64,000 nt of DNA from Pseudomonadota bacterium (GTDB lineage Bacteria; Pseudomonadota; Alphaproteobacteria; Rhizobiales; Aestuariivirgaceae): NCBI GenBank assembly GCA_020161855.1, contig JAIUNJ010000006.1, forward strand, positions 111,127 through 175,126. The letters run 5' to 3'. The first letter of the stretch is position 1. Every line of letters begins with the position of its first letter. Positions 1-64,000 of the stretch are shown piece by piece. The notes below the pieces were generated by a model. It made no database searches. It was not told the origin of the DNA and saw only the letters and a list, made by a program, of their open reading frames with translations. The position numbers and the translations under genes are program-made.

Positions 1-369
1 CGAAGGCGTGCGTTCCGAATGGACGATCCCCTTGCCTGCCGTCATCCAGTTCAATTCACCGGGCTTGATCGGCATGTCGGAGCCGAGGCTGTCCTTGTGC
101 TGGATCACACCATCGAAAACCCAGGTCACAGTCGAGAGCCCGATATGCGGATGCGGCCGCACATCAAGGCCAAGCCCTGCCCGCATCAAGACCGGTCCCA
201 TCTGATCGAAGAAGATGAAGGGGCCGATCATCTGACGCTGAGCTGAGGGTAGCGCGCGGCGCACTTCAAAATCTCCAAGGTCACGGGCACGCGGCACGAT
301 GACGGTCTCGATGGCATCAGCGGCCGCGGCATCGCCTGGCATGGGATCTGGAATGTGAGGAAGACTCAT
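1..369 (-). CDS. Pirin family protein, 3' end outside the window
   Basis: The first 123 codons are present; the gene runs off the window start. The translation begins [12 protein letters not shown] and carries the pirin cupin motifs: the His pair of [10 protein letters not shown] (H73, H75) and the HSE triplet (H117, E119), which in characterised pirins bind one metal ion. Bacterial pirins are cupin proteins, some with quercetinase activity, most with unknown substrate. The start codon overlaps the stop of the upstream monooxygenase gene by 4 bases (ATGA), so the two are very probably cotranscribed and translationally coupled. Family assignment is firm; substrate is unknown. Confidence 0.85.
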
Positions 370-1397
370 GGATTTTTCTCCAACGCTGCACGCACACGCG
401 GAACCACTTCGGTTCCAAGCAAGGTGATGGCCTTCAACTGCGCGTCATGCGGTACCGTACCAATGGCCATCTGGATAAGGAAGCGCGTATTGCCGAACAG
501 CCTGTAAAGCTCGACGATGCGCTTTGCCACACGATCAGGATCGCCAACAACAAGATTGCCGTTGGGCCCTGCCGCAGCCTCGAAATGTTCGCGCCCCTGC
601 GGCGGCCAGCCACGTTCCCGGCCGATGCGGTTCATCACTTCGGTATGGCCCGCGTGATAGATATCCTTGGCCTGCTCTGTCGTTTCGGCAACAAAGCCAT
701 GCACGTTGAGCGAAAGCTGGATCGATTTCGGATCATGGCCCGCTTTCTTGTGAGCATCGCGATAAAGGCCGAAGAAGGGTTCGAAACGGCGCGGATCACC
801 GCCGATGATCGCAAGCGCCATCGGCAGATCGAGCGAGGCCGCACGCACCACAGACTGCGGCGTGCCGCCGACAGCAATCCAGACTGGCAGCTTCTTCTGT
901 TCCGGCCGCGGATAGATGCCGGCATTGCTCAAGGAGGGGCGCAAGGCGCCGGACCAGGTGATATGCTCCTGCTCGCGCAGCTTCATCAGCAGGTCGAGCT
1001 TCTCTGCGAACAGAGCATCGTAGTCGTCCAGGTCATAGCCGAAGAGCGGATAGGACTCGATGAAGGAGCCCCTGCCCGCCATGATTTCGGCACGGCCATT
1101 GGAAAGCCCGTCCAGCGTTGCAAATTGCTGGAAGACACGTACCGGATCATCGGAGCTCAGAACCGTGACCGCGCTTGAGAGGCGTATGCGCTTGCTGCGG
1201 GCAGCGCCGGCTGCCAGCGCCACGGCAGGCGATGATACCGCATAGTCAGGCCTGTGATGCTCGCCAACGGCAAAGACATCGAGCCCGACCTGATCGGCGC
1301 GCTCCATTTCCTCGACAAGATTGCGCAGACGCTGCCCGGCCAGATCCGGCCGCTGCGGGGCAACGTCCGCGAAGGTGTAAATGCCAATTTCCAACAT
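366..1397 (-). CDS. LLM-class flavin-dependent oxidoreductase (luciferase-like)
   Basis: A 343-residue protein of the bacterial luciferase-like monooxygenase superfamily, a TIM-barrel fold that uses reduced flavin (FMNH2 or F420). Typical family segments are visible: the N-terminal [11 protein letters not shown] strand, [13 protein letters not shown], the [16 protein letters not shown] block, and [20 protein letters not shown]. Length is normal for the single-subunit group. It overlaps pirin by 4 bases, suggesting a two-gene unit. Substrate cannot be told from sequence. Confidence 0.85.
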
Positions 1398-1466
1398 GAT
1401 ATGCCTTTCAGCACTTATTTGGAACTTGGTTTGTTACTTTTCAAGCCGCCGCGCTGCGGCGGCCTG

Positions 1467-3419
1467 TCACCTCAAATCAGGCGGGGTCGCTTCGGCCCTG
1501 AGCGCTGCGATTGCATCGACAAGAGTCATGGACTTCTGATCCTGGGACCCGAGCCGCCGCATGTTCACGGCCCTCTCCTCCGTCTCACGCTTGCCAACCA
1601 CAAGGATCACCGGAACCTTCGTCACCGAGTGTTCGCGGACCTTGTAGTTGATCTTCTCATTGCGCAGATCGACTTCGACGCGGAGCCCGGCATCCTTGAG
1701 CTGGCGGACGACATCGACGGCATAGGCATCCGCCTCGGAGGTAATGGTGCAGACGACGATCTGGAGCGGCGCCAGCCAGAGCGGGAAATGCCCGGCGTAG
1801 TTCTCGATGAGAATGCCGAGGAAGCGCTCCATCGAGCCGCAGATGGCGCGGTGGATCATCACCGGCACATGCTTGTTGCCATCCTCACCGATATAGAAGG
1901 CGCCAAAGCGCTCCGGCAGATTGAAATCCACCTGCGTCGTGCCGCATTGCCAGTCGCGGCCGATGGCATCACGCAGCACATACTCGAACTTCGGCCCGTA
2001 GAAGGCGCCCTCTCCGGGATTGACGGCCGTCTTGATCTTGCCGTCAGACTCGATGGCGATCTGTTCCAGCACCTTCGACATGATCGCTTCGGCACGATCC
2101 CAGGCCGCATCGGAGCCAACGCGCTTCTCCGGCCGCGTTGAAAGCTTCACCACGAACTCGGTGAAACCGAAATCCCGGTAAGTGGAGAGGATCAGGTCGT
2201 TGATCTTCAGACACTCGTCCGCCATCTGGTCTTCAGTGCAGAAGATATGGGCATCGTCCTGCGTGAAGCCGCGCACACGCATGAGCCCGTGCAAGGCACC
2301 AGAAGCCTCATAGCGATGCACCGTACCAAATTCGGCGAGCCGCATTGGCAGTTCACGGTAGCTGCGAAGGCCGTGCTTGAAGATCTGCACATGGCCGGGA
2401 CAGTTCATCGGCTTCAGGGCGAAGACCTGTTCATCCTCGGTTTCGTCGCCGGCCGACGTGACGGCAAACATCGACTCTTTGTACCAGCCCCAGTGACCGG
2501 AAGTTTCCCACAAGGACTTGTCGAGCACTTGCGGCGCGTTCACTTCGTCATAGTCGAGCTTGGTGAGACGGCGGCGCATGTACTGGATGAGTTGCTGGAA
2601 CATCGTCCAGCCCTTGGCGTGCCAGAAGACAACGCCGGGCCCCTCTTCCTGAAAATGGAACAGGTCCATCTCACGGCCGAGCTTGCGGTGATCGCGTTTC
2701 TCAGCTTCCTCAAGCGCCGTGAGATAGGACTGCATGTCCTTGTCGTTGGCCCAGGCGGTGCCGTAGATGCGGGTCAGCATCGGATTGTTGGAGTTGCCGC
2801 GCCAGTAGGCACCAGCCACCTTCATCAGCTTGAAGGCAGAACCGACCCGGCCTGTCGAAGGCATATGAGGGCCGCGGCACAGATCAATCCACCCGCCCTG
2901 ATCATAGAACTTGATGTCCTGGCCGGCGGGGATCGCATCCACCAGCTCGACCTTGAAGTTCTCGCCCTTGGCCCGGAAAAAGTCCTTGGCCTCATCGCGC
3001 GATTTGAGCGACTTGGTGAAAGGCTTGTCGCGCTGGATGATCTCCCGCATCTTCTTTTCGATGACCGGGAAATCAGCGGGCGTGAACGGCTCGTTGCGGA
3101 AGAAGTCGTAGTAGAAGCCGTTCTCGATCACGGGACCGATGGTCACCTGCGTACCCGGGAAGAGTTCCTGCACCGCTTCGGCAAGCACGTGGGCGCAGTC
3201 ATGGCGGATCAGTTCCAGCGCCCGGCCATCGTCGCGCATGACGAGTTCAAGCTTCGCATCCGACTGAAGCGGATCCGAGAGGTCCGAAAGTGTTCCGTCC
3301 ACAACGGCGGCAACCGCTTTCTTCTCCAGTGATTTCGAGATGCTGGCGGCAACCTGAGCTGCCGTAGTCCCCTTCTCATAGCTGCGCTTGGCGCCGTCGG
3401 GGAATGTAACTGTAATCAT
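1467..3419 (-). CDS. thrS: Threonyl-tRNA synthetase
   Basis: A 650-residue class II aminoacyl-tRNA synthetase charging tRNA-Thr. Domains in order: TGS domain (about 1-63), the second N-terminal editing domain with the HxxxH pair (H73, H77), the catalytic core with the zinc-binding MNCPGH segment, a class II motif-2 region ([15 protein letters not shown]) and the [14 protein letters not shown] motif 3, then the anticodon-binding domain. Full length for the family. A GGGAGG ribosome site sits just before the ATG on the minus strand. Monocistronic by layout. No T-box or leader ORF was recognised in the upstream gap. Confidence 0.97.
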
Positions 3420-3566
3420 TTAAACCTCCCGCCCACTCCCGGTCACAAACCCGGGTAGGCACATCCGTTGAGTTGCATAGCGCATGTGCCCGGCCTCCGC
3501 CGCAACGTCAAGATTAAGAATCGTGGCGGAAATATCACGAAAACCGGCCTTTTGCTTTACTTCCTA

Positions 3567-3608
3567 TTAACCTTAACAAGCCATGTTGCCCGGGAACGTT
3601 AAGGTTAA
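3567..3608. promoter_or_regulatory. Perfect 11-bp inverted repeat upstream of the outer-membrane protein gene
   Basis: TTAACCTTAAC at 3567-3577 is exactly inverted as GTTAAGGTTAA at 3598-3608, with 20 bp between. It lies 18 bp before the ATG of the porin-like gene, so it is either an operator or a 5' leader hairpin. The half site differs by one base from the TTAACCAT octamer often described for CtrA in Rhizobiales. Protein identity is inference. Confidence 0.4.
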
Positions 3609-3625
3609 CAGTCACGGGTATAAAC

Positions 3626-4303
3626 ATGAAAAAGCTTCTTCTGGCACTTGCACTCTCGACCGCCGCGCTCGTTCCTGCCGCTTCGGTCAAGGCAGCGGAC
3701 CTGCCGCCTCCTCCAGTCGAAGATCTGCGTCCGTCGACCTACGACTGGACCGGTCTCTATGTTGGTGGCTGGATTGGCCTGACCTGCATCGACGGTGAAC
3801 TCAACGACCAGACGCAGGACTGGGAAATGTCCGGTTGCGGCTACAAGGGCGGCGCCCTCGGCGGTTACAATCATCAGTTCGACAAACTCGTCCTCGGCAT
3901 CGAAGCCGACTGGGGCCGTACCGGCGACATCGCCACGAACGAAGAACCCGGTGGCGATTTCGCCTTCTCGATGAAGTCGCTGGCAACCCTGCGCGCCCGC
4001 ATGGGTATCGCGCTTGACGACACCCTGCTCTTCGTGACCGCAGGCGGCGCCTGGGCCAAGGGCAATCTGGACGCCATTGACTTCACCGACCCGGACAACA
4101 TCCAGGAAACCCATTTCGGCTACACGATCGGCGGCGGTATCGAACAGGCTCTCACCGAGAACATCCGTGTGAAGCTCGACTACCTCTACACCAAGTTTGA
4201 CGGCGCCAACTATTACAGCAGCGATTGCGCCGCCACCTGCGATATCGATGTGGATGACTTCGGCGATCACGAAGTGCGCCTTGGCGTGATCTGGGCTTTC
4301 TGA
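3626..4303 (+). CDS. Outer-membrane beta-barrel protein (Omp25/RopB-like)
   Basis: A 225-residue exported protein. It starts with a clear signal peptide (MKKLLLALALSTAALVPAASVKA, cleavage before ADLPPP). The mature part has the layout of the small 8-stranded barrels common in Rhizobiales: YDWTGLYVGGWIGL, GGYNHQFDKLVLGIEADWG, a run of amphipathic strands, and the C-terminal signature RLGVIWAF ending in Phe, the usual BAM recognition residue. Some surface loops contain paired cysteines (for example near SSDCAATCDIDVDD), which is a little unusual. Role is structural or immunogenic surface protein; no pore function can be assigned. A strong rho-independent terminator follows. Confidence 0.85.
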   Translation: MKKLLLALALSTAALVPAASVKAADLPPPPVEDLRPSTYDWTGLYVGGWIGLTCIDGELNDQTQDWEMSGCGYKGGALGGYNHQFDKLVLGIEADWGRTGDIATNEEPGGDFAFSMKSLATLRARMGIALDDTLLFVTAGGAWAKGNLDAIDFTDPDNIQETHFGYTIGGGIEQALTENIRVKLDYLYTKFDGANYYSSDCAATCDIDVDDFGDHEVRLGVIWAF

Positions 4304-4329
4304 GCCTCTTAACACCATCAAGTTTGAAG

Positions 4330-4355
4330 GGGCCGGATCAACATCCGGCCCTTTT
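4330..4355 (+). terminator. Rho-independent terminator after the outer-membrane protein gene
   Basis: Nine-base stem GGGCCGGAT (4330-4338) and ATCCGGCCC (4343-4351) with a CAAC loop, followed by TTTT. It sits 27 bp after the stop codon. Its T tract reaches the stop of the convergent yidD gene. Confidence 0.85.
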
Positions 4356-4591
4356 CATTTATGGCGCGAGCAATCGGGATGATCCGGAACCGGATCGAAG
4401 CCCTCGCCGCCCCAGGGATGGCACCGGCCGATCCGCCGCAGGGCCAGAAGCGTGCCGCACCAGACGCCATGTTTCTCGATGGCCTGCCGCGCATAGTCCG
4501 AACATGTCGGAAGAAAGCGGCACGACCGGCCCATGACGGACGAAAGTGTCAGCTGGTAGACCCGGATCAGGATAAGCAGGACGGTCTTCAC
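4355..4591 (-). CDS. yidD: Membrane protein insertion efficiency factor YidD
   Basis: A 78-residue protein with the YidD pattern: an amphipathic N-terminus (LLILIRVYQLTLS), then CRFLPTCSDYARQAIEKHG and LRRIGRCHPWGGEGFDPVP. The paired cysteines and CHPWGG block are diagnostic. YidD is a peripheral inner-membrane protein thought to help YidC insert proteins. Usually it neighbours rpmH/rnpA/yidC; here it stands alone, convergent with the porin and with only 13 bp separating its ATG from that of the divergent betC, so their promoters must overlap each other's coding sequence or lie upstream within it. Confidence 0.93.
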   Translation of the reverse strand: MKTVLLILIRVYQLTLSSVMGRSCRFLPTCSDYARQAIEKHGVWCGTLLALRRIGRCHPWGGEGFDPVPDHPDCSRHK

Positions 4592-4604
4592 GGGAGTGAT
4601 TTAG

Positions 4605-6152
4605 ATGGCACCGGCAGAAAAACCAAACATCCTGTTCATCATGGCGGACCAGTTGGCCGCCAGCGCCCTGCCCTTCCACGGCCACCCGCTGGTGAAGACG
4701 CCGCATCTTTCCCGACTCGCCGCCGAAGGCGTGGTGTTCGAGAATGCCTATTCCACAAGTCCGCTCTGCGCCCCTGCCCGCGCCACGGTGATGAACGGCC
4801 TCCTGCCCTCGCGCACGGGCGTCTACGACAATGCCGCGGAGTTCCCCTCAGCCATCCCGACCTGGGCGCACTACCTTCGCCTGCAGGGCTATCGCACCGT
4901 CCTTTCCGGCAAGATGCATTTCGTTGGCCCGGACCAGTTGCACGGCCTTGAAGAGCGGCTGACCACCGACATCTATCCCGCCGATTTCGGCTGGACGCCG
5001 GACTGGCGCCTGCGCCAGGAACGCATCGACTGGTGGTACCACAACATGACCAGCGTGCTGCAGCCCGGCATTGCCGAGATCACCAACCAGCTCGAGTTCG
5101 ACGATGATGTGGCCTTCCAGGCGCAGCGCAAGATCTATGACCATGCGCGCTTCGACCGGAACACGCCGCTCGCCATGCTCGTTTCCTTCACCCACCCGCA
5201 TGACCCCTACGCTGCGCGCAAACAGTTCTGGGATCTCTACCGCGATGAGGACATCGACCTGCCGGCAGTCCCGGCGATGTCACGCGACCGGCTCGATGCC
5301 CACAGCCAGCGCCTCTATGACGTTTCAGCCATGGAAGACTATACCGTCACAGAAGCTGATCTCCGCGCGGCCCGGCACGGCTACTATGCCAATATCTCCT
5401 ATATCGACGATCTGGTCGGCAAGCTGATCGGAACCCTCGAGGCAACCGGACTCATCGAGAACACTATCGTCTTCTTCACATCTGATCACGGTGACTTCCT
5501 TGGCGAGCGCGGCCTCTGGTACAAGATGAGCTATCTCGAACCGTCAGCGCATGTGCCGCTATTGGCCTGGTCGCCGAAGCGCTTCAGGCCACGGCGGGTC
5601 GGTGAGCCCGCCTCATTGGCTGACATCCTGCCGACATTCGCCGATCTGGGTGCCGGAAAGCCCGCGCACCTCGCAAGACCGGTGGACGGCCGCTCACTGG
5701 TTCCCCTCATGGAGGGCGCGGCCGAGAACCCTCAAGCCACCGTCTGGGGTGAATATCTCGCCGAAGGAACGATCTCGCCCATGTACATGCTGCGGCGCGG
5801 GCCATGGAAATTCATTCACGCCCCGACCGATCCGGATCAGCTTTTCAATCTGGTGGACGACCCGCTGGAGCTCAACAACCTCGCGGCCAGCCATCCTTTG
5901 GCCAAGACCATGCGCAAGGAGACCGAGTCGAAATTCGACATTGCCCGCATCCACGCCGAAGTGCTGCAAAGCCAGCAGGCGCGGTTGATGCTGTTCGAAG
6001 CCATGAAGAAAGGCGCGCTCTTCCCCTGGGATTTCCAGCCCCTTCGCAAGGCCTCGGAGCAATATACCCGCAACCACATGAGCGTCACCGACAGGGATTT
6101 GCAGTCACGCTATCCGCAGGCGCCCGATATCGAGAGCAAGCGCCGGCGCTGA
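4605..6152 (+). CDS. betC: Choline-sulfatase
   Basis: A 515-residue type I sulfatase. The Cys-type formylglycine motif CAPAR is at residues 55-59 and the metal-binding Asp of IMADQ at 15. Closest family is choline-sulfatase BetC, shown by CAPARATVMNGLLPSRTG, GKMHFVGPDQLHG, LTTDIYPADFGWTPDW and TSDHGDFLGERGLWYK, and by the length. It would hydrolyse choline-O-sulfate to choline and sulfate, feeding glycine betaine synthesis. A GGGAG ribosome site lies 8-10 bases before the ATG. No betI/betA/betB neighbours occur here. Related arylsulfatases could share several motifs, so substrate is likely rather than proven. Confidence 0.87.
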   Translation: MAPAEKPNILFIMADQLAASALPFHGHPLVKTPHLSRLAAEGVVFENAYSTSPLCAPARATVMNGLLPSRTGVYDNAAEFPSAIPTWAHYLRLQGYRTVLSGKMHFVGPDQLHGLEERLTTDIYPADFGWTPDWRLRQERIDWWYHNMTSVLQPGIAEITNQLEFDDDVAFQAQRKIYDHARFDRNTPLAMLVSFTHPHDPYAARKQFWDLYRDEDIDLPAVPAMSRDRLDAHSQRLYDVSAMEDYTVTEADLRAARHGYYANISYIDDLVGKLIGTLEATGLIENTIVFFTSDHGDFLGERGLWYKMSYLEPSAHVPLLAWSPKRFRPRRVGEPASLADILPTFADLGAGKPAHLARPVDGRSLVPLMEGAAENPQATVWGEYLAEGTISPMYMLRRGPWKFIHAPTDPDQLFNLVDDPLELNNLAASHPLAKTMRKETESKFDIARIHAEVLQSQQARLMLFEAMKKGALFPWDFQPLRKASEQYTRNHMSVTDRDLQSRYPQAPDIESKRRR

Positions 6153-6428
6153 TCAGATGCGAGGCATGTCCCGCACCACCGGCAGGTCAAGGGCCTCAAG
6201 GATGTGGCTGGCGAGCAGCACGTAAACGAGCACGAACACAACCGTAGCCACGATCGTCGTCACAAGAACCTTCCACTTGAGGCCATGCTTGACCGGAGCA
6301 CCCGGCTCGTTTCCAGCCTCAACCGCCTCGCCACTTTCATGGGCATTGCGGATGCCGAAGGGCAGCACGACAAACAGCGTCAGCCACCAGATGATGAAGT
6401 AGATGGCGACTGCCGATATCCAGCTCAT
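6153..6428 (-). CDS. DUF1467 family membrane protein
   Basis: A 91-residue protein with two hydrophobic segments (about 5-25 and 52-76) joined by a charged loop. The start WISAVAIYFIIWWLTLFVVLPFGIR is typical of DUF1467, a small alphaproteobacterial inner-membrane family of unknown function. Its ATG overlaps the mce stop by 4 bases, a pairing often seen in Rhizobiales. Its stop codon abuts that of the convergent betC. Confidence 0.88.
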   Translation of the reverse strand: MSWISAVAIYFIIWWLTLFVVLPFGIRNAHESGEAVEAGNEPGAPVKHGLKWKVLVTTIVATVVFVLVYVLLASHILEALDLPVVRDMPRI

Positions 6429-6829
6429 GCCTGTTCAAGCTCAATCAGTGTGCCGTTGAAATCTTTGGGGTGAAGGAAAAGGACAGGCTTGCCGTGCGCG
6501 CCGATTTTGGGCGCACCATCACCCAGCACACGCGCCCCCGTCGAGACGAGTTTGTCTCTTGCCTGAAGGATGTCGTGCACCTCGAAGCACATGTGATGGA
6601 TGCCACCGGAAGGATTGCGCGCAAGGAAGGAAGCAATCGGGGAGGCCTCGCCCAATGGCTCCAGCAACTCCACCTTGGTGTTCGGCAGCTCAACAAAAAC
6701 CACGGTGACGCCATGCACAGGCTCCGGCTGCGGAGCCGAAAGCTTTGCACCCAACGCGTCACGATAAAGGGCCGAGGCTGCGGCCAAATCCGGCACGGCA
6801 ATGGCCACGTGATTCAATCTTCCGATCAT
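6425..6829 (-). CDS. mce: Methylmalonyl-CoA epimerase
   Basis: A 134-residue vicinal-oxygen-chelate protein. MIGRLNHVAIAVPDL opens the first beta-alpha-beta unit (metal His in NHVAIAV), NPSGGIHHMCFEVHD supplies a second metal His, and LFLHPKDFNGTLIELEQA the final Glu. This matches methylmalonyl-CoA epimerase, which interconverts the 2R and 2S forms in propionyl-CoA metabolism. It is cotranscribed with the DUF1467 gene. No mutase genes are in the window. Confidence 0.93.
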   Translation of the reverse strand: MIGRLNHVAIAVPDLAAASALYRDALGAKLSAPQPEPVHGVTVVFVELPNTKVELLEPLGEASPIASFLARNPSGGIHHMCFEVHDILQARDKLVSTGARVLGDGAPKIGAHGKPVLFLHPKDFNGTLIELEQA

Positions 6830-6897
6830 GTTCTGCTCCCTTGCCCCCTCTTACGAAGAGGGCAAGGGAGAGAGCAACTCATCCAATTGGCGCAGGT

Positions 6898-7158
6898 CTA
6901 TTTGCGCAAGGTCTTGGGATCCTCATACTTTGCGCGATGCCCCAGGAAAGCCTTGCCGTCCTTGCCAAAGATGGCCCGCCCGCTATGCGGATGCAGCCTG
7001 AAGTCTTCCACCTCGAAGTCCTCCGCCGTCACGGTCTGTGGCGAGATATGGTCACTGAACCACTTGCGCTCACGCTGATGAGCCTGGCGCTTGTCTTCCT
7101 TTTCGGAAGCCACATTGGCGTTGGGCACGATGGGCGTGTGGCGGAGAGAACGAGACAT
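6898..7158 (-). CDS. Small hypothetical protein, hydrophilic, 86 aa
   Basis: Predicted product is 86 residues, basic and hydrophilic with no signal peptide or membrane segment (MSRSLRHTPIVPN..., later RERKWFSDHISPQTV and HSGRAIFGKDGKAFLG). I do not recognise a family. An AAAGGAG ribosome site sits close before the ATG, and an unusually structured leader lies immediately upstream. Codon use looks like its neighbours, so I believe it is a real gene. Role unknown. Confidence 0.6.
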   Translation of the reverse strand: MSRSLRHTPIVPNANVASEKEDKRQAHQRERKWFSDHISPQTVTAEDFEVEDFRLHPHSGRAIFGKDGKAFLGHRAKYEDPKTLRK

Positions 7159-7178
7159 GATGAACTCCTTTGCTCTTA

Positions 7179-7226
7179 GAGCAGCAGATGGTCATGCGGA
7201 ACCACATGACCATCGATAGCCTGCTC
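7179..7226 (-). promoter_or_regulatory. Nested hairpin leader of the 86-aa gene
   Basis: Two nested perfect stems: GAGCAG (7179-7184) with CTGCTC (7221-7226), and inside it GATGGTCATG (7187-7196) with CATGACCATC (7205-7214) around an 8-nt loop. The element ends about 20 nt before the start codon on the minus strand, next to the ribosome site. It could be a cis-acting RNA, a protein-binding site, or a terminator-like structure without a T tract. Confidence 0.5.
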
Positions 7227-7258
7227 GATAGTCATTATCTTGGCGTAACTTTCCGCTC

Positions 7259-7277
7259 TCAAATCGTTCCGATTTGA
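7259..7277. promoter_or_regulatory. 19-bp palindrome, candidate operator
   Basis: TCAAATCG and CGATTTGA flank a 3-bp centre, a perfect 8-bp inverted repeat. It lies about 100 bp upstream of the 86-aa gene and beyond the stop of the PfkB gene, a normal operator location. No regulator is encoded beside it. Confidence 0.4.
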
Positions 7278-7341
7278 TCGCCCGTTGCGCCAAAAGGAAG
7301 TGCGCCGTCCTCTTCCAATTTTGGACCGACTCGCGCGGAGT

Positions 7342-8295
7342 TCAAGTGTTTTTCTTCGTCTTTTGCGACTTCATGAAATTGAAGGTATGATCGAAATCGA
7401 TAACGCCTGCCTGCGACCCAAGACCGGTGGCATTGAGCGCCGACGTTGCTTGCGCGAAGCGGACGCGCGTTGCCGGATCGAAGTCGCGCACGAGCCCCGT
7501 CGCAAAGCCTGCGTTGAAAGCGTCGCCGCAGCCGCAGGTGCATTTCACTTTCACATCAAAGGCCGGAACCGTGAAGCGGGTGCCGTCCTTGTGATGGTAA
7601 TATGCGCCATCAGCCCCCAGCGTCAGCACGCAGGCCGTCACGCCCATATCGAGAAAGAACTTTGCCGTATCGCCATAGTCGGTGAGGCCCGTCAGCGCCT
7701 GCGCCTCCTCGATCGAAGGCATGAAATAGTCGGTATAGGGCAGCACATCGGCAATGGCCGGAAGATCTTTCGGCGAGCCGGCAAAGACATCGACTGTCGT
7801 CGTCGCGCCGGCAGCCTTGGCCGCCTTCATCACCCTGCCATTCTGGCCCTTGTCCATGGACTCCGTAAGGCCGACGCCACCGATATGAAAAACCTTCGCA
7901 TCGATGACCTTGGGCGTCATCGCATCATCGACAAAGAAATCCTTCGTGGCGCCCTTCATATGCAAGGCGGGCCGCGTGCCGTCGGCGCGCGTGGTCACAA
8001 TGGATGATGATGTCTTCCATCCCGGCTTGCGTTGCATCGCCGAGGTATCCACGCCGAAATGCTGCAGCCGGGCCAGCACCCAGTCGCCCATCAGGTCTTC
8101 GCCGACGCCGCCAATGGCAAGGGTCTTGAGGCCCATCTTGGCGGCGGCAATTGCCGCCGTGCCCGCTGCTCCGGAAACAGCCAGAGTCAGTTCGTCGATG
8201 AACACCGTGCCACCGCCCGGCGGCACCTCCGTGAAAGGCCAGCCCAGGCAATCATAGGTGTAGAAGCCCATGGAGGCGTAGTCATAGCGGGGCAT
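7342..8295 (-). CDS. PfkB-family carbohydrate kinase
   Basis: A 317-residue ribokinase-fold sugar kinase. Seen: the N-terminal substrate lobe (GGTVFIDELTLAVSGAAGTAAIAAAKMG), the GGVGEDLMGDWV strand-turn typical of the family, and the catalytic GCGD anion-hole motif at about 255-258 followed by AFNAGF, with Asp258 as expected catalytic base. It lies 58 bp downstream of the SAF-domain dehydrogenase on the same strand, so both likely act in one sugar or sugar-acid pathway. The substrate cannot be inferred safely; adenosine or ribokinase-like activity is possible. Confidence 0.85.
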   Translation of the reverse strand: MPRYDYASMGFYTYDCLGWPFTEVPPGGGTVFIDELTLAVSGAAGTAAIAAAKMGLKTLAIGGVGEDLMGDWVLARLQHFGVDTSAMQRKPGWKTSSSIVTTRADGTRPALHMKGATKDFFVDDAMTPKVIDAKVFHIGGVGLTESMDKGQNGRVMKAAKAAGATTTVDVFAGSPKDLPAIADVLPYTDYFMPSIEEAQALTGLTDYGDTAKFFLDMGVTACVLTLGADGAYYHHKDGTRFTVPAFDVKVKCTCGCGDAFNAGFATGLVRDFDPATRVRFAQATSALNATGLGSQAGVIDFDHTFNFMKSQKTKKNT

Positions 8296-8353
8296 GGCAC
8301 CTTCTCACGAATGAAACGACAGGCAGATTCCTACGGGACAGGGCCCGGGTCAA

Positions 8354-9682
8354 CTAGGCGGCCTTGGCACTCAGCATGGCATCCTGACGCTGACGCAGCT
8401 CATAGATTTTCGCCGAGGTATCGACCGCGCAATTGGCCGTGGTCAGCAACTCACCCTTCTTGATCGCGCGCGTGACCTTGCCATTCTCGAGCAAGCCACA
8501 TGGCACCGCTTTTGAAGCCGCGGCTTCGCCGCGCGTCATGATCCAGGCACGGTAGGTATACTCCCCGATCGCATCGAGACGCTCGCCCGGCTGCAGGTCC
8601 TTCTTGGCCACGGCGCAAACTTCGGACGTCGGAACATCGAGCGGCACCATGTCGGCGCTACGGTAGAGCACGGCCCGGGCACAGGAAAGCGGCACCTCCA
8701 GGCTGGTCAGGTGATAGGGGCGGACAAACTTGAAATACGGCCCCTTCCCCATCTTGAGGTCAGACAGGCGCTCATGGATGCGCTCGTGCGGCGCCTTGGC
8801 GACGACGAAGACGCCCGGCGCCACACCCTTGCCGATGCTGTAGTCGACCACACCGGAGCGGGACAGGATGCCGCCATCCGCCTTGGGGCACAGGGTGGAG
8901 GCAAGCTCATCAAGAGACGCGGCCGGGCCATGCATGCCGGGGCAATCGGGCACCAGGCCTGTGGCATTGGAGATCGCCGCCATCTCCACCATGGTCTTCG
9001 AGCCGTCGACGAACTCGACCAGCATGCGCGGGTTCATGTTGCGGCGGCGCGCTTCCTCATCATAGGCATCCGGCGTGGCCTCGATGTTCAGCGGGTTATT
9101 CTTGCCTTTTCCAGCTGCAACAATAGGATAGCCCAGGCTTCTTACAAAATTGATGAGCTCGATGCAGGACGACGGCTCATCGCCGGCCCCGAGCGTGTAC
9201 ACGACGCCGAGCCTTTGCGCCTCGCGCATCAGATAGGCACCGATGGTGACGTCGGCCTCGACATTCATCATGACGAGGTGCTTGCCATGCTCCATCGCCG
9301 TGAGGCCGATTTCAGCGCCGACACCTGGCTTGCCCGTGGCATCAATCACCACATCGACGAGCCCGCTCTTGCACACAAGCTGGGCGTCTTCAGTCAGCGC
9401 CACCTTGCCCTGCTCCAGCGCACCGTCAAAGGCAGATTGCGTGGCCACCTTGCGGTGAATGTCAGCGGGCCGGCCGGCAATGGCCAGGGCCTTCTCGGCC
9501 GCTCCTGCGCGAACCTCGGCGATGGCAGCGACAGTGATCCCTTTCATCACGTCGCATTGGGTGACAATATCCGTACCCATCTCGCCGGAGCCAATCAGGC
9601 CGATGCGGATCGGGCGGCCCAGTTCAGCGGCGCGGCGTTGCAGGTCCACGGGAAGGTTGCCCGTCACAGGGATCTTGGTCAT
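8354..9682 (-). CDS. SAF-domain NAD(P)-dependent oxidoreductase (DRL-like)
   Basis: A 442-residue protein with an N-terminal Rossmann fold (GSGEMG at 31-36, then DIVTQCDVMKGITVAAIAE), a central homoserine-dehydrogenase-like catalytic region (LGAGDEPSSCIELINFVRSLG, GKGKNNPLN), and a C-terminal SAF domain (VPTSEVCAVAKKDLQPGERLDAIGEYTYRA). This architecture occurs in oxidoisomerases and dehydrogenases of uncommon sugar-acid pathways such as apionate catabolism. It leads an operon with the PfkB kinase. A sigma70-like promoter overlapped by a palindrome lies just upstream. Exact reaction unknown. Confidence 0.75.
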   Translation of the reverse strand: MTKIPVTGNLPVDLQRRAAELGRPIRIGLIGSGEMGTDIVTQCDVMKGITVAAIAEVRAGAAEKALAIAGRPADIHRKVATQSAFDGALEQGKVALTEDAQLVCKSGLVDVVIDATGKPGVGAEIGLTAMEHGKHLVMMNVEADVTIGAYLMREAQRLGVVYTLGAGDEPSSCIELINFVRSLGYPIVAAGKGKNNPLNIEATPDAYDEEARRRNMNPRMLVEFVDGSKTMVEMAAISNATGLVPDCPGMHGPAASLDELASTLCPKADGGILSRSGVVDYSIGKGVAPGVFVVAKAPHERIHERLSDLKMGKGPYFKFVRPYHLTSLEVPLSCARAVLYRSADMVPLDVPTSEVCAVAKKDLQPGERLDAIGEYTYRAWIMTRGEAAASKAVPCGLLENGKVTRAIKKGELLTTANCAVDTSAKIYELRQRQDAMLSAKAA

Positions 9683-9705
9683 GTCGGGACGACTCCGGTT
9701 TTCAA

Positions 9706-9736
9706 ATTATGTTACTTTTGATTTCACAAGTGTCAA
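9706..9736 (-). promoter_or_regulatory. Sigma70-like promoter for the SAF dehydrogenase operon
   Basis: Read on the minus strand: TTGACA (9736-9731), 19-bp spacer, CATAAT (9711-9706). Predicted start is about 17 bases before the ATG. The spacer is 1-2 bp longer than ideal. Confidence 0.45.
9714..9731. promoter_or_regulatory. Imperfect 18-bp palindrome between -35 and -10, candidate operator
   Basis: ACTTTTGAT/TTCACAAGT pairs at 7 of 9 positions and lies in the spacer of the minus-strand promoter, where a repressor would block RNA polymerase. A related TTTTG...CAAAA repeat occurs at 9812-9832. Confidence 0.4.
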
Positions 9737-9811
9737 TATGTACTATAATGTTGATCAACCGCCAAGACAGGCGGACGGGGCAACCGGGTCAGCGCAGTTC
9801 CTGCTGCTGAA

Positions 9812-9832
9812 GCTTTTGTTCCGATCAAAAGC
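9812..9832. promoter_or_regulatory. GCTTTTG/CAAAAGC inverted repeat before the ABC ATPase gene
   Basis: GCTTTTG (9812-9818) and CAAAAGC (9826-9832) flank 7 bp, ending 23 bp before the ATG of the ABC gene. With the palindrome at 9714-9731 it may let one regulator control both divergent units. A perfect TATAAT at 9744-9749 is a possible plus-strand -10, but I see no convincing -35. Confidence 0.35.
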
Positions 9833-9855
9833 AAGACAAATGGGAAGAAGCGAAT

Positions 9856-10911
9856 ATGGCGTCGATCAGCCTGAAAAGCGTCACCAAGGCCTGGGGCAGC
9901 GTGGTCGGTGTCGACGCGATTGACCTCGACATCAAGGACAAGGAGTTCATGGTTTTCCTCGGCCCCTCGGGCTGTGGAAAGACCACGACCATGCGGATGA
10001 TCGCCGGCCTCGAGGATCCGACCGGCGGCGACATCACCATCGACGACCAGCGCGTCAATGACGTCGATGCCCGTGACCGGGACGTCGCCATGGTGTTCCA
10101 GTCCTATGCGCTCTACCCGAACATGTCGATCTACGAGAACATCCGCTTTCCGCTGCGCATGCGGGGCGTGCCCGCCGCCGACCAGGACAGGATGGTGCGC
10201 GAGGCGGCCACCATGGTCGAACTGGGCGACCTTCTGGAGCGCAAGCCAAAGGCGCTTTCCGGCGGCCAGCGCCAGCGCGCCGCCCTCGCCCGCGCCATCG
10301 TGCGCCACCCTCAGGTCTTCCTGATGGATGAACCCCTCTCCAATCTCGATGCCAAATTACGCCTCTCCATGCGGGCGCAGCTCAAGCACATCCAGAAGCG
10401 CCTGCAGACGACGACGGTCTATGTGACCCATGACCAGATCGAAGCCATGACGCTGGCTGATCGCATTGCCATCATGAGCAAGGGCAAAATCCAGCAGCTC
10501 GGTACGCCGGATGAGGTCTATCACGACCCAGCCAACGTGTTCGTGGCCGGCTTCATCGGCTCACCGCCCATGAACCTCATCAAGGGAACGCTGGCTACGG
10601 GCAAGTTCACCGGCCCGGATACGCTGGTTCCCAAGGCCGGCAAGGGCAGCAATGCCGATGTGACACTTGGCATTCGCCCGGAAGACATCAGCGTTGCGGC
10701 CAAGGGCAAGGGCCACATCAACGCCGCGATCTATTCCCTGGAACCGACCGGCGACCAGACGCTGCTCACGGTGCGGATCGGCGACCAGCTCGTGGTGGCC
10801 CGCGCGCCACGCGACTTCCGCCAGCCCATCGATTCGCCGGTGTCGCTCAGTTTCGACGTGTCCCGCATCTATCTTTTCGACGGCAAGAGCGGCGAGAGAA
10901 TCAGAAACTAG
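9856..10911 (+). CDS. ABC transporter ATP-binding protein, MalK/UgpC type
   Basis: A 351-residue ATPase of the sugar-importer class. Walker A GPSGCGKT is at 36-43, the Q-loop Gln at 82, signature LSGGQ at 134-138, Walker B LMDEP at 156-160, and the switch His in YVTHDQIEAMTLADR. After about residue 235 follows the OB-fold regulatory domain found in MalK, UgpC and MsmK. No permease or binding-protein genes are adjacent, so it is an orphan or shared ATPase. Divergent position suggests a link to the PfkB/SAF sugar unit. Its stop overlaps that of recO by 3 bases in CTAG. Confidence 0.92.
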   Translation: MASISLKSVTKAWGSVVGVDAIDLDIKDKEFMVFLGPSGCGKTTTMRMIAGLEDPTGGDITIDDQRVNDVDARDRDVAMVFQSYALYPNMSIYENIRFPLRMRGVPAADQDRMVREAATMVELGDLLERKPKALSGGQRQRAALARAIVRHPQVFLMDEPLSNLDAKLRLSMRAQLKHIQKRLQTTTVYVTHDQIEAMTLADRIAIMSKGKIQQLGTPDEVYHDPANVFVAGFIGSPPMNLIKGTLATGKFTGPDTLVPKAGKGSNADVTLGIRPEDISVAAKGKGHINAAIYSLEPTGDQTLLTVRIGDQLVVARAPRDFRQPIDSPVSLSFDVSRIYLFDGKSGERIRN

Positions 10912-11621
10912 GCTGCAAGCCTCTCGGCCAGCATCTGGCGCACCTGCGGCATGGCAAGGCCGCGCGGCCCAAGGACATGCCGGTCGAGAAAATAGGCGGT
11001 GAGCCTGAGGCCGTTGTTCACATCCAGGCGGGTTGCGGCCTCGGCGCGCGAGAGAAAGCCAGGCAAGGCAAACAGCCGTTCGTGATAGGGCTCGCCTGCC
11101 GTCCGGCTCACGGCCCGGCCCGATTTCGGTGAGACATAGACGAGCTGGTCCCTGCTCCCGGTCGCAGCACATTGGGAAAGATCGAGACCGAAGCCCAGTT
11201 CATCGAGAAGACCGAGTTCCCAGCGCACCAGCAGCGCCGGCCAGACATGGTCATCGTCCATGGCTTGCAGGATGATCTGCATGGCCGTGAAAAGCCTGCC
11301 ATGCGGCTCGCGCTCCGGTAATGTCTGGGCCAGTGCCGTCATCGAAGACAAGGCCATGAGCCGCAGCGGCTCCTCCATGATCAGCCCGGCCTGGAGATGA
11401 AGCGGCTCAATGGCAAATTGACCGAGATGTTCTTCGAGGCGGGCCCGCCATGTCACCGCCACATGATTGCCCGGCTGCAGAACCGGCCGCATCTGGCGCG
11501 ATCGGCCACCACGGACAAGCCCGGGACAACGGCCGTGTTCTGCCGTCAATACCTCGGCAATCGCCGACGACTCGCCGTGATTGCGAACCGTGAGGATGAT
11601 TCCCTCGTCCCGCCATTCCAT
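10908..11621 (-). CDS. recO: DNA repair protein RecO
   Basis: A 237-residue RecO: N-terminal OB fold (MEWRDEGIILTVRNHGESSAIAEVLTAEHG) followed by the helical C-terminal domain with FLDRHVLGPRG, the usual alphaproteobacterial ending. RecO loads RecA onto SSB-coated DNA with RecF/RecR. It is the last gene of the rnc-era-recO run, 9 bp after era. Confidence 0.93.
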   Translation of the reverse strand: MEWRDEGIILTVRNHGESSAIAEVLTAEHGRCPGLVRGGRSRQMRPVLQPGNHVAVTWRARLEEHLGQFAIEPLHLQAGLIMEEPLRLMALSSMTALAQTLPEREPHGRLFTAMQIILQAMDDDHVWPALLVRWELGLLDELGFGLDLSQCAATGSRDQLVYVSPKSGRAVSRTAGEPYHERLFALPGFLSRAEAATRLDVNNGLRLTAYFLDRHVLGPRGLAMPQVRQMLAERLAA

Positions 11622-11630
11622 GGCGCTCTC

Positions 11631-12530
11631 TTACAGCGTCAGGCCCATCATGCGAAGACGCTCGGGATCCTCGGCCCAGTTCTCGCGAACCTTGACGAAG
11701 AGGAAGAGATGGATGCGGCGCCCAAAGGCTTCCTCCATCTCCTTGCGCGCCAGTTGCCCGATCTGTTTCACCATCTGGCCACCCTTGCCGAGCACGATGG
11801 CCTTCTGCCCGTCGCGCGCCACGAAGATGGCCTGCGAAATCTTCACCGAACCATCCTCGCGCTCTTCCCAGGTCTCGGTCTCGACGGTCGAGGAATAGGG
11901 AAGCTCCTCGTGCAGCCGCTCGTAGATCTTCTCCCGGGTGATTTCAGCGGCCAGGAAGCGCAGATTGAGATCTGCCGTCTGGTCCTCTGGATAGTGCCAC
12001 GGCCCCTCGGGCATGAGGCCAAGAAGCCGTTCCTTCAGCTTGGGAATGCCCGAGCCGGTCTGGGCCGAGATCATGAATGTCTCGGAGAAGGGAAAGGCCT
12101 CGTTCAACTCTTGCGCAAGCGGCAGCAACGCATCCGGCCGCACCAGATCGGTCTTGTTCAGCGCGAGCATCGCCTTTGCCTTCGTCGCTTTCAGGTGCGC
12201 GACGATGGACTGTGCTTGCTCATCATTGCCGCGGCGGGCGTCGACCAGCAGCAGGACTGCGTCAGCCTCCGTTGCACCAGCCCAGGCATTCTCGACCATC
12301 GCCTCGTCCAGCTTGCGCCGCGGCACAAAGATGCCTGGCGTATCAACCAGCACCGCCTGCGCGTTGCCTTCCACCATGATGCCGCGGATGCGCGCGCGCG
12401 TTGTCTGAACCTTGTGGCTCACGATTGATATCTTCGAGCCGACCAGCTGATTGACCAGCGTCGACTTGCCGGCGTTGGGCGCTCCGATGATTGCTATAAA
12501 GCCGAAACGTTGATTGGTTGGTTCGCTCAC
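11631..12530 (-). CDS. era: GTPase Era
   Basis: A 299-residue ribosome-assembly GTPase. G1 GAPNAGKST at 16-24, G3 DTPGIF, G4 NKTD in ALNKTDLVRP, then a C-terminal KH domain with VLGKGGQMVKQIG that binds the 3' end of 16S rRNA. Start overlaps the rnc stop by 4 bases (ATGA). Confidence 0.97.
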   Translation of the reverse strand: MSEPTNQRFGFIAIIGAPNAGKSTLVNQLVGSKISIVSHKVQTTRARIRGIMVEGNAQAVLVDTPGIFVPRRKLDEAMVENAWAGATEADAVLLLVDARRGNDEQAQSIVAHLKATKAKAMLALNKTDLVRPDALLPLAQELNEAFPFSETFMISAQTGSGIPKLKERLLGLMPEGPWHYPEDQTADLNLRFLAAEITREKIYERLHEELPYSSTVETETWEEREDGSVKISQAIFVARDGQKAIVLGKGGQMVKQIGQLARKEMEEAFGRRIHLFLFVKVRENWAEDPERLRMMGLTL

Positions 12531-13213
12531 CTGAGTCCCTCGCGCGAAATGAAGCTCGATGCCGCTGCCATCTCTGCTGCCTGTTTGCTGGCCCCCTCGC
12601 CCTGGGCCGCCTGATGCTTTTCGATCTGCACTTCAATCATGAAGCGCGGCTTGTGCTCAGGGCCGTCGCGCGCCACAAGATCGTAGCGCGGCAGCGGCAG
12701 CGATTTGGCCAGAGCCCATTCCTGGATAAAGGTCTTGGCATCCTTCAGCGCCGTATCCGGCTTGTTGAGCGCGCTGGCCCAGAACCGAAGAATGACATCC
12801 CGCGCGTGGCTGAGGCCGCCGTCGAGATAGATGGCGCCGATCAATGCCTCCACTGCATCGCCCAGTACCGAGCGCATCTTGTGAACGCCCACGCGTTTTT
12901 CGGTGTCCCCCACGGAGATGAATTCATCCAGGCCCATGTCTTCACCGACGGCGGCACAAACGTCGCCGCGTACCAACGCACTGTGCCGGGCGGCAAGCGT
13001 GCCTTCCTTTTCTTTGCGGTGCTTTTCCATGAGAGCTTCAGCGATGACGAGGCTCAACACGCGGTCACCAAGGAACTCCAGCCGCTCATAGTTCTGGGTC
13101 GATTTGCCCTTTGAGCCATGGGTCAGCGCCTGCTGCAACAGTTCCCCGTCCCGGAACTTGTATCCGAGCCTTTCGTGCAGGCGGTCAAAGGGCGCGCGGC
13201 GCTGCGGTGCCAA
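12527..13213 (-). CDS. rnc: Ribonuclease III
   Basis: A 228-residue double-stranded-RNA endonuclease. The RNase III signature ERLEFLGDRVL is at 43-53, followed by DAVEALIGAIYLDGG with the second acidic catalytic pair; a dsRNA-binding domain fills the C-terminus (KTFIQEWALAKSLPLPRYDL onward). It processes rRNA precursors and structured mRNAs. Sits between lepB and era as in other Alphaproteobacteria. Confidence 0.97.
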   Translation of the reverse strand: MAPQRRAPFDRLHERLGYKFRDGELLQQALTHGSKGKSTQNYERLEFLGDRVLSLVIAEALMEKHRKEKEGTLAARHSALVRGDVCAAVGEDMGLDEFISVGDTEKRVGVHKMRSVLGDAVEALIGAIYLDGGLSHARDVILRFWASALNKPDTALKDAKTFIQEWALAKSLPLPRYDLVARDGPEHKPRFMIEVQIEKHQAAQGEGASKQAAEMAAASSFISREGLR

Positions 13214-13220
13214 ACGCGCC

Positions 13221-14042
13221 TCAGATCAACTTGAAGAAACGCGACCAGCGGATCTCAAATGGCCAATTCCAGACCTGCCAGAGCGTCGCATCCGACGAGA
13301 TGGAGAAGAACAGGATGTCAGCGCGCCCGACAAAGTTCTCGAGCGGCACATAGCCAACCGCATCAAGGTAACGTGAGTCCTGGCTGTTGTCGCGGTTGTC
13401 ACCCATCATGAAGTAGTGGCCTTCAGGCACCACATAGACGTCAGTGTTGTCGGCCCCGCTGAACGGATTCGAGTCGAGAACGTGATACTTCACGCCATTG
13501 GGCAGCGTTTCTTCAAACTGCGGAATGGGGCGGCCATAGCCACCCTGGCTGTCCGGATCGACGTAATCCTCGATTCTCACCTTCGGTACGGCCGCGTCGT
13601 TGATGTAGAGGACGCCATCCTTCATCTGCACCCGGTCGCCCGGAAGGCCAATGACGCGCTTGATGTAGTCGATGTCCGTATCGGTCGGCAGCTTGAACAC
13701 AGCCACGTCGCCGCGCTGCGGCGCGCTGTTGAAAATCACGCGGCCGGGAAAATCAATCGGGCAACAGCGCACCAGAACATTGTTGCCCCAGCCCAGCGAG
13801 AAGTTGAAACTATACTTTCCATATCCGTAGGAAAGCTTTGAAACAAAAAGATAATCCCCAACCTTTAGCGTCGGGTACATGGACGAGGATGGAATGTTGA
13901 AGGGCTGATAGAAAAACGTCCGCACGAAGAAAGCGATCAGCAGCGCCTGAATGATGACCTTGGCGGTCTCCCAGATTCCGTCTTCCTGCTTGCGGCCGGA
14001 AGAACGTACCGCGGCGAGGCTATGGTCTTGCTTATGCATCAA
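13221..14042 (-). CDS. lepB: Signal peptidase I
   Basis: A 273-residue inner-membrane leader peptidase. One N-terminal membrane segment (about 27-45), catalytic Ser54 in IPSSSMYPTLKVGD, catalytic Lys128 in DYIKRVIGLPGDRV, and the GDNRDNSQDSR box. It cleaves signal peptides such as that of the outer-membrane protein in this window. Upstream on the minus strand is a gap with two hairpins, so it probably has its own promoter there. Confidence 0.95.
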   Translation of the reverse strand: MMHKQDHSLAAVRSSGRKQEDGIWETAKVIIQALLIAFFVRTFFYQPFNIPSSSMYPTLKVGDYLFVSKLSYGYGKYSFNFSLGWGNNVLVRCCPIDFPGRVIFNSAPQRGDVAVFKLPTDTDIDYIKRVIGLPGDRVQMKDGVLYINDAAVPKVRIEDYVDPDSQGGYGRPIPQFEETLPNGVKYHVLDSNPFSGADNTDVYVVPEGHYFMMGDNRDNSQDSRYLDAVGYVPLENFVGRADILFFSISSDATLWQVWNWPFEIRWSRFFKLI

Positions 14043-14093
14043 CTACCAGGCCTGCCTAAAGCGGCCCCCCATCAAGAGGTTAAGGTTATACTG

Positions 14094-14114
14094 TTGCGGC
14101 TCTATTCACCGCAA
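14094..14114. promoter_or_regulatory. TTGCGG/CCGCAA inverted repeat in the lepB upstream gap
   Basis: Six-base arms at 14094-14099 and 14109-14114 around 9 bp. A GGTTAAGGTTA element, resembling the one upstream of the outer-membrane protein gene, lies next to it at about 14078-14088. Function unknown. Confidence 0.25.
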
Positions 14115-14137
14115 TCTTGGCAAGACCAAGCCAAAGT

Positions 14138-14159
14138 ACTGTTGCAAAAATGCAACAGT
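14138..14159 (-). terminator. Perfect 9-bp hairpin at the acpS stop codon
   Basis: ACTGTTGCA (14138-14146) and TGCAACAGT (14151-14159) around four A residues. The structure starts on the acpS stop. It has no T tract after it on the minus strand, so it may be an attenuating or mRNA-stabilising hairpin rather than a true terminator. Confidence 0.4.
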
Positions 14160-14551
14160 CAGACCGTCTCGATGATCACGATGGCCTGGGCATAGGGATA
14201 CTCATCGGTCATCGTCAGGTGGATGCGCACCGTCTGACCGGCAGGCGTCATCTTCGCGAGCCGCTCTGCAGCACCGTTCGCCAACTGCAATGTGGGCTTG
14301 CCCGATGGCTCATTCACCACGCCCATGTCCCGCCAGTAGACCCCCTGGCTTAGGCCCGTTCCCAAAGCCTTGGAACAGGCTTCCTTGGCGGCAAAGCGTT
14401 TCGCATAGGAGGCGGCGCGCTGCGCCCGTCGGTCTGATTTGCGGCGCTCGATGTCCGTGAAGACCCGGTTTGTGAAACGTTCGCCGTGCTTTTCCAGCGT
14501 TTTCTCTATGCGCCTGATGTCGATGAGATCGTTGCCGAAGCCGATGATCAT
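14159..14551 (-). CDS. acpS: Holo-[acyl-carrier-protein] synthase
   Basis: A 130-residue AcpS-type phosphopantetheinyl transferase. Metal-binding Asp8 in [13 protein letters not shown] and the Glu of [15 protein letters not shown] are present. It transfers 4'-phosphopantetheine from CoA to apo-ACP. Start overlaps the pyrE stop by 4 bases. In many relatives pdxJ lies just upstream; here it is pyrE only. Confidence 0.95.
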
Positions 14552-15132
14552 TTCAGGCCCCGGCTCCCGGGCTTGATTGCCGGTATCGCCGCAAGTTCGG
14601 CGGGCAGCTTGTCGACGGCATAGGTGGGCACGTCGAGCTGGGCCAGAGCATACAGCGGAACGCCGACATCGGCCTTGCCACCGGAACGGTCGATCAGGCA
14701 GGCGGCCGCCACAGGAACACCGCCCTCTTCCCGGATGCCGTCAATACATTCGCGCGACGAAAGGCCGGTCGTCACAATATCCTCGACCATCAGAACGCGT
14801 GCACCCTTTGTGATGTTGAACCCGCGCCGCAAGGTAAGCTTGCCGTCGACCCGCTCAAAGAAGATGCCCGGCACGCCAAGCTGCCGCGCCATCTCGTAGC
14901 CGACAACCACACCACCCATGGCCGGCGAGGCGACGAGATCATAGGGGCCCGAAGCCTTGGCCTTCTCTGCAAGTGACCGGCACAGCCGCTCTGCCCGTTT
15001 CGGGTCCATGAGCACGCGCGCGCATTGAAGGTAGCGCGGGCTGTGCAGGCCCGACGACAAGACGAAATGCCCTTCAAGGAGCGCCCCCGCCGCCCGGAAC
15101 TCCGCCAGCACCTCTTCGTGTGACAATGCCAT
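14548..15132 (-). CDS. pyrE: Orotate phosphoribosyltransferase
   Basis: A 194-residue type I phosphoribosyltransferase. The PRPP-binding loop [14 protein letters not shown] is clear, with [18 protein letters not shown] upstream. It forms OMP in pyrimidine synthesis. The ATG overlaps the rsh stop by one base (TAATG), indicating translational coupling. Confidence 0.95.
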
Positions 15133-17303
15133 TATCCTGTGACCCGCCTGACCTTGTTGACGCTGGATTTGCCCTTAAGCCCGTTCATGATGTCGTTCAA
15201 ATGCCGGTTGTCGAAAACCTCGACAAGAATGGTGAGGTCGAAGAAGTCGCTGATACCCTCGCGCTTTTGCAGCGTGAGTTCATCAATGTTGCCACCAAGC
15301 TCGCCGATCACATGTGTGACCTGTGCCAGCGAACCCACTTCATTGATCAGTTCCATTGTGATGCGGGCGGGAAAGCGCTGCCCCTCCTCCGGCGTGCCCC
15401 AGGCGAGATCGACCCAGCGTTCCGGCTGATTATCGAACTGCTCCAGCGCCGTGGCGAAGATCGGAAAAATCGTGATCCCTTCATTGGGCGTGATGATGCC
15501 AACAATGCGCTCACCCGGAACCGCACCCGTCTGGCGATGGAACCTGAGAACGCTGCCGGCGGCGGCACCACGCACCGGAATGGCACTGGCGCCTTCCTTG
15601 CCGGCCTTCAGCGGCGCCTTTCGTTTTGCCGCGCGAACATCTTTCTCATCGACGGCGATGCCGAGGGCTTTCAAAACGTCGACACCTGACAGTTCCCCCC
15701 TGCCAACCGCGGCCAGTGCATCGTCCGAATTCTTGTGACCCAGCCGCGGCACAGCGACCGCCAATGCCTTGTCCGAAAACTCCACCTTGTGCCGTTCAAG
15801 CAACTTGGAGACGATGTCCTTGCCCAGTCCGGCGAACTGTTTGCGCACGGCAGCGCGGGTCGCACGACGGATCGCGGCCTTGGCCTTGCCGGTGACGGCA
15901 ATCGCCTCCCAGGCCGGCGGCGGCGTCTGGGCGTCGGAGCGGATGATCTCCACCTCGTCGCCATTGTTGAGCTGCGTCACCAGTGGTGCGTGGCGGCCGT
16001 TGATGCGGCAGCCGACACAGCTGTCGCCGATCGAAGTGTGAAGCGCGTAGGCAAAATCAATGGGTGTTGCGCCACGCGGCAGCGCGATGAGCTGGCCCTT
16101 GGGCGTGAAGCAGAAGACCTGGTCGTGGAAGAGTTCCAGCCGGGTATGCTCAAGGAACTCCTTGGGGCTGTCACCCTCCTGGAGAACCTCCATGAGATGC
16201 CGCAGCCAACGATAGGCGCTCGATTCCGCCGTGCCTTCGCGCGCACCAGAATCCGCCTGCTTCACCTCGGCGGTATCCTTGTAGAGCGCGTGAGCGGCCA
16301 CACCACGCTCGGCGATCTCGTGCATGATCTTCGTGCGGATCTGCATTTCGACGCGCATGTGATGAGGGCCAACCACCGTCGTATGGATTGAACGGTAATC
16401 GTTCTGCTTGGGCGTCGAGATATAGTCCTTGAAACGCCCGGGCACGGCCCGCCAGCGGCGATGCACGAGCCCCATAGCCCGGTAACACTCATCGAGCGTT
16501 GAGACGATCACGCGGAAGCCGAAGATATCCGAGAGCTGGTCGAGCGACAGGTGCTTGCGCTCCATCTTTCGCCAGATGGAATAGGGCCGCTTTTCGCGCC
16601 CGAACACGTTCGCATCGATGCCCTTTTCCTCGAAGGTCCGGCGCAGTTCCTGCTCGATTTCAAGCAGGATATTGCCGCTCTCCTGATGCAGGCGGCTCAA
16701 CCGGTCCGTGATGATCTTGTTGGCGTCCGGATTGAGGATGCGGAAACAGATGTCCTCCATTTCGTCGCGGATCAACTGCATGCCCATGCGTCCGGCAAGT
16801 GGCGCATAGATGTCCATGGTCTCCTGCGCGATGCGCGCCCGCTTTTCGGGCTTCACCCACTCGAGCGTGCGAAGATTGTGCAGCCGGTCAGCAAGCTTCA
16901 CGAGCAGCACCCGTACGTCGCGCGACATGGCGAGCAGAAGCTTGCGCAGATTCTCGGCCTGCGTGGCCTCGCGCGTCACGCGGTCGAGCTGCTTGATCTT
17001 GGTCAGGCCATCGACGAGCGCCGCGATCTCGGGGCCAAACTTCTCGCTGATGTCCTGGGTCGTGGAGCCCGTGTCCTCCACGGTGTCATGCAGGAGTGCG
17101 GCCGCGATGGTCGCATCGTCGAGCTTCATGTCGGCCAGGATGGCGGCAACTTCCAGCGGATGGTTGAAATAGGCCTCGCCGGATTCCCGCTTCTGGTTGC
17201 CATGCGCCTTCATGGCATAGACGTAAGCGCGGTTGAGCAGATCCTCATCCGCATCGGGGTCGTAGCGCGTCACCCGCTCGACCAGCTCATATTGGCGCAT
17301 CAT
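15132..17303 (-). CDS. rsh: Bifunctional (p)ppGpp synthetase/hydrolase, RelA/SpoT homologue
   Basis: A 723-residue long RSH enzyme. The HD hydrolase domain keeps H72-D73 and the ED pair ([10 protein letters not shown]), so hydrolysis should work. The synthetase domain has [11 protein letters not shown] and [20 protein letters not shown]. Then come TGS ([22 protein letters not shown]) and ACT ([19 protein letters not shown]) regulatory domains. Alphaproteobacteria usually have this single long RSH. Separated from rpoZ by a rho-independent terminator, so the two are probably partly independent. Confidence 0.96.
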
Positions 17304-17320
17304 GCTGGCCTATCCTACAA

Positions 17321-17349
17321 AAAGAAAGGCCGGGGTACAGCCCCCGGCC
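17321..17349 (-). terminator. Rho-independent terminator after rpoZ
   Basis: Minus-strand stem GGCCGGGG/CCCCGGCC (17349-17342 with 17335-17328), six-base loop, then TTTCTTT. It lies between rpoZ and rsh and would limit read-through. Confidence 0.8.
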
Positions 17350-17376
17350 TCGCAGAAATGCAGGTATTCGAAAAGC

Positions 17377-17784
17377 TTAGTAACCGTTGCGCTGGCTGCC
17401 CGGGCTCTCGGCGGGCGGCATGCCTTCAAGGCCACGCAGCAGTTCTTCCTCGGTCATCTGCTCGAATTCGGCATTGTCTTCGCCGGATTCGGCCACAACT
17501 GACATATCGCCAGACTGGGCAATAAGCGGAACTTCCGTTTCCTCGGGCTCATCGACCTCGACATGCTTCTGCATGGCGTGGATATACTCTTCGCGCAGGT
17601 CGTCCTTGTTAATGGTCTCCGCCGCGATTTCGCGCAGCGCCACCACCGGGTCCTTGTCACGGTCACGCTCGATGGTGAGCGGAGCGCCCTGGGAAACCAG
17701 GCGGGCGCGGTGAGCGGCCAGCAGAACCAGCTCGAAGCGGTTCGGCAACTTGTCAATGCAGTCTTCGATGGTGACGCGCGCCAT
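17377..17784 (-). CDS. rpoZ: RNA polymerase omega subunit
   Basis: A 135-residue omega subunit. The conserved N-terminal core [28 protein letters not shown] and the [10 protein letters not shown] segment are typical; the acidic C-terminal tail is longer than in E. coli, as in Rhizobiales. It helps assemble beta-prime and mediates ppGpp response, fitting its place upstream of rsh. Confidence 0.95.
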
Positions 17785-17900
17785 GAAGCGAAAACTCCTG
17801 GGAAAATGTGGAAGGGTGGCGGGCTTCTAGCGAGAGCGGGCCCAAAAGGCAAGCTTTTCGCAAGTCGGCCCGCCAGGCCGCCAAACCCTGCCGGAAGTGT

Positions 17901-18659
17901 CTAGGCAACCGGCTTCTCTCCGAGAAAATCCAGCACGGCCTGCTTGTAGACACGGTCTCCCACGGCATTCATGTGACCCCGGCCCGGCAGAATCACCCCT
18001 CTTGCAGCGGGGATGAGGTCCAGCAGCGGCTGAACCTCGCCCGCAATGTCATCGAGTTCCCCGGCAACCACCAGTACAGGCAGCCGGATCGCCGACAGCG
18101 CCTCAGCCTTGATCCGAACCCGCGACGATCGCATGCAGGCGGCCAGCGCCCGCCGGTCACCCTTTGTCTGCTCGGCAAAAATGCGGAAGGTCCGCGCCCC
18201 CTCATCCTGGACATCGGCGAGCGTTTCCGCTTCCAGCCCGTCGGCAATCTCCTCGGCCCCCGGCACGCCGGACACCATCCGCGACGCAAGGCCCGCGAAG
18301 ACAACCCGGCTGACCCGCTCTGGATAGGTGAGCGTGAGGAAGGCCGAGATGCGCGCGCCCATGGAATACCCCATCACCGCCGCCTGCCCGATGCCGAGAT
18401 GGTCGAGAAGGCGCCGGGCGTCGTCAGCCATCAACGGCGACGAGTAATCAGCGGGGGAATAGAGCTTCTCGCTGTCACCGTGGCCACGATTGTCAATCAT
18501 GATCACGCGATAGCCACCATCGGTGAGCGTTCTCTGCCATCCCGTGGCCACCCAGTTAATGCGATGGTTGGAGGCAAAGCCGTGGATGAGCAGCACCGGC
18601 GGCCCCTGCCCGACGTCCTCGAAGGCAATCTCCACACCTGCCGAATTGAATTTTTGCAT
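17901..18659 (-). CDS. Alpha/beta hydrolase
   Basis: A 252-residue alpha/beta-hydrolase-fold enzyme. Oxyanion segment LIHGFASN, nucleophile elbow GYSMG with Ser99, acid in the VVAGELDDIAG region and His in LPGRGHMNAV. The substrate is unknown; esterase or enol-lactonase-like activities are common in this subgroup. Divergent from the zinc-finger gene with a 55-bp gap. Confidence 0.85.
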   Translation of the reverse strand: MQKFNSAGVEIAFEDVGQGPPVLLIHGFASNHRINWVATGWQRTLTDGGYRVIMIDNRGHGDSEKLYSPADYSSPLMADDARRLLDHLGIGQAAVMGYSMGARISAFLTLTYPERVSRVVFAGLASRMVSGVPGAEEIADGLEAETLADVQDEGARTFRIFAEQTKGDRRALAACMRSSRVRIKAEALSAIRLPVLVVAGELDDIAGEVQPLLDLIPAARGVILPGRGHMNAVGDRVYKQAVLDFLGEKPVA

Positions 18660-18714
18660 GGCTTCCGGAATATGCTATTCGCTGGCCAAACAAAAGGACT
18701 TGGAGCTTCCCGGC

Positions 18715-18960
18715 ATGGCCTCTGGTGCAACACCGCATTTCCACAACTCCATGGGCGTTGCCACCATCGAGATCGGCGCCAAGGAGTTCATGTGCATTGG
18801 CGCACGGTCGCCCTATGACCATCCGCACGTCTTCCTCGACATGGGCAATGCGGGCGAGATTATTTGCCCCTACTGCTCCACACTCTACCGCTACAACAAG
18901 AAGCTCGCCGCCGGCGCTGCCGTCCCGTCCGAAGCCGTCTGGCAGGACGAGGCCGCCTGA
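18715..18960 (+). CDS. Zinc-finger CHCC domain protein (NDUFS6-like)
   Basis: An 81-residue protein. I chose the ATG at 18715, preceded by GGAG, because the frame upstream overlaps the divergent hydrolase and shows no family similarity. The domain keeps Cys in KEFMCIGA, His in DHPHVFLDMG and CPYC in EIICPYCSTLYRY, the CHCC zinc site also found in the mitochondrial complex I 13-kDa subunit NDUFS6. Alphaproteobacteria carry this small protein as its likely ancestor. Role in complex I is inference. Confidence 0.85.
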   Translation: MASGATPHFHNSMGVATIEIGAKEFMCIGARSPYDHPHVFLDMGNAGEIICPYCSTLYRYNKKLAAGAAVPSEAVWQDEAA

Positions 18961-18969
18961 GCCTGATCG

Positions 18970-20172
18970 ATGCCGCGCCTGCTGACGAACGCCGAAGCGC
19001 GTCGCATCGCCCTCGCGGCGCAAGGTTTTGACAGCAAGCACCGTTCTACCACCGCCAACTGGGCGGCCCTCGCCCGCACCATTGACCGCATCAAGCTGTT
19101 GCAGATCGACAGCGTCAACGTGCTGGTTCGCTCCCACTATCTGCCGCTCTTTGCCCGCCACGGCCACTACGACCGGAATGTGCTCGATGCCCGCAGCCTG
19201 AACAGGCGCAAGCGCCATATGTTCGAGTGCTGGGCTCATGAAGCCAGCCTTGTTCCTCTCTCCCTGCATTCGCTCATGCGCTGGCGCATGGAACGTGCCA
19301 GGGCAGGCAACGGGACCTACGGGTCCATGGACCGCTTTGGCATTGAGGAACGGAAGTTCCTCGATGCCACACTCGATCACATCGCGCGACATGGCCCGAC
19401 GCGCGCCAGCGAGGTGCCTGGCGGTGGCAAGGCCGAAGGTGGCTGGTGGGGCTGGAGCAAGGGCAAGATGACGCTCGAAGTCCTCTTCGATCAGGGCCGT
19501 GTCACCACTGCTCACCGCGACGGCTTCGAACGCATCTATGACCTCACCGAGCGCGTGATCCCCGCCGACGTGCTGGCTTTGGAGACGCCTCCGGAGCGCG
19601 AAGCTTTCCGGCAGCTTATCGAGCTTGCGGCTGAAGCGCTCGGCATCGGCACGGAATTCGACCTGCGGGACTATTTCCGCCTGCCTGTCCTGGAAACCAA
19701 AACCGCCATCGCCGATGCAGTTGCCGCCGGAACACTCATCCCCGTGAAGGTCGACGGCTGGAAGCATGATACCTACATCCATCGCGACGCAAGGAAGCCG
19801 CGCAGCGCGGGCGGCATCGCCCTGCTCTCGCCCTTCGATCCGATCGTCTGGGACCGCGACCGCGCCGAACGCCTCTTTGACTTTCACTACCGCATCGAAC
19901 TTTACACGCCAGCCGCCAAGCGCAAGTTCGGCTACTATGTTTTGCCCTTCCTGCACGGCGAGAAGCTGGCAGGCAGGCTCTGCCTCAAGGCGGATCGCGA
20001 AAACAGTGCGCTGCTGGTCAACACGGCATACCACGAACCGGGCACAGACCCTGTCACCATGGCGCCCGCCCTCATGGCCGAACTGCAACTCATGGCAGGC
20101 TGGCTCGGCCTTGCCGATTTGAAGATTGCCAAGACCGGCAATCTCGCGGGCGCGCTCCGCAAACTGTCCTAG
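18970..20172 (+). CDS. YcaQ-family winged-helix DNA glycosylase
   Basis: A 400-residue protein of the HTH_42/YcaQ (AlkX) family. The catalytic QxD motif lies in LLQIDSVNVL, followed by RSHYLPLFARHG, and later FDPIVWDRDRAERLFDF and the C-terminal GRLCLKADRE segment. E. coli YcaQ opens interstrand DNA crosslinks and removes alkylated bases. It starts 9 bp after the zinc-finger gene, suggesting cotranscription. Confidence 0.85.
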   Translation: MPRLLTNAEARRIALAAQGFDSKHRSTTANWAALARTIDRIKLLQIDSVNVLVRSHYLPLFARHGHYDRNVLDARSLNRRKRHMFECWAHEASLVPLSLHSLMRWRMERARAGNGTYGSMDRFGIEERKFLDATLDHIARHGPTRASEVPGGGKAEGGWWGWSKGKMTLEVLFDQGRVTTAHRDGFERIYDLTERVIPADVLALETPPEREAFRQLIELAAEALGIGTEFDLRDYFRLPVLETKTAIADAVAAGTLIPVKVDGWKHDTYIHRDARKPRSAGGIALLSPFDPIVWDRDRAERLFDFHYRIELYTPAAKRKFGYYVLPFLHGEKLAGRLCLKADRENSALLVNTAYHEPGTDPVTMAPALMAELQLMAGWLGLADLKIAKTGNLAGALRKLS

Positions 20173-21473
20173 AGAAGCTCGCGATTGGCTTCGACAAACC
20201 GGCGCAGGGATGCTTCCAGCGCAGAAAAATCTTCATCGCTCAGCGTCAGAGCCAGCGCCATGAAGCCGCGCTCGGCCACATACAGCCCCTCGTCCAGTAG
20301 GTGGAAATAGGCGAGCCGCTTCAGGCGGAGATCGGCCTTGCCAGCATCTTCGGCAGACTTGATCTCACCGCCCATCGGATGAAGCGTCAGCAACGAGCCC
20401 ACGCCTGTCACCTGCATCGGCGCCTGATACTGCATGAACATCTCGTTCAGGCGGGCCTTGAGGCCTTCACCACGCGCATTATGCGCAACACAGGCGTCGG
20501 GTGTGAAAATCTGCGTCAGCCCGACAGTCCCGGCACTCATGGTGAGCGTGTTATTGTTGAACGTGCCCGCATGAGGCAAGGGCTTTGGTTGCGAAGGATC
20601 GAACAGCGCCATGATATCGGCGCGCCCGCCAAAGGCGCCGAAGCTCATGCCGCCGCCAATATATTTGCCCAGTGTCTTGAGATCGGGCGTGACACCATAG
20701 GCCGCAGACAGGCCACCGGGATGAAGGCGCGATGTCATGACCTCGTCGAAGATCAGAATGATGCCATGAGCGCTGCATTCGGCACGCAGCATCTGCAGAA
20801 ATTCCGGCGTTGCTGGCAGGCAACCGCCACCGCCAAGCATGGGCTCCAGAATGACGGCAGCCAGGCGATCCGCATTTTCCGTGATGAGGGCGCGCGTCAT
20901 TTCAACATCGTTGAAGCGGCCCATCACGCAGTCAAAGGGCGCGTTGACCGGCGATGCACCCGTGCTGAAATAGAGAGTGCCGCCATGATAGCCGCCCATC
21001 ATCGGCATGATGGCCGGGCGCATGGTGAAATTGCGCGCCGCAGCGAGTACCATCATGTTTGCTTCGGTGCCGGAGTTGGCGAATCTCACGCGCTCGAGGG
21101 CAAAGCGCGACGTCACGGCCTCGGCAAACTCAATTTCGCGCACATGTTGCGCACCGATGTTGAGGCCGCCCGCCATGGCCGCGGCAACTGCGGCAGCAAT
21201 CTTGGGATGGGAGTGCCCGTAGATACCGGCGGAGTATTCGCCGACAAAGTCGCGATAGAGGTGGCCATCCACATCGGTCAGGCGCGATCCTTCAGCCTTC
21301 TCGATCCGGATTGGAAAAGGTTGTGAAAACAGGACGGTACGGGTGTTGCCGCCGGGCATGACAGCCTTCGCCCGCTCATGCATTGCAGCGGTTTTCGGGC
21401 GTTTCGCCACGAAATTGGCCACCGCTGCCGCGACAGCACTGTCAATCCGCTCACTTTTCGAGGAAATTGTCAT
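20169..21473 (-). CDS. Class III aminotransferase, glutamate-1-semialdehyde mutase-like
   Basis: A 434-residue fold-type I PLP enzyme. FANSGTEANM binds the cofactor phosphate, Asp243 is in LIFDEVMTSR, and Lys270 in TLGKYIGGG is the Schiff-base lysine, with AHAGTFNNN-like region PHAGTFNNNTLTM after it. It resembles HemL but lacks the heme-gene context and is probably an aminotransferase acting on another amino acid. Convergent with ycaQ, overlapping by 4 bases. Confidence 0.85.
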   Translation of the reverse strand: MTISSKSERIDSAVAAAVANFVAKRPKTAAMHERAKAVMPGGNTRTVLFSQPFPIRIEKAEGSRLTDVDGHLYRDFVGEYSAGIYGHSHPKIAAAVAAAMAGGLNIGAQHVREIEFAEAVTSRFALERVRFANSGTEANMMVLAAARNFTMRPAIMPMMGGYHGGTLYFSTGASPVNAPFDCVMGRFNDVEMTRALITENADRLAAVILEPMLGGGGCLPATPEFLQMLRAECSAHGIILIFDEVMTSRLHPGGLSAAYGVTPDLKTLGKYIGGGMSFGAFGGRADIMALFDPSQPKPLPHAGTFNNNTLTMSAGTVGLTQIFTPDACVAHNARGEGLKARLNEMFMQYQAPMQVTGVGSLLTLHPMGGEIKSAEDAGKADLRLKRLAYFHLLDEGLYVAERGFMALALTLSDEDFSALEASLRRFVEANRELL

Positions 21474-21590
21474 GCATCACCTTGATTTGCGCGACAAAGA
21501 AGCATGCAGCGATTTCTGCGCCAAGTCTCCACATTGTCAACAAATTGCCCTAGCAAACCGGTCCAGAGGACGAAGAGACGGATCGCACTC

Positions 21591-22394
21591 ATGATGAGAA
21601 CACGCAGTATGGCGGCAGGCCTGTTTGCAATGGCAGCCGCAGCAGCTTTTCCAGTGATGCCGGCTGTGGCAGCAGATCGGATTGTGTCTTCATATGAAGT
21701 CGAGATCGCCGGTGTCACGGTTCTGAACATCAAGCTCGACGCCAATGTCGACGACCACAGCTACGATGCCACGCTGCAGGCCAAGACCAAGGGCATGGCC
21801 AGCCTCTTCACCAACATGGAGCTCAAGGCCCGCAGCGGCGGCAAGGTTGGCATGCAGGGCCTCATGCCCGGCTCATTCAGCCTGAAACGAAAGTCTGGCG
21901 ACAGAACGCGCGAAGTCGATCTGTCATGGGACAACAAGGGAGTGGCCAATGTTGATGACACCTTCAAGCCCGATGGTCTGAAGCGTCTCAACAGTGCCCT
22001 TGCAACCGGATCAATTGATCCGCTCACCGTGCTCCTGAGCATCAGCTTGGCCGGCGACCGCCATCCCTGCAATGGCACCTACCGCACCTATGATGGCCGC
22101 GATCTCTATGACATGACCTTCAATCCGAAGGGCGGCGTATCCGATGTCAGCACCAGCGACGCCAAGCAGGAATGCAACATCGCGGCGACGTCGGTTGCCG
22201 GCAAGGATTTCGAGAAGGCTCTTCCGGGCAAGGCCGATCCGTCGAACTACCGCGCGGTGTTCCAGTCCTATGATGCCGCCGGAGGCCAGTTGAAACTTCA
22301 CGTGCCGGTCCGCGTCACCGGCAAGATCGAGGGCCAGAACTTCAAGGCCAGGATCAAATCGCTCTCGGTGAACGGCCAGAAGATAATCAACTGA
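21591..22394 (+). CDS. DUF3108 domain exported protein
   Basis: A 267-residue protein with a signal peptide (MAAGLFAMAAAAAFPVMPAVAADR). The start at 21591 is preferred because the ORF upstream of it lacks similarity and the signal peptide begins there. The mature part, YEVEIAGVTVLNIKLDANV and repeated beta strands, fits DUF3108, a periplasmic lipocalin-like family of unknown role in Alphaproteobacteria. Confidence 0.8.
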   Translation: MMRTRSMAAGLFAMAAAAAFPVMPAVAADRIVSSYEVEIAGVTVLNIKLDANVDDHSYDATLQAKTKGMASLFTNMELKARSGGKVGMQGLMPGSFSLKRKSGDRTREVDLSWDNKGVANVDDTFKPDGLKRLNSALATGSIDPLTVLLSISLAGDRHPCNGTYRTYDGRDLYDMTFNPKGGVSDVSTSDAKQECNIAATSVAGKDFEKALPGKADPSNYRAVFQSYDAAGGQLKLHVPVRVTGKIEGQNFKARIKSLSVNGQKIIN

Positions 22395-22405
22395 AGGCCG
22401 GTGCC

Positions 22406-22491
22406 TGGTGCGGGCGGAGGGACTCGAACCCTCACGGAGTTTCCTCCAACGGATTTTAAGTCCGTAGCGTCTACCATTCCGCCACGCCCGC
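22406..22491 (-). tRNA. tRNA-Leu(UAA)
   Basis: Minus strand. Acceptor stem GCGGGCG pairs with CGCCCGC (22491-22485 with 22416-22410), discriminator A at 22409 and an encoded CCA at 22408-22406. The anticodon loop CTTAAAA gives anticodon UAA, the variable arm is long as in class II tRNAs, and the T-loop GGGTTCGAGTCCC is intact. Confidence 0.95.
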
Positions 22492-22582
22492 GGGCGCATA
22501 CTGCTGTAAGCTGCCGCATGCTTGCTTGACAAGCCGCAAGTGAACCAGTGAACATGAAGCAAGGGGGCCAGGAAGGTCGGCA

Positions 22583-23278
22583 ATGACGGATGTTTTCACG
22601 CTCGGAGAGGCCGTAGGGCACCTCTCCTACCTCCTGATCGCACTCTCCTACTGGCTGACCAATATCTATTGGCTGCGCGTTGCCGCCGTCGCCGGCCTGC
22701 TGTTGCAGGTGATCTATTTTTACTCGACCGGAACATCGCAGGTTGGCGCCTTCTGGGGCCTGGTGTTCGTCGCTATCAACATCTTCCATCTGGTGTGGCT
22801 CACCCGCGACCGACTCAGCCTCCGCCTGCCCGCCCAGGATGCGCCGCTGCTCCGCGAAGCGCTGTCCGGGCTCGATGACGCCCAGATCGCCCGCCTCATC
22901 AAGGCCGCGGACTGGCGGGATTGTTCGCCCGGGGAAATCCTGACCCGCCAGGATGCGCCGGTTGATGCCCTGTTTTTCCTGTGCCGGGGCCGCGCCAATG
23001 TCGAGGTCAATGGTTCGTTCGTGACCTATCTGGAAAAGGGATCCTTCATCGGCGAAATCGCCTACCTCACCGGCAACCCCGCAACCGCAACCGTGACCAT
23101 CGAGGAGCCATCGCGGCTGCTTGCCTTTTCCAAGATGCGCATGGCGAAGGTGGTCGCGGCCGACGAACAGATATCAGGGATCGTCTATCAGCTTCTGGGC
23201 CGTGACCTGGCCATGAAGATGCGGCGCACCAATACCCGCCGCGTGCTGACGCCGGACGACGAAGGAATCAGGGTCTGA
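22583..23278 (+). CDS. Popeye-like membrane protein with cyclic-nucleotide-binding domain
   Basis: A 231-residue protein: three hydrophobic segments in residues about 10-75, then a cNMP-binding domain (about 85-215). This order matches bacterial relatives of Popeye (POPDC) proteins. The phosphate-binding cassette reads GEIAYLTGNPATATV; the position that is Arg in PKA and many cNMP receptors (PRAATV) is Ala here, so ligand binding may be altered. A GGAAGG ribosome site precedes the ATG. A class III cyclase gene lies about 1.4 kb downstream. The 3' end overlaps the convergent DUF3307 gene by 11 bp. Confidence 0.75.
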   Translation: MTDVFTLGEAVGHLSYLLIALSYWLTNIYWLRVAAVAGLLLQVIYFYSTGTSQVGAFWGLVFVAINIFHLVWLTRDRLSLRLPAQDAPLLREALSGLDDAQIARLIKAADWRDCSPGEILTRQDAPVDALFFLCRGRANVEVNGSFVTYLEKGSFIGEIAYLTGNPATATVTIEEPSRLLAFSKMRMAKVVAADEQISGIVYQLLGRDLAMKMRRTNTRRVLTPDDEGIRV

Positions 23279-23654
23279 GGGCCAGCCAGGCCAGCAGCAG
23301 ATAGGTCAGCTGATGAAGCCCCTGGTCAGCGCAAAAGGTCCACCAGAATGGCGCATCCCTGGTGGTCCAACCGGTCCACTTCAGGAAGTTCTCCTTCGCA
23401 AAGTCCACGTGATAGTGGATGAGAAATTCAATGACCGCGAGCACCAGCACGAGCTTGGCACCGAAACCCGCGACGGCCAGCACCACGGCGGTGCCGAGCG
23501 CGTGAATCGCAGCGTGGGCGAGACCGAGGGGCCGCCCGTAATGCGACTTGGACTGGACCATGCCCAGCGTCTGCAACGGCCCGTCACAGACGAAGTGCTT
23601 GACTTGCAGGCCAGCAACCAGAAGTAGGACGAAGGCCAGATCGTAGCTTTGCAT
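23268..23654 (-). CDS. DUF3307 family membrane protein
   Basis: A 128-residue integral membrane protein starting MQSYDLAFVLLLVAGLQVKHFVCDG. It has three or four hydrophobic segments and the conserved HAAIHALGTA and FLIHYHVDFAKE blocks of DUF3307, which is found in many bacteria with no established function. The longer upstream frame reading has no signal and I rejected it. Confidence 0.75.
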   Translation of the reverse strand: MQSYDLAFVLLLVAGLQVKHFVCDGPLQTLGMVQSKSHYGRPLGLAHAAIHALGTAVVLAVAGFGAKLVLVLAVIEFLIHYHVDFAKENFLKWTGWTTRDAPFWWTFCADQGLHQLTYLLLAWLALRP

Positions 23655-23819
23655 GGCGCACCTTCTAGCGCAGATTCCGGCCGGGCCAATAGTTGTAAAG
23701 AGCGCGGCTGTTGGGGCCAGAACAGCTATATTGCCAAGGCAACAATGCGGGGATATGAAGGTGCGGGGCAGAGACCGCAGCACATGCGGTCGCAAGAGAT
23801 GCTAATCGGGATTGTTCCT

Positions 23820-24647
23820 ATGTTTCGCATGATATCCGCTGTCCTCGGACTGGCGCTTTGTTTGATGATGCTCCCCACCCTTGCCGAGGCCGCCACGCCG
23901 ATTGGCAAGGTCGTCGCGGTTGCAGGAAAGCCGACAGCTTCCGGCCCCGGCGGTAATCGTAACCTGTCTGCCGGTTCGCCCGTCTTCGAAGACGACAAGA
24001 TTACGGTGTCAGGCAGCGGCAATGCCCAGATCGTTCTCCGTGACGAAACCAAGCTCGTTGTCGGCCCGGGTTCATCGCTGCTGCTTGACCGTTTCGTGCT
24101 CCGCGGCAGCGGCACGGCCCAGAAGGTTTCCATCAAGGCGCTACGTGGCACCTTCCGCTTTATCACCGGCAAAAGCAACAAGAGCGCCTACGAGATCGCC
24201 ACATCCTCGGCGACGATCGGCATTCGCGGCACTGGGTTTGATTTCTGGGTCAGGGGTCCAACAGGTGTTGCAGTGATGGAAGGCCTCGTCAACCTGTGTC
24301 CCGGCGGATCGAAGAACAAGCGCGGCTGCGTGACGCTGCGCGACACCTGCGAAGTTGGCCGGGCCCAGCGCAATGACGCGCGCGAGTTCCGCAATGCCCA
24401 GGCTGCCGGCCAGGCGATCAAGGGCAACTTGCCCTATATCGTGAACCAGAAGCCCTTGCAGAAGACCTTCTGGCTTTCGACCGGCAAGTGCAGCCGCAAG
24501 ATTTCCGCGGTCAAGGTTGAAGGCGGCAAGAGTTCGGATGGCCGCAGCCGCAGCCGCTCTTCGGGCCCGCCTGGCCCCTCGCCCAACAATCCTCCAGGTC
24601 CGCCGGACCGGCCAAATGACCCGCCGGATCGATGCATCGATTGTTGA
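23820..24647 (+). CDS. FecR domain exported protein with Pro-rich tail
   Basis: A 275-residue exported protein; signal peptide MFRMISAVLGLALCLMMLPTLAEA. The FecR/PepSY-like domain covers TPIGKVVAVAGKPTA to SSATIGIRGTGFDFWV. The last about 45 residues are a Ser/Arg/Pro-rich tail that ends in CIDC. FecR-domain proteins paired with CHASE2 cyclases recur in Proteobacteria, and the cyclase follows after 40 bp here. The FecR domain may bind a cell-wall or glycan signal. Start chosen for its signal peptide. Confidence 0.8.
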   Translation: MFRMISAVLGLALCLMMLPTLAEAATPIGKVVAVAGKPTASGPGGNRNLSAGSPVFEDDKITVSGSGNAQIVLRDETKLVVGPGSSLLLDRFVLRGSGTAQKVSIKALRGTFRFITGKSNKSAYEIATSSATIGIRGTGFDFWVRGPTGVAVMEGLVNLCPGGSKNKRGCVTLRDTCEVGRAQRNDAREFRNAQAAGQAIKGNLPYIVNQKPLQKTFWLSTGKCSRKISAVKVEGGKSSDGRSRSRSSGPPGPSPNNPPGPPDRPNDPPDRCIDC

Positions 24648-24687
24648 GCTGCCTGGCTCCGGCTAGGCATCCCCGGGAAACCTCTGC

Positions 24688-26883
24688 TTGAAAAGCTGGA
24701 AACCCCGTCTCTTTGCATTGATTGCATCCCTGCTCGTGCTGGCGCTGGCCATTCTGGTTCGCGCCAGCGACAGCGGCATGGTGGCCGCGCTGCGGGGATC
24801 GGGCTTTGACACCTTGCAGCGGATATGGCCGCGGGAGCTTGCGGAGCCAGCTCCCGTGCGCGTCGTCGATATCGATGAAGCATCGCTCAAGCAGCTTGGC
24901 CAATGGCCCTGGTCGAGAAGCACGCTGGCGACACTGGTCAATGAACTGACGGAACTGGGCGCAGCAGCAGTTGCGTTCGATATCGTGTTTCCTGAGCCTG
25001 ACCGCCTTTCACCACGGCTCGTTCTCACGCAGAAACCCACGGCGGATGTGCTGCGCAGCTTGGCCCCGTCGCTGGATGTGTCAGCCCTGCCCGACAACGA
25101 CGCCCTCCTTGCCGATGCCATCCGCGGGCGGCCCGTTGTCATGGCAATGGCGGCCTCGGGCGCTGAGAAGCCGGAGGATGCCGTCGTCAAGGCAGGCTTC
25201 GCCCAGACCGGCGCGCCGGCGATCGAAGCGCCGCCGCGTGCGGCCGGTGTCACCTCCAACATCCCCATGATCAATCTGGCGGCCACAGGGATCGGCAGCA
25301 TCAACATCGACCTCGCCCGCGATCAGGGAGTCGCCCGGCAGATTCCCATGCTGCTCACCGACGGACAGCGCTTCATTCCAGCGCTCGTTCCTGAAACGCT
25401 GCGCGTGGCGCAGGGCGCCGACACGTTCCTTGTCCACGCTGCCTCGGATACGGAGAATGCCATCGATACGCTGGTTGTAGGCGATCTTGAGATCCCCGTT
25501 TCCGAGAACGGCAGCTTCTACGTCTACTACCGGCCGAACTCCCCCGATCTCTACGTTTCCGCTGCCTCGGTTGTGTCGGGCGCGGAGCGCGAACGCCTGC
25601 GCCCGCTCATTGAAGGTCATGTTGTCTATATCGGCGCATCTGCCGTCGGCCTCCTCGACACCCGGACGACCGCCCTCGGCGAGACCGTGCCCGGCGTTTC
25701 CATCCATGCCCAGGCCACCGAGCAGATCCTGACCAATACGTTCCTGACGCGACCTGAATGGGCGGTTGGTGCGGAATACATTGCCGTGCTGCTCGGCGGG
25801 CTTGTGCTGTCTTTCCTTGGCGCCCTGATCAAGCCGTCGCGGACCATGCTGGTTTTCACCGGCATGGCGCTTTCCGTGCTGGCTGCTGTCGTCTTCGGCT
25901 TCCGCGGCGCGGGCGTTCTGGTCGATGCCACCTTCCCACTCATCGCGCTGGCTCTCGTCTTCCTCACCGCCATCGCCATGCGCCTGCTCGTGACCGACAG
26001 GGAAAGCCGCAAGCTGCGCAGCGCCTTCGGCCAGTATGTGGCCCCTGCCGTGCTGGCTGAAATCGAGTCAAATCCGGCCGCCCTGAAGCTCGGCGGCGAA
26101 ATGCGCGATGTCACCGTGCTCTTCGTCGACATCGAGAACTTTACGCCGCTAAGCGAGAAGCTGCCGCCGGAGATTCTCGTGCGCGTCGTCAACCGCCTCC
26201 TTGACGCCTGCAGCAAGGAGATCCTCGCCGAGAAGGGCACCATCGACAAATATATCGGCGATGCCGTCATGGCATTCTGGAATGCACCCGTTGCGCAAGC
26301 CGATCACCAGATGCATGCGGCCAAGGCTGGCATCGGCATCAGGGGGGCTGTCGCGCGGCTCAATGATGACCCGCAACTTGCAGAGCTTCTCAACAAGTAT
26401 GGCTGCCCGCGGCTGGCCACCCGCGTCGGCATCGCCAGCGGCCCCGCCTGCGTCGGCAACATGGGCTCGGAAGAGCGCTTTGACTATTCGGTTCTCGGCG
26501 AAACCGTGAACGTGGCTGCCCGTGCGGAAGGCGCCTGCAAGCACATCGGCCATGACCTTGTGGTTGCCGGTGACCTCCATGAGGCCACGAAGAAGCTGGC
26601 AACCTTCCCGGCAGGGCATGTGCCGATGAAGGGGAAATCCCTGCCGCAGCCCCTCGAGGCGATCATTGGCGCAGAGGAAATGGGCAGTTCTCCCCTCTTC
26701 GGCGAACTCAAGTCATCGCTGGAAGCGGCCACCAAGGAACTGCTGGGCCATCAGAAGGGCCGGATACCGCTCGCCCTGCAAAGCCTGCTGGACGAGCTTT
26801 CAGCGCAGCACCCCAACCTTGCGAAATACATCGCAGCGCTGCCGGAACGCTTGGAAGACTTCAAGCCAGCCGAACAGGCCTGA
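24688..26883 (+). CDS. CHASE2-domain adenylate/guanylate cyclase
   Basis: A 731-residue membrane enzyme. An N-terminal membrane helix, a periplasmic CHASE2 sensor (about 35-340; VVDIDEASLKQLGQWPWSRS is diagnostic), three membrane segments (about 360-430), and a class III cyclase domain with metal-binding Asp residues in FVDIENFTPLSEK and KYIGDAVMAFW, and NVAARAE for the transition state. It probably starts at TTG 24688: an in-frame stop lies at 24664 and no ATG falls between. It should make cAMP from an external cue, with the FecR protein as partner. Confidence 0.88.
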   Translation: MKSWKPRLFALIASLLVLALAILVRASDSGMVAALRGSGFDTLQRIWPRELAEPAPVRVVDIDEASLKQLGQWPWSRSTLATLVNELTELGAAAVAFDIVFPEPDRLSPRLVLTQKPTADVLRSLAPSLDVSALPDNDALLADAIRGRPVVMAMAASGAEKPEDAVVKAGFAQTGAPAIEAPPRAAGVTSNIPMINLAATGIGSINIDLARDQGVARQIPMLLTDGQRFIPALVPETLRVAQGADTFLVHAASDTENAIDTLVVGDLEIPVSENGSFYVYYRPNSPDLYVSAASVVSGAERERLRPLIEGHVVYIGASAVGLLDTRTTALGETVPGVSIHAQATEQILTNTFLTRPEWAVGAEYIAVLLGGLVLSFLGALIKPSRTMLVFTGMALSVLAAVVFGFRGAGVLVDATFPLIALALVFLTAIAMRLLVTDRESRKLRSAFGQYVAPAVLAEIESNPAALKLGGEMRDVTVLFVDIENFTPLSEKLPPEILVRVVNRLLDACSKEILAEKGTIDKYIGDAVMAFWNAPVAQADHQMHAAKAGIGIRGAVARLNDDPQLAELLNKYGCPRLATRVGIASGPACVGNMGSEERFDYSVLGETVNVAARAEGACKHIGHDLVVAGDLHEATKKLATFPAGHVPMKGKSLPQPLEAIIGAEEMGSSPLFGELKSSLEAATKELLGHQKGRIPLALQSLLDELSAQHPNLAKYIAALPERLEDFKPAEQA

Positions 26884-27390
26884 TCAGGGCGTCGACCGCT
26901 CGCGGATCGGCGGCGCAAACTGCAGGTCCATGTCCCAAGGCAGGTAAATCCATGTGTCCTGGCTCACCTCGGTCACGAAGGTATCCACCAGGGGGCGCCC
27001 TGACGGCTTGGCATAGACCGTTGCGAAATGAGCCTTGGGCAGCATTTCCCGCACAACCCGCGCCGTGGCCCCCGTGTCCACCAAGTCATCGACGATCAGC
27101 ACGGCCTTGCCCTGGTCCGTCCCGATGATGTCGGGCGAAACGGTCTTGAGGACGCTGATCTCGCCCTGCTTGTCATAGTCGTATGAGGCCACCGAGACGG
27201 TCTCGATCACCCTGATGCCCAGTTCACGCGCCACGACTGCGGCAGGCACCAGCCCACCCCGGGTCACGGCAAGCACGGCCCGGAAGGGTCCCGCCGCAGA
27301 AAGCCGCCAGGCCAAGGCCCGCGAATCCCGATGAAACTGGTCCCACGACACGGGAAAACTCTTCTGCCACTTCTCGTCCATTGCCTTCAC
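26884..27390 (-). CDS. gpt: Xanthine(-guanine) phosphoribosyltransferase
   Basis: A 168-residue purine salvage enzyme. The PRPP loop is [14 protein letters not shown] and the N-terminal [20 protein letters not shown] matches Gpt. It converts xanthine and guanine to nucleotides. Its stop codon directly abuts that of the convergent cyclase. Confidence 0.92.
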
Positions 27391-27524
27391 CCCTCTGCGC
27401 CTGCCTCATGGTTTATGCAATCCTGCAGCAGCACTGGCAATGGCGGGCGCCACGGCAAGGTTTGCTTCACGATTTTGGCCTTAGATGACGGTCTGGCAGG
27501 CGCAAACTGGTAAACGAATCATAA

Positions 27525-29843
27525 ATGCTGGAAAACCTCATCAAGGCCCTTGAGCTGGCAAATGTGGAAGCACTCGTGGTGCAGCTTCCCGAGGCCATCA
27601 TCACGGACGTGACGCCAGCCTTGCTCGGGTCTTGGAGCTGCCAGCGCAATGACCTCGTCGGAAAGCCCCTGCTCAAGGCGGGAGCCGGAACGATTTCGGC
27701 ACGGCATGTGCAGAGCACCAACGAGAGCGGACCCAAGCAGATCGAGGTAACCTTCACCCATCCGCTCGGCGCTGCCAACCGCTGCGTCTTCCACACGCAG
27801 CCCTGCCAGGAAGGCAACAAGCAGTACTACATCCTGCTCGGTCGCGGCGTGAACGCCGAACAGGCGGAAGCCGGCAAGCGCAACGAGAAGCGCCTGAATC
27901 TTGCCTTGCGTTCTGGCGGCTATGCGCTTTGGGACTACGACTTTGACACCAACGAGACATATAACTCTCCCGAGATGCAGCAGATCTTCGGCGAGAAGGT
28001 CGGTGACGCGGTCCTGAACTTCAAAACCTTCAACGACCTGATCCACCCGGAAGACCGCGACAAGACTCTCGACGAGAAGATCCGCAAGGCGCCATTCGGA
28101 ACCGACATGTTCCAGACGCGCTACCGTGTGCGCACCGTATCCGGCAGCTACACCTGGGTTGAATCGCTGGCCGGTGTCGTTCGGGATCCAGTGACGGGAA
28201 AACCCAGCAAGGCCATCGGCCTGTGCCGCAACATCGACGACCAGATGGTGGCGCTGGAGCGCCTCAAGAATTCTGAAAAGAACTTCCGCCGCACACAGGC
28301 TGCGGCAAAGCTCGGCAGCTTTTCGCTGCGCCTTGATTCCAACGTCTCACGCCTGAGCGCCGAGATGGCCACTTTGATCGGCATGGCCGATGCCATGGTG
28401 CATCCAACGCTGCCGACCTTCATCAACATGATTGAACCCGGCGACCGCGAGCGCTTCAACGAGGCGCTGGAATTCGCCAAGCTCGGGCGGCAGATCAAGA
28501 ACCTCGAGATCGCCGTCAAGACCAAGCAGGGCGAACTCGCCCATTTCGAAGTTTCGATCGAACCTGACCGCAACGAGCACGGCCAGATCGTCAGCATCTT
28601 CGGTTGCTGCCAGAGCGTAACCGAACGCAAGTCCCTGGAGCGGCGCTTTCACCAGGCACAGAAGATGGAGGCCGTCGGCCAGCTCACGGGCGGCATCGCC
28701 CACGACTTCAACAATCTCCTGATGGTCGTGATGGGCAACCTGCAGCTTGTCGAGCAGCTTGTGCGCAACGACGAACGTGCCGGGAAGCGCATCCGCGCCG
28801 CCATCGAAGCCGCCGAGAAGGGTTCCGATCTCACCCGCCGCATGCTCGCCTTCTCGCGCCAGGGCACGCTTCAGAACAAGGAAGTTCTGGTCAACGATCT
28901 GGTCTTCTCCATGGAAGACATGCTGAAGCAGGCACTCACAGCCGTCGTCCGCCTGCAGATCATGCCAGGCAGCAACGTCTGGCCCGTCAAGGTCGACAAG
29001 ACCATGCTTGAGACGGCCATTCTCAACCTGGCCATCAATGCCCGCGACGCCATGAAGCCCAAGGGCGGCAACCTGGTGATCGAAACCAGCAACCGCGTTC
29101 TCGATAACAAGTACTGCACGACCCACGAAGACGTCGCCCCCGGCGATTACGTGGAAATCGCCGTGACCGACACGGGCTGCGGCATCGCACCCGAAAACAT
29201 TGAAAAGGTCTTCCAGCCCTTCTTCACGACAAAGGCGCCGGAGGCAGGTTCCGGTCTCGGGCTCTCGATGATCTATGGTTTCGTCAAGCAATCGAACGGC
29301 CACATCAAGCTCTACTCGGAAGTGGGCCACGGCACGACGGTGAAGATCTACCTGCCGCGCCTCAGCGAGGCCGCAAAGGACAAGGGCGCCACAGGCCCTG
29401 TCGAGCTTCAGGCCCATCTGCGCCGCGAACTTGGCTCCATGCCCTCGCTTGCAGCGCAGCCGGCCATGGAGGCTCGGAAGCCGCTCGTCCTCGTCGTCGA
29501 GGATAATGCCTCGGTACGTGACGTCGCTGCAGCGATGATCGAGGAAATGGGTTTCGAGGTGCTCACCGCCTCCAACGGCCATGAGGGCCTGAAGGCCATC
29601 GAGGAACGCAAGGACATCGATCTCGTGCTTTCCGACGTCATCATGGCGGGTGGCATGAACGGCCCCGAACTCGCCAGCAAGGGCATCAAGCTCCGGCCGG
29701 ACCTGAAAGTGCTCTTCATGTCGGGCTATGCGCCGGGCTCCGTGCGCCAGATGCAGGACCTGCCCGACACCATCGACCTTGTGAATAAGCCCTTCACACG
29801 CAGCGACCTCACCGAAAAGGTGAGAAAGGCGCTGGCAGCCTAG
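27525..29843 (+). CDS. Hybrid sensor histidine kinase, PAS-HisKA-HATPase-REC
   Basis: A 772-residue cytosolic hybrid kinase without membrane segments. Two or three PAS-like regions (about 1-110, 125-240, 255-370), then the H-box GGIAHDFNNLLMVVMGNLQ, N-box NLAINARDAM, G1 TDTGCGIAPENIEKVFQPFF, G2 SGLGLSMIYGF, and a C-terminal receiver (VLVVEDNASVRD... LVLSDVIMAGG with its phospho-acceptor Asp). The HDFNN-type H-box is the subgroup common in Rhizobiales. No cognate regulator is adjacent; the input is unknown. Confidence 0.92.
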   Translation: MLENLIKALELANVEALVVQLPEAIITDVTPALLGSWSCQRNDLVGKPLLKAGAGTISARHVQSTNESGPKQIEVTFTHPLGAANRCVFHTQPCQEGNKQYYILLGRGVNAEQAEAGKRNEKRLNLALRSGGYALWDYDFDTNETYNSPEMQQIFGEKVGDAVLNFKTFNDLIHPEDRDKTLDEKIRKAPFGTDMFQTRYRVRTVSGSYTWVESLAGVVRDPVTGKPSKAIGLCRNIDDQMVALERLKNSEKNFRRTQAAAKLGSFSLRLDSNVSRLSAEMATLIGMADAMVHPTLPTFINMIEPGDRERFNEALEFAKLGRQIKNLEIAVKTKQGELAHFEVSIEPDRNEHGQIVSIFGCCQSVTERKSLERRFHQAQKMEAVGQLTGGIAHDFNNLLMVVMGNLQLVEQLVRNDERAGKRIRAAIEAAEKGSDLTRRMLAFSRQGTLQNKEVLVNDLVFSMEDMLKQALTAVVRLQIMPGSNVWPVKVDKTMLETAILNLAINARDAMKPKGGNLVIETSNRVLDNKYCTTHEDVAPGDYVEIAVTDTGCGIAPENIEKVFQPFFTTKAPEAGSGLGLSMIYGFVKQSNGHIKLYSEVGHGTTVKIYLPRLSEAAKDKGATGPVELQAHLRRELGSMPSLAAQPAMEARKPLVLVVEDNASVRDVAAAMIEEMGFEVLTASNGHEGLKAIEERKDIDLVLSDVIMAGGMNGPELASKGIKLRPDLKVLFMSGYAPGSVRQMQDLPDTIDLVNKPFTRSDLTEKVRKALAA

Positions 29844-30604
29844 ATTTCGCTGACCCCACGTGACTTACCGGCAGCCACCAGTTCGGCTGCCCCGGCCCGG
29901 ACCATGGCGAAGGCATCATCGAGCCGCGCCTTGTCCCTGCCCCGCAGCACGAGATTTGTGCAGAAGCCTTGTGGTGACTCGAAGGGGTAAGAACCGATGA
30001 CGATGTCGGGATAGCGGTCCTGTGCGTCCTTCAACGGCTTGGCGATATCGCCTTCGCCACCGAGGAACTGCAGCGTCCGCGAGATCATCGGTTCGCCGCG
30101 CTGCAAGGTCGGCGCGATCTGATCCATCATCGCCTGCATGATCTTCGGAACACCGGCCATCACATGGACATTGCCGATGCGGAAGCCAGGAGCACGCGAC
30201 ACCGGATTGTAGATCAGCGTGCCGCCTTCCGGGATACGGGCCATGCGCATCCGGGCTTCGTTGATCTCGCGGCCGATCTCCCTGAAGTAGTTCTCAAGGA
30301 TCTGCACGGCTTCCGGATGATGCGTGATCGGCACGCCGAAGGCCTTGGCCATGCAATCAGCGGTGATGTCGTCATGCGTGGGGCCGATGCCGCCGGTGGT
30401 GAACACATAGGTGTATTTCGCCCGCAAGGCATTGACCGCCTCGACAATGGCACCCTCGTCGTCGGCCACGACACGCGCCTCCAGCAGGTCGATGCCGATG
30501 GCGTTCAGATAATCGGCGATGTAACCGAGGTTCTTGTCCTTGGTGCGGCCGGAGAGAATTTCATTGCCGATCAGGAGAACGGCGGCGGTCGGGGCTGTGG
30601 TCAT
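29840..30604 (-). CDS. CinA-like molybdopterin-binding domain protein
   Basis: A 254-residue protein matching the N-terminal (COG1058) half of CinA. Start at 30604 (MTTAPTAAVLLIGNEILSGRTKD) is preferred because the longer frame runs into the divergent sfsA. TTGGIGPTHDDITADCMAKAFG is the MoCF-binding motif. The C-terminal deamidase half of CinA is absent, usual for this family in Alphaproteobacteria. Stop overlaps that of the histidine kinase by 4 bases. Confidence 0.88.
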   Translation of the reverse strand: MTTAPTAAVLLIGNEILSGRTKDKNLGYIADYLNAIGIDLLEARVVADDEGAIVEAVNALRAKYTYVFTTGGIGPTHDDITADCMAKAFGVPITHHPEAVQILENYFREIGREINEARMRMARIPEGGTLIYNPVSRAPGFRIGNVHVMAGVPKIMQAMMDQIAPTLQRGEPMISRTLQFLGGEGDIAKPLKDAQDRYPDIVIGSYPFESPQGFCTNLVLRGRDKARLDDAFAMVRAGAAELVAAGKSRGVSEI

Positions 30605-30657
30605 GGCTGTCTCAATCCGGCTGGACTTGTGACACCCGCCATGGTCTCTGTCAAAAC

Positions 30658-31365
30658 ATGAGATTTCAAAGGTCCCTTGAGCCTGCAACGCTGCTCAAGC
30701 GATACAAGCGCTTCCTGGCCGATGTCAGGCTGGGCGATGGCAGCCTTGCCATCGCTACCTGCCCCAACACCGGTTCCATGCTCGGCCTCACAGACCCTGG
30801 CTCCACCATCTACCTCTCACGGTCCGACAAGCCCTCCCGGAAATATGCCCTGACCTGGCACCTGACGGACAAGGCAGGTGTCGGTCTCGTCGGCATCGAC
30901 ACCGGGTTGCCGAACCGGCTTGTTGAGGAAGCCATCGGGGCGGGGCAGTTGCCGGCGCTGGCGGGCTACGGCGGCCTGCGCCGCGAGGTCAAATATGGCA
31001 GCAACAGCCGGATTGATCTTCTGCTCCAGGGAGAAGGCCGTCCGGACTGCTATGTAGAAGTGAAGAACGTGACGCTGCTGCGGCAGCCGGGCCTTGCCGA
31101 ATTCCCCGACTGTGTGACGGAGCGCGGCACGAAGCATCTCAACGAACTGGCGCACATGGTCCAGGCGGGGCACCGGGCCGTCATGGTCTACTGCGTGCAA
31201 TGCGCGAGCCCCGGGCGCTTCACCCTGGCCCGCGACCTTGATCCGGCCTATGCCGACACCTACCTCAAGGCCAGGGCAATCGGGGTTGAAGCCATTGCAT
31301 TGACCTGTCATGTCAGCCCTGACACAATCACCATCAAAGACCAGATCCACATCACCGATCCCTGA
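30658..31365 (+). CDS. sfsA: Sugar fermentation stimulation protein SfsA
   Basis: A 235-residue SfsA. CPNTGSMLGLTDPGS, VKYGSNSRIDLLL and CYVEVKNVTLL contain the conserved acidic residues of a nuclease-like fold; FPDCVTERGTKHL follows. Real function is unsettled; it binds DNA. First gene of sfsA-map-radC, 11 bp before map. Confidence 0.95.
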   Translation: MRFQRSLEPATLLKRYKRFLADVRLGDGSLAIATCPNTGSMLGLTDPGSTIYLSRSDKPSRKYALTWHLTDKAGVGLVGIDTGLPNRLVEEAIGAGQLPALAGYGGLRREVKYGSNSRIDLLLQGEGRPDCYVEVKNVTLLRQPGLAEFPDCVTERGTKHLNELAHMVQAGHRAVMVYCVQCASPGRFTLARDLDPAYADTYLKARAIGVEAIALTCHVSPDTITIKDQIHITDP

Positions 31366-31376
31366 ACGCGAGCCGC

Positions 31377-32183
31377 ATGAGCACCAGAACCGAAAGCCAG
31401 CCCATCATCCGGATTCACAAGCCGGCCGATTTCGAGTGCATGCGCAAGGCAGGGCAGCTGACGGCGACACTTCTCGATGAACTGGTGCTGGCAGCCAAGC
31501 CCGGCGTGACGACGGCGGCCCTCGACAAACTGTGCGTGGAATTCGCCCGTGACCACAAGGCCATTCCCGCCACCATCGGCTACCGCGGCTACAAATATGC
31601 CCTCTGCACCTCGATCAATCATGTGGTCTGCCATGGCATGCCCAATGACAAGCCGCTGCTCGATGGCGACATCGTCAACATCGATGTGACACTCATCGTC
31701 GATGGCTGGTACGGCGACTCGAGCCGCATGGTGAATGTCGGCGAAGTCTCGCGCAAGGCCGAGCGCCTCGTCGAGGTGACCTATGAATGCCTGATGCGAG
31801 GCATCGCTGCGGTGAAGCCCGGAGGTAGGCTTGGCGACATCGGCCATGCCATCCAGTCCTTCGCCGAAGCCGAACGCTGCTCGGTGGTGCGCGACTTCTG
31901 TGGCCATGGCCTCGGCCAGGTGTTCCATGACCATCCCAATGTGCTGCATTATGGCCGGCCCGGCGAGGGCGTTCAGCTCAAGCCCGGCATGTTCTTCACG
32001 ATCGAACCCATGATCAATCTCGGCAAGCCGCATGTGAAGGTACTGGCTGATGGCTGGACCGCGGTGACGCGCGACCGTTCGCTTTCGGCGCAGTTCGAGC
32101 ACACGGTTGCTGTGACCGAGACCGGCTGCGAGGTCTTCACCTATTCGCCCAAGGGCCTGCACTGCCCGCCCTATCCGGCCTGA
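31377..32183 (+). CDS. map: Type I methionine aminopeptidase
   Basis: A 268-residue pita-bread-fold peptidase that removes the initiator Met. Metal ligands are in [38 protein letters not shown] and AQFEHTV. An N-terminal extension of about 18 residues precedes the core. Middle gene of sfsA-map-radC. Confidence 0.97.
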
Positions 32184-32187
32184 GGCC

Positions 32188-32904
32188 ATGGCGGCGAAGG
32201 GCGGCAGCAAACCCGGCTTCGACGATGCCGCGCCGCCCGACTATCTCGGACACCGCGACCGCCTGCGTGAGCGCTTTCTGGAAGGCGGTGCCGCTGCCCT
32301 CCCCGACTATGAACTTCTCGAACTGGTGCTCTTCCGCTCCATCCCCCGGACAGACACCAAACCGCTGGCCAAGGCACTAATCGCCCGCTTCGGCAGTTTC
32401 GCCGAGGTCCTCGCCGCCAGCCGCGAGCGCCTGCTGGAGGTCAAGGGCGTTGGTGATGTGGTGGCAACCGACCTCAAGCTGATCGAAGCCGCAAGCCTGC
32501 GGCTGGCCAGGGGCGCGGTCGTGCAGCGACCGCTCCTCGGCAACTGGCAGGCGATGCTCGACTATTGCCGGGCCGCCATGGCCTTCGCCGAGCGCGAGCA
32601 GTTCCGCATCCTCTTCCTCGACAAGAAGAACCAGCTCATCGCCGATGAAGTCCAGCAGGAGGGCACGGTCGATCACACCCCGGTCTATATCCGCGAGGTG
32701 ATCAAGCGGGCGCTGGAACTGGCGTCGACGGCCATCATTCTCGTCCATAACCACCCCTCCGGCGATCCCACGCCGTCCATGGCCGACATCGACATGACCA
32801 AGAAGATCGTCAGCGCCGGGGAAAAGCTCGGCGTCATGGTCCATGACCACATCATCATCGGCCGCAAGGGCCACACGAGCTTCCGCAGCCTCGGCCTCAT
32901 CTGA
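32188..32904 (+). CDS. radC: DNA repair protein RadC (JAMM/MPN domain)
   Basis: A 238-residue protein: UPF0758 N-terminal helix-hairpin-helix part ([21 protein letters not shown]) and C-terminal JAMM domain with the zinc motif [16 protein letters not shown] and upstream Glu in QQEGTVD. Direct role in repair is doubtful for the family. Last gene of the operon, 4 bp after map. Confidence 0.95.
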
Positions 32905-32912
32905 GAATCTTC

Positions 32913-32942
32913 TTGACTATTTCCTATGAATGGATTATAGTC
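32913..32942 (+). promoter_or_regulatory. Strong sigma70-like promoter with operator-like repeat, no clear gene downstream
   Basis: TTGACT (32913-32918), 17-bp spacer, TATAGT (32936-32941). The 6-bp inverted repeat GACTAT (32915-32920)/ATAGTC (32937-32942) covers both boxes. Downstream only a 19-codon frame (32954-33013) exists before the convergent MocA-like gene at 33070, so it may drive a small RNA or leader peptide. Confidence 0.5.
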
Positions 32943-33039
32943 CTTTTCAGATCATGGAGAAATCCATGGTCCGGCTGATTGACATTGTGAAACGGTCTTT
33001 GGGACAGACCTGAAAAAGCCCCGGCGGAATCCCGTCATA

Positions 33040-33057
33040 CGGCGCAGCCATGCGCCG
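33040..33057. repeat. GC-rich hairpin between radC and the MocA-like gene
   Basis: CGGCGC (33040-33045) and GCGCCG (33052-33057) around a 6-base loop. No T tract follows on either strand, so I do not call it a terminator. Confidence 0.35.
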
Positions 33058-33069
33058 AAGTGATGGCCG

Positions 33070-34677
33070 TCACAGGCGGCGCAGTTCCTCCAGCGCTTCC
33101 GGCGTGTCGGCATCGCGCAACACGGAATCGCTGCCAGCCTCGATCTCGACAGCTTCCGCCTTGAGGGAGGCAATGAGCGTGCGAGCCCCCCGGTCGCCGT
33201 CAAGGCCGGTGAGCTTCCCGAAATGCTCCGCCCCCCAGAGCACCGGATTGCCGAACTGCCCATGGAAGGTGGGAACGACAATGCTGCGCTGCTCGACGGG
33301 ATTGTAGGCGGCAATGAGCCGGTCAAGGAGCTGGGCCCTGACCAGCGGCATGTCGCCCAGATGGATCACCACACAATCGGCCTTGCCAGCCACGGCGGCA
33401 ACACCAGCGCGGATCGAACTGGAAAGGCCCTCGGCGAAGTGCGGGTTGGGAACGATACGAAGCTTGAGCCCGGCAAGCGCTGCCGCAACGTCATCGCCCC
33501 GATGGCCGGTGACCACGACAACTTCATCCGCCGATGAGGCCAAGGCCTCGGTGACCGTGGCGCGGATCATGGGCTGGCCATGAAAATCCGCCAGCATCTT
33601 CGGCGCTCCCATGCGCGACGAGGTGCCGGCTGCAAGTACCACCACGGCGACACGCGGCGCCGACGGTATCTCGCCCTGCCCGGCGCGGGGCGTGGGCCGC
33701 GAGGGAATCTCCGCAAGAAGCCCCCCCAATCCCATGTCCATCAGATCCTCTGCGGAAACAGGCAGGCCCGCGACGAGGCGTTCGAGGACCCAGTCGAAAC
33801 CATTGACCTTGGGCGAGCGGGCGCAGGAAGGAACGCCGACAACGGGCGTCTCGCCGATGCGGCCCAGCATGAGCAGATTGCCCGGATCGACCGGCATGCC
33901 GAGATGCAGCACTTGCCCGCCGGCCCCCGTCACCGCCGCCGGGATCACATCGGCACGATCGACGATGGCCGAGGCACCGAAGACAAGAATGGGATCGAGG
34001 CCGCCAGCCTTCATCTCCGCCACGGCTGCGCGGACATCATCCTCCTGATGCGGGCATACAACAACCTTGCCAAGGCTTGCCCCCAGATCAACCAGGCGCT
34101 CGCGGATGGCACCCTCTGACTTGGCGACCAGTGCGGGCTTGGTCTGCGGCAGTTGGGTGATCACAAGGCCGGCACGCTTGGGTGCAAAGGCAGCGACCTT
34201 CAGCAACGGCTCCGGGCCGATGATGGCCAGTGCTTCTTCCAGGACCGCGCGGGGCACGGCGAAGGGAATGACGTTGATGGTGGCCACCATCTGGCGTGGC
34301 GAAACACGGGAATGATTGGGCAGCATGGCGAGCGTCAGGCTTTCATGCAGGCGGTTGACGGCGCGGACACGCGCCTCGTCAATCACCAGAAGGCCCGGCG
34401 CCGAACTGTAGAGGTTGGCGCGGCCGGTGAAGGCCTCCTGCGGCCGGGCACCCGCCCCGCAGGCGGCAAGCGATACGCGACGCGCCGCCTCGTCTTCCGG
34501 CACGTCATCGGCGCCCAGGCGCGCTGCGATAATGCTGGCAACACCCGCTTCCCTCAATGCGGCCACATCCTCAGCCGACAGCACGCGGCCCTTCTTGAAC
34601 ATGCCGCCCGCATGTTTCGTGCCGTGCGCAAGGATGGCGCCGACGGCCTCGTCGATAGCTGTGGGACCGAAGATCAT
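33070..34677 (-). CDS. Molybdopterin-binding/NTP transferase fusion (MocA-like)
   Basis: A 535-residue fusion. The N-terminal about 340 residues form a molybdopterin-binding part; the C-terminal about 195 are a nucleotidyltransferase with VVVLAAGTSSRMGAPKML and LGDMPLV. This matches cytidylyl or guanylyl transferases that mature the cofactor of xanthine-dehydrogenase-type enzymes. It is the last gene of the cox maturation block and likely makes the MCD cofactor for CoxL. Confidence 0.87.
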   Translation of the reverse strand: MIFGPTAIDEAVGAILAHGTKHAGGMFKKGRVLSAEDVAALREAGVASIIAARLGADDVPEDEAARRVSLAACGAGARPQEAFTGRANLYSSAPGLLVIDEARVRAVNRLHESLTLAMLPNHSRVSPRQMVATINVIPFAVPRAVLEEALAIIGPEPLLKVAAFAPKRAGLVITQLPQTKPALVAKSEGAIRERLVDLGASLGKVVVCPHQEDDVRAAVAEMKAGGLDPILVFGASAIVDRADVIPAAVTGAGGQVLHLGMPVDPGNLLMLGRIGETPVVGVPSCARSPKVNGFDWVLERLVAGLPVSAEDLMDMGLGGLLAEIPSRPTPRAGQGEIPSAPRVAVVVLAAGTSSRMGAPKMLADFHGQPMIRATVTEALASSADEVVVVTGHRGDDVAAALAGLKLRIVPNPHFAEGLSSSIRAGVAAVAGKADCVVIHLGDMPLVRAQLLDRLIAAYNPVEQRSIVVPTFHGQFGNPVLWGAEHFGKLTGLDGDRGARTLIASLKAEAVEIEAGSDSVLRDADTPEALEELRRL

Positions 34678-34696
34678 GGCTGCGGGGCTGCGGCCA

Positions 34697-35374
34697 TCAC
34701 CCGAGCCTCAGGGCTCTGGTCATTTCGGCAAGGATCGACACGGCGATCTCGGGCGCACCAACGGCACCGATAGGAAGGCCGATGGGACCATTGATGCGCG
34801 ACAGCTGATTGTCGCTGAAGCCCGCGGCCCTGAGGCGGTCAAGGCGCGCGGCCTGTGTCTTCTTCGAGCCGAGCGCGCCGATGTAGAAAACATCGGACTT
34901 CAGCGCCAGATCCAGCGCCGGATCGTCGATCTTTGGATCATGTGTGAGCGCGATGAAGGCCGTGCGCTGGTCGAGGCCGATCTTGGGAATGATCTCGTCC
35001 GGCCATTCGGCGTGAAGATGGATGTCGGGGAAGCGTGCGCCCGTGGCAAAAGCGCCGCGCGGATCGACCACCCAGATGTCGTAACCGACGGCGCGGGCCA
35101 TGGGGATCAGTGCCTGGGCGATGAGCACGGCGCCTGTTACGACCAGGCGGAGCGGCGGATTGTGAACGGTGACAAAGACCTCACCCTTCTCAGTCTGCTC
35201 CACGCCTGACTTGTCGAAGCGGAAGGCCTTGTCGAGAATGGCCGCAAGCTCATCATCGGCCGCAGCCTCGCGGGCGACGATGCGCTGCTGGCCCGAGGCA
35301 AGATCGGTGATGACAGCAACGGGACGGCGCGCAGCGCGGGCAGCAAGAACCTCGGCCAGAAGTGCGGGAGTCAT
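34697..35374 (-). CDS. XdhC/CoxF Rossmann domain protein
   Basis: A 225-residue protein with the C-terminal XdhC domain (VVTGAVLIAQALIPMARAVGYDIWVVDPRGAFA, then ALTHDPKIDDPAL and YIGALGSKKTQAARLDRLRAAG). XdhC-type proteins bind the molybdenum cofactor and pass it to the hydroxylase after sulfuration. Here the N-terminal XdhC_CoxI domain is a separate gene just upstream, so the chaperone is split. Confidence 0.88.
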   Translation of the reverse strand: MTPALLAEVLAARAARRPVAVITDLASGQQRIVAREAAADDELAAILDKAFRFDKSGVEQTEKGEVFVTVHNPPLRLVVTGAVLIAQALIPMARAVGYDIWVVDPRGAFATGARFPDIHLHAEWPDEIIPKIGLDQRTAFIALTHDPKIDDPALDLALKSDVFYIGALGSKKTQAARLDRLRAAGFSDNQLSRINGPIGLPIGAVGAPEIAVSILAEMTRALRLG

Positions 35375-35429
35375 CGAATCCGGTCTTTCCGCCCCGGCGG
35401 CAGCACATGCAGGGCTGCGTGACGCAGCT

Positions 35430-35744
35430 TCACTTTACCGCCTCCACCAGGATCCTGATCTTGCCACCGCAGGCAAGGCCGACCTTCCAGGCGGTTTCAT
35501 CGGCAACACCGAAGGACAGGAGCTTATGGCCACCCTGCCCGATCAGATCCATGGCTTCCGTGATGACCGCGCCTTCAACGCAGCCACCGGAAACAGCTCC
35601 TTCAAAATTGCCTTCGGCATCGACCACAAGCTGGCTGCCCACCGGCTGCGGCGCCGAACCCCAGGTTTCAATGACCGTGGCGATGGCGAGCTTGCGGCCT
35701 TCCGCCAGCCACTGGCCTGCCGTTTCAAGCGTGCCGTTCTGCAT
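35430..35744 (-). CDS. XdhC/CoxI N-terminal domain protein
   Basis: A 104-residue protein carrying only the XdhC_CoxI domain: ATVIETWGSAPQPVGSQL, GAVSGGCVEGAVI with the conserved Cys, and GLACGGKIRILVE. It is the missing half of the Rossmann protein 55 bp downstream. Both should act together in cofactor insertion into CoxL. Confidence 0.87.
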   Translation of the reverse strand: MQNGTLETAGQWLAEGRKLAIATVIETWGSAPQPVGSQLVVDAEGNFEGAVSGGCVEGAVITEAMDLIGQGGHKLLSFGVADETAWKVGLACGGKIRILVEAVK

Positions 35745-35759
35745 GATGGCCTCCCTCTC

Positions 35760-36998
35760 TCAGCGCTGCAGCGCCTTGCGCATCCACTTCGCCGGATCAT
35801 GGGCATCCGAACGCTTCTCTGCAAGGGTCCGGGCCAGATCCGACAGGCTGTCGAGGCTGTGAACCGGGCGGAATTCATCGACATGAGGCATCATGGCGCG
35901 GATGCCGCCGGCGCGGGCCTCGAAGCCGGAAAAGCGCAGCAGCGGATTGAGCCAGACGATGCGGCGGGCCGAACGGCGCAGGCGCTTCATCTCCGCGGCG
36001 AGCGAGTCCACGTCCTCCCGGTCGAGGCCGTCGGTCATCAGCAGGACATGGGCGCCCTGCCCCAGCACGCGCCTTGCCCATTTGATGTTGAACTCGCGCA
36101 GGGCCGGGCCGATGCGCGTGCCGCCGGACCAGTCCTTGACGGCGGCGGAAACCTTGGCGAGGGCCTCGTCGATATCCTTGCGCCGCAATTCGCGCGTGAT
36201 GTTGGTCAGCCTGGTGCCGAAGAGGAACACATGTACGCGGTCATGGTCGTTGATCAGCGTGTGCAGGAAATGCAGGAACATGCGCGTGTAGTTCGAGCAG
36301 GAGCCGGAGATATCGCAGAGGATGACGAGCGGCGGCTCGCGCCAGCGCCGCTCCTTGCGGGCGATATCGACAACCTGCCCGCCCGCACGGATGACACCGC
36401 GCAGGGTGCGCCGCATGTCGATGCGGCGGCCGGCATGGGCAGCCCGGTAACGCCGCGTCGGCACCTCGATGCGGTTCAGCCTGATGCGGCGCAGGGCCTG
36501 GCGCGCCTCGGCCTGCTCCTCCAGCGTCATCTGCTCGAAATCCTTGGCGCGGAGGATCTCGCTGGCCGACGCGGTGAACGAGGCATCAACCTCCAGTTCC
36601 TCCTGGCGCTGGCGGCTCTGCACTTCCGCCTTCTCGAACATCGCCTCGGCGAGGCGGCGAAAGCCCGCCTGCTTGCGGTTCTCGTGCGGCTTGCGGGCGA
36701 TCTGCTGATACATGAGCTGCATCAGCTGCTGCAGCATCTTGGGCTTCTTCCAGAAGACATGGAAAGCCTGATCGAAAATCTCGCGCTGCTCGCGGCGCTT
36801 CACGAAGACGGCGTGGAGTGTCCAGTAGAAATCGGCACGGCGCAACAGCGGCCCGGCACGCACCGCATCGAGTGCATCAAGCACAGCACCCGGCCCCACC
36901 GGTATACCTGCCTCGCGCAGCACACGGGCAAAATGCATGATGTTCTCGGCGAGCTTGCCGGAGGGCGGCAGCGTCGACTGTGCCGCGCCGCCAGGCAT
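35760..36998 (-). CDS. coxE: VWA domain protein CoxE
   Basis: A 412-residue protein with a von Willebrand factor A domain whose MIDAS motif is CDISGSCSNY, preceded by a long basic helical part. CoxE works with the AAA+ CoxD to mature the [CuSMoO2] site in CO dehydrogenase. I used the ATG at 36998, which overlaps the coxD stop by one base (TGATG), instead of the longer frame that would run into coxD. Confidence 0.88.
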   Translation of the reverse strand: MPGGAAQSTLPPSGKLAENIMHFARVLREAGIPVGPGAVLDALDAVRAGPLLRRADFYWTLHAVFVKRREQREIFDQAFHVFWKKPKMLQQLMQLMYQQIARKPHENRKQAGFRRLAEAMFEKAEVQSRQRQEELEVDASFTASASEILRAKDFEQMTLEEQAEARQALRRIRLNRIEVPTRRYRAAHAGRRIDMRRTLRGVIRAGGQVVDIARKERRWREPPLVILCDISGSCSNYTRMFLHFLHTLINDHDRVHVFLFGTRLTNITRELRRKDIDEALAKVSAAVKDWSGGTRIGPALREFNIKWARRVLGQGAHVLLMTDGLDREDVDSLAAEMKRLRRSARRIVWLNPLLRFSGFEARAGGIRAMMPHVDEFRPVHSLDSLSDLARTLAEKRSDAHDPAKWMRKALQR

Positions 36999-37921
36999 CA
37001 CACGCGCCCCATGCTGCGCAGTTCGTCCTTCACCTGATCGAGAATGCGCTTGGCCTCGGAACCTTCCATGCGCGAGATGTCGTCCTGATACTTGAGCAGT
37101 ACACCCAGCGTGTCGTTGACGGTCTGGGGATCCAGCGTCACGCAATCCAGCTCATGCAGGGCCGAGACCCAATCGAGCGTTTCGGCGACGCCCGGCGCCT
37201 TGTAGATGTCGCCGCCGCGTAAGGCCTGTACGAAGCCCACAACCTCGCGCGCCAGCTCCGCCGAGGCCTGCGGGCGCTTGGCCCTGAGGATCGCCACTTC
37301 GCGCGCTGCATCCGGATAGCCCACCCAGTGATAGAGGCAGCGGCGCTTCAGCGCGTCGTGCACTTCACGGGTACGGTTCGAAGTAATGATGACGATGGGC
37401 GGTTCCTTGGCCTTGATGGTGCCAAGCTCGGGGATCGTCACCTGGAAATCGGAGAGCACTTCCAGCAGGAAGGCCTCGAAGGCTTCATCGGTGCGGTCCA
37501 GTTCGTCGATGAGCAGCACCGGTGCCTCGCCATCGCCGCTGTCGAGCGCCTGCAGCAGCGGGCGGCGGATGAGGAAGCGTTCGGCAAAGACATCGGATGA
37601 GAGGCGCTCGCGGCTGATCGTGCCCTCGGCCTCCGCCAGCCTGATCTCGATCATCTGGGCGGGATAGTTCCACTCATAGACGGCGCTCGCCACGTCGAGG
37701 CCCTCGTAGCATTGCAGGCGGATCAGCTTGCGTCCCAGCGCCTGCGCCAGCACCTTGGCGATCTCGGTCTTGCCGACACCGGCCTCGCCCTCGAGGAACA
37801 GTGGCCGCCCCATGCGCAGGGCGAGGAAAACCACCGTGCCGAGGTCACGCCCCGCCACATAGTCTCCGCTTTTGAGAAGCGCGATGGTGTCGTCAATCGA
37901 GGCAGGCAGAGCTTGCGGCAT
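36998..37921 (-). CDS. coxD: MoxR-type AAA+ ATPase CoxD
   Basis: A 307-residue MoxR ATPase: Walker A GEAGVGKTE, Walker B VLLIDELDR, sensor region IITSNRTREVHDALKRRCLYHWVGYP. In Oligotropha CoxD is needed for cofactor maturation. It is separated from coxM by a rho-independent terminator, so its transcription needs read-through or its own promoter. Confidence 0.9.
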   Translation of the reverse strand: MPQALPASIDDTIALLKSGDYVAGRDLGTVVFLALRMGRPLFLEGEAGVGKTEIAKVLAQALGRKLIRLQCYEGLDVASAVYEWNYPAQMIEIRLAEAEGTISRERLSSDVFAERFLIRRPLLQALDSGDGEAPVLLIDELDRTDEAFEAFLLEVLSDFQVTIPELGTIKAKEPPIVIITSNRTREVHDALKRRCLYHWVGYPDAAREVAILRAKRPQASAELAREVVGFVQALRGGDIYKAPGVAETLDWVSALHELDCVTLDPQTVNDTLGVLLKYQDDISRMEGSEAKRILDQVKDELRSMGRV

Positions 37922-37940
37922 GGTCAGTCAACACTAGCAG

Positions 37941-37973
37941 AAAAAACAGATGGCCGGGAAAGACCCGGCCATC
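37941..37973 (-). terminator. Rho-independent terminator after coxM
   Basis: Minus-strand stem GATGGCCGGG/CCCGGCCATC (37973-37964 with 37958-37949), five-base loop, then TGTTTTTT. It divides coxSLM from coxDEF. Confidence 0.87.
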
Positions 37974-38005
37974 CGATCATTGCAGGGGATAGATGGTCCA
38001 GAGCC

Positions 38006-38797
38006 TTACTTCGCCGCGGCCACGGCGCGCTTGGCCATGACCGAGATGAGATGGGCACGATAAGCCGCCGAGGCGTGGATATCGCTGTTGAGGCCCTTGG
38101 CCTTGACGCTGACGCCATTCAGCGCATCGGCCGAGAACTTCTTCGACAGTGCTTCCTCGAACTCCGGCACCCGGAACACGCCAGGGCCTGCGCCCGTGAC
38201 CGCCACACGCACCTTGCCGTCCTTGCCCTGCGCCACGAAGACGCCGACGAGGGCATAGCGCGAGGCCGGGTTCGGGAACTTGGCATAGCCGGCCTTGGCT
38301 GGAACCGGGAACTCGATGCCGGTGATGATCTCGCCGTCCTTGAGGGCTGTCGAGAACAGCCCCGTGAAGAACTTGTCGGCGGCGATCTTGCGGGCATTGG
38401 TGTGAACCGTTGCGCCGAGGGCCAGAACCGCCGAGGGATAATCGGCGGCGGGGTCGTTGTTGGCGACCGAGCCACCGATGGTGCCGCGGTTGCGCACTTG
38501 CGGATCGCCGATGCCGCCCGCCAGGGTGGACAGCGCCGGGACCGCCTTCTTGACGCCCTTGTCAGCCGCGACAGCGGCGTGAACCGTGCCCGCCGCGATG
38601 ACGACGGACTTGGCCCCGACCTTGACGCCTGAATTCTTCAGGCCGCCGAGATCAATGAGCGCCGACGGTGCGGCAAGCCCCTGCTTGATCGTGGGCAGCA
38701 GAGTCATGCCGCCGGAGAGCAGCTTGCTCTCCTTGGTTTTTGCGAGCTTGACCGCATCGGCAAGCTTGGCGGGACGGTGAAAGTCAAAGTTTTCCAT
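38006..38797 (-). CDS. coxM: CO dehydrogenase-like FAD-binding subunit
   Basis: A 263-residue medium subunit. FAD-binding motifs LLSGGMTLLPTIKQG and TLAGGIGDPQVRNRGTIGGSVANNDPAADY are intact, and the CO_deh_flav_C domain follows. It passes electrons from the iron-sulfur subunit to the acceptor. Third gene of the coxS-coxL-coxM order, which is the form II arrangement. Confidence 0.93.
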   Translation of the reverse strand: MENFDFHRPAKLADAVKLAKTKESKLLSGGMTLLPTIKQGLAAPSALIDLGGLKNSGVKVGAKSVVIAAGTVHAAVAADKGVKKAVPALSTLAGGIGDPQVRNRGTIGGSVANNDPAADYPSAVLALGATVHTNARKIAADKFFTGLFSTALKDGEIITGIEFPVPAKAGYAKFPNPASRYALVGVFVAQGKDGKVRVAVTGAGPGVFRVPEFEEALSKKFSADALNGVSVKAKGLNSDIHASAAYRAHLISVMAKRAVAAAK

Positions 38798-38813
38798 GGT
38801 GTCTCCTCCTCGC

Positions 38814-41177
<2,364 letters not shown>

Positions 41178-41191
41178 GACAGCCTCCTCCC

Positions 41192-41656
<465 letters not shown>

Positions 41657-42119
41657 TTTGCTTTCCTCCCATGTTCCACTGTTTGCCACCGCCGCGCTTT
41701 GTGACCGCGCGTTACGTTGCTCGAGCAGAGACGTTGTGCCGGTGATGATGATCATCATCGACCGGTGAATCCGTCAAGAGTCGGAATGCAGGGTGATGCC
41801 AAATTTCCCTTATATCTCAATAACTTGAGTGATTTTGTCGGGAATTATTCGTAATATCCATTCGGGAATATCCGAGTTGGAATCGAGGCCCATAACAACA
41901 GGAAAAATGCCGCTTCTGAAAAGCGCTATAGCTGACCGGCTATAGGTGCCGCATTCCTAGGCATCTGGCGCAGGCCGGCTCTGCGACGATTGTTCAACGC
42001 ACCGCTTTGCAACAAAGCCGCTGCGCCGCAACATCAGACTCAGCGCACGAAGATATGATCAACGCACCAGCGGCGGCGTATTACAATCATCGCACCCCAT
42101 CTTTCACGGAGGTTCCGCC
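41657..42119. other. 463-bp intergenic region between divergent coxS and DUF4864 gene
   Basis: No gene seen. It is visibly AT-richer in the middle (about 41,810-41,900). It holds the near-palindrome at 41739-41765 and probably the promoters of the cox operon and the DUF4864 gene. A GGAGG ribosome site for the latter is at about 42110. I found no convincing -35/-10 pair. Confidence 0.6.
41739..41765. promoter_or_regulatory. Long near-palindrome upstream of coxS
   Basis: A perfect 16-bp palindrome GATGATGATCATCATC (41744-41759) is extended by CCGGT (41739-41743) and ACCGG (41761-41765) with one unpaired G at 41760. It is 83-109 bp before the coxS ATG, suitable for an operator or a leader hairpin. 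Confidence 0.45.
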
Positions 42120-42548
42120 ATGGCGAAGATTGTGACTGCATTCTGCCTGTTGCTGGCGCTGATGATCACGCCCCTGCGTGCTGCGGAGATCGCAGCCGAC
42201 GACCAGAAAGCGATGTCTGCCATCATCACGCAGCAGCTGCAGGCCTTTGCTGCCAACCGCGATGCCGACGCCTATGGCTACGCCGCCCCCATCGTGAAGT
42301 TTGCCTTCCCGACCATCGAGAGCTTCATGGGCATGGTCAAGCAGGGCTACCAGCCTGTCTACCGCAACAATGGCTATCGTTTCGCCGAAAGCTTCTTCGA
42401 TCCGGCCGGACGGCCTGCACAGAAGGTCATCATCGATGCCGCCGACGGCAAGACCTATGAGGCCGTCTATTTCATGGAACAGCAACCGGACGGATCGTGG
42501 CGGATTGCAGGCTGTGTAATTCGAGTACTCGCCGACCTGAATGCGTGA
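42120..42548 (+). CDS. DUF4864 domain exported protein
   Basis: A 142-residue protein with a signal peptide (MAKIVTAFCLLLALMITPLRA) and a DUF4864 domain (NTF2-like; IITQQLQAFAANRDADAYGYAAPIV, FMGMVKQGYQPVYR). Function unknown; common in Rhizobiales. Good GGAGG ribosome site 8 bp before the ATG. Confidence 0.85.
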   Translation: MAKIVTAFCLLLALMITPLRAAEIAADDQKAMSAIITQQLQAFAANRDADAYGYAAPIVKFAFPTIESFMGMVKQGYQPVYRNNGYRFAESFFDPAGRPAQKVIIDAADGKTYEAVYFMEQQPDGSWRIAGCVIRVLADLNA

Positions 42549-42629
42549 TAGGTTTTGTCTGGGGCTTGGCCCGGGCTTTCAAGTATTGAGACGCTGCGGG
42601 CATCATCTTTATTCAGGGGAGACAATACC

Positions 42630-43700
42630 ATGGCGTTCGTTGCACTTTCCGGCGGGTCTTCAGGAAATCTCAACGTCTCACAATACAGCTACGGCTACTT
42701 TGCCGATACGGTCATCGTCATCGATAATCCCAGTTCCGCGAGTTATACGATCAAGACGTATGAGGACAATGACATCATCGACCTGAGGCGCGGCACGAGC
42801 GGCGGGCTGATTGCTACAATATACGCCGGCTCCGAAAACGACCGGGTCTATGGCAGCGCCGGCAGCGACACTGTCTATGACGGCAGCGGAAACGACATCA
42901 TCTCGCTGGGGCGTGGCGCAGACCTGAGCTTTGTTGGAACCGGCAACGACTATATCGACGGTGGGGAAGGCATCGACACGGTGGATTTCTCCGGCCTGAA
43001 CGACGACGGTTTCGGAGCCACCGACAGCGCCGGCAGCAACACCGGCGGCATCACGCTCGATCTGAAGCTGAGAACAGCCCAGAATCTCGGTTACTACGGC
43101 ACAGACAGCATTCTCAACTTCGAGAACGTGAATGGCTCTCCCGGCAACGACACAATCTATGGCACCGATGGCGCCAACATCATCAGTGGTGGATATGGCG
43201 ACGACAAGCTTTATGGCCGCGGTGGCGACGATACTATTCACGCGTGGATTGGAAAGAGCTTGATCGTTGGCGGGAGCGGCAAAGACACAATCGAACTCGC
43301 GGGCGATTTTGCTGGCCAAGGTCCGCATTATCCCAGTCCGGACGCCTTTTCAGACAGAGTGAGCTATCTCGCGGTAAGCGACAGCACTCCGACCGGTTTC
43401 GACACGATCTGGGCCTTTAATATAGCAGGCACCACTGCGACAACCGCCGATGACGACAAGATTGACATCTCCGCCCTTGATGGAAATACCAAAGTTTCGG
43501 GAAACCAGGCCTTCACATGGCGGGGTAATGCCGCCAGCTTCGGTACCAATGCGGCAGGCGAAGTGCGCTGGCAGGCAGCCACGGCGGATGGCTATTCCGG
43601 GATCAAGATCTTTATCGACACAGACGCCGATGCCGATGCCGAGATGGTGATCTTCATCGGCTACCTGACCTCAATAGGGCAAGCAGACTTCATCCTGTGA
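42630..43700 (+). CDS. RTX (hemolysin-type calcium-binding repeat) protein 1
   Basis: A 356-residue secreted protein without an N-terminal signal peptide. Calcium-binding nonapeptide-like repeats are found around GSAGSDTVYDGSGNDIISLG, GTGNDYIDGGEGIDTVDF and GGYGDDKLYGRGGDDTIHAW. The C-terminus ends ADFIL, a typical uncleaved type I secretion signal. The N-terminal part matches no domain I know. Start at 42630 has an AGGGGAGA ribosome site. No type I transporter genes are adjacent, so export depends on an unlinked system. Confidence 0.85.
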   Translation: MAFVALSGGSSGNLNVSQYSYGYFADTVIVIDNPSSASYTIKTYEDNDIIDLRRGTSGGLIATIYAGSENDRVYGSAGSDTVYDGSGNDIISLGRGADLSFVGTGNDYIDGGEGIDTVDFSGLNDDGFGATDSAGSNTGGITLDLKLRTAQNLGYYGTDSILNFENVNGSPGNDTIYGTDGANIISGGYGDDKLYGRGGDDTIHAWIGKSLIVGGSGKDTIELAGDFAGQGPHYPSPDAFSDRVSYLAVSDSTPTGFDTIWAFNIAGTTATTADDDKIDISALDGNTKVSGNQAFTWRGNAASFGTNAAGEVRWQAATADGYSGIKIFIDTDADADAEMVIFIGYLTSIGQADFIL

Positions 43701-43749
43701 AGACTGCGGCGTCAACGAAAAGCTGAAAATTTGGGCAGGACCGCGATCC

Positions 43750-43761
43750 TAACCATGGTTA
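43750..43761. promoter_or_regulatory. TAACCATGGTTA palindrome upstream of RTX gene 2
   Basis: A perfect 12-bp palindrome 105 bp before the second RTX gene. Each strand shows TAACCAT, seven of eight bases of the CtrA-type TTAACCAT octamer described in Rhizobiales. Confidence 0.35.
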
Positions 43762-43865
43762 CGAAATCGTAAACCTGCGCCCTTCCCTTGTGGAATGATT
43801 CCGACTAGCTTCGCCGCACCGGGGTTGAACTTAGCGAAGTCTATATTGGGGGGACATGATCAGTC

Positions 43866-44978
43866 ATGGCCAGTTCAACTGTTTATCTCGACGGTGACGA
43901 TTGGGGTGATTTTGCCGAGCGTCCTGCCGAAGACTGGGGCTATTGCGCCGACAAGGTCGTTGTCAAAAGCACCTGGGTCGATGGCGGCGACGGCAATTTC
44001 CTGATCGCCACCTATGAGAGCGATGACGAGATCGACACGCGGGAACACAGCTTCACCGGGTCACGGGTCTTCATCTTCGCCGGCTCCGGCGACGATATCG
44101 TGCTCGGGGGCAACGGCAGCGAGCATGTCTTCGACGGCAGCAATTGCGATTACCGGACGATGTCGGTGCCGTTCGGAACATTGTCTATTTCCGGTGGCGA
44201 CTACCTGAATCTCGGCGGCGGCGACGACGTGGTCGAAGTTGGCGCAGGCGACGATACCTATATCGGCGGCGACCATGTCGATGGCGACTGGCTGATGTTC
44301 CGCTGGCTGAGCAATGATGGCCTGAGCCCGCTCGTCAAGAACGACCAGTATGGCGTGACAGTCGACCTTGCCAACACAACAACCGCGCAGGACTGGGACG
44401 GAGCAGCCAACTACGACGACCACTATGGCTCAGACATCATCTCGGGCTTTGAACATGTCGTGGGCGGCGGAAAGAATGACACGATCTCCGGCAACAGCGC
44501 CAAGAACAAGCTTTATGGCGGGGCTGGTGACGACAAGCTCTATGGCCGCGATGGCGCAGACACACTCTATGGCGGCAGCGGCAAGGATACGCTCGAAGGC
44601 GGAAAAGGCGCTGACTACATCTACCTGACCGGCGACGACAACGCGAAGTCCGACACGGCCTCACGCGACACCGTCGTCTACAGAAGCATCTCCGACAGCG
44701 GCAACACGCTGGCCACACGCGATGTGATCTATTTCTTCGACCGCGGTGGCGGCGCCAACGACGACAAGATCGATCTCTCGGCACTCAACGGCGCGCAGAA
44801 GCTGGTCTGGCGCGGCTTCGCCAGCAGCTTCGGCACCGATGCGCGCGGCGAGGTGCGGCTCGAGAAGGTTGGCCAGAGCATTCTCGTGCATGTCGACACC
44901 GATGGCGACCGCGCCACCGAAATGTCGTTCTATGTCTATGGAGTCAGCACCCTCACGAGCGCCGACTTCATTCTCTGA
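43866..44978 (+). CDS. RTX (hemolysin-type calcium-binding repeat) protein 2
   Basis: A 370-residue paralogue of the preceding RTX protein. Repeats are seen in LGGGDDVVEVGAGDDTYIGG and in the block GGAGDDKLYGRDGADTLYGG followed by SGKDTLEGGKGADYIYL. Same C-terminal plan (DDKIDLSALNG, LVWRGFASSFGTDARGEVR, TSADFIL), so the pair arose by duplication. The ribosome site is weak: GGGGGG lies about 12 bp before the ATG. Probably exported by a type I system encoded elsewhere. Confidence 0.85.
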   Translation: MASSTVYLDGDDWGDFAERPAEDWGYCADKVVVKSTWVDGGDGNFLIATYESDDEIDTREHSFTGSRVFIFAGSGDDIVLGGNGSEHVFDGSNCDYRTMSVPFGTLSISGGDYLNLGGGDDVVEVGAGDDTYIGGDHVDGDWLMFRWLSNDGLSPLVKNDQYGVTVDLANTTTAQDWDGAANYDDHYGSDIISGFEHVVGGGKNDTISGNSAKNKLYGGAGDDKLYGRDGADTLYGGSGKDTLEGGKGADYIYLTGDDNAKSDTASRDTVVYRSISDSGNTLATRDVIYFFDRGGGANDDKIDLSALNGAQKLVWRGFASSFGTDARGEVRLEKVGQSILVHVDTDGDRATEMSFYVYGVSTLTSADFIL

Positions 44979-44993
44979 GACAGGCGGCCGGGA

Positions 44994-45311
44994 TCAGCGC
45001 GGGTTGACGCAGAAGGCGCGCTTGGCGGTGCAGCGGGCGTTGCCAACTTTCTGGTTGCCGTTGGCATCAATGCTGACGCCACCGCCCACGCAGGCCATTT
45101 CCAGCGACTGCAGAACGAGCCGCTTGCCATACTTCTTGCGCAGGGAGCGCACCTGCTTCTTGATGCCGTTCTCGGCAAGTCTTGAGGCGTTCTCGGGCTT
45201 CGATGAACTGCCCCAGGCTTCAAGCCCGCCACAGAAGGCCTGCGCCGGTGAAGCGCTCCACAGGCTGAGGGAAAGAAGGGCGGCCGCTGCCGCAACAAGT
45301 CCACGTTTCAT
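44994..45311 (-). CDS. Small exported Cys-containing protein
   Basis: A 105-residue protein with a signal peptide ending ASPAQA. The mature part is basic with four cysteines ([37 protein letters not shown]), suggesting two disulfides. I do not recognise a family. Convergent with RTX gene 2, 15 bp apart. Confidence 0.65.
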
Positions 45312-45442
45312 GTGCTTTGTCCGTTGTTGGCTGGATGGGCCCCCGCTCGTTGCGGACTATAGGCAGGTTCGATGCGGGGTCAAATCTTCTTGCGGCGGCA
45401 GCTCCATTCCGCAACGCCTGCGAAAAGCATAGTCTGCGGTGC

Positions 45443-46018
45443 ATGACCGATTCCTCGCGAAGCCAGGTAACAGGGGCGCTGCTCGCCTCCGGCATTCTCA
45501 TCATTGCCGCTGCCGCCATCCTTCTCTGGATGGGCCGCGAGCCCATCTGCAAATGCGGCTACGTGAAACTCTGGCACGGCGAGCCGGTGAGTTCAGAGAA
45601 CTCACAGCACATCTCCGACTGGTACACCCTCTCTCACATCATCCATGGCTTTATTTTTTATGGCCTGACCTGGCTGGTGGGACGGCGCTGGAGCCTTGCG
45701 GCACGGCTCGTCGTCGCCACGCTGGTCGAAGGCGCCTGGGAGATCTTCGAGAACACTGACTTCGTGATCAACCGCTATCGCGAGACGACGATTTCCCTCG
45801 ACTACTATGGCGACAGCGTTCTCAATTCCGTCTGTGACATGCTGGCGATGGTGGCGGGCTTCTTTCTCGCCTGGCGCCTGCCCATCGTGGCGACAGTGCT
45901 GCTTGCGGTCGCCATGGAGCTGCTGGCGGGCTACGTGATCCGCGACAACCTCACGCTCAATGTCATCATGCTGCTCTGGCCACTCGAAGCCATCAAGCAA
46001 TGGCAGGCGGGGCCGTAA
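45443..46018 (+). CDS. DUF2585 (UPF0314) membrane protein
   Basis: A 191-residue inner-membrane protein with about five hydrophobic segments. The block [31 protein letters not shown] and [19 protein letters not shown] is the UPF0314 signature, a family restricted largely to Alphaproteobacteria. Function unknown. Start at 45443 fits the family. Confidence 0.9.
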
Positions 46019-46039
46019 CCCCGCCTGCTTACCGTTGAA

Positions 46040-46624
46040 TTACTGGCAGATGATTTCCTTGAACCCGTCGCAAGACGGATCTGTGCAGTTCTGGCTGGTC
46101 TTCAGAATACGGGTCTTGCCGATATCTGCATCGATCTTGAATTTTACGACCTTGTCGTAGCCTTTTGACTTGCAGAAATACTCTGCTGCCGGCTTGCCGC
46201 AATTGGTCGCCCAGGTGAGGCACCAATCAAGCCTGCGGCTGCCGGCCTTGGGCTTGATGAAGAGCCCCACGCCTTCATCCTCGACGTCAGGGCCACCGTC
46301 GTCTGCGGCCTCATCGGGTTTTGAGCAGGTGATCGACGCGAAGCTGTCGCATTCGGTCTCGTCGCAGACTTGATTGCTGCCGATGAGACGCGTGGCAAAG
46401 CCCGGGTTCTCCCACTTCTGAAAAGCCGTAGATTTTTCGTAGCCTTTGGCCTGACAATACTTGTCGGCTACAGGCTTGCCACAACTCGCGCCCCAGTTGA
46501 GACACCAATCAAGGCCATAGCCCTTCCATTTCGGGTCTTCGATTTTCGCCGTCTCAGAAAGAGCTGATCCAGAAAAAAGAAAAAGCGACAACGCGCCGGC
46601 CAGATAGATGCGAACAGAATCCAT
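46040..46624 (-). CDS. Exported protein with a duplicated six-cysteine domain
   Basis: A 194-residue exported protein (signal peptide ends SGSALS). Two copies of one domain: cysteines 41, 48, 57, 87, 92, 100 and 135, 142, 151, 180, 185, 193. Spacing is 7-9-30-5-8 in the first and 7-9-29-5-8 in the second. Both begin LDWCL, continue CGKPxA and contain AKGY/SKGY. An acidic linker (about 103-119) joins them. I know LDWC...CGKP proteins occur in Proteobacteria but not their role; disulfide-stabilised periplasmic or secreted protein is inference. Confidence 0.7.
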   Translation of the reverse strand: MDSVRIYLAGALSLFLFSGSALSETAKIEDPKWKGYGLDWCLNWGASCGKPVADKYCQAKGYEKSTAFQKWENPGFATRLIGSNQVCDETECDSFASITCSKPDEAADDGGPDVEDEGVGLFIKPKAGSRRLDWCLTWATNCGKPAAEYFCKSKGYDKVVKFKIDADIGKTRILKTSQNCTDPSCDGFKEIICQ

Positions 46625-46783
46625 TTGTATCTCCCCGGATTCATGCCCCTCGCAACTCCTGTTAGCCAGAGCCAAAGATGACCGTCAAGCGTCCCTTCTC
46701 GCTCATCGCCCATCATTCATGCATGTGCGGCCTTCGCAACTGCGCGAGCAACAGACCGGCAAACGCATAAACCCGCCAGTGCG

Positions 46784-47053
46784 TCAGCGGCCGAAATCGT
46801 GCCGGGCGAAGATCTGCGGATAGACCGGTTCGACAATGTAATAGGGAATGAGCGTGACATAGGCTTCGCCGTCAGCGAGGACGCGGCAGATGTCGCCGTC
46901 GATCGAGGTCACACGGCCTTCGCGCCCGTCCGGCACCATGACCTTGTAACCTGGCGTGCACCAGTTTTCGGAGACCGGGCCCCTGGCCACCGCCTCTTCG
47001 CGTGGGAATATGGCTGCTGTTACCAGCATGAAGGCCGAGATCACGCCGTCCAC
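46784..47053 (-). CDS. Small exported hypothetical protein, GTG start
   Basis: An 89-residue product. I start at GTG 47053 because GAGGG lies 7 bases before it and the frame upstream only overlaps the regulator gene. The N-terminus is hydrophobic (VISAFMLVTAAIF), then CTPGYKVMVPDGREGRVTSIDGD suggests a small beta-barrel such as an SH3 or KOW-like fold. No family recognised. Confidence 0.55.
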   Translation of the reverse strand: MDGVISAFMLVTAAIFPREEAVARGPVSENWCTPGYKVMVPDGREGRVTSIDGDICRVLADGEAYVTLIPYYIVEPVYPQIFARHDFGR

Positions 47054-47102
47054 TGAGTTCCCTCGTGACACTGATTTGCCTGCTGAGCGGAATGTTTCAT
47101 GA

Positions 47103-48065
47103 TTACAGGCCCTTGGCAAGAGGCCCCGGGGTGCGCCGCAACATGCTCGGCGGCCTCCCGTAGCAGTCGCGGAAGGCGCGGGAGAATTCCGCCAGCGTCG
47201 AGAAACCGGTGGCCAGCGAAACATCGCGCACCGACATGTGCGAATAGGTGAGAAGGCGTTCAGCGCGCTCGAGGCGGATGCGGCGGTAAACCCCCATGGG
47301 CCGGGCCCTGAGCCCATCGCGGAAAAGCCGCTCCATGCTGCGCACCGAAACGCCCGCATGGCCCGCAAGCTGTGGTGCCGAAAGCGGCTCCTCCATGTTC
47401 TGCTCCATGGCCGCGATGACGGCGAGCAGGCGCGGATCGCGCGTGGCATAACGCATCTGGGCGGGCGCCCGCACCTGCCCCTGCTCACCCTGATTGCGGA
47501 AGTGAATGAGCTGGTCTGCCACCATGACGGAAAGCCCCTGTCCCATCTGGTCGCCAATCCAGCCGAGCATCATGTCGATGGCCGCAGCACCACCTGCAGA
47601 AGTGAGCCGGTCCCTGTCCTTCTCATAGAGCGCCTCGGTGGCGATGACCTGCGGAAAGCTCTCGCGGAAACCCGGCAGGCTCTCCCAGTGGCAGGTGGCA
47701 CGATAACCATCGAGCACACCCGCCTCCGCCAGCAGGAAGGGGCCGGTGTCGATGGCGGCAAGCTGCACCTTCTGGCGCGCCAGCTTGCGGATCGCACCAA
47801 GCATGGGCCGGGAGATTCCGGCTTCCGGCTCGTAGCTTGCCGCGACCATGGCCATGGTTGGCTTGCCAAGGCTCGCGAGATCGCCGCCAACCGAGACGGG
47901 AATGCCGTTGGAGGCCGCGACCGGCGCACCATCGACCGAGACGAAACGCCAGGAAAAGACCTCGCCCGCAAAACGGTTGGCCACGCGCAAGGGCTCGACG
48001 GCGCCATAAAGCGCAATCATCGAAAAACGCGGCACAAGCAGAAAGGCAACGTCGAAGCGGGCCAT
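47103..48065 (-). CDS. GlxA/AraC-family regulator, CdhR-like
   Basis: A 320-residue regulator: N-terminal DJ-1/PfpI-like amidase domain (about 1-190; the nucleophile region reads AAIDTGPFLLAEAG, without a Cys elbow), then two AraC helix-turn-helix motifs (LSAPQLAGHAGVSVRSMERLF and MSVRDVSLATGFSTLAEFSRAFRD). CdhR of Pseudomonas activates carnitine catabolism and belongs here. It is divergent from the carnitine operon. TTGACA-18-CATAAT lies so close to the ATG that the mRNA may be leaderless. Confidence 0.85.
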   Translation of the reverse strand: MARFDVAFLLVPRFSMIALYGAVEPLRVANRFAGEVFSWRFVSVDGAPVAASNGIPVSVGGDLASLGKPTMAMVAASYEPEAGISRPMLGAIRKLARQKVQLAAIDTGPFLLAEAGVLDGYRATCHWESLPGFRESFPQVIATEALYEKDRDRLTSAGGAAAIDMMLGWIGDQMGQGLSVMVADQLIHFRNQGEQGQVRAPAQMRYATRDPRLLAVIAAMEQNMEEPLSAPQLAGHAGVSVRSMERLFRDGLRARPMGVYRRIRLERAERLLTYSHMSVRDVSLATGFSTLAEFSRAFRDCYGRPPSMLRRTPGPLAKGL

Positions 48066-48070
48066 GGCGA

Positions 48071-48100
48071 ATTATGTCAAATCTTGGCGGAATTTGTCAA
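48071..48100 (-). promoter_or_regulatory. Promoter of the CdhR-like gene
   Basis: Minus strand TTGACA (48100-48095), 18-bp spacer, CATAAT (48076-48071). Five bases later comes the ATG (48065), so transcription should begin on or next to the start codon. Confidence 0.5.
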
Positions 48101-48102
48101 AT
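48075..48102 (+). promoter_or_regulatory. TGTCAAAT direct repeat, 20-bp period, likely AraC-type operator
   Basis: TGTCAAAT at 48075-48082 and 48095-48102. AraC-family proteins bind direct repeats spaced two helical turns apart. It overlaps both promoter boxes of the regulator and lies 46-73 bp upstream of the operon ATG, allowing autorepression and activation from one site. Confidence 0.5.
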
Positions 48103-48147
48103 GCGGGCTATTGGCGGGTCTAGTTTGCCGCCCACGGAGGAGACCCC

Positions 48148-49035
48148 ATGCAGTCAAAAGTCATTATCACATGCGCCGTCACAGGCGCTGGCGACACGGT
48201 GGGCAAGAGCCCGAATGTGCCCGTTACCCCGGAACAGATCGCCAATGCCGCGCTCGAAGCCGCAAGCGCCGGCGCCACGGTCGTTCACTGCCACGTGCGC
48301 GAGCCGAAGACCGGCAAGGGTTCGCGCCGCGTCGACTACTACCGCGATGTGATGGAACGCATCCGCGCCAAGAATAGCGATGTGATCATCAACCTGACCG
48401 CCGGCATGGGTGGTGACGTGGTGATCGGCGACGGCGAGAAGCCGCTCGACTTCGGCCCCGGCACAGATTGCGTAGGCCCCGAGGAACGCCTCGTCCACAT
48501 CAAGGAGCTGCGCCCGGAAATCTGTACCCTCGACTGCGGCACGCTCAACTTCGGCGACGGCAACTCCATCGTCGTGCAGACGCCGACGCAGCTGCGCAAA
48601 CAGGCCGAACTGATCAAGTCCTACGGCGTGAAGCCGGAGATGGAGATCTTCGACTCGGGCAATCTCTGGTTCGCCAACCAGCTGGTCAAGGAAGGCCTGA
48701 TCGCCGACCAGCCGCTCTACCAGCTCTGCCTCGGCATTCCCTGGGGTGCGCCCTTCGACAGCGAGACCATGGCCTACCAGAAGGCGCAGCTGCCGCCGAA
48801 CGCCATCTGGGCCTCCTTCGGCATCGGCCGCAACCAGTTCCCGGCGGTGGCACAGGCGGTGCTGCTCGGCGGCCATGTGCGCGTCGGCCTCGAAGACAAT
48901 CTGTATCTCGAGAAGGGCGTGTTCGCCACCAACGGCACACTCGTCGAAAAGGCCGTGAAGCTCATCGAGCTCCTGGGTACCAAGGTCGCTTCTCCCGAGG
49001 AAGGCCGCGCCATTCTCGGCCTGAAGAAGCGGTGA
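48148..49035 (+). CDS. Beta-keto acid cleavage enzyme (BKACE), dehydrocarnitine-cleaving type
   Basis: A 295-residue TIM-barrel zinc enzyme. Zinc-binding His47 and His49 in VVHCHVREP, the [20 protein letters not shown] opening, and [21 protein letters not shown] match BKACE. Next to carnitine dehydrogenase the substrate is expected to be 3-dehydrocarnitine plus acetyl-CoA, giving betainyl-CoA and acetoacetate (role of CdhC in Pseudomonas). GGAGG ribosome site. First gene of the operon, 5 bp before the dehydrogenase. Confidence 0.87.
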
Positions 49036-49040
49036 GCGCC

Positions 49041-50030
49041 ATGAAGATCAAGACCGTCGGCATTGCCGGAACCGGCCTCATCGGTGCGGGCTGGGCCGCC
49101 CGCCTGCTCTTCCGTGGCTTTGACGTCATTGCCTATGACGTCTCACCCGCAGCGGAAGAGAAGCTCAAGGCCCAGATCAAGACCGCCTGGCCCTCGCTGG
49201 AGAATCTGCTGGGCAAGCCCAAGAAGAAGGGCAAGCTCAAATTCACGACTGATCTCAAAGAGATGGCATCAAAGTCTGACTTCATACATGAAGCAGCACC
49301 AGAGCGCGAAGAGCTCAAGATCAGGCTCTTCAAGGAGATCGATGCGGCAGCCCGCCCCGACGTGATCATCGCCTCCTCGTCGTCAGGCTTCCTGCCAACC
49401 AACCTGCAGAGCCAGTGCGCCCATCCCGAGCGCATCATCATCGGCCACCCCTTCAACCCGGTCTACCTCCTGCCGCTGGTCGAGACCGTGCCCGGCGAGA
49501 AGACCTCGGAAGAGGCCATGGACCGCGCCGGGGTCTACTTCGAGGCCATCGGCATGCATGTGCTGCGCCTCAAGAAGGAGATCATGGGCTATATCTGCGA
49601 CCGCCTGCAGGAAGCCCTGTGGCGCGAGGCGCTGCACATCCTCAACAAGGACATCGGCACCACCGGAGACATCGACGATTCCATCGTCTATTCGGCGGGC
49701 ATGCGCTGGGCCTTCATGGGTTCATTCCTCACCTATCATCTCGCAGGTGGCCCCGGCGGCATGCGCGACTTCATCAAGCAATTCGATCCGACGCTTGAAC
49801 TGGACTGGACCGACCTCAAGTTCCCCAAGTGGAACGCCACGCTGGAACAGCGGCTGGTCGAGGGTTGCGAAGCCCAGGCAGGCGGCCGCGCGGTGCGGGA
49901 GATCGAGGCCAAGCGCAACGCCGTGCTGGTCGACATGATGAAGCTCTTCAAGAAGCACAAGATCGGTGCCGGCCTTGTGCTCGACCGCGAGATCAAGGCA
50001 ATGAAGAAGCCCAAGGGCAAGAAGAAGTGA
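49041..50030 (+). CDS. lcdH: L-carnitine 3-dehydrogenase
   Basis: A 329-residue 3-hydroxyacyl-CoA-dehydrogenase-fold enzyme. NAD motif GTGLIG at 10-15, IASSSSGFLPT and GHPFNPVYLLPLVE hold the catalytic region, and the C-terminal domain matches carnitine dehydrogenase (GDIDDSIVYSAGMRWAFMG, TYHLAGGPGGMRDFI). It oxidises L-carnitine to 3-dehydrocarnitine. The thioesterase domain fused to some LcdH proteins is absent. Gene lies between BKACE and an SDR. Confidence 0.88.
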   Translation: MKIKTVGIAGTGLIGAGWAARLLFRGFDVIAYDVSPAAEEKLKAQIKTAWPSLENLLGKPKKKGKLKFTTDLKEMASKSDFIHEAAPEREELKIRLFKEIDAAARPDVIIASSSSGFLPTNLQSQCAHPERIIIGHPFNPVYLLPLVETVPGEKTSEEAMDRAGVYFEAIGMHVLRLKKEIMGYICDRLQEALWREALHILNKDIGTTGDIDDSIVYSAGMRWAFMGSFLTYHLAGGPGGMRDFIKQFDPTLELDWTDLKFPKWNATLEQRLVEGCEAQAGGRAVREIEAKRNAVLVDMMKLFKKHKIGAGLVLDREIKAMKKPKGKKK

Positions 50031-50091
50031 GTATCAGCGCGTGGCGATCGTCCACGCGCTGCGTGCTCCATATGTCGCAGCGGAGGAACGC

Positions 50092-50859
50092 ATGTCTCAA
50101 CGCGTCATGATCACGGCGGCGGCCACCGGCATCGGCCGCTGCATCGCCCGCACCTTCCATGAGAACGGTGCGAAAGTTCACGTCTGCGATGTGAACGAAG
50201 AGGCGCTTGAAAACTTCCGGGAGGAGTTTCCGGAGATCGGCGCAACCCACGTCAACGTGCGCAGCGAAGCTGAAGTCGAAGCATGGTTCGACGAAGCGCT
50301 CGACGACCTCGGCGGCCTCGACGTCATGGTCAACAATGCCGGCATCAAGGGCCCGACAGCGCAGGTCGATGACATCGACTATGCCGACTGGAAGGAATGC
50401 CTGGAAGTGGGCATCGACTCGTATTTCTTCTGCGCCCGCCGCACCGCCCCCATCCTCAAGGACCAGCGCGGCGGCACCATCATCAACCTCTCGTCAACGG
50501 CAGGCCTTTTCGGCTTCGGCAACCGCACACCCTACGCGGTCGTGAAATGGGGCGTGATCGGCTTCACAAAATCGCTGGCGATCGAACTTGGCCCCTTCAG
50601 CGCCACCTGCAATGCCATCTGCCCGGGCGTTGTGAAGGGTGACCGCATCAACCGCGTGATCCAGGGTGAAGCCGACTTGCGCGGCGTGCCCTTCGAGACA
50701 GTGGCAGCCCAGATGGTGGGCGGCCAGTCGATCCCGCGCTTTGTCGAACCACAGGAGATTGCCGACATGGCCTTCTTCCTCGCCTCCCCGGCGGCAAAAA
50801 TGGTGAACGGCCAGGCCATCGCCGTCGATGGCCATTCCGAAACTTTCCACATCAGGTGA
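50092..50859 (+). CDS. Short-chain dehydrogenase/reductase in the carnitine operon
   Basis: A 255-residue classical SDR. Cofactor motif TAAATGIG (TGxxxGIG degenerate at the first Gly), NNAG, and the YxxxK pair in TPYAVVKWG. Start at 50092 has GGAGG 5-9 bases upstream. In this setting it might act on a hydroxyacyl or quaternary-amine alcohol. Substrate not deducible. Six bp before the acyl-CoA dehydrogenase. Confidence 0.83.
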   Translation: MSQRVMITAAATGIGRCIARTFHENGAKVHVCDVNEEALENFREEFPEIGATHVNVRSEAEVEAWFDEALDDLGGLDVMVNNAGIKGPTAQVDDIDYADWKECLEVGIDSYFFCARRTAPILKDQRGGTIINLSSTAGLFGFGNRTPYAVVKWGVIGFTKSLAIELGPFSATCNAICPGVVKGDRINRVIQGEADLRGVPFETVAAQMVGGQSIPRFVEPQEIADMAFFLASPAAKMVNGQAIAVDGHSETFHIR

Positions 50860-50865
50860 CATCTC

Positions 50866-52029
50866 ATGGATTTCAATCTCAGCGAAGAACAGCAGATGAT
50901 CGTCAAGACGACGCGCGATTTTGTCGTCAACGAGCTCTACCCCCATGAGGCCGAGATCGAGGAAACGGGCGTGCTGCGCCCGGAGCTGCGCGACTCGATC
51001 AAGAAGAAGGCCATGGAAGCCGGCCTCTATGCTGCGAACCTCCCCGCCGAGGTGGGTGGTGCAGGCCTCGATACGCTGACCTGGGTGCTCTATGAGAAGG
51101 AACTGGGCAAGGCCAACTATGCCCTGCACTGGACCTGCGTGTTCCGGCCTTCGAACATCCTCATGGCCTGCAACGAGGAGCAGCGGCAGAAGTATCTCTA
51201 TCCCGCGGTGCGCGGCGAAGCCTCCGACTGCCTAGCCATGACCGAGCCCGGCATTGGCTCCGACCTGCGCGGCATGAAGACCTTCGCCAAGCAGGACGGC
51301 GACTGGTTCGTCATCAATGGCACCAAGCATTTCATCAGCCATGCTGACGAATCCACTTTCTGCATCCTCTTTGCAGCGACGGGAGAAGAAGAAACATCGC
51401 GCGGCAAGAAGAAGCTGATCACCGCCTTCCTGATCGACATCGGCACGCCCGGCTTCACGGTGCGCATGGGCTACAAGAACGTCAGTCACCGCGGCTACAA
51501 CAACTGCATTCTCGAGTTCAACGATTGCCGCGTGCACAAGTCGCAAATCCTCGGCGAGATTCACAAGGGCTTCGAGGTTGCCAATGAATGGCTGGGCGCC
51601 ACGCGCCTGCAGGTCGCTTCCACCTGCCTTGGGCGGGCCGAGCGGGCGCTGGAACATGCCAAGCAGTATGCGGTGGACCGCGTGCAGTTCGGCCAGCAGA
51701 TCGGCAAGTTCCAGGGCGTGTCCTTCAAGCTTGCCGACATGGCGCTGGAACTGAAGGCAGCCGAGCTACTCACCCGCGAGGCCGCCTGGAAATTCGACCA
51801 GAAGACCGTAACCGACATGGACATGGCGATGGCCAAGCTGAAGGCCACCGAAGTTCTGGCCTTCATTGCCGACGAGGCGATCCAGATTCACGGTGGCATG
51901 GGCCTGATGAGCGACCTGCCGCTGGAGCGTATCTGGCGCGACGCCCGCGTGGAACGCATCTGGGAAGGCACCAGCGAAATCCAGCGCCACATCATCAGCC
52001 GTGCGCTGCTGCGGCCGCTGGGAGGCTGA
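50866..52029 (+). CDS. Acyl-CoA dehydrogenase in the carnitine operon
   Basis: A 387-residue flavoenzyme. LAMTEPGIGSDLRGMKTFA holds the FAD/substrate binding motif, and Glu367 in RIWEGTSEIQRHI is the catalytic base position. It is closer to general acyl-CoA dehydrogenases than to CaiA. Its place suggests oxidation of gamma-butyrobetainyl-CoA to crotonobetainyl-CoA. Cotranscribed with a GNAT gene 3 bp downstream. Confidence 0.87.
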   Translation: MDFNLSEEQQMIVKTTRDFVVNELYPHEAEIEETGVLRPELRDSIKKKAMEAGLYAANLPAEVGGAGLDTLTWVLYEKELGKANYALHWTCVFRPSNILMACNEEQRQKYLYPAVRGEASDCLAMTEPGIGSDLRGMKTFAKQDGDWFVINGTKHFISHADESTFCILFAATGEEETSRGKKKLITAFLIDIGTPGFTVRMGYKNVSHRGYNNCILEFNDCRVHKSQILGEIHKGFEVANEWLGATRLQVASTCLGRAERALEHAKQYAVDRVQFGQQIGKFQGVSFKLADMALELKAAELLTREAAWKFDQKTVTDMDMAMAKLKATEVLAFIADEAIQIHGGMGLMSDLPLERIWRDARVERIWEGTSEIQRHIISRALLRPLGG

Positions 52030-52032
52030 AAC

Positions 52033-52485
52033 ATGGCGGACATTCTGATCCGCAAGGCGGAGGCTGGCGACGAGGCGCGATGGCGGGAGCTCTTTGCCGC
52101 CTACAACAAGTTCTATCGCGCCAGCGTTCCCGAAGACGTGGTCAGGCACACCTGGGCCCGCATTCTCGATCCGCAGAACGGCATGGAAGCACTGGTGGCC
52201 GTGCAGGACGGCAGGGTCGTGGGTATCTGCAACTACCTCTTCCACGACTCTACCTGGAGCATACGGCCCAGCTGCTACCTCGAAGATCTTTTCGTCGATC
52301 CCGAGTGCCGTGGCGGCGGCGCAGCGCGGAAGCTGATCCTCGCCTGCGAGGCTGACGCGCGCGCCAAGAACGCCCGGCGGCTCTACTGGCAGACGCAGGA
52401 ATACAACGCCGCCGCCCGCTCGCTTTACGACACGATTGTTCCGCGCTCGTCATTCATCGTCTACCGCAAGAGCCTCGAAGAATAA
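52033..52485 (+). CDS. GNAT family N-acetyltransferase
   Basis: A 150-residue acetyltransferase-fold protein. The acetyl-CoA loop is DLFVDPECRGGGAARKLI, with WQTQEYNAAARSLYD after it. Substrate unknown; it could acylate a small amine or modify the neighbouring CoA ligase, as Pat does for acyl-CoA synthetases, but this is inference. Sits 6 bp before the ligase. Confidence 0.83.
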   Translation: MADILIRKAEAGDEARWRELFAAYNKFYRASVPEDVVRHTWARILDPQNGMEALVAVQDGRVVGICNYLFHDSTWSIRPSCYLEDLFVDPECRGGGAARKLILACEADARAKNARRLYWQTQEYNAAARSLYDTIVPRSSFIVYRKSLEE

Positions 52486-52491
52486 GCCGCC

Positions 52492-54525
52492 ATGACACGT
52501 CTCGCCCGCTTCATCTCCCCGCGTTCGATCGCCTTCATTGGCGGGAATGAATGCGAGATCGCCATCCGGCGCACCAAGGAATTCAACTTCGACGGCAAGA
52601 TCTATGCCGTCCATCCCAAGCGCGAACAGCTTGCGGGCATCGCCACGGTCAAGTCGGTGGAGGAGATCGATGGCCCCATCGACGCGGCCTTTATCGCCGT
52701 GAAGCGCGAACCCACGGTGGATGTCGTGCGCCAACTCCGCGCCAAGGGCTGCTCGGGTGCTGTGATCTATGCCGCTGGCTTTGCCGAGGCCGGCGACACG
52801 GCCCTGCAGGACCAGCTTCTGGCCGCCGCCGATGGCATGCGGCTCATGGGCCCCAATTGCTACGGCTTCGTCAACGGCCTCGGGCGCGTTGCATTGTGGC
52901 CCGATGAACATGGCATCAGGCCGCTGGAACGCGGCATCGCCATCATCACGCAATCAGGCAATATCGCCTGCAACCTGACCTTCACCAAGCGCGCCCTGCC
53001 CCTCGCCTGCGTCTTTGCCATCGGCAACCAGGCCGATGTCGACATGTCGGACATGATCGCCGCCCTCGCGCAGGATGAGCGCATCACAGCCGTGGGCCTG
53101 CATGTCGAAGGCCTGAAGGACCTCCCGGCTTTCGCCCGGGCCTGCGAGGCGGCACGCGCCGCACGCAAGCCCATTGTCGTGCTGAAGACCGGGCGTTCCG
53201 AACAGGGCGCCAAGGTGGCGATGAGCCACACGTCATCGCTCGCCGGTGCCGACCAGCTCTATGACGCGCTGTTCGAGCGCCATGGCGTGGTGCGCTCGAC
53301 ATCGATCACGGCCTTTGTGGAGACCTTGAAGTTCCTGCATTTCGGTGCGCTGGCTGGTGGCCGGCTTGTTTCGCTCTCGTGTTCGGGTGGCGAAGCGGCA
53401 CTGGCCGCCGATCTCGCCATGGGCCGTGGTGTTTCCTTCCCGCCCTTCGATCCGGTCACCAGGCCCAAGGTGGCGGCGACGCTCAACGAGTTCGTGGCCA
53501 TCGACAACCCGCTCGACTACCACACCTTCATCTGGAACCAGGAAGAGAAGCTGACCAACACCTTCACGGCGGTGTTGTCCGGTGGCTTCGACGTGGCGAT
53601 GCTGATCCTCGACACGCCAACCCAGCCGCACATGGATCCTGCCGCCTGGCTCAAGACGGCGCGTGCCTTCCGTCAGGCAGCCCAGAGCAACAAGGCCCGG
53701 GCCGCCGTGGTGGCCACCCTGCCCGAATGCCTGCCGCTCGACCTCGCCGATGAACTGGCACAATCCGGCATTGCCCCGATGTTCGGCCTTGATGACGCGC
53801 TCACGGCCTTTGAGGCCGCGGCAAGGCTCGGCGAGAACTGGGCCCGCAGTGAGAAGGCGCCGGAGCTTGCTCCCGCCAATGCGCCCGGCGGCACCGACAG
53901 CGTGCTGAGCGAGATCGCAGCCAAGGCATTGCTCAAGGGCTTCGGCCTCAGCGTTCCGGATGGTGCAGAATGCAACATTGCGGAAGCCCCGCAGCTTGCC
54001 GACCGGATCGGCTATCCGGTGACGCTCAAGGTGTCCTCCGCCGCCATCGCCCACAAGACCGAAGCAGGTGGTGTTGCCCTCAATCTGAAGAACCGTGATG
54101 AGGTGGCCGCCGCAGCCCAGCGCATGGCGAAGCTCTCGGACAAGGTTCTGGTCGAGCGCATGGTGACGGGAGCCGTGACCGAACTGATCATTGGCGTGAA
54201 ACGCGATCCGCAGTTCGGCCTGGCGCTTGTTGTTGGCGCAGGCGGCATCCTCACCGAGCTCCTGAAGGATTCGGCAGCGCTGCTGTTGCCCACTTCGCGC
54301 GCAGAAATCGCCCGTGCCCTGAAAGGCCTGAAGGTGTGGAAGCTGGTCGAAGGCTTCCGTGGCAAGTCCGGCGATCCGGAAGCGATCATCGCCGCCGTTG
54401 AGGCCGTCGCCACTTTCGCCCAGACCCACCGCGGCACGCTCGAGGAACTTGATGTCAACCCGCTGCTCGTCCTCCCGAAGGGCGCTGTTGCAGTCGATGC
54501 TCTCGTAAGGATGAGGAAGCCATGA
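52492..54525 (+). CDS. ADP-forming acyl-CoA synthetase (acetate-CoA ligase family)
   Basis: A 677-residue NDP-forming ligase: CoA-binding domain (about 1-125), succinyl-CoA ligase-like domain (about 145-440) with the phospho-His246 in VAMSHTSSLAGAD, and C-terminal ATP-grasp domain (about 460-677; YPVTLKVSSAAIAHKTEAGGV, DVNPLLVLP). It would activate a carboxylate such as gamma-butyrobetaine, crotonobetaine or carnitine to its CoA ester, replacing CaiC/CaiB. Stop overlaps the next ATG by 4 bases. Confidence 0.87.
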   Translation: MTRLARFISPRSIAFIGGNECEIAIRRTKEFNFDGKIYAVHPKREQLAGIATVKSVEEIDGPIDAAFIAVKREPTVDVVRQLRAKGCSGAVIYAAGFAEAGDTALQDQLLAAADGMRLMGPNCYGFVNGLGRVALWPDEHGIRPLERGIAIITQSGNIACNLTFTKRALPLACVFAIGNQADVDMSDMIAALAQDERITAVGLHVEGLKDLPAFARACEAARAARKPIVVLKTGRSEQGAKVAMSHTSSLAGADQLYDALFERHGVVRSTSITAFVETLKFLHFGALAGGRLVSLSCSGGEAALAADLAMGRGVSFPPFDPVTRPKVAATLNEFVAIDNPLDYHTFIWNQEEKLTNTFTAVLSGGFDVAMLILDTPTQPHMDPAAWLKTARAFRQAAQSNKARAAVVATLPECLPLDLADELAQSGIAPMFGLDDALTAFEAAARLGENWARSEKAPELAPANAPGGTDSVLSEIAAKALLKGFGLSVPDGAECNIAEAPQLADRIGYPVTLKVSSAAIAHKTEAGGVALNLKNRDEVAAAAQRMAKLSDKVLVERMVTGAVTELIIGVKRDPQFGLALVVGAGGILTELLKDSAALLLPTSRAEIARALKGLKVWKLVEGFRGKSGDPEAIIAAVEAVATFAQTHRGTLEELDVNPLLVLPKGAVAVDALVRMRKP

Positions 54526-55304
54526 CCAACCCGATCAAAACCGAACGCCGTGGCCGCGTGCTGGAAGTGACCATCGACCGGCCCAAGGCCAATGCCATTG
54601 ATGCCGCCACGAGCCGCATCATGGGCGATGTCTTTGCGAGCTTTCGTGACGACCCTGAACTGCGCGTCGCGGTGCTGACCGCAACGGGGGAAAAGTTCTT
54701 CTGTCCGGGCTGGGATCTGAAGGCAGCAGCCAACGGCGAGCGGCCTGACGTCGACTATGGTGTCGGCGGCTTCGGTGGCCTGCAGGAACTCAAGGGCCTG
54801 AACAAGCCGGTGATCTGCGCCGTGAACGGCCTCGCCTTCGGTGGCGGCTTCGAGATCATGATTTCCTGCGACATCATCATCGCCGCAGAACATGCAACCT
54901 TCGCCCTGCCCGAAATCAACTCCGGCACGGTGGCCGATGCTGCAACGATCAAGCTGCCGCGCTTCATTCCCTATCACGTGGCGATGGAGATGCTCTTCAC
55001 CGGCCGGCGCATCGACACGGCAGAAGCCAAGCAGTGGGGCATCATCAATGAAGTGGTACCGGCCGACAGGCTGATGGCACGGGCCCGCGAATTGGCCGAA
55101 CAACTCGCAGACGGCCCGCCGCTGGTCTATGCCTGCATCAAGGAAATCAGCCGCGAGACCATGCACCTGCCCATCCAAGAGGCGTTCAACATGGTGACCA
55201 AGCGCAAGCTGCCCACGGTGGACAAGCTCTATTCCTCGGATGACCAGATGGAGGGCGCACGGGCCTTCGCCGAAAAGCGCAAGCCGGTGTGGAAGGGCAA
55301 GTAA
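54522..55304 (+). CDS. caiD: CaiD-like crotonobetainyl-CoA hydratase
   Basis: A 260-residue crotonase. It aligns with E. coli CaiD along its whole length: DRPKANAIDAATS, FFCPGWDLKAAANGE, VNGLAFGGGFE with Glu111, FALPE with Glu131, FAEKRKPVWKGK at the end. It would hydrate crotonobetainyl-CoA to L-carnitinyl-CoA. Last gene of the operon, with a terminator following. Other enoyl-CoA hydratases are possible, but the GWDLKAA and PVWKG segments favour CaiD. Confidence 0.8.
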   Translation: MTNPIKTERRGRVLEVTIDRPKANAIDAATSRIMGDVFASFRDDPELRVAVLTATGEKFFCPGWDLKAAANGERPDVDYGVGGFGGLQELKGLNKPVICAVNGLAFGGGFEIMISCDIIIAAEHATFALPEINSGTVADAATIKLPRFIPYHVAMEMLFTGRRIDTAEAKQWGIINEVVPADRLMARARELAEQLADGPPLVYACIKEISRETMHLPIQEAFNMVTKRKLPTVDKLYSSDDQMEGARAFAEKRKPVWKGK

Positions 55305-55334
55305 GGCCCTAAAACCTCAGAACAGCACCTAGAA

Positions 55335-55360
55335 AAAGGCCGCCCGTTCAGGCGGCCTTT
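55335..55360. terminator. Bidirectional rho-independent terminator after caiD
   Basis: GGCCGCC (55338-55344) and GGCGGCC (55351-55357), six-base loop, flanked by AAA and TTT. It ends the carnitine operon and, from the other side, the 42-aa gene. Confidence 0.8.
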
Positions 55361-55406
55361 CGGAGGTTCGGCGGGGAGTGAACAACCGCCGGTTCAGGGG
55401 TTGAGA

Positions 55407-55535
55407 TCAGACGCCCCAGAGGCGCGAATTGCGGCGCACTTCAACGTGGGTCTGCTCAAGCATGCGGATGGCAGCCGGATCAGCGGTGAAAGCGAAGGCA
55501 ACCTTGCGGGCGGCGTTGGAAAGGAACTTGGTCAT
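55407..55535 (-). CDS. Small ORF, 42 aa, divergent from a LysR gene
   Basis: Forty-two codons starting MTKFLSNAARKVAFAFTADP and ending NSRLWGV. An amphipathic, basic N-terminus and good GC-rich codon use. It has a 122-bp gap to the divergent LysR regulator with AT-rich sequence and is followed by a terminator, so expression is likely. No family recognised. Confidence 0.5.
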   Translation of the reverse strand: MTKFLSNAARKVAFAFTADPAAIRMLEQTHVEVRRNSRLWGV

Positions 55536-55657
55536 TGCTTTAATCTTTCATTTAGAAATCGTTGATGGTCTTCATATAGTGAATTGCCAGAACAAAGAGA
55601 AACGACTAATTTTCAGCACACCATCAAATTTCATTTGAAGATCGCCACGGTTTTGCC

Positions 55658-56599
55658 ATGCTTGAGCTGTTTCCGGGCCTCCGGTCCCTCCGCGCCTTCG
55701 ACGCTGCAGCCCGGCATTTGAGCTTTACGCGGGCCGCCGATGACCTGGCCGTGACCCCCGCCGCCATCAGCCACCAGATCAAGGAACTTGAAGCACAGCT
55801 GGGCGTTACACTTTTTGCGCGCACCAGCAGGTCAATGCAGCTGACGCGCGAAGGCGAGATCCTGCAGGTCGCCGCCCACGAATCGCTGGAAGTTCTGTCG
55901 CGGGCCGTGATGCGCCTCAAGCGGCTGGAAAACCGCAGCCAGATCAGGGTTTCGGCCTCCCCGTCGCTGGCCGCCAAATGGCTGGTGCCGCGCCTGGACC
56001 GCTTCCTTGCCCTCAGGCCGGGCTCGGACGTGCGGCTCGACGTCTCCCATGCCGTCGTCGATTTCGACCGCGAGGACATTGACATCGCCATCCGCTTCGG
56101 CGAGGGCCGATATCCGGGTCTCCGCGCCGACCTCCTGTTCCAGGACAATGTCTTCCCGGTGTGCAGCCCGCGCATCATTTCCAAGGACAAGCCGCTGAAG
56201 CACCCGCGCGATCTCCTGCGCCACACCCTCATCCACCTCGACTGGGAAGCCCAGGGCTCGCCCTGGCCCAACTGGGCCATGTGGATGAAGGCCGCGGGCG
56301 TCAACGACTTCGACGACCGCTCCGGCCTGCACTTCGGCCAGACCTCCTTTGCCGTGCAGGCGGCGATCGACGGCATGGGCGTGGCGCTGGGAGATTCCAA
56401 CCTCGTGGCCGACGACCTCGCGGCCGGACGGCTGGTCAAGCCCTTCGAACTATCGCTGCGGGCCCCCAAGCAGTTCGCCTACTACGTCATCACGCGGCCC
56501 GACACCTCGGACGCGCCTCTCGTCAACGCCTTCCGGGACTGGTGCATGGACGAGGCCCGCCTTACAGAAGCCAAGAACACGGAGCCTGATGCCGCATGA
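55658..56599 (+). CDS. LysR-family regulator, GcvA-like
   Basis: A 313-residue regulator: helix-turn-helix in residues about 3-62 (LRSLRAFDAAARHLSFTRAADDLAVTPAAISHQIKELE) and a periplasmic-binding-like effector domain. The subgroup is GcvA-like (ASPSLAAKWLVPRL, FGQTSFAVQAAIDGMGVALG). Target unknown; the divergent 42-aa gene is one candidate. Overlaps the phosphoesterase start by 4 bases. Confidence 0.88.
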   Translation: MLELFPGLRSLRAFDAAARHLSFTRAADDLAVTPAAISHQIKELEAQLGVTLFARTSRSMQLTREGEILQVAAHESLEVLSRAVMRLKRLENRSQIRVSASPSLAAKWLVPRLDRFLALRPGSDVRLDVSHAVVDFDREDIDIAIRFGEGRYPGLRADLLFQDNVFPVCSPRIISKDKPLKHPRDLLRHTLIHLDWEAQGSPWPNWAMWMKAAGVNDFDDRSGLHFGQTSFAVQAAIDGMGVALGDSNLVADDLAAGRLVKPFELSLRAPKQFAYYVITRPDTSDAPLVNAFRDWCMDEARLTEAKNTEPDAA

Positions 56600-57489
56600 T
56601 TTCACGACGCGGCTTCTTCCGCTGGCTGGGCGGCCTGGCCCTCGCCGGCCTCTCCACCGCCACCTATGCCCTCGCCATCGAACCCGGCTTCCGCCTGCGC
56701 CAGGTCACCTACAGCTTCACGCCGCCGCGCTGGACACCCGGCCTCAAACTGAAGGTCGTGGCACTTGCCGATCCGCATCTGGCGGAACCCATCATGCCGC
56801 TCAGCCGCTGGCTGAAAATCATGGATGCCGCCAATGCCATCGAGCCTGATCTCATCGTCCTGCTCGGCGACTATCTCGGCACCCACCGCTTCGTGAGCAA
56901 GGAACTGCCGATCGACAGCGTTCCCTCATCCGCCCCCCGCCTCAAGGCACTACTCGGCGTTTATGCCATCACCGGCAATCACGACTGGTGGGGCGATCCC
57001 GTCGCCCAGGCCGCGGGCCACGGCCCGCTCGAGGTCCAGCGGCTGTTCGAGGCCCAGGGCATTCCGGTTCTCGAAAACAAGGCCGTGCGCCTGGAGAAGG
57101 ACGGCCTGCCCTTCTGGCTTTCTGGCACATCGAGCATGGTTGCCATCAAGCGCCCCGGGCACAGCAACTTCGAGAGCCGCGCCGACATTCCCGGCACCAT
57201 GGCGCAGGTCACGGATGACGCGCCTATCATTCACATGGCGCACGAGCCCGACCTCATCGTCGATCTTCCGGAGCGCATCTCCGTCACCCTCTCGGGCCAT
57301 ACGCATGGCGGGCAGATCCGCCTCTTCGGCTGGTCGCCGATTGTGCCCTCAATGTATGGCAACCGCTTCGCCTATGGCCACGTGATCGAAGAGGGCAAGC
57401 ATCTCATCGTCTCCGGAGGCCTCGGCTGCTCGATCATGCCGGTGCGCTTCGGCATGCCACCCGAGATCACCGTGCTTGAGCTGGGCTGA
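56596..57489 (+). CDS. Tat-exported metallophosphoesterase
   Basis: A 297-residue protein with a twin-arginine signal (SRRGFFRWLGGLALAGL). Calcineurin-like motifs: ADPHL, LLGDYLG, TGNHDWWG, MAHEPD and LSGHTHGGQ supply the metal-binding residues. Related YkuE/YaeI proteins act on lipid or cell-surface phosphoesters. Translationally coupled to the LysR gene. Confidence 0.88.
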   Translation: MISRRGFFRWLGGLALAGLSTATYALAIEPGFRLRQVTYSFTPPRWTPGLKLKVVALADPHLAEPIMPLSRWLKIMDAANAIEPDLIVLLGDYLGTHRFVSKELPIDSVPSSAPRLKALLGVYAITGNHDWWGDPVAQAAGHGPLEVQRLFEAQGIPVLENKAVRLEKDGLPFWLSGTSSMVAIKRPGHSNFESRADIPGTMAQVTDDAPIIHMAHEPDLIVDLPERISVTLSGHTHGGQIRLFGWSPIVPSMYGNRFAYGHVIEEGKHLIVSGGLGCSIMPVRFGMPPEITVLELG

Positions 57490-57501
57490 ACCGGCAGCCG
57501 C

Positions 57502-58281
57502 CTATTCCGGCAACAGGGCCGGATGCGAGTCGAACACGCCAATCGGCATCTGCTCATAGTCGATGATATTGCCGGTCATCATCTGTGCGGGTGGCGAGGC
57601 GAGGAATGAGCACACACCTGCAATGTCGTCCGGCGTGATCAAGCGGCCCGACGGCATGCGCGCACCAATCTGTTGCGCCCAGTCCTGCGGCAGCTTGTGG
57701 AATTCCGTCTGCAGCTTGTGCTCGCCGTCCGTATTGGCCCAGCCGAGATTGATGGCGAAGACGCGGATGCCGTCGCGCTTCACGGTGTTGGCCACACTGC
57801 GCGTGAGCGTCACCAGCGCCGCCTTGGAGGCTGAATAGGTCGCGAGATTGGGCGGGCCGCCATGGGCCAGCATCGACGAGATGTTGATGATGACGCCGGA
57901 ACGCGCCGGCTTCATCACCTTGATCGCCTCCTGCATCATGAAGAGCGGCGCCTTGACGTTCACATCGAAGAGGCGGCCATAGGATTGCGGCGTCGTATCC
58001 TCAATGCCGCAGCGCTCGGTATTGCCCGCGGCATTCAGCAGAACATCGACGCGGCCGAACTTCTCCCTGGCAAGCGCGAAGGCCCGGGCGGGAGTGGCTT
58101 CATCAAGGAGATCAGCGGTCAGCGTTTCCGCCTTTGCGCCGAGGCGGGACTTGGCGCGCGCCAGTGCCTCGGCATTGCGGTCGAGAAGAAGGACACCGGC
58201 AAACCCTTCGCTCAGATATTGCCGCGCCGCGGTAGCACCTATGCCTTGTCCGCCACCCGTGATCACCGCAACGCGTGTCAT
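57502..58281 (-). CDS. Short-chain dehydrogenase/reductase
   Basis: A 259-residue classical SDR. TGGGQGIG cofactor motif, LLNAAGNTER, and YSASKAAL with catalytic Tyr and Lys. I use ATG 58281, which follows GGGAGAA by a normal spacing, not the ATG 15 bp upstream. Substrate unknown. Its stop is 12 bp from that of the convergent phosphoesterase. Confidence 0.87.
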   Translation of the reverse strand: MTRVAVITGGGQGIGATAARQYLSEGFAGVLLLDRNAEALARAKSRLGAKAETLTADLLDEATPARAFALAREKFGRVDVLLNAAGNTERCGIEDTTPQSYGRLFDVNVKAPLFMMQEAIKVMKPARSGVIINISSMLAHGGPPNLATYSASKAALVTLTRSVANTVKRDGIRVFAINLGWANTDGEHKLQTEFHKLPQDWAQQIGARMPSGRLITPDDIAGVCSFLASPPAQMMTGNIIDYEQMPIGVFDSHPALLPE

Positions 58282-58436
58282 ATGAAGTTCTCCCACTTTG
58301 CCGCAAGGTTGCGGAAAAACCCAATGACGTCAAGGAACTACGCCACAGTCACGGCGGGCAGCCATGCGCTGCACCACAACCTGCATGCAAAGAATGGACT
58401 GATCCATCGCATCAGCAGGCGGCATTCCAAAAACAA

Positions 58437-58470
58437 ACCGGCGGCCATTTGCATCCAAATGACCGCCGGT
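58437..58470 (-). terminator. Rho-independent terminator after the L,D-transpeptidase gene
   Basis: Stem ACCGGCGG/CCGCCGGT (58437-58444, 58463-58470) with an inner CATTTG/CAAATG stem. On the minus strand it is followed by TTGTTTTT. Confidence 0.8.
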
Positions 58471-58492
58471 CGTTAATGCTTGAATCTGCGTA

Positions 58493-58948
58493 TCAGTTCG
58501 TCAGCGTGATGCGGGTCCGGCCTGCGCCATACTTCTGCACCAGCGAATAAAGCTTGGCGGCGTTGCTCGGATGCAGGCGCACGCAGCCATGCGATGCCGG
58601 GCGGCCCAGCGACTTGACGTAGTTGCTGCCATGGATGGCGTAACCGCCATGGAAGAAGATCGAGTTCGGCATCGGCGAGTTGTCATACTTGCGCGAGAAA
58701 TAGACGCGCGCCATGCGCTTCACACTGTAGCTGCCGCGCGGTGTGTAGTAGCCCGCGCGCGCCGTCGAAACCTTCCAGCGCGCATAGGGGAACCCGTTCA
58801 CCTTGACCATCATGGTCTGCGAGGAAATGTCGATGTTGACGACAACCGCGGTGCCGCCAGCCTTCTTGGGCGCCTTGGCCTCAACGGTGGCAGCCCAGAA
58901 AGTAACGGCAAACAAAACGCACGCAAAAAGCGAGAATAGCTTCTTCAT
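58493..58948 (-). CDS. L,D-transpeptidase (YkuD domain)
   Basis: A 151-residue periplasmic enzyme with a signal peptide (MKKLFSLFACVLFAVTFWAATVEA). The YkuD catalytic motif is IHGSN followed by SHGCVRLHPSNA with nucleophile Cys122. It links peptidoglycan stems by 3-3 bonds or attaches outer-membrane proteins to them. The first is typical in Rhizobiales, which use much L,D-crosslinking. Confidence 0.92.
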   Translation of the reverse strand: MKKLFSLFACVLFAVTFWAATVEAKAPKKAGGTAVVVNIDISSQTMMVKVNGFPYARWKVSTARAGYYTPRGSYSVKRMARVYFSRKYDNSPMPNSIFFHGGYAIHGSNYVKSLGRPASHGCVRLHPSNAAKLYSLVQKYGAGRTRITLTN

Positions 58949-59028
58949 ATCTTAGCCCCAATTATTGCCCCGTGAGCGATTCGCTACCACAGATTGGCAT
59001 TTGAGGCCAGCGCGCGCGCCAGATATCC

Positions 59029-60270
59029 CTAATCGAAGAGGAACTCGCGCCCGACTTTCACGCGCTTTTGGCCGCCATAGGAGATGATGTCGGCGGTTGC
59101 ATAGGTTTCGGTCAACGTCGCCGGCAGGAAGCTGCCGGTACCGACGAGATCAAGCGGCACGCGGGCGGCCCCCATGATCTGGCACTTCTGCGGGTCAAAG
59201 CCGGAAGAGCCCACGATCTGGGCACTCTTGTAGCCGGCCTTGTCGAGAGACTGGCGCATGTGGATGGCCGAGGCCGCAGACACCCCCTTGCCGAACAGGA
59301 TACGGCGCACCTTGTCGACGAGAATATTGGTGGGATCGAGCTGCACGGCCCTGCCCCCGAGCACGGCTTCAACGATGTTGTATTCGCCCGGCACCTTCAG
59401 CCACTGGCCGACGACGTCAACCGACTCCTCATAGTCGAGGCCCTCGGCGAAGCGCCCGCCATGGGTGTCGAGGCGCACGCCGAATGTCTTGCCCTGCTTG
59501 TCGAGCTTCGCCTCGTTGTAGAACCAGTCGGCGCAGCGCAGCGTGTCGCTCACCTCGTGGCCGGTATAGTCGACGAGCGCGATCAGCGACTTGGCCTCCG
59601 GGATCGTGCTCGCAAAGAGCTTGAGGGACTCCAGCACATCACCATCGGTGTAGCCGACGAGCGCATGGGGCATGGTACCCATGCCGCCCGCTGCCCCGAA
59701 GAATGGCGCCGTGAGATCCTGTGACGAGCCGATAAAGCCGCGGGCCTTGCTGTTGGCACGCCGCGCCGTCTGCGAACCCACCATGGCGCCATACGCTGCA
59801 AGGATGTTCATCTCGGCACCGCTGGCGTGGCGGGCGTGCATGTCCATGAAGGCCGCCTCCGGCATGGCGAGGCACATCTCATAGGCATTGTTGGCGCAGA
59901 CGCAGGGGAAGCCGATTTTCTGCAGGAGCACGGTTTCAACCTCCGACAGACGCTGCATGGAACCGGTGATCTCCATGAGCTTGCGTTCGGAAGGAACGAC
60001 TTCGCCTTCTTCGGCGAAGCGCTTGATCTTCACGCCCGGCACCAGAGCCCTTGCCAGCCGGATGGCGGGCTCGAGGGCAGCAACAACACGGCGGCGCATG
60101 AAGACCGCAAACGTCACTTCGGTGTCACCATGGGCCGCAACGATGCGGCTCGTGTTGGTGAAATACTTGTCGGTCTGTGCCGACAGCGGCCCCGCCGCAT
60201 GAACGAGGTCGATGAGCCTGTCGAGAATGACGGCATGCGAAGGGTCGAGCTTGGGTGCGGGCTTGTCCAT
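59029..60270 (-). CDS. Nicotinate phosphoribosyltransferase-like protein
   Basis: A 413-residue type II phosphoribosyltransferase fold. Segments such as LSAQTDKYFTNTSRI, FVVFMRRR-type region TFAVFMRRRVVAALEP, GFIGSSQDLTAPFFG and VGTGSFLPATLTETY fit the NAPRTase family, which makes nicotinate mononucleotide in NAD salvage. No pncA is adjacent. A related quinolinate-type activity is less likely. Confidence 0.8.
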   Translation of the reverse strand: MDKPAPKLDPSHAVILDRLIDLVHAAGPLSAQTDKYFTNTSRIVAAHGDTEVTFAVFMRRRVVAALEPAIRLARALVPGVKIKRFAEEGEVVPSERKLMEITGSMQRLSEVETVLLQKIGFPCVCANNAYEMCLAMPEAAFMDMHARHASGAEMNILAAYGAMVGSQTARRANSKARGFIGSSQDLTAPFFGAAGGMGTMPHALVGYTDGDVLESLKLFASTIPEAKSLIALVDYTGHEVSDTLRCADWFYNEAKLDKQGKTFGVRLDTHGGRFAEGLDYEESVDVVGQWLKVPGEYNIVEAVLGGRAVQLDPTNILVDKVRRILFGKGVSAASAIHMRQSLDKAGYKSAQIVGSSGFDPQKCQIMGAARVPLDLVGTGSFLPATLTETYATADIISYGGQKRVKVGREFLFD

Positions 60271-60347
60271 GGTCAGGCTGATTCACCCGAAAATTGCGCA
60301 AGCGTCAAATGCGCTGTCAGCCGTCCGGGCCAGTCCAGGTCGTCGGA

Positions 60348-60893
60348 CTACTGCCGCGCGCAGTCAGCCAGAGACTTCAGTGCCTTGCCGCTGCCGGCCA
60401 GCGGATAGTAGGCCAACTGTTCAGCACCTTCGGCGCTGTAGGAGAACTCAACCTCGGACGCTTTCGCCAGCAGCGTCTCAAGGCCGGGGACGGCATCAGC
60501 CTTTTGAAGATGCAGATTGTAGACAATGCCCTCTTCCGTCGCGCCGGGCTTGAACGGGAGTGTGATGGCCCCCGCAGCCTTTCCGTCGACGGTGACCTTC
60601 ACCGGTGTTTCCGCCTGCAACGGCGGACCCGACATGCCGGCCTGGAAGCCGACTAACAGGTCCTTGGCAGTATCGCGGATATAGAGGCTCATTTCGCCGT
60701 CGAAACCGACATGCGCCGCACAATAGACAGGCTTCGTGCCTTTGGCATCGTCATAGTAGCGCCTGACCTGCCACTCACCAAGATCGGCAAAAACGGCCGC
60801 GTAGTGACCATCGGGCATTTTCTCAAGCGGCGCCGCCAAGGCAGAGCAAGAGGCGCACATGACCGCAACGCCGATGGCGGCAAGCCTCTTCAT
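60348..60893 (-). CDS. Exported hypothetical protein, 181 aa
   Basis: A 181-residue protein with a signal peptide or lipobox-like start (MKRLAAIGVAVMCASCSALAAP). The Cys at position 16 gives a CASC context that could be lipidated, but a cleavage at ALAAP is equally possible. The rest is beta-rich with VYCAAHVGFDGEMSLYIRDTAKDL and a final DCARQ. No family recognised. Confidence 0.6.
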   Translation of the reverse strand: MKRLAAIGVAVMCASCSALAAPLEKMPDGHYAAVFADLGEWQVRRYYDDAKGTKPVYCAAHVGFDGEMSLYIRDTAKDLLVGFQAGMSGPPLQAETPVKVTVDGKAAGAITLPFKPGATEEGIVYNLHLQKADAVPGLETLLAKASEVEFSYSAEGAEQLAYYPLAGSGKALKSLADCARQ

Positions 60894-60914
60894 CGGAAGG
60901 CTCTCACCTGTGTC

Positions 60915-61103
60915 CTAGCTGCGGCCGATGCTGTTGAAGAAGCTTGTGGCGCCCGAGCGCAACAGGTCCGTGTCGGTCGGACCAGCAAGGAAGGTGAAGC
61001 CCAGATCGGTATAGGCTTTCACGCCATCGGCCGTGCCAGCAAAGGCACCGGCAATCAGCTTGTTCTTCTTGCAGGCCGCAACGACCTTCTTCATGGCATC
61101 GGT
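60915..61103 (-). pseudogene. C-terminal fragment of an HpcH/HpaI-type aldolase, cut at a junction
   Basis: The last about 62 codons (TDAMKKVVAACKKNKLIAG, KAYTDLGFTFLAGPTDTDLL) match the end of the HpcH/HpaI aldolase/citrate lyase family, which normally has about 250 residues. Upstream of 61,103 the family similarity stops. The frame stays open to an ATG at 61226 (MDAYKLTGGAQFH...) but that 41-residue part looks unrelated and lies in lower-GC sequence, so I treat the fusion as accidental. Confidence 0.7.
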
Positions 61104-61115
61104 TAAAAGTGCACC
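61090..61115. other. Junction between bacterial and eukaryote-like DNA
   Basis: Bacterial coding similarity ends here and base composition drops sharply for the rest of the window. The exact point cannot be placed better than about 25 bp by eye. Confidence 0.6.
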
Positions 61116-61226
61116 GACTACGAGGAAAACCATGCCTGCTTGGGGGTGAGGGGGCTGAACTTCTTCTAATGTCAGTTCTTTGCTTTTGTGGAATTGTGCC
61201 CCGCCAGTGAGTTTGTATGCGTCCAT

Positions 61227-61559
61227 AACGAAGCAAGATCTGAAATTTGAATCACACTATCAAGTTACACTGGGGCAGTCGGGACAAGTAACTGATTGTT
61301 CAACAAGTCTTGAGTCTGTCCTTACCGAACCGGAATGTACTTATCACTGCCCGTAAACTAGAGACTCTACCGTAAACCTCGTAACACTAATCAACAAGCT
61401 ATTTCACATGACTTGGCCCACCAGTTTCCATTTCCAATCACTTGGCACTGAACTCTCGAATCCAGGAATGCAATTCGTTCTAAATTAAATAAATTTACTC
61501 ACAATAAAGTTTTCACATTGTTTTGTGACTAAAACATCTTGTACAAGGATATGAGTTTC
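61227..61559. other. 333-bp AT-rich noncoding stretch in the eukaryote-like part
   Basis: No ORF or RNA gene seen. It is AT-rich with oligo-A/T runs. AATAAA occurs twice on the plus strand (about 61,488 and 61,502), which would be relevant to a plus-strand transcript; the coiled-coil gene is on the minus strand and this is its 3' flank. Confidence 0.5.
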
Positions 61560-64000
61560 TTAGGAGAGGTACCTCTTGGGAGGGCCTAATTCGTCAATGG
61601 AACAGTAAACCAGGTACGCAAGCACCGTAAAGACGAACATGACCATCATGGACGAAGAGAGGGAGCGAAGAGATCTCAACTCGGAAATGACCGGTTTCAA
61701 GTCGGTCGTGGGAGGTCGGTAAGCAACGTTCAATTGTTTTGTTTCCTTCTCTCTTTCCTGAATCAGGGCTTGGGCAGCCGCCAGAGCACTTTTGGCGGCC
61801 AACAAATCAGCTTCTAATTTTTGAGTTTTTCCTTCTGTTTCATGCCTCAGCTCGGATGTCTCATTCTGCTGCATCTTCAGTAATGTTTGGGCCTCAGCGA
61901 GAGAACGCTCGTGGTCCATTTGCGCTGCTAGAGAGATTCGGCGCTCATTTGCAGTTTCGTTCTTCAGTGCAGTTGTTTGCTCGTTCAAAGCTAATAGAGT
62001 GCCTTCCCTCTCGGCTAAGGCTCGTTTTAGTTCTATTTCCCGGTCAGAAACTACACTAGATGCCATTTTGAAACTATCCAGCTCGGACTTTGAAGTTTGG
62101 ACTTGTTCCTTCAAGTAGGACTCGTTGAGCCTGAGCTCAGCTAATGATTTCTCGAATTCCCTTTCTTTTGTCTCGAGTAAAGCACGATCCGATTTGAGGG
62201 AAACTTCGAATTTCTGGGCCTCGTTCCTTGCCAACTCCAATTGCTCACCAAGATGGGTTACAGTCGAGGTCAATTCACCGATGCGACGTTCAAGGGTTGA
62301 TTGAGATTCAGAATGAGAAGACAAAAGAGATTCACGTTGAGCATCCTTTGCAGAAGACTCCTTTTGAGCCAAGTCCAATTGTTCTCGAAGAGCAGCAGAT
62401 GATGCCGACAGCTCACCAATTCGACGTTCAAGAGCCAATTGAGATTCAGAATGAGAAGACAGAAGTGAATCTTTCGCAGATTCTTTTTCTGAGATTTCCT
62501 TTTTAGCCAGTTCCAATTGTTCACCAAGATGTGTTACAGTCGATGTCAACTCGCCAATTCGACGTTCAAGAGCCAATTGAGATTCAGAATGAGAAGACAG
62601 GAGTGAATCTTTTGCAGATTCTTTTGCTGAGATCTCCTTTTTAGCCAGTTCCAATTGCTCACCAAGATGTGTTACAGTCGACGTCAACTCACCAATTCGA
62701 CGTTCAAGAACTATTTGGGACTCAGAGTGGGAAGATGAAAGTGATTCTTTTTCAGAGTTCAATTTCTCGATTTCATCCTTCATTGTTGATATCTTTTCTT
62801 CCAAATTTGCTTCAACAACATCCTTTTCGGCCAATGAACGTTCCAATAGAGTTTGATGTTCAGAAGCATCTGCACTGGAGGCCAAAAGTTGAAGCTTTTC
62901 GTTTTCCTTCTTCAGCTGATCCAATTGTTGTTGAACAAAGTTTGAAGTGGTTTGATGTTCGGCCATCTGTCGTTCAAGAGACTTTTCCTTTTCGCTGTGA
63001 TCTACCAAAAGGGAATCCTTAACTTTTTGCAACTTTTCAATTTCCTCTTTTGCCGATACCAGTTCAGATTGAAGTCGAGCGAAAGATGATTTTGATTCAG
63101 CGTCAGATCGTTCCAACGAGATGATTTTCTCAAGGTGGTCAGCCTTCATGGTTTCTCTTTCAACTTCCAATTTCTTGGCTTGACTATTGGCCATTTCGAG
63201 TTGCTCAGTTAATTGTGTAGCAGATACTGTCAACTCTCCAACGCGACGCTCGAGGGCTGATTGCGACTCAGCATGAGAAGAAATCACATTTTCCTTGTCC
63301 AAAATACTTTTCTCAAGAGAGGCCTTCGAGGCTTGCAGCTCTTCTCTCAGAGCTACCAATTGGCCATCCTTTTGAGCATGTAATCTCTCCAGTTCAGTGA
63401 CACGATCGTTTGCGGCATTTGAAGATTTTAACTCGTCAAGTTCCTTTTCAGCTCGGCTCAATTCCTCTTTCAAGTGATCAGAAGAGGCTCGCTGTTCCGC
63501 TAAAAGTCTTTCCAATTCGACCAGTTTCGCCAAGCGGGCTTCGTTGTCAGACTTTCGCTCAGACTCATTCTTTGCTGCTGCCGTTTGAGCCACTTCCAAT
63601 TTTTCGATCAAGATGGCAGAAGAAGCTGTCAGCTCACCAATTCGATGTTCAAGTGCCGACTTAGATTCAGAGTGAGAAGATAGCAGAGATTCATGCTGAG
63701 CATCCTTTTCAGAAGCCTCCTTTTTAGCCAATTCTAATTGTTCGCTCAAGATAGCAGAAGAAGCCGTCAACTCACCAATGCGACGTTCAAGGTTTGATTG
63801 AGATTCAGAATGAGAAGATAAAAGAGATTCTTTATCTGAAATTTCCTTCTTAGCCAATGCCAATTGTTCTTGAAGAACAGCAGAGGATGCTGACAGCTCA
63901 CCAATTCGACGTTCAAGAGCCAGTTGAGATTCAGAATGAGAAGATAAAAGGGATGACTTTTGTTCTTCTTTGTCTGCCGCATCCTTTTTAGCCAGTTCCA
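61560..64000 (-). CDS. Repetitive coiled-coil protein with C-terminal membrane anchor, N-terminus outside window
   Basis: At least 812 codons open from the window end; the true start is not seen (the apparent starts are TTG codons in the repeat). Nearly the whole chain is Glu/Lys/Leu/Ser-rich coiled coil with 46-residue repeats built on SLLSSHSESQ, LERRIGEL and LGEQLELAKKE. The end carries a hydrophobic segment (SMMVMFVFTVLAYLVYCSI) and a short tail, the layout of tail-anchored golgin-like or other eukaryotic tether proteins. Composition and codon use differ from the bacterial part. Function unknown. Confidence 0.7.
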   Translation of the reverse strand, partial: ELAKKDAADKEEQKSSLLSSHSESQLALERRIGELSASSAVLQEQLALAKKEISDKESLLSSHSESQSNLERRIGELTASSAILSEQLELAKKEASEKDAQHESLLSSHSESKSALEHRIGELTASSAILIEKLEVAQTAAAKNESERKSDNEARLAKLVELERLLAEQRASSDHLKEELSRAEKELDELKSSNAANDRVTELERLHAQKDGQLVALREELQASKASLEKSILDKENVISSHAESQSALERRVGELTVSATQLTEQLEMANSQAKKLEVERETMKADHLEKIISLERSDAESKSSFARLQSELVSAKEEIEKLQKVKDSLLVDHSEKEKSLERQMAEHQTTSNFVQQQLDQLKKENEKLQLLASSADASEHQTLLERSLAEKDVVEANLEEKISTMKDEIEKLNSEKESLSSSHSESQIVLERRIGELTSTVTHLGEQLELAKKEISAKESAKDSLLSSHSESQLALERRIGELTSTVTHLGEQLELAKKEISEKESAKDSLLSSHSESQLALERRIGELSASSAALREQLDLAQKESSAKDAQRESLLSSHSESQSTLERRIGELTSTVTHLGEQLELARNEAQKFEVSLKSDRALLETKEREFEKSLAELRLNESYLKEQVQTSKSELDSFKMASSVVSDREIELKRALAEREGTLLALNEQTTALKNETANERRISLAAQMDHERSLAEAQTLLKMQQNETSELRHETEGKTQKLEADLLAAKSALAAAQALIQEREKETKQLNVAYRPPTTDLKPVISELRSLRSLSSSMMVMFVFTVLAYLVYCSIDELGPPKRYLS
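62238..62651 (-). repeat. Three tandem 138-bp coding repeats (46 aa each), block 1
   Basis: Units 62651-62514, 62513-62376 and 62375-62238, with a partial fourth unit at 62753-62652. Each encodes ELAKKE..., SLLSSHSESQ, LERRIGEL and a variable TSTVTHLGEQL or SASSAALREQL ending. Confidence 0.85.
63597..63998 (-). repeat. Tandem 126-138-bp coding repeats, block 2, runs out of the window
   Basis: Units 63998-63861 (46 aa), 63860-63735 (42 aa, four codons shorter) and 63734-63597 (46 aa), same consensus as block 1. The two blocks are about 0.85 kb apart, separated by diverged coiled coil. Confidence 0.85.

Follow-up and report, generated by a model that had tools for sequence, protein, structure and literature searches.

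Does a single operon take gamma-butyrobetaine (GBB) to carnitine through CoA esters and then cleave the carnitine, and, if so, which enzyme would release the CoA? The locus lies in a window, meaning the whole 64,000-nucleotide stretch of DNA analysed, from an Aestuariivirga-like genome (a draft of 3.36 Mb, 91.9% complete). The original prediction named eight genes at 47103-55304, and all eight were recovered as open frames placed as it had them. They are given here together with the accompanying repeat and stem-loop:

47103..48065, minus strand: regulator of the AraC family, GbdR/CdhR type, carrying a GATase1-like DJ-1/PfpI domain (Pfam HTH_18 and DJ-1_PfpI)
48066..48101, no strand assigned: tandem direct repeat GGCGAATTATGTCAAA / GGCGGAATTTGTCAAA with 20-bp spacing, between the regulator and BKACE
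48148..49035, plus strand: BKACE (PF05853, 325 bits)
49041..50030, plus strand: L-carnitine dehydrogenase LcdH, 329 aa, without a fused 4HBT thioesterase domain (NCBIfam matches)
50092..50859, plus strand: short-chain dehydrogenase, SDR (PF13561/PF00106)
50866..52029, plus strand: acyl-CoA dehydrogenase, predicted to convert GBB-CoA to crotonobetainyl-CoA (rhizobial homologues)
52033..52485, plus strand: GNAT acetyltransferase (PF00583)
52492..54525, plus strand: ADP-forming acyl-CoA synthetase, predicted GBB/crotonobetaine:CoA ligase (homologous to both BcoAB subunits, here fused)
54522..55304, plus strand: CaiD-like crotonobetainyl-CoA hydratase (PRK03580, 332 bits, cut-off 500)
55335..55360, plus strand: stem-loop 3′ of the last gene, a weak terminator candidate (-23.1 kcal/mol, fold z-score -3.08)

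The plus-strand genes form one compact unit, with the AraC/GATase1-type regulator divergent from it. Intergenic gaps from BKACE to the hydratase measure 5, 61, 6, 3, 6 and -4 bp, so the tight packing described earlier was confirmed, but the several overlaps were reduced to a single one of 4 bp. Likewise, the terminator proposed at the operon end is present as a hairpin, but it is trailed by only three T residues and is missing from the output of the terminator scan. The domains of the regulator agreed with its proposed membership of the CdhR group; its best NCBIfam model is GbdR (264 bits, cut-off 480), and homologues are found at the equivalent position in R. etli (33% identity), S. meliloti (33%) and Novosphingobium (44%). 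In the gap between the regulator and BKACE, the repeat copies GGCGAATTATGTCAAA and GGCGGAATTTGTCAAA each match GGCGNANNNNGTCAAA with 0 mismatches, and a looser exact pair pattern has its single occurrence in the 3.36-Mb genome at this very place. Similar repeat pairs (p <= 0.01) were detected in 33 of 58 intergenic regions, a count for which the consensus was taken from the same sequences that were scored and single-base shuffles served as the control. Judged from sequence, the tandem repeat is probably an operator.

The ligase, the acyl-CoA dehydrogenase and the hydratase would constitute the GBB branch. The ligase is homologous to BcoAB and shows, over nearly its whole length, 42-47% identity to its rhizobial counterparts: 47% to the fused ligase of R. 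etli, and 42% and 46% to two frames of S. meliloti (480 and 228 aa), whose division in two fits the name BcoAB. It contains an SHT (phospho-His) motif at 245 and the pocket signature NPLDYHTFIW, which reads NPLDYHTFVW in the S. meliloti counterpart. The signature NP[LF]DYHT[FY] recurs in 53 of 60 ligase matches, the seven outside it comprising three partial or beta-only frames, one without a regex match and three with other motifs. The accessible portion of PMC8364193 calls S. meliloti BcoAB a GBB:CoA ligase and reports GBB-CoA made with it. The hydratase is 68-69% identical to its rhizobial homologues, and that of S. meliloti, at 310 bits on PRK03580, is likewise under the cut-off of 500. Furthermore, the acyl-CoA dehydrogenase, 63-64% identical to the R. 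etli and S. meliloti cluster homologues, carries at residue 366 the motif WEGTSE, which has a catalytic role in this family. The proposal that these three enzymes form a beta-oxidation-like route for GBB and crotonobetaine, joined to LcdH and BKACE, was thus supported by the rhizobial clusters. The route was also expected to need no GBB hydroxylase, and a search with PF06155, the N-terminal domain of that enzyme, revealed none in the 91.9% complete genome: one of its two matches lies in a short protein (170-aa ORF) and the other, examined as a candidate, proved to be a TmpA (550 bits to TmpA vs 168 to human GBB dioxygenase), with TmpB (307 bits) adjoining.

BKACE appears to be of the carnitine type, with 55-56% identity to its counterparts in the R. 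etli and S. meliloti clusters vs 30-35% to BKACEs in other settings. In the pathway that we propose, the ligase would convert GBB to GBB-CoA, the acyl-CoA dehydrogenase would oxidize this to crotonobetainyl-CoA, and the hydratase would yield L-carnitinyl-CoA, from which CoA release would give L-carnitine. LcdH would then form 3-dehydrocarnitine, BKACE would turn this and acetyl-CoA into betainyl-CoA and acetoacetate, and a second CoA release would free glycine betaine. Glycine betaine is probably demethylated by this genome, which contains five FAO_M matches (dimethylglycine/sarcosine dehydrogenase-type) and six MttB-family matches; it also encodes four OpuAC binding proteins, while no BCCT transporter (CaiT-type, PF02028) was matched in the 91.9% complete assembly. 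As the best explanation of the whole, we consider it likely that this is a locally regulated operon for the use of GBB, crotonobetaine and carnitine, with CoA most likely released by a thioesterase encoded elsewhere. Gene content and order, homologies, the ligase pocket signature, the operator-like repeat and the missing, probably lost, thioesterase domain were read from sequence, while the substrates, the sequence of reactions, the release of CoA and the function of the SDR are inferred.

The combination is not new: S. meliloti and R. etli carry these genes in the same order, from the regulator through BKACE, LcdH, acyl-CoA dehydrogenase and ADP-forming ligase to the CaiD-like hydratase. Identity to the rhizobial proteins is 33% for the regulator and lies between 42 and 69% for the other five (BKACE, LcdH, dehydrogenase, ligase, hydratase). 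CoA-dependent conversion of GBB to carnitine, coupled to carnitine cleavage, is well supported and already known. The suggestion to seek the same gene order in relatives was also productive: it recurs in related genomes, these rhizobia included, and the arrangement is therefore beyond chance. Differences from the rhizobial clusters lie in the details. The window operon adds the SDR and GNAT genes relative to the S. meliloti type; its ligase is fused, as in R. etli, whereas that of S. meliloti is split; and its LcdH lacks the fused thioesterase borne by S. meliloti LcdH. Downstream of both rhizobial clusters lie ABC transporter genes, whereas the five flanking frames scanned in the window included no transporter.

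The pathway from GBB to glycine betaine in Sinorhizobium meliloti was reportedly set out by Bazire et al. in J Bacteriol in 2019. Their study of this GBB pathway is cited, in the available part of PMC12482172, for the dual function of SM2011_c01638. The accessible text of the review PMC2131755, which names no genes, describes a Rhizobium-like strain, HK4, near Rhizobium meliloti, that converts GBB to L-carnitine in a manner that resembles fatty acid degradation without being identical to it; Table 2 of the same review puts HK4 under GBB hydroxylase, contradicting that text. Pseudomonas aeruginosa, compared by description only, resembles the window in its divergent AraC-family CdhR and in forming glycine betaine through carnitine dehydrogenase and BKACE, but the available parts of PMC5806209 and PMC12482172 describe no CoA-dependent GBB branch there. 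The cai system of Escherichia coli shares a CaiD-like hydratase and an acyl-CoA dehydrogenase acting on the same CoA esters (PMC2131755, in part). Unlike that system, the window has an ADP-forming ligase in place of CaiB/CaiC (neither CaiB CoA transferase nor CaiC ligase was found among the cluster genes, as originally noted), has LcdH and BKACE attached and belongs to a genome without BCCT. Known from rhizobia, aerobic conversion of GBB to carnitine via CoA esters is now seen in Aestuariivirga and other genomes of the order and class, with two frequent changes relative to rhizobia: among 55 ligase-bearing clusters, the thioesterase domain is absent from 32 and the SDR is present in 39. The portions of the literature available to us on carnitine routes, D-carnitine dehydrogenase and BcoAB contain no description of a thioesterase-less, SDR-bearing variant, and no paper linking Aestuariivirga with carnitine came up.

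Neither of the two CoA-release steps, which in rhizobia are attributed to the thioesterase domain of LcdH, has an enzyme in the operon. Profile matches of the cluster genes confirmed that no thioesterase lies within the cluster, and the gap that had been pointed out is real. The LcdH frame continues for 15 aa past the matched domain and shares ~45% identity with the dehydrogenase moiety of the fused rhizobial protein. It scores 365 bits on the L-carnitine dehydrogenase equivalog PRK07066 (cut-off 414; Burkholderia arboris 673, S. meliloti 331, R. etli 356) and 328 bits, over positions 3-333 of 495, on the fused-type carnitine 3-dehydrogenase PRK07531 (cut-off 592; S. meliloti 946, R. etli 935). 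The fused domain is present in rhizobia and sister lineages and absent in the window. Clusters were sampled from the best 60 of 102 places outside the genome of the window, plus 60 from another, length-limited listing of matches. In a quick LcdH tree (support below 80 on 36 of 91 inner branches; 6 of 100 clusters omitted for an LcdH score <400; thioesterase state unknown in 5 rows whose contig ends soon after LcdH), the window falls inside a 20-row thioesterase-less clade nested among domain bearers, and the domain was therefore probably lost within the genus.

For CoA release, a thioesterase encoded elsewhere would be the most likely source, with ligase reversal as the second choice. The best stand-alone candidate, G000:C4:30658-31140, reaches 123 bits against a model built on the fused domains, and 36 of the 37 genus members compared have a match to it. 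Given that it also occurs in genomes keeping the fused domain, that an exact-match pattern located no operator at its gene, and that the genome has two further 4HBT_2 matches above cut-off, this candidate is not tied to the pathway.

Alternatively, the ligase might run in reverse on L-carnitinyl-CoA and betainyl-CoA, recovering ATP and dispensing with a thioesterase, an arrangement that would leave the pathway nearly ATP-neutral but that we regard as unlikely. ADP-forming acyl-CoA synthetases are, in general, reversible. The 32 of 55 BKACE-LcdH clusters that have a ligase nearby and no thioesterase domain compare with 14 of 45 among those without a ligase, ligase state being scored only where enough downstream sequence was present and otherwise taken as unknown. 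Moreover, at least 7 changes are required on the LcdH tree to account for clusters that have a ligase but no thioesterase, indicating that this state recurs in several ligase-bearing lineages. These cluster counts, however, are dominated by one genus, and a comparison of independent pairs revealed no association: the sign test gave a median p of 1, although the 5 pairs available on supported branches could not have brought it down to 0.05. In addition, 23 ligase clusters keep the domain, and others, such as L207, L208, L211 and L234, have neither ligase nor thioesterase. An account of the thioesterase loss by the ligase, towards which the raw counts lean, was accordingly set aside. A broader version, in which the ligase of the clade is bidirectional (spending ATP on GBB and regaining it at release), the thioesterase became dispensable and was lost, and the SDR is a D-carnitine dehydrogenase so that both enantiomers are used, strikes us as improbable.

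An operon for GBB and carnitine must also be weighed against one for a different substrate. LcdH and CaiD score under their NCBIfam equivalog cut-offs, which counts against the GBB/carnitine assignment and would suit an operon that handles a relative of GBB, either a different omega-substituted butyrate or a 3-hydroxy acid. In the quick tree, the LcdH of the window and those of rhizobia occupy opposite main branches, and the ligase motif DYTTP in L197 and L210 suggests a reusable gene set. Nevertheless, the gene order common to this operon and its S. meliloti and R. etli counterparts, the ligase signature that they share and the far closer match of BKACE to its rhizobial counterparts than to BKACEs elsewhere make such a substrate rather doubtful. 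Finally, it is highly improbable that the ligase acts as a DMSP lyase of the DddX type in an operon degrading DMSP through acryloyl-CoA: its best solved relative by sequence is 7cm9, annotated as a DMSP lyase (250 bits), and among NCBIfam models the dehydrogenase fits acryloyl-CoA reductase best (287 bits, cut-off 640), but the S. meliloti dehydrogenase matches that model too (306 bits), rhizobial ligases are 42-47% identical, DMSP breakdown would not need LcdH or BKACE, and, in an alignment read by eye, DddX Glu432, the essential general base (numbering, as for Trp391 and Phe435, from the available part of PMC8163506), is replaced by Pro, Trp391 by His and Phe435 by Trp.

The original prediction allowed that the SDR or the GNAT might hide the missing step, which our comparisons did not bear out. 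The SDR, with a YAVVK motif at 148 and a possible earlier start at a GTG at 50041, belongs to an oxidoreductase family and occurs in clusters with and without the thioesterase domain alike. Among 16 annotated plasmid relatives (17 of 74 records of SDR relatives were examined), 11 share their 11-17 kb stretch with a BKACE gene, and at locus L255 the SDR lies between BKACE and LcdH-thioesterase. Because BKACE genes are frequent neighbours of its relatives, the SDR is probably a second 3-hydroxy acid dehydrogenase feeding BKACE; most likely, it would also form 3-dehydrocarnitine, starting from the opposite enantiomer of carnitine or from a closely similar 3-hydroxy acid, and D-carnitine is our guess at the substrate. 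An SDR upstream of the regulator in S. meliloti was rejected as its orthologue at only 24.5% identity. NAD-dependent D-carnitine oxidation was purified from Agrobacterium, according to a 1997 paper cited in the accessible part of PMC5979481, and the SDR, if it oxidizes D-carnitine, would be a candidate gene for that activity; the available portions of the literature on carnitine routes, D-carnitine dehydrogenase and BcoAB name no gene for it. The GNAT, by comparison of gene order, is an insertion and no conserved part of the operon: none of the 35 loci holding both neighbours (42 compared) has a GNAT between the dehydrogenase and the ligase, making it unlikely to supply the missing step. At two loci, L053 and L054, a GNAT relative (40-42% identical) is located >4 kb upstream of BKACE.

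The carnitine-region genes were all present as originally predicted: the operon occupies 48148-55304 of the + strand, its intergenic gaps measuring 5, 61, 6, 3, 6 and −4 bp, and is divergent from the gene of an AraC-type regulator with a DJ-1/PfpI domain. This operon is a conserved variant of the known aerobic gamma-butyrobetaine (GBB)/carnitine pathway, and its points of interest are an absent CoA-release domain and an additional dehydrogenase, the SDR, both open to test by single purified enzymes. We searched relatives for the gene order and found it in R. etli IE4803 and S. meliloti Ak57; on this comparison, the arrangement is already known from rhizobia. The R. etli order is regulator, BKACE, LcdH-thioesterase, acyl-CoA dehydrogenase, acyl-CoA synthetase and caiD, with oligopeptide ABC transporter genes after caiD. 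The S. meliloti cluster has the same order as that of R. etli, and its ligase, missing from the annotation table, is nevertheless encoded there by two frames, 480 aa and 228 aa long. The S. meliloti record (CP090106.1) is titled pSymB at 3.72 Mb, a size that we take to be more like that of the chromosome, and the label may be wrong. Identities between the window and these two rhizobia were 55-56% for BKACE, about 45% for LcdH, 63-64% for the acyl-CoA dehydrogenase, 42-47% for the ligase and 68-69% for the hydratase. The whole route from GBB to glycine betaine was reportedly covered by Bazire et al. in 2019. As cited in an excerpt of PMC12482172, that study described an S. meliloti dehydrogenase with two functions, the oxidation of carnitine and the formation of glycine betaine from betainyl-CoA. 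The two-part S. meliloti ligase fits the name BcoAB, a GBB:CoA ligase that was used to make GBB-CoA according to an excerpt of PMC8364193. Portions of a 2007 review (PMC2131755) likewise describe a GBB-to-carnitine route, analogous to fatty acid degradation, in a Rhizobium-like production strain, which Table 2 of the review, unlike its text, places under GBB hydroxylase.

The host genome is a 3.36-Mb draft of 19 contigs with a completeness of 91.9%. Relatives of its LcdH included that of Aestuariivirga litoralis KCTC 52945 (90% identical) and those of Hyphomicrobiales bins; two contigs with 82% identical LcdH probably belong to misassigned bins, given their titles of Candidatus Planktophila lacus and Gammaproteobacteria bacterium. 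Among 42 loci compared, none of the 35 holding both the dehydrogenase and the ligase carried a GNAT gene between them.

The predicted pathway releases CoA twice, and the LcdH of the window lacks the fused thioesterase. We compared 127 stretches, 100 of which had BKACE and LcdH within 2.5 kb. Where a ligase lay within 8 kb, the thioesterase was fused to LcdH in 23 clusters and lacking in 32, the window included; clusters without a ligase in that range comprised 23 with a fused thioesterase, 8 with a separate one and 14 with none, some of these 14 being truncated by contig ends, of which 5 were scored as unknown for the tree. In a quick tree built from 94 LcdH rows, the window fell within a clade of 20 rows that all lack the domain (SH-aLRT 98), itself inside a 32-row clade that includes domain bearers (SH-aLRT 99), and the thioesterase label required at least nine changes overall. 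This nesting and these repeated changes argue that the domain was probably lost within the window's genus and that its presence changed in other lineages as well. An ADP-forming ligase running in reverse could release CoA, and thioesterase loss was compared with ligase presence. Independent pairs showed no association (median p 1; the supported branches gave 5 pairs, a number that cannot reach 0.05), and some clusters lack both the ligase and the thioesterase. Besides loss of the fused domain, we located a thioesterase elsewhere in the genome:

Contig 4 of the host genome, 30658-31140: stand-alone thioesterase, with a score of 123 bits against a fused-domain model

This protein was matched in 36 of the 37 genomes of the genus (E 1e-12), four of which (G002, G004, G009 and G026) also bear the fused domain, indicating an old paralogue rather than a split-off piece; it could serve in CoA release. 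Its best solved relatives are 2hlj, a hypothetical protein, and 5eo2, a thioesterase. Two more 4HBT_2 matches in the genome exceeded the Pfam cut-off, one reaching 42 bits on the fused-domain model and the other giving no match.

The SDR occurred in 39 of 55 ligase-bearing clusters compared with 11 of 45 others. A plasmid collection held 74 records with an SDR relative at E 1e-40, and we examined 17, each with 5 or 8 kb of sequence to either side. Among the 16 annotated stretches, a BKACE gene lay near the SDR relative in 11 and was absent from five; a sequence search of the unannotated seventeenth found no BKACE. In two of these stretches, a BKACE 50-51% identical to that of the window was followed directly by the SDR, with an acyl-CoA thioesterase downstream and no LcdH among the annotated genes; the other nine BKACE were just 30-35% identical. 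Seven plasmid loci (L149, L150, L151, L155, L157, L158 and L160) combined the SDR relative, a 3-hydroxyacyl-CoA dehydrogenase and such a different BKACE (30-35%) in one stretch; at five of these loci, ABC transporters for sugars or branched-chain amino acids were also present. Among 398 genomes sampled from the phylum, there were four SDR matches outside the window's genome: one in a carnitine-type cluster (L255) ordered BKACE, SDR, LcdH-thioesterase, with no ligase match; one (L253) about 7 kb from a distant BKACE (31%); and two with no BKACE. The simplest reading is that the SDR is a second dehydrogenase supplying BKACE with its keto acid. That two dehydrogenases would yield a single keto acid suggests that SDR and LcdH act on opposite enantiomers, and on this ground our guess is that the predicted SDR substrate is D-carnitine. 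A D-carnitine dehydrogenase has been reported from Agrobacterium, as cited in an excerpt of PMC5979481.

The best solved relative of the window's ligase is the DMSP lyase DddX. Where DddX has Trp391, the aligned segment of the window's ligase is NPLDYHTFIW and that of the S. meliloti ligase NPLDYHTFVW, and 53 of 60 ligase matches contain NP[LF]DYHT[FY]. Three of the seven matches without it were partial or beta-only frames; the ligase of locus L166 gave no match to the pattern, that of L212 carried another motif, and those of L197 and L210 had DYTTP in place of DYHTF. The L197 and L210 clusters, in which a more distant LcdH (292-293 bits) accompanies BKACE, acyl-CoA dehydrogenase, hydratase and ADP-forming ligase, may apply this scheme to a different substrate. 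Glu432 is essential in DddX according to an excerpt of PMC8163506; DMSP lysis by the window's ligase is unlikely because, in an alignment judged by eye, proline occupies this position.

Upstream of the operon, GGCGNANNNNGTCAAA is present twice at 48066-48101, at a distance of 20 bp and with 0 mismatches. A looser exact pair pattern occurred once in the genome, at this site, and its reversed control 0 times; from this uniqueness, the regulator seems to act locally. Of 58 intergenic regions, 33 had similar repeat pairs (p 0.01 or less), with the consensus drawn from the same sequences and single-base shuffles as reference; the three rhizobial regions lacked them.

The host genome encodes four OpuAC-type binding proteins, and no BCCT match was found in this 91.9% complete draft. 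Five matches to FAO_M, typical of dimethylglycine and sarcosine dehydrogenases, were detected, and six MttB-family matches at six places in the 3.36 Mb suggest that a broad range of methylated amines is used; the host could plausibly use the betaine product. Because a TmpA and TmpB pair is present (550 and 307 bits to solved proteins; L243 1450-3215, contig 13 at about 291.3-293.0 kb), the host can probably also use 2-trimethylaminoethylphosphonate. Of five flanking frames scanned, two encode RTX-repeat proteins, one a LysR regulator and one an SDR, and the fifth gave no match. The two adjacent proteins with RTX calcium-binding nonapeptide repeats (42555-44978, +) lie upstream of the carnitine region. 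A CO-dehydrogenase-like gene group (33070-41525, −) includes a VWA CoxE-like protein, a MobA-like NTP transferase and a large molybdopterin-binding subunit with the form II-like motif AYRGAGR.
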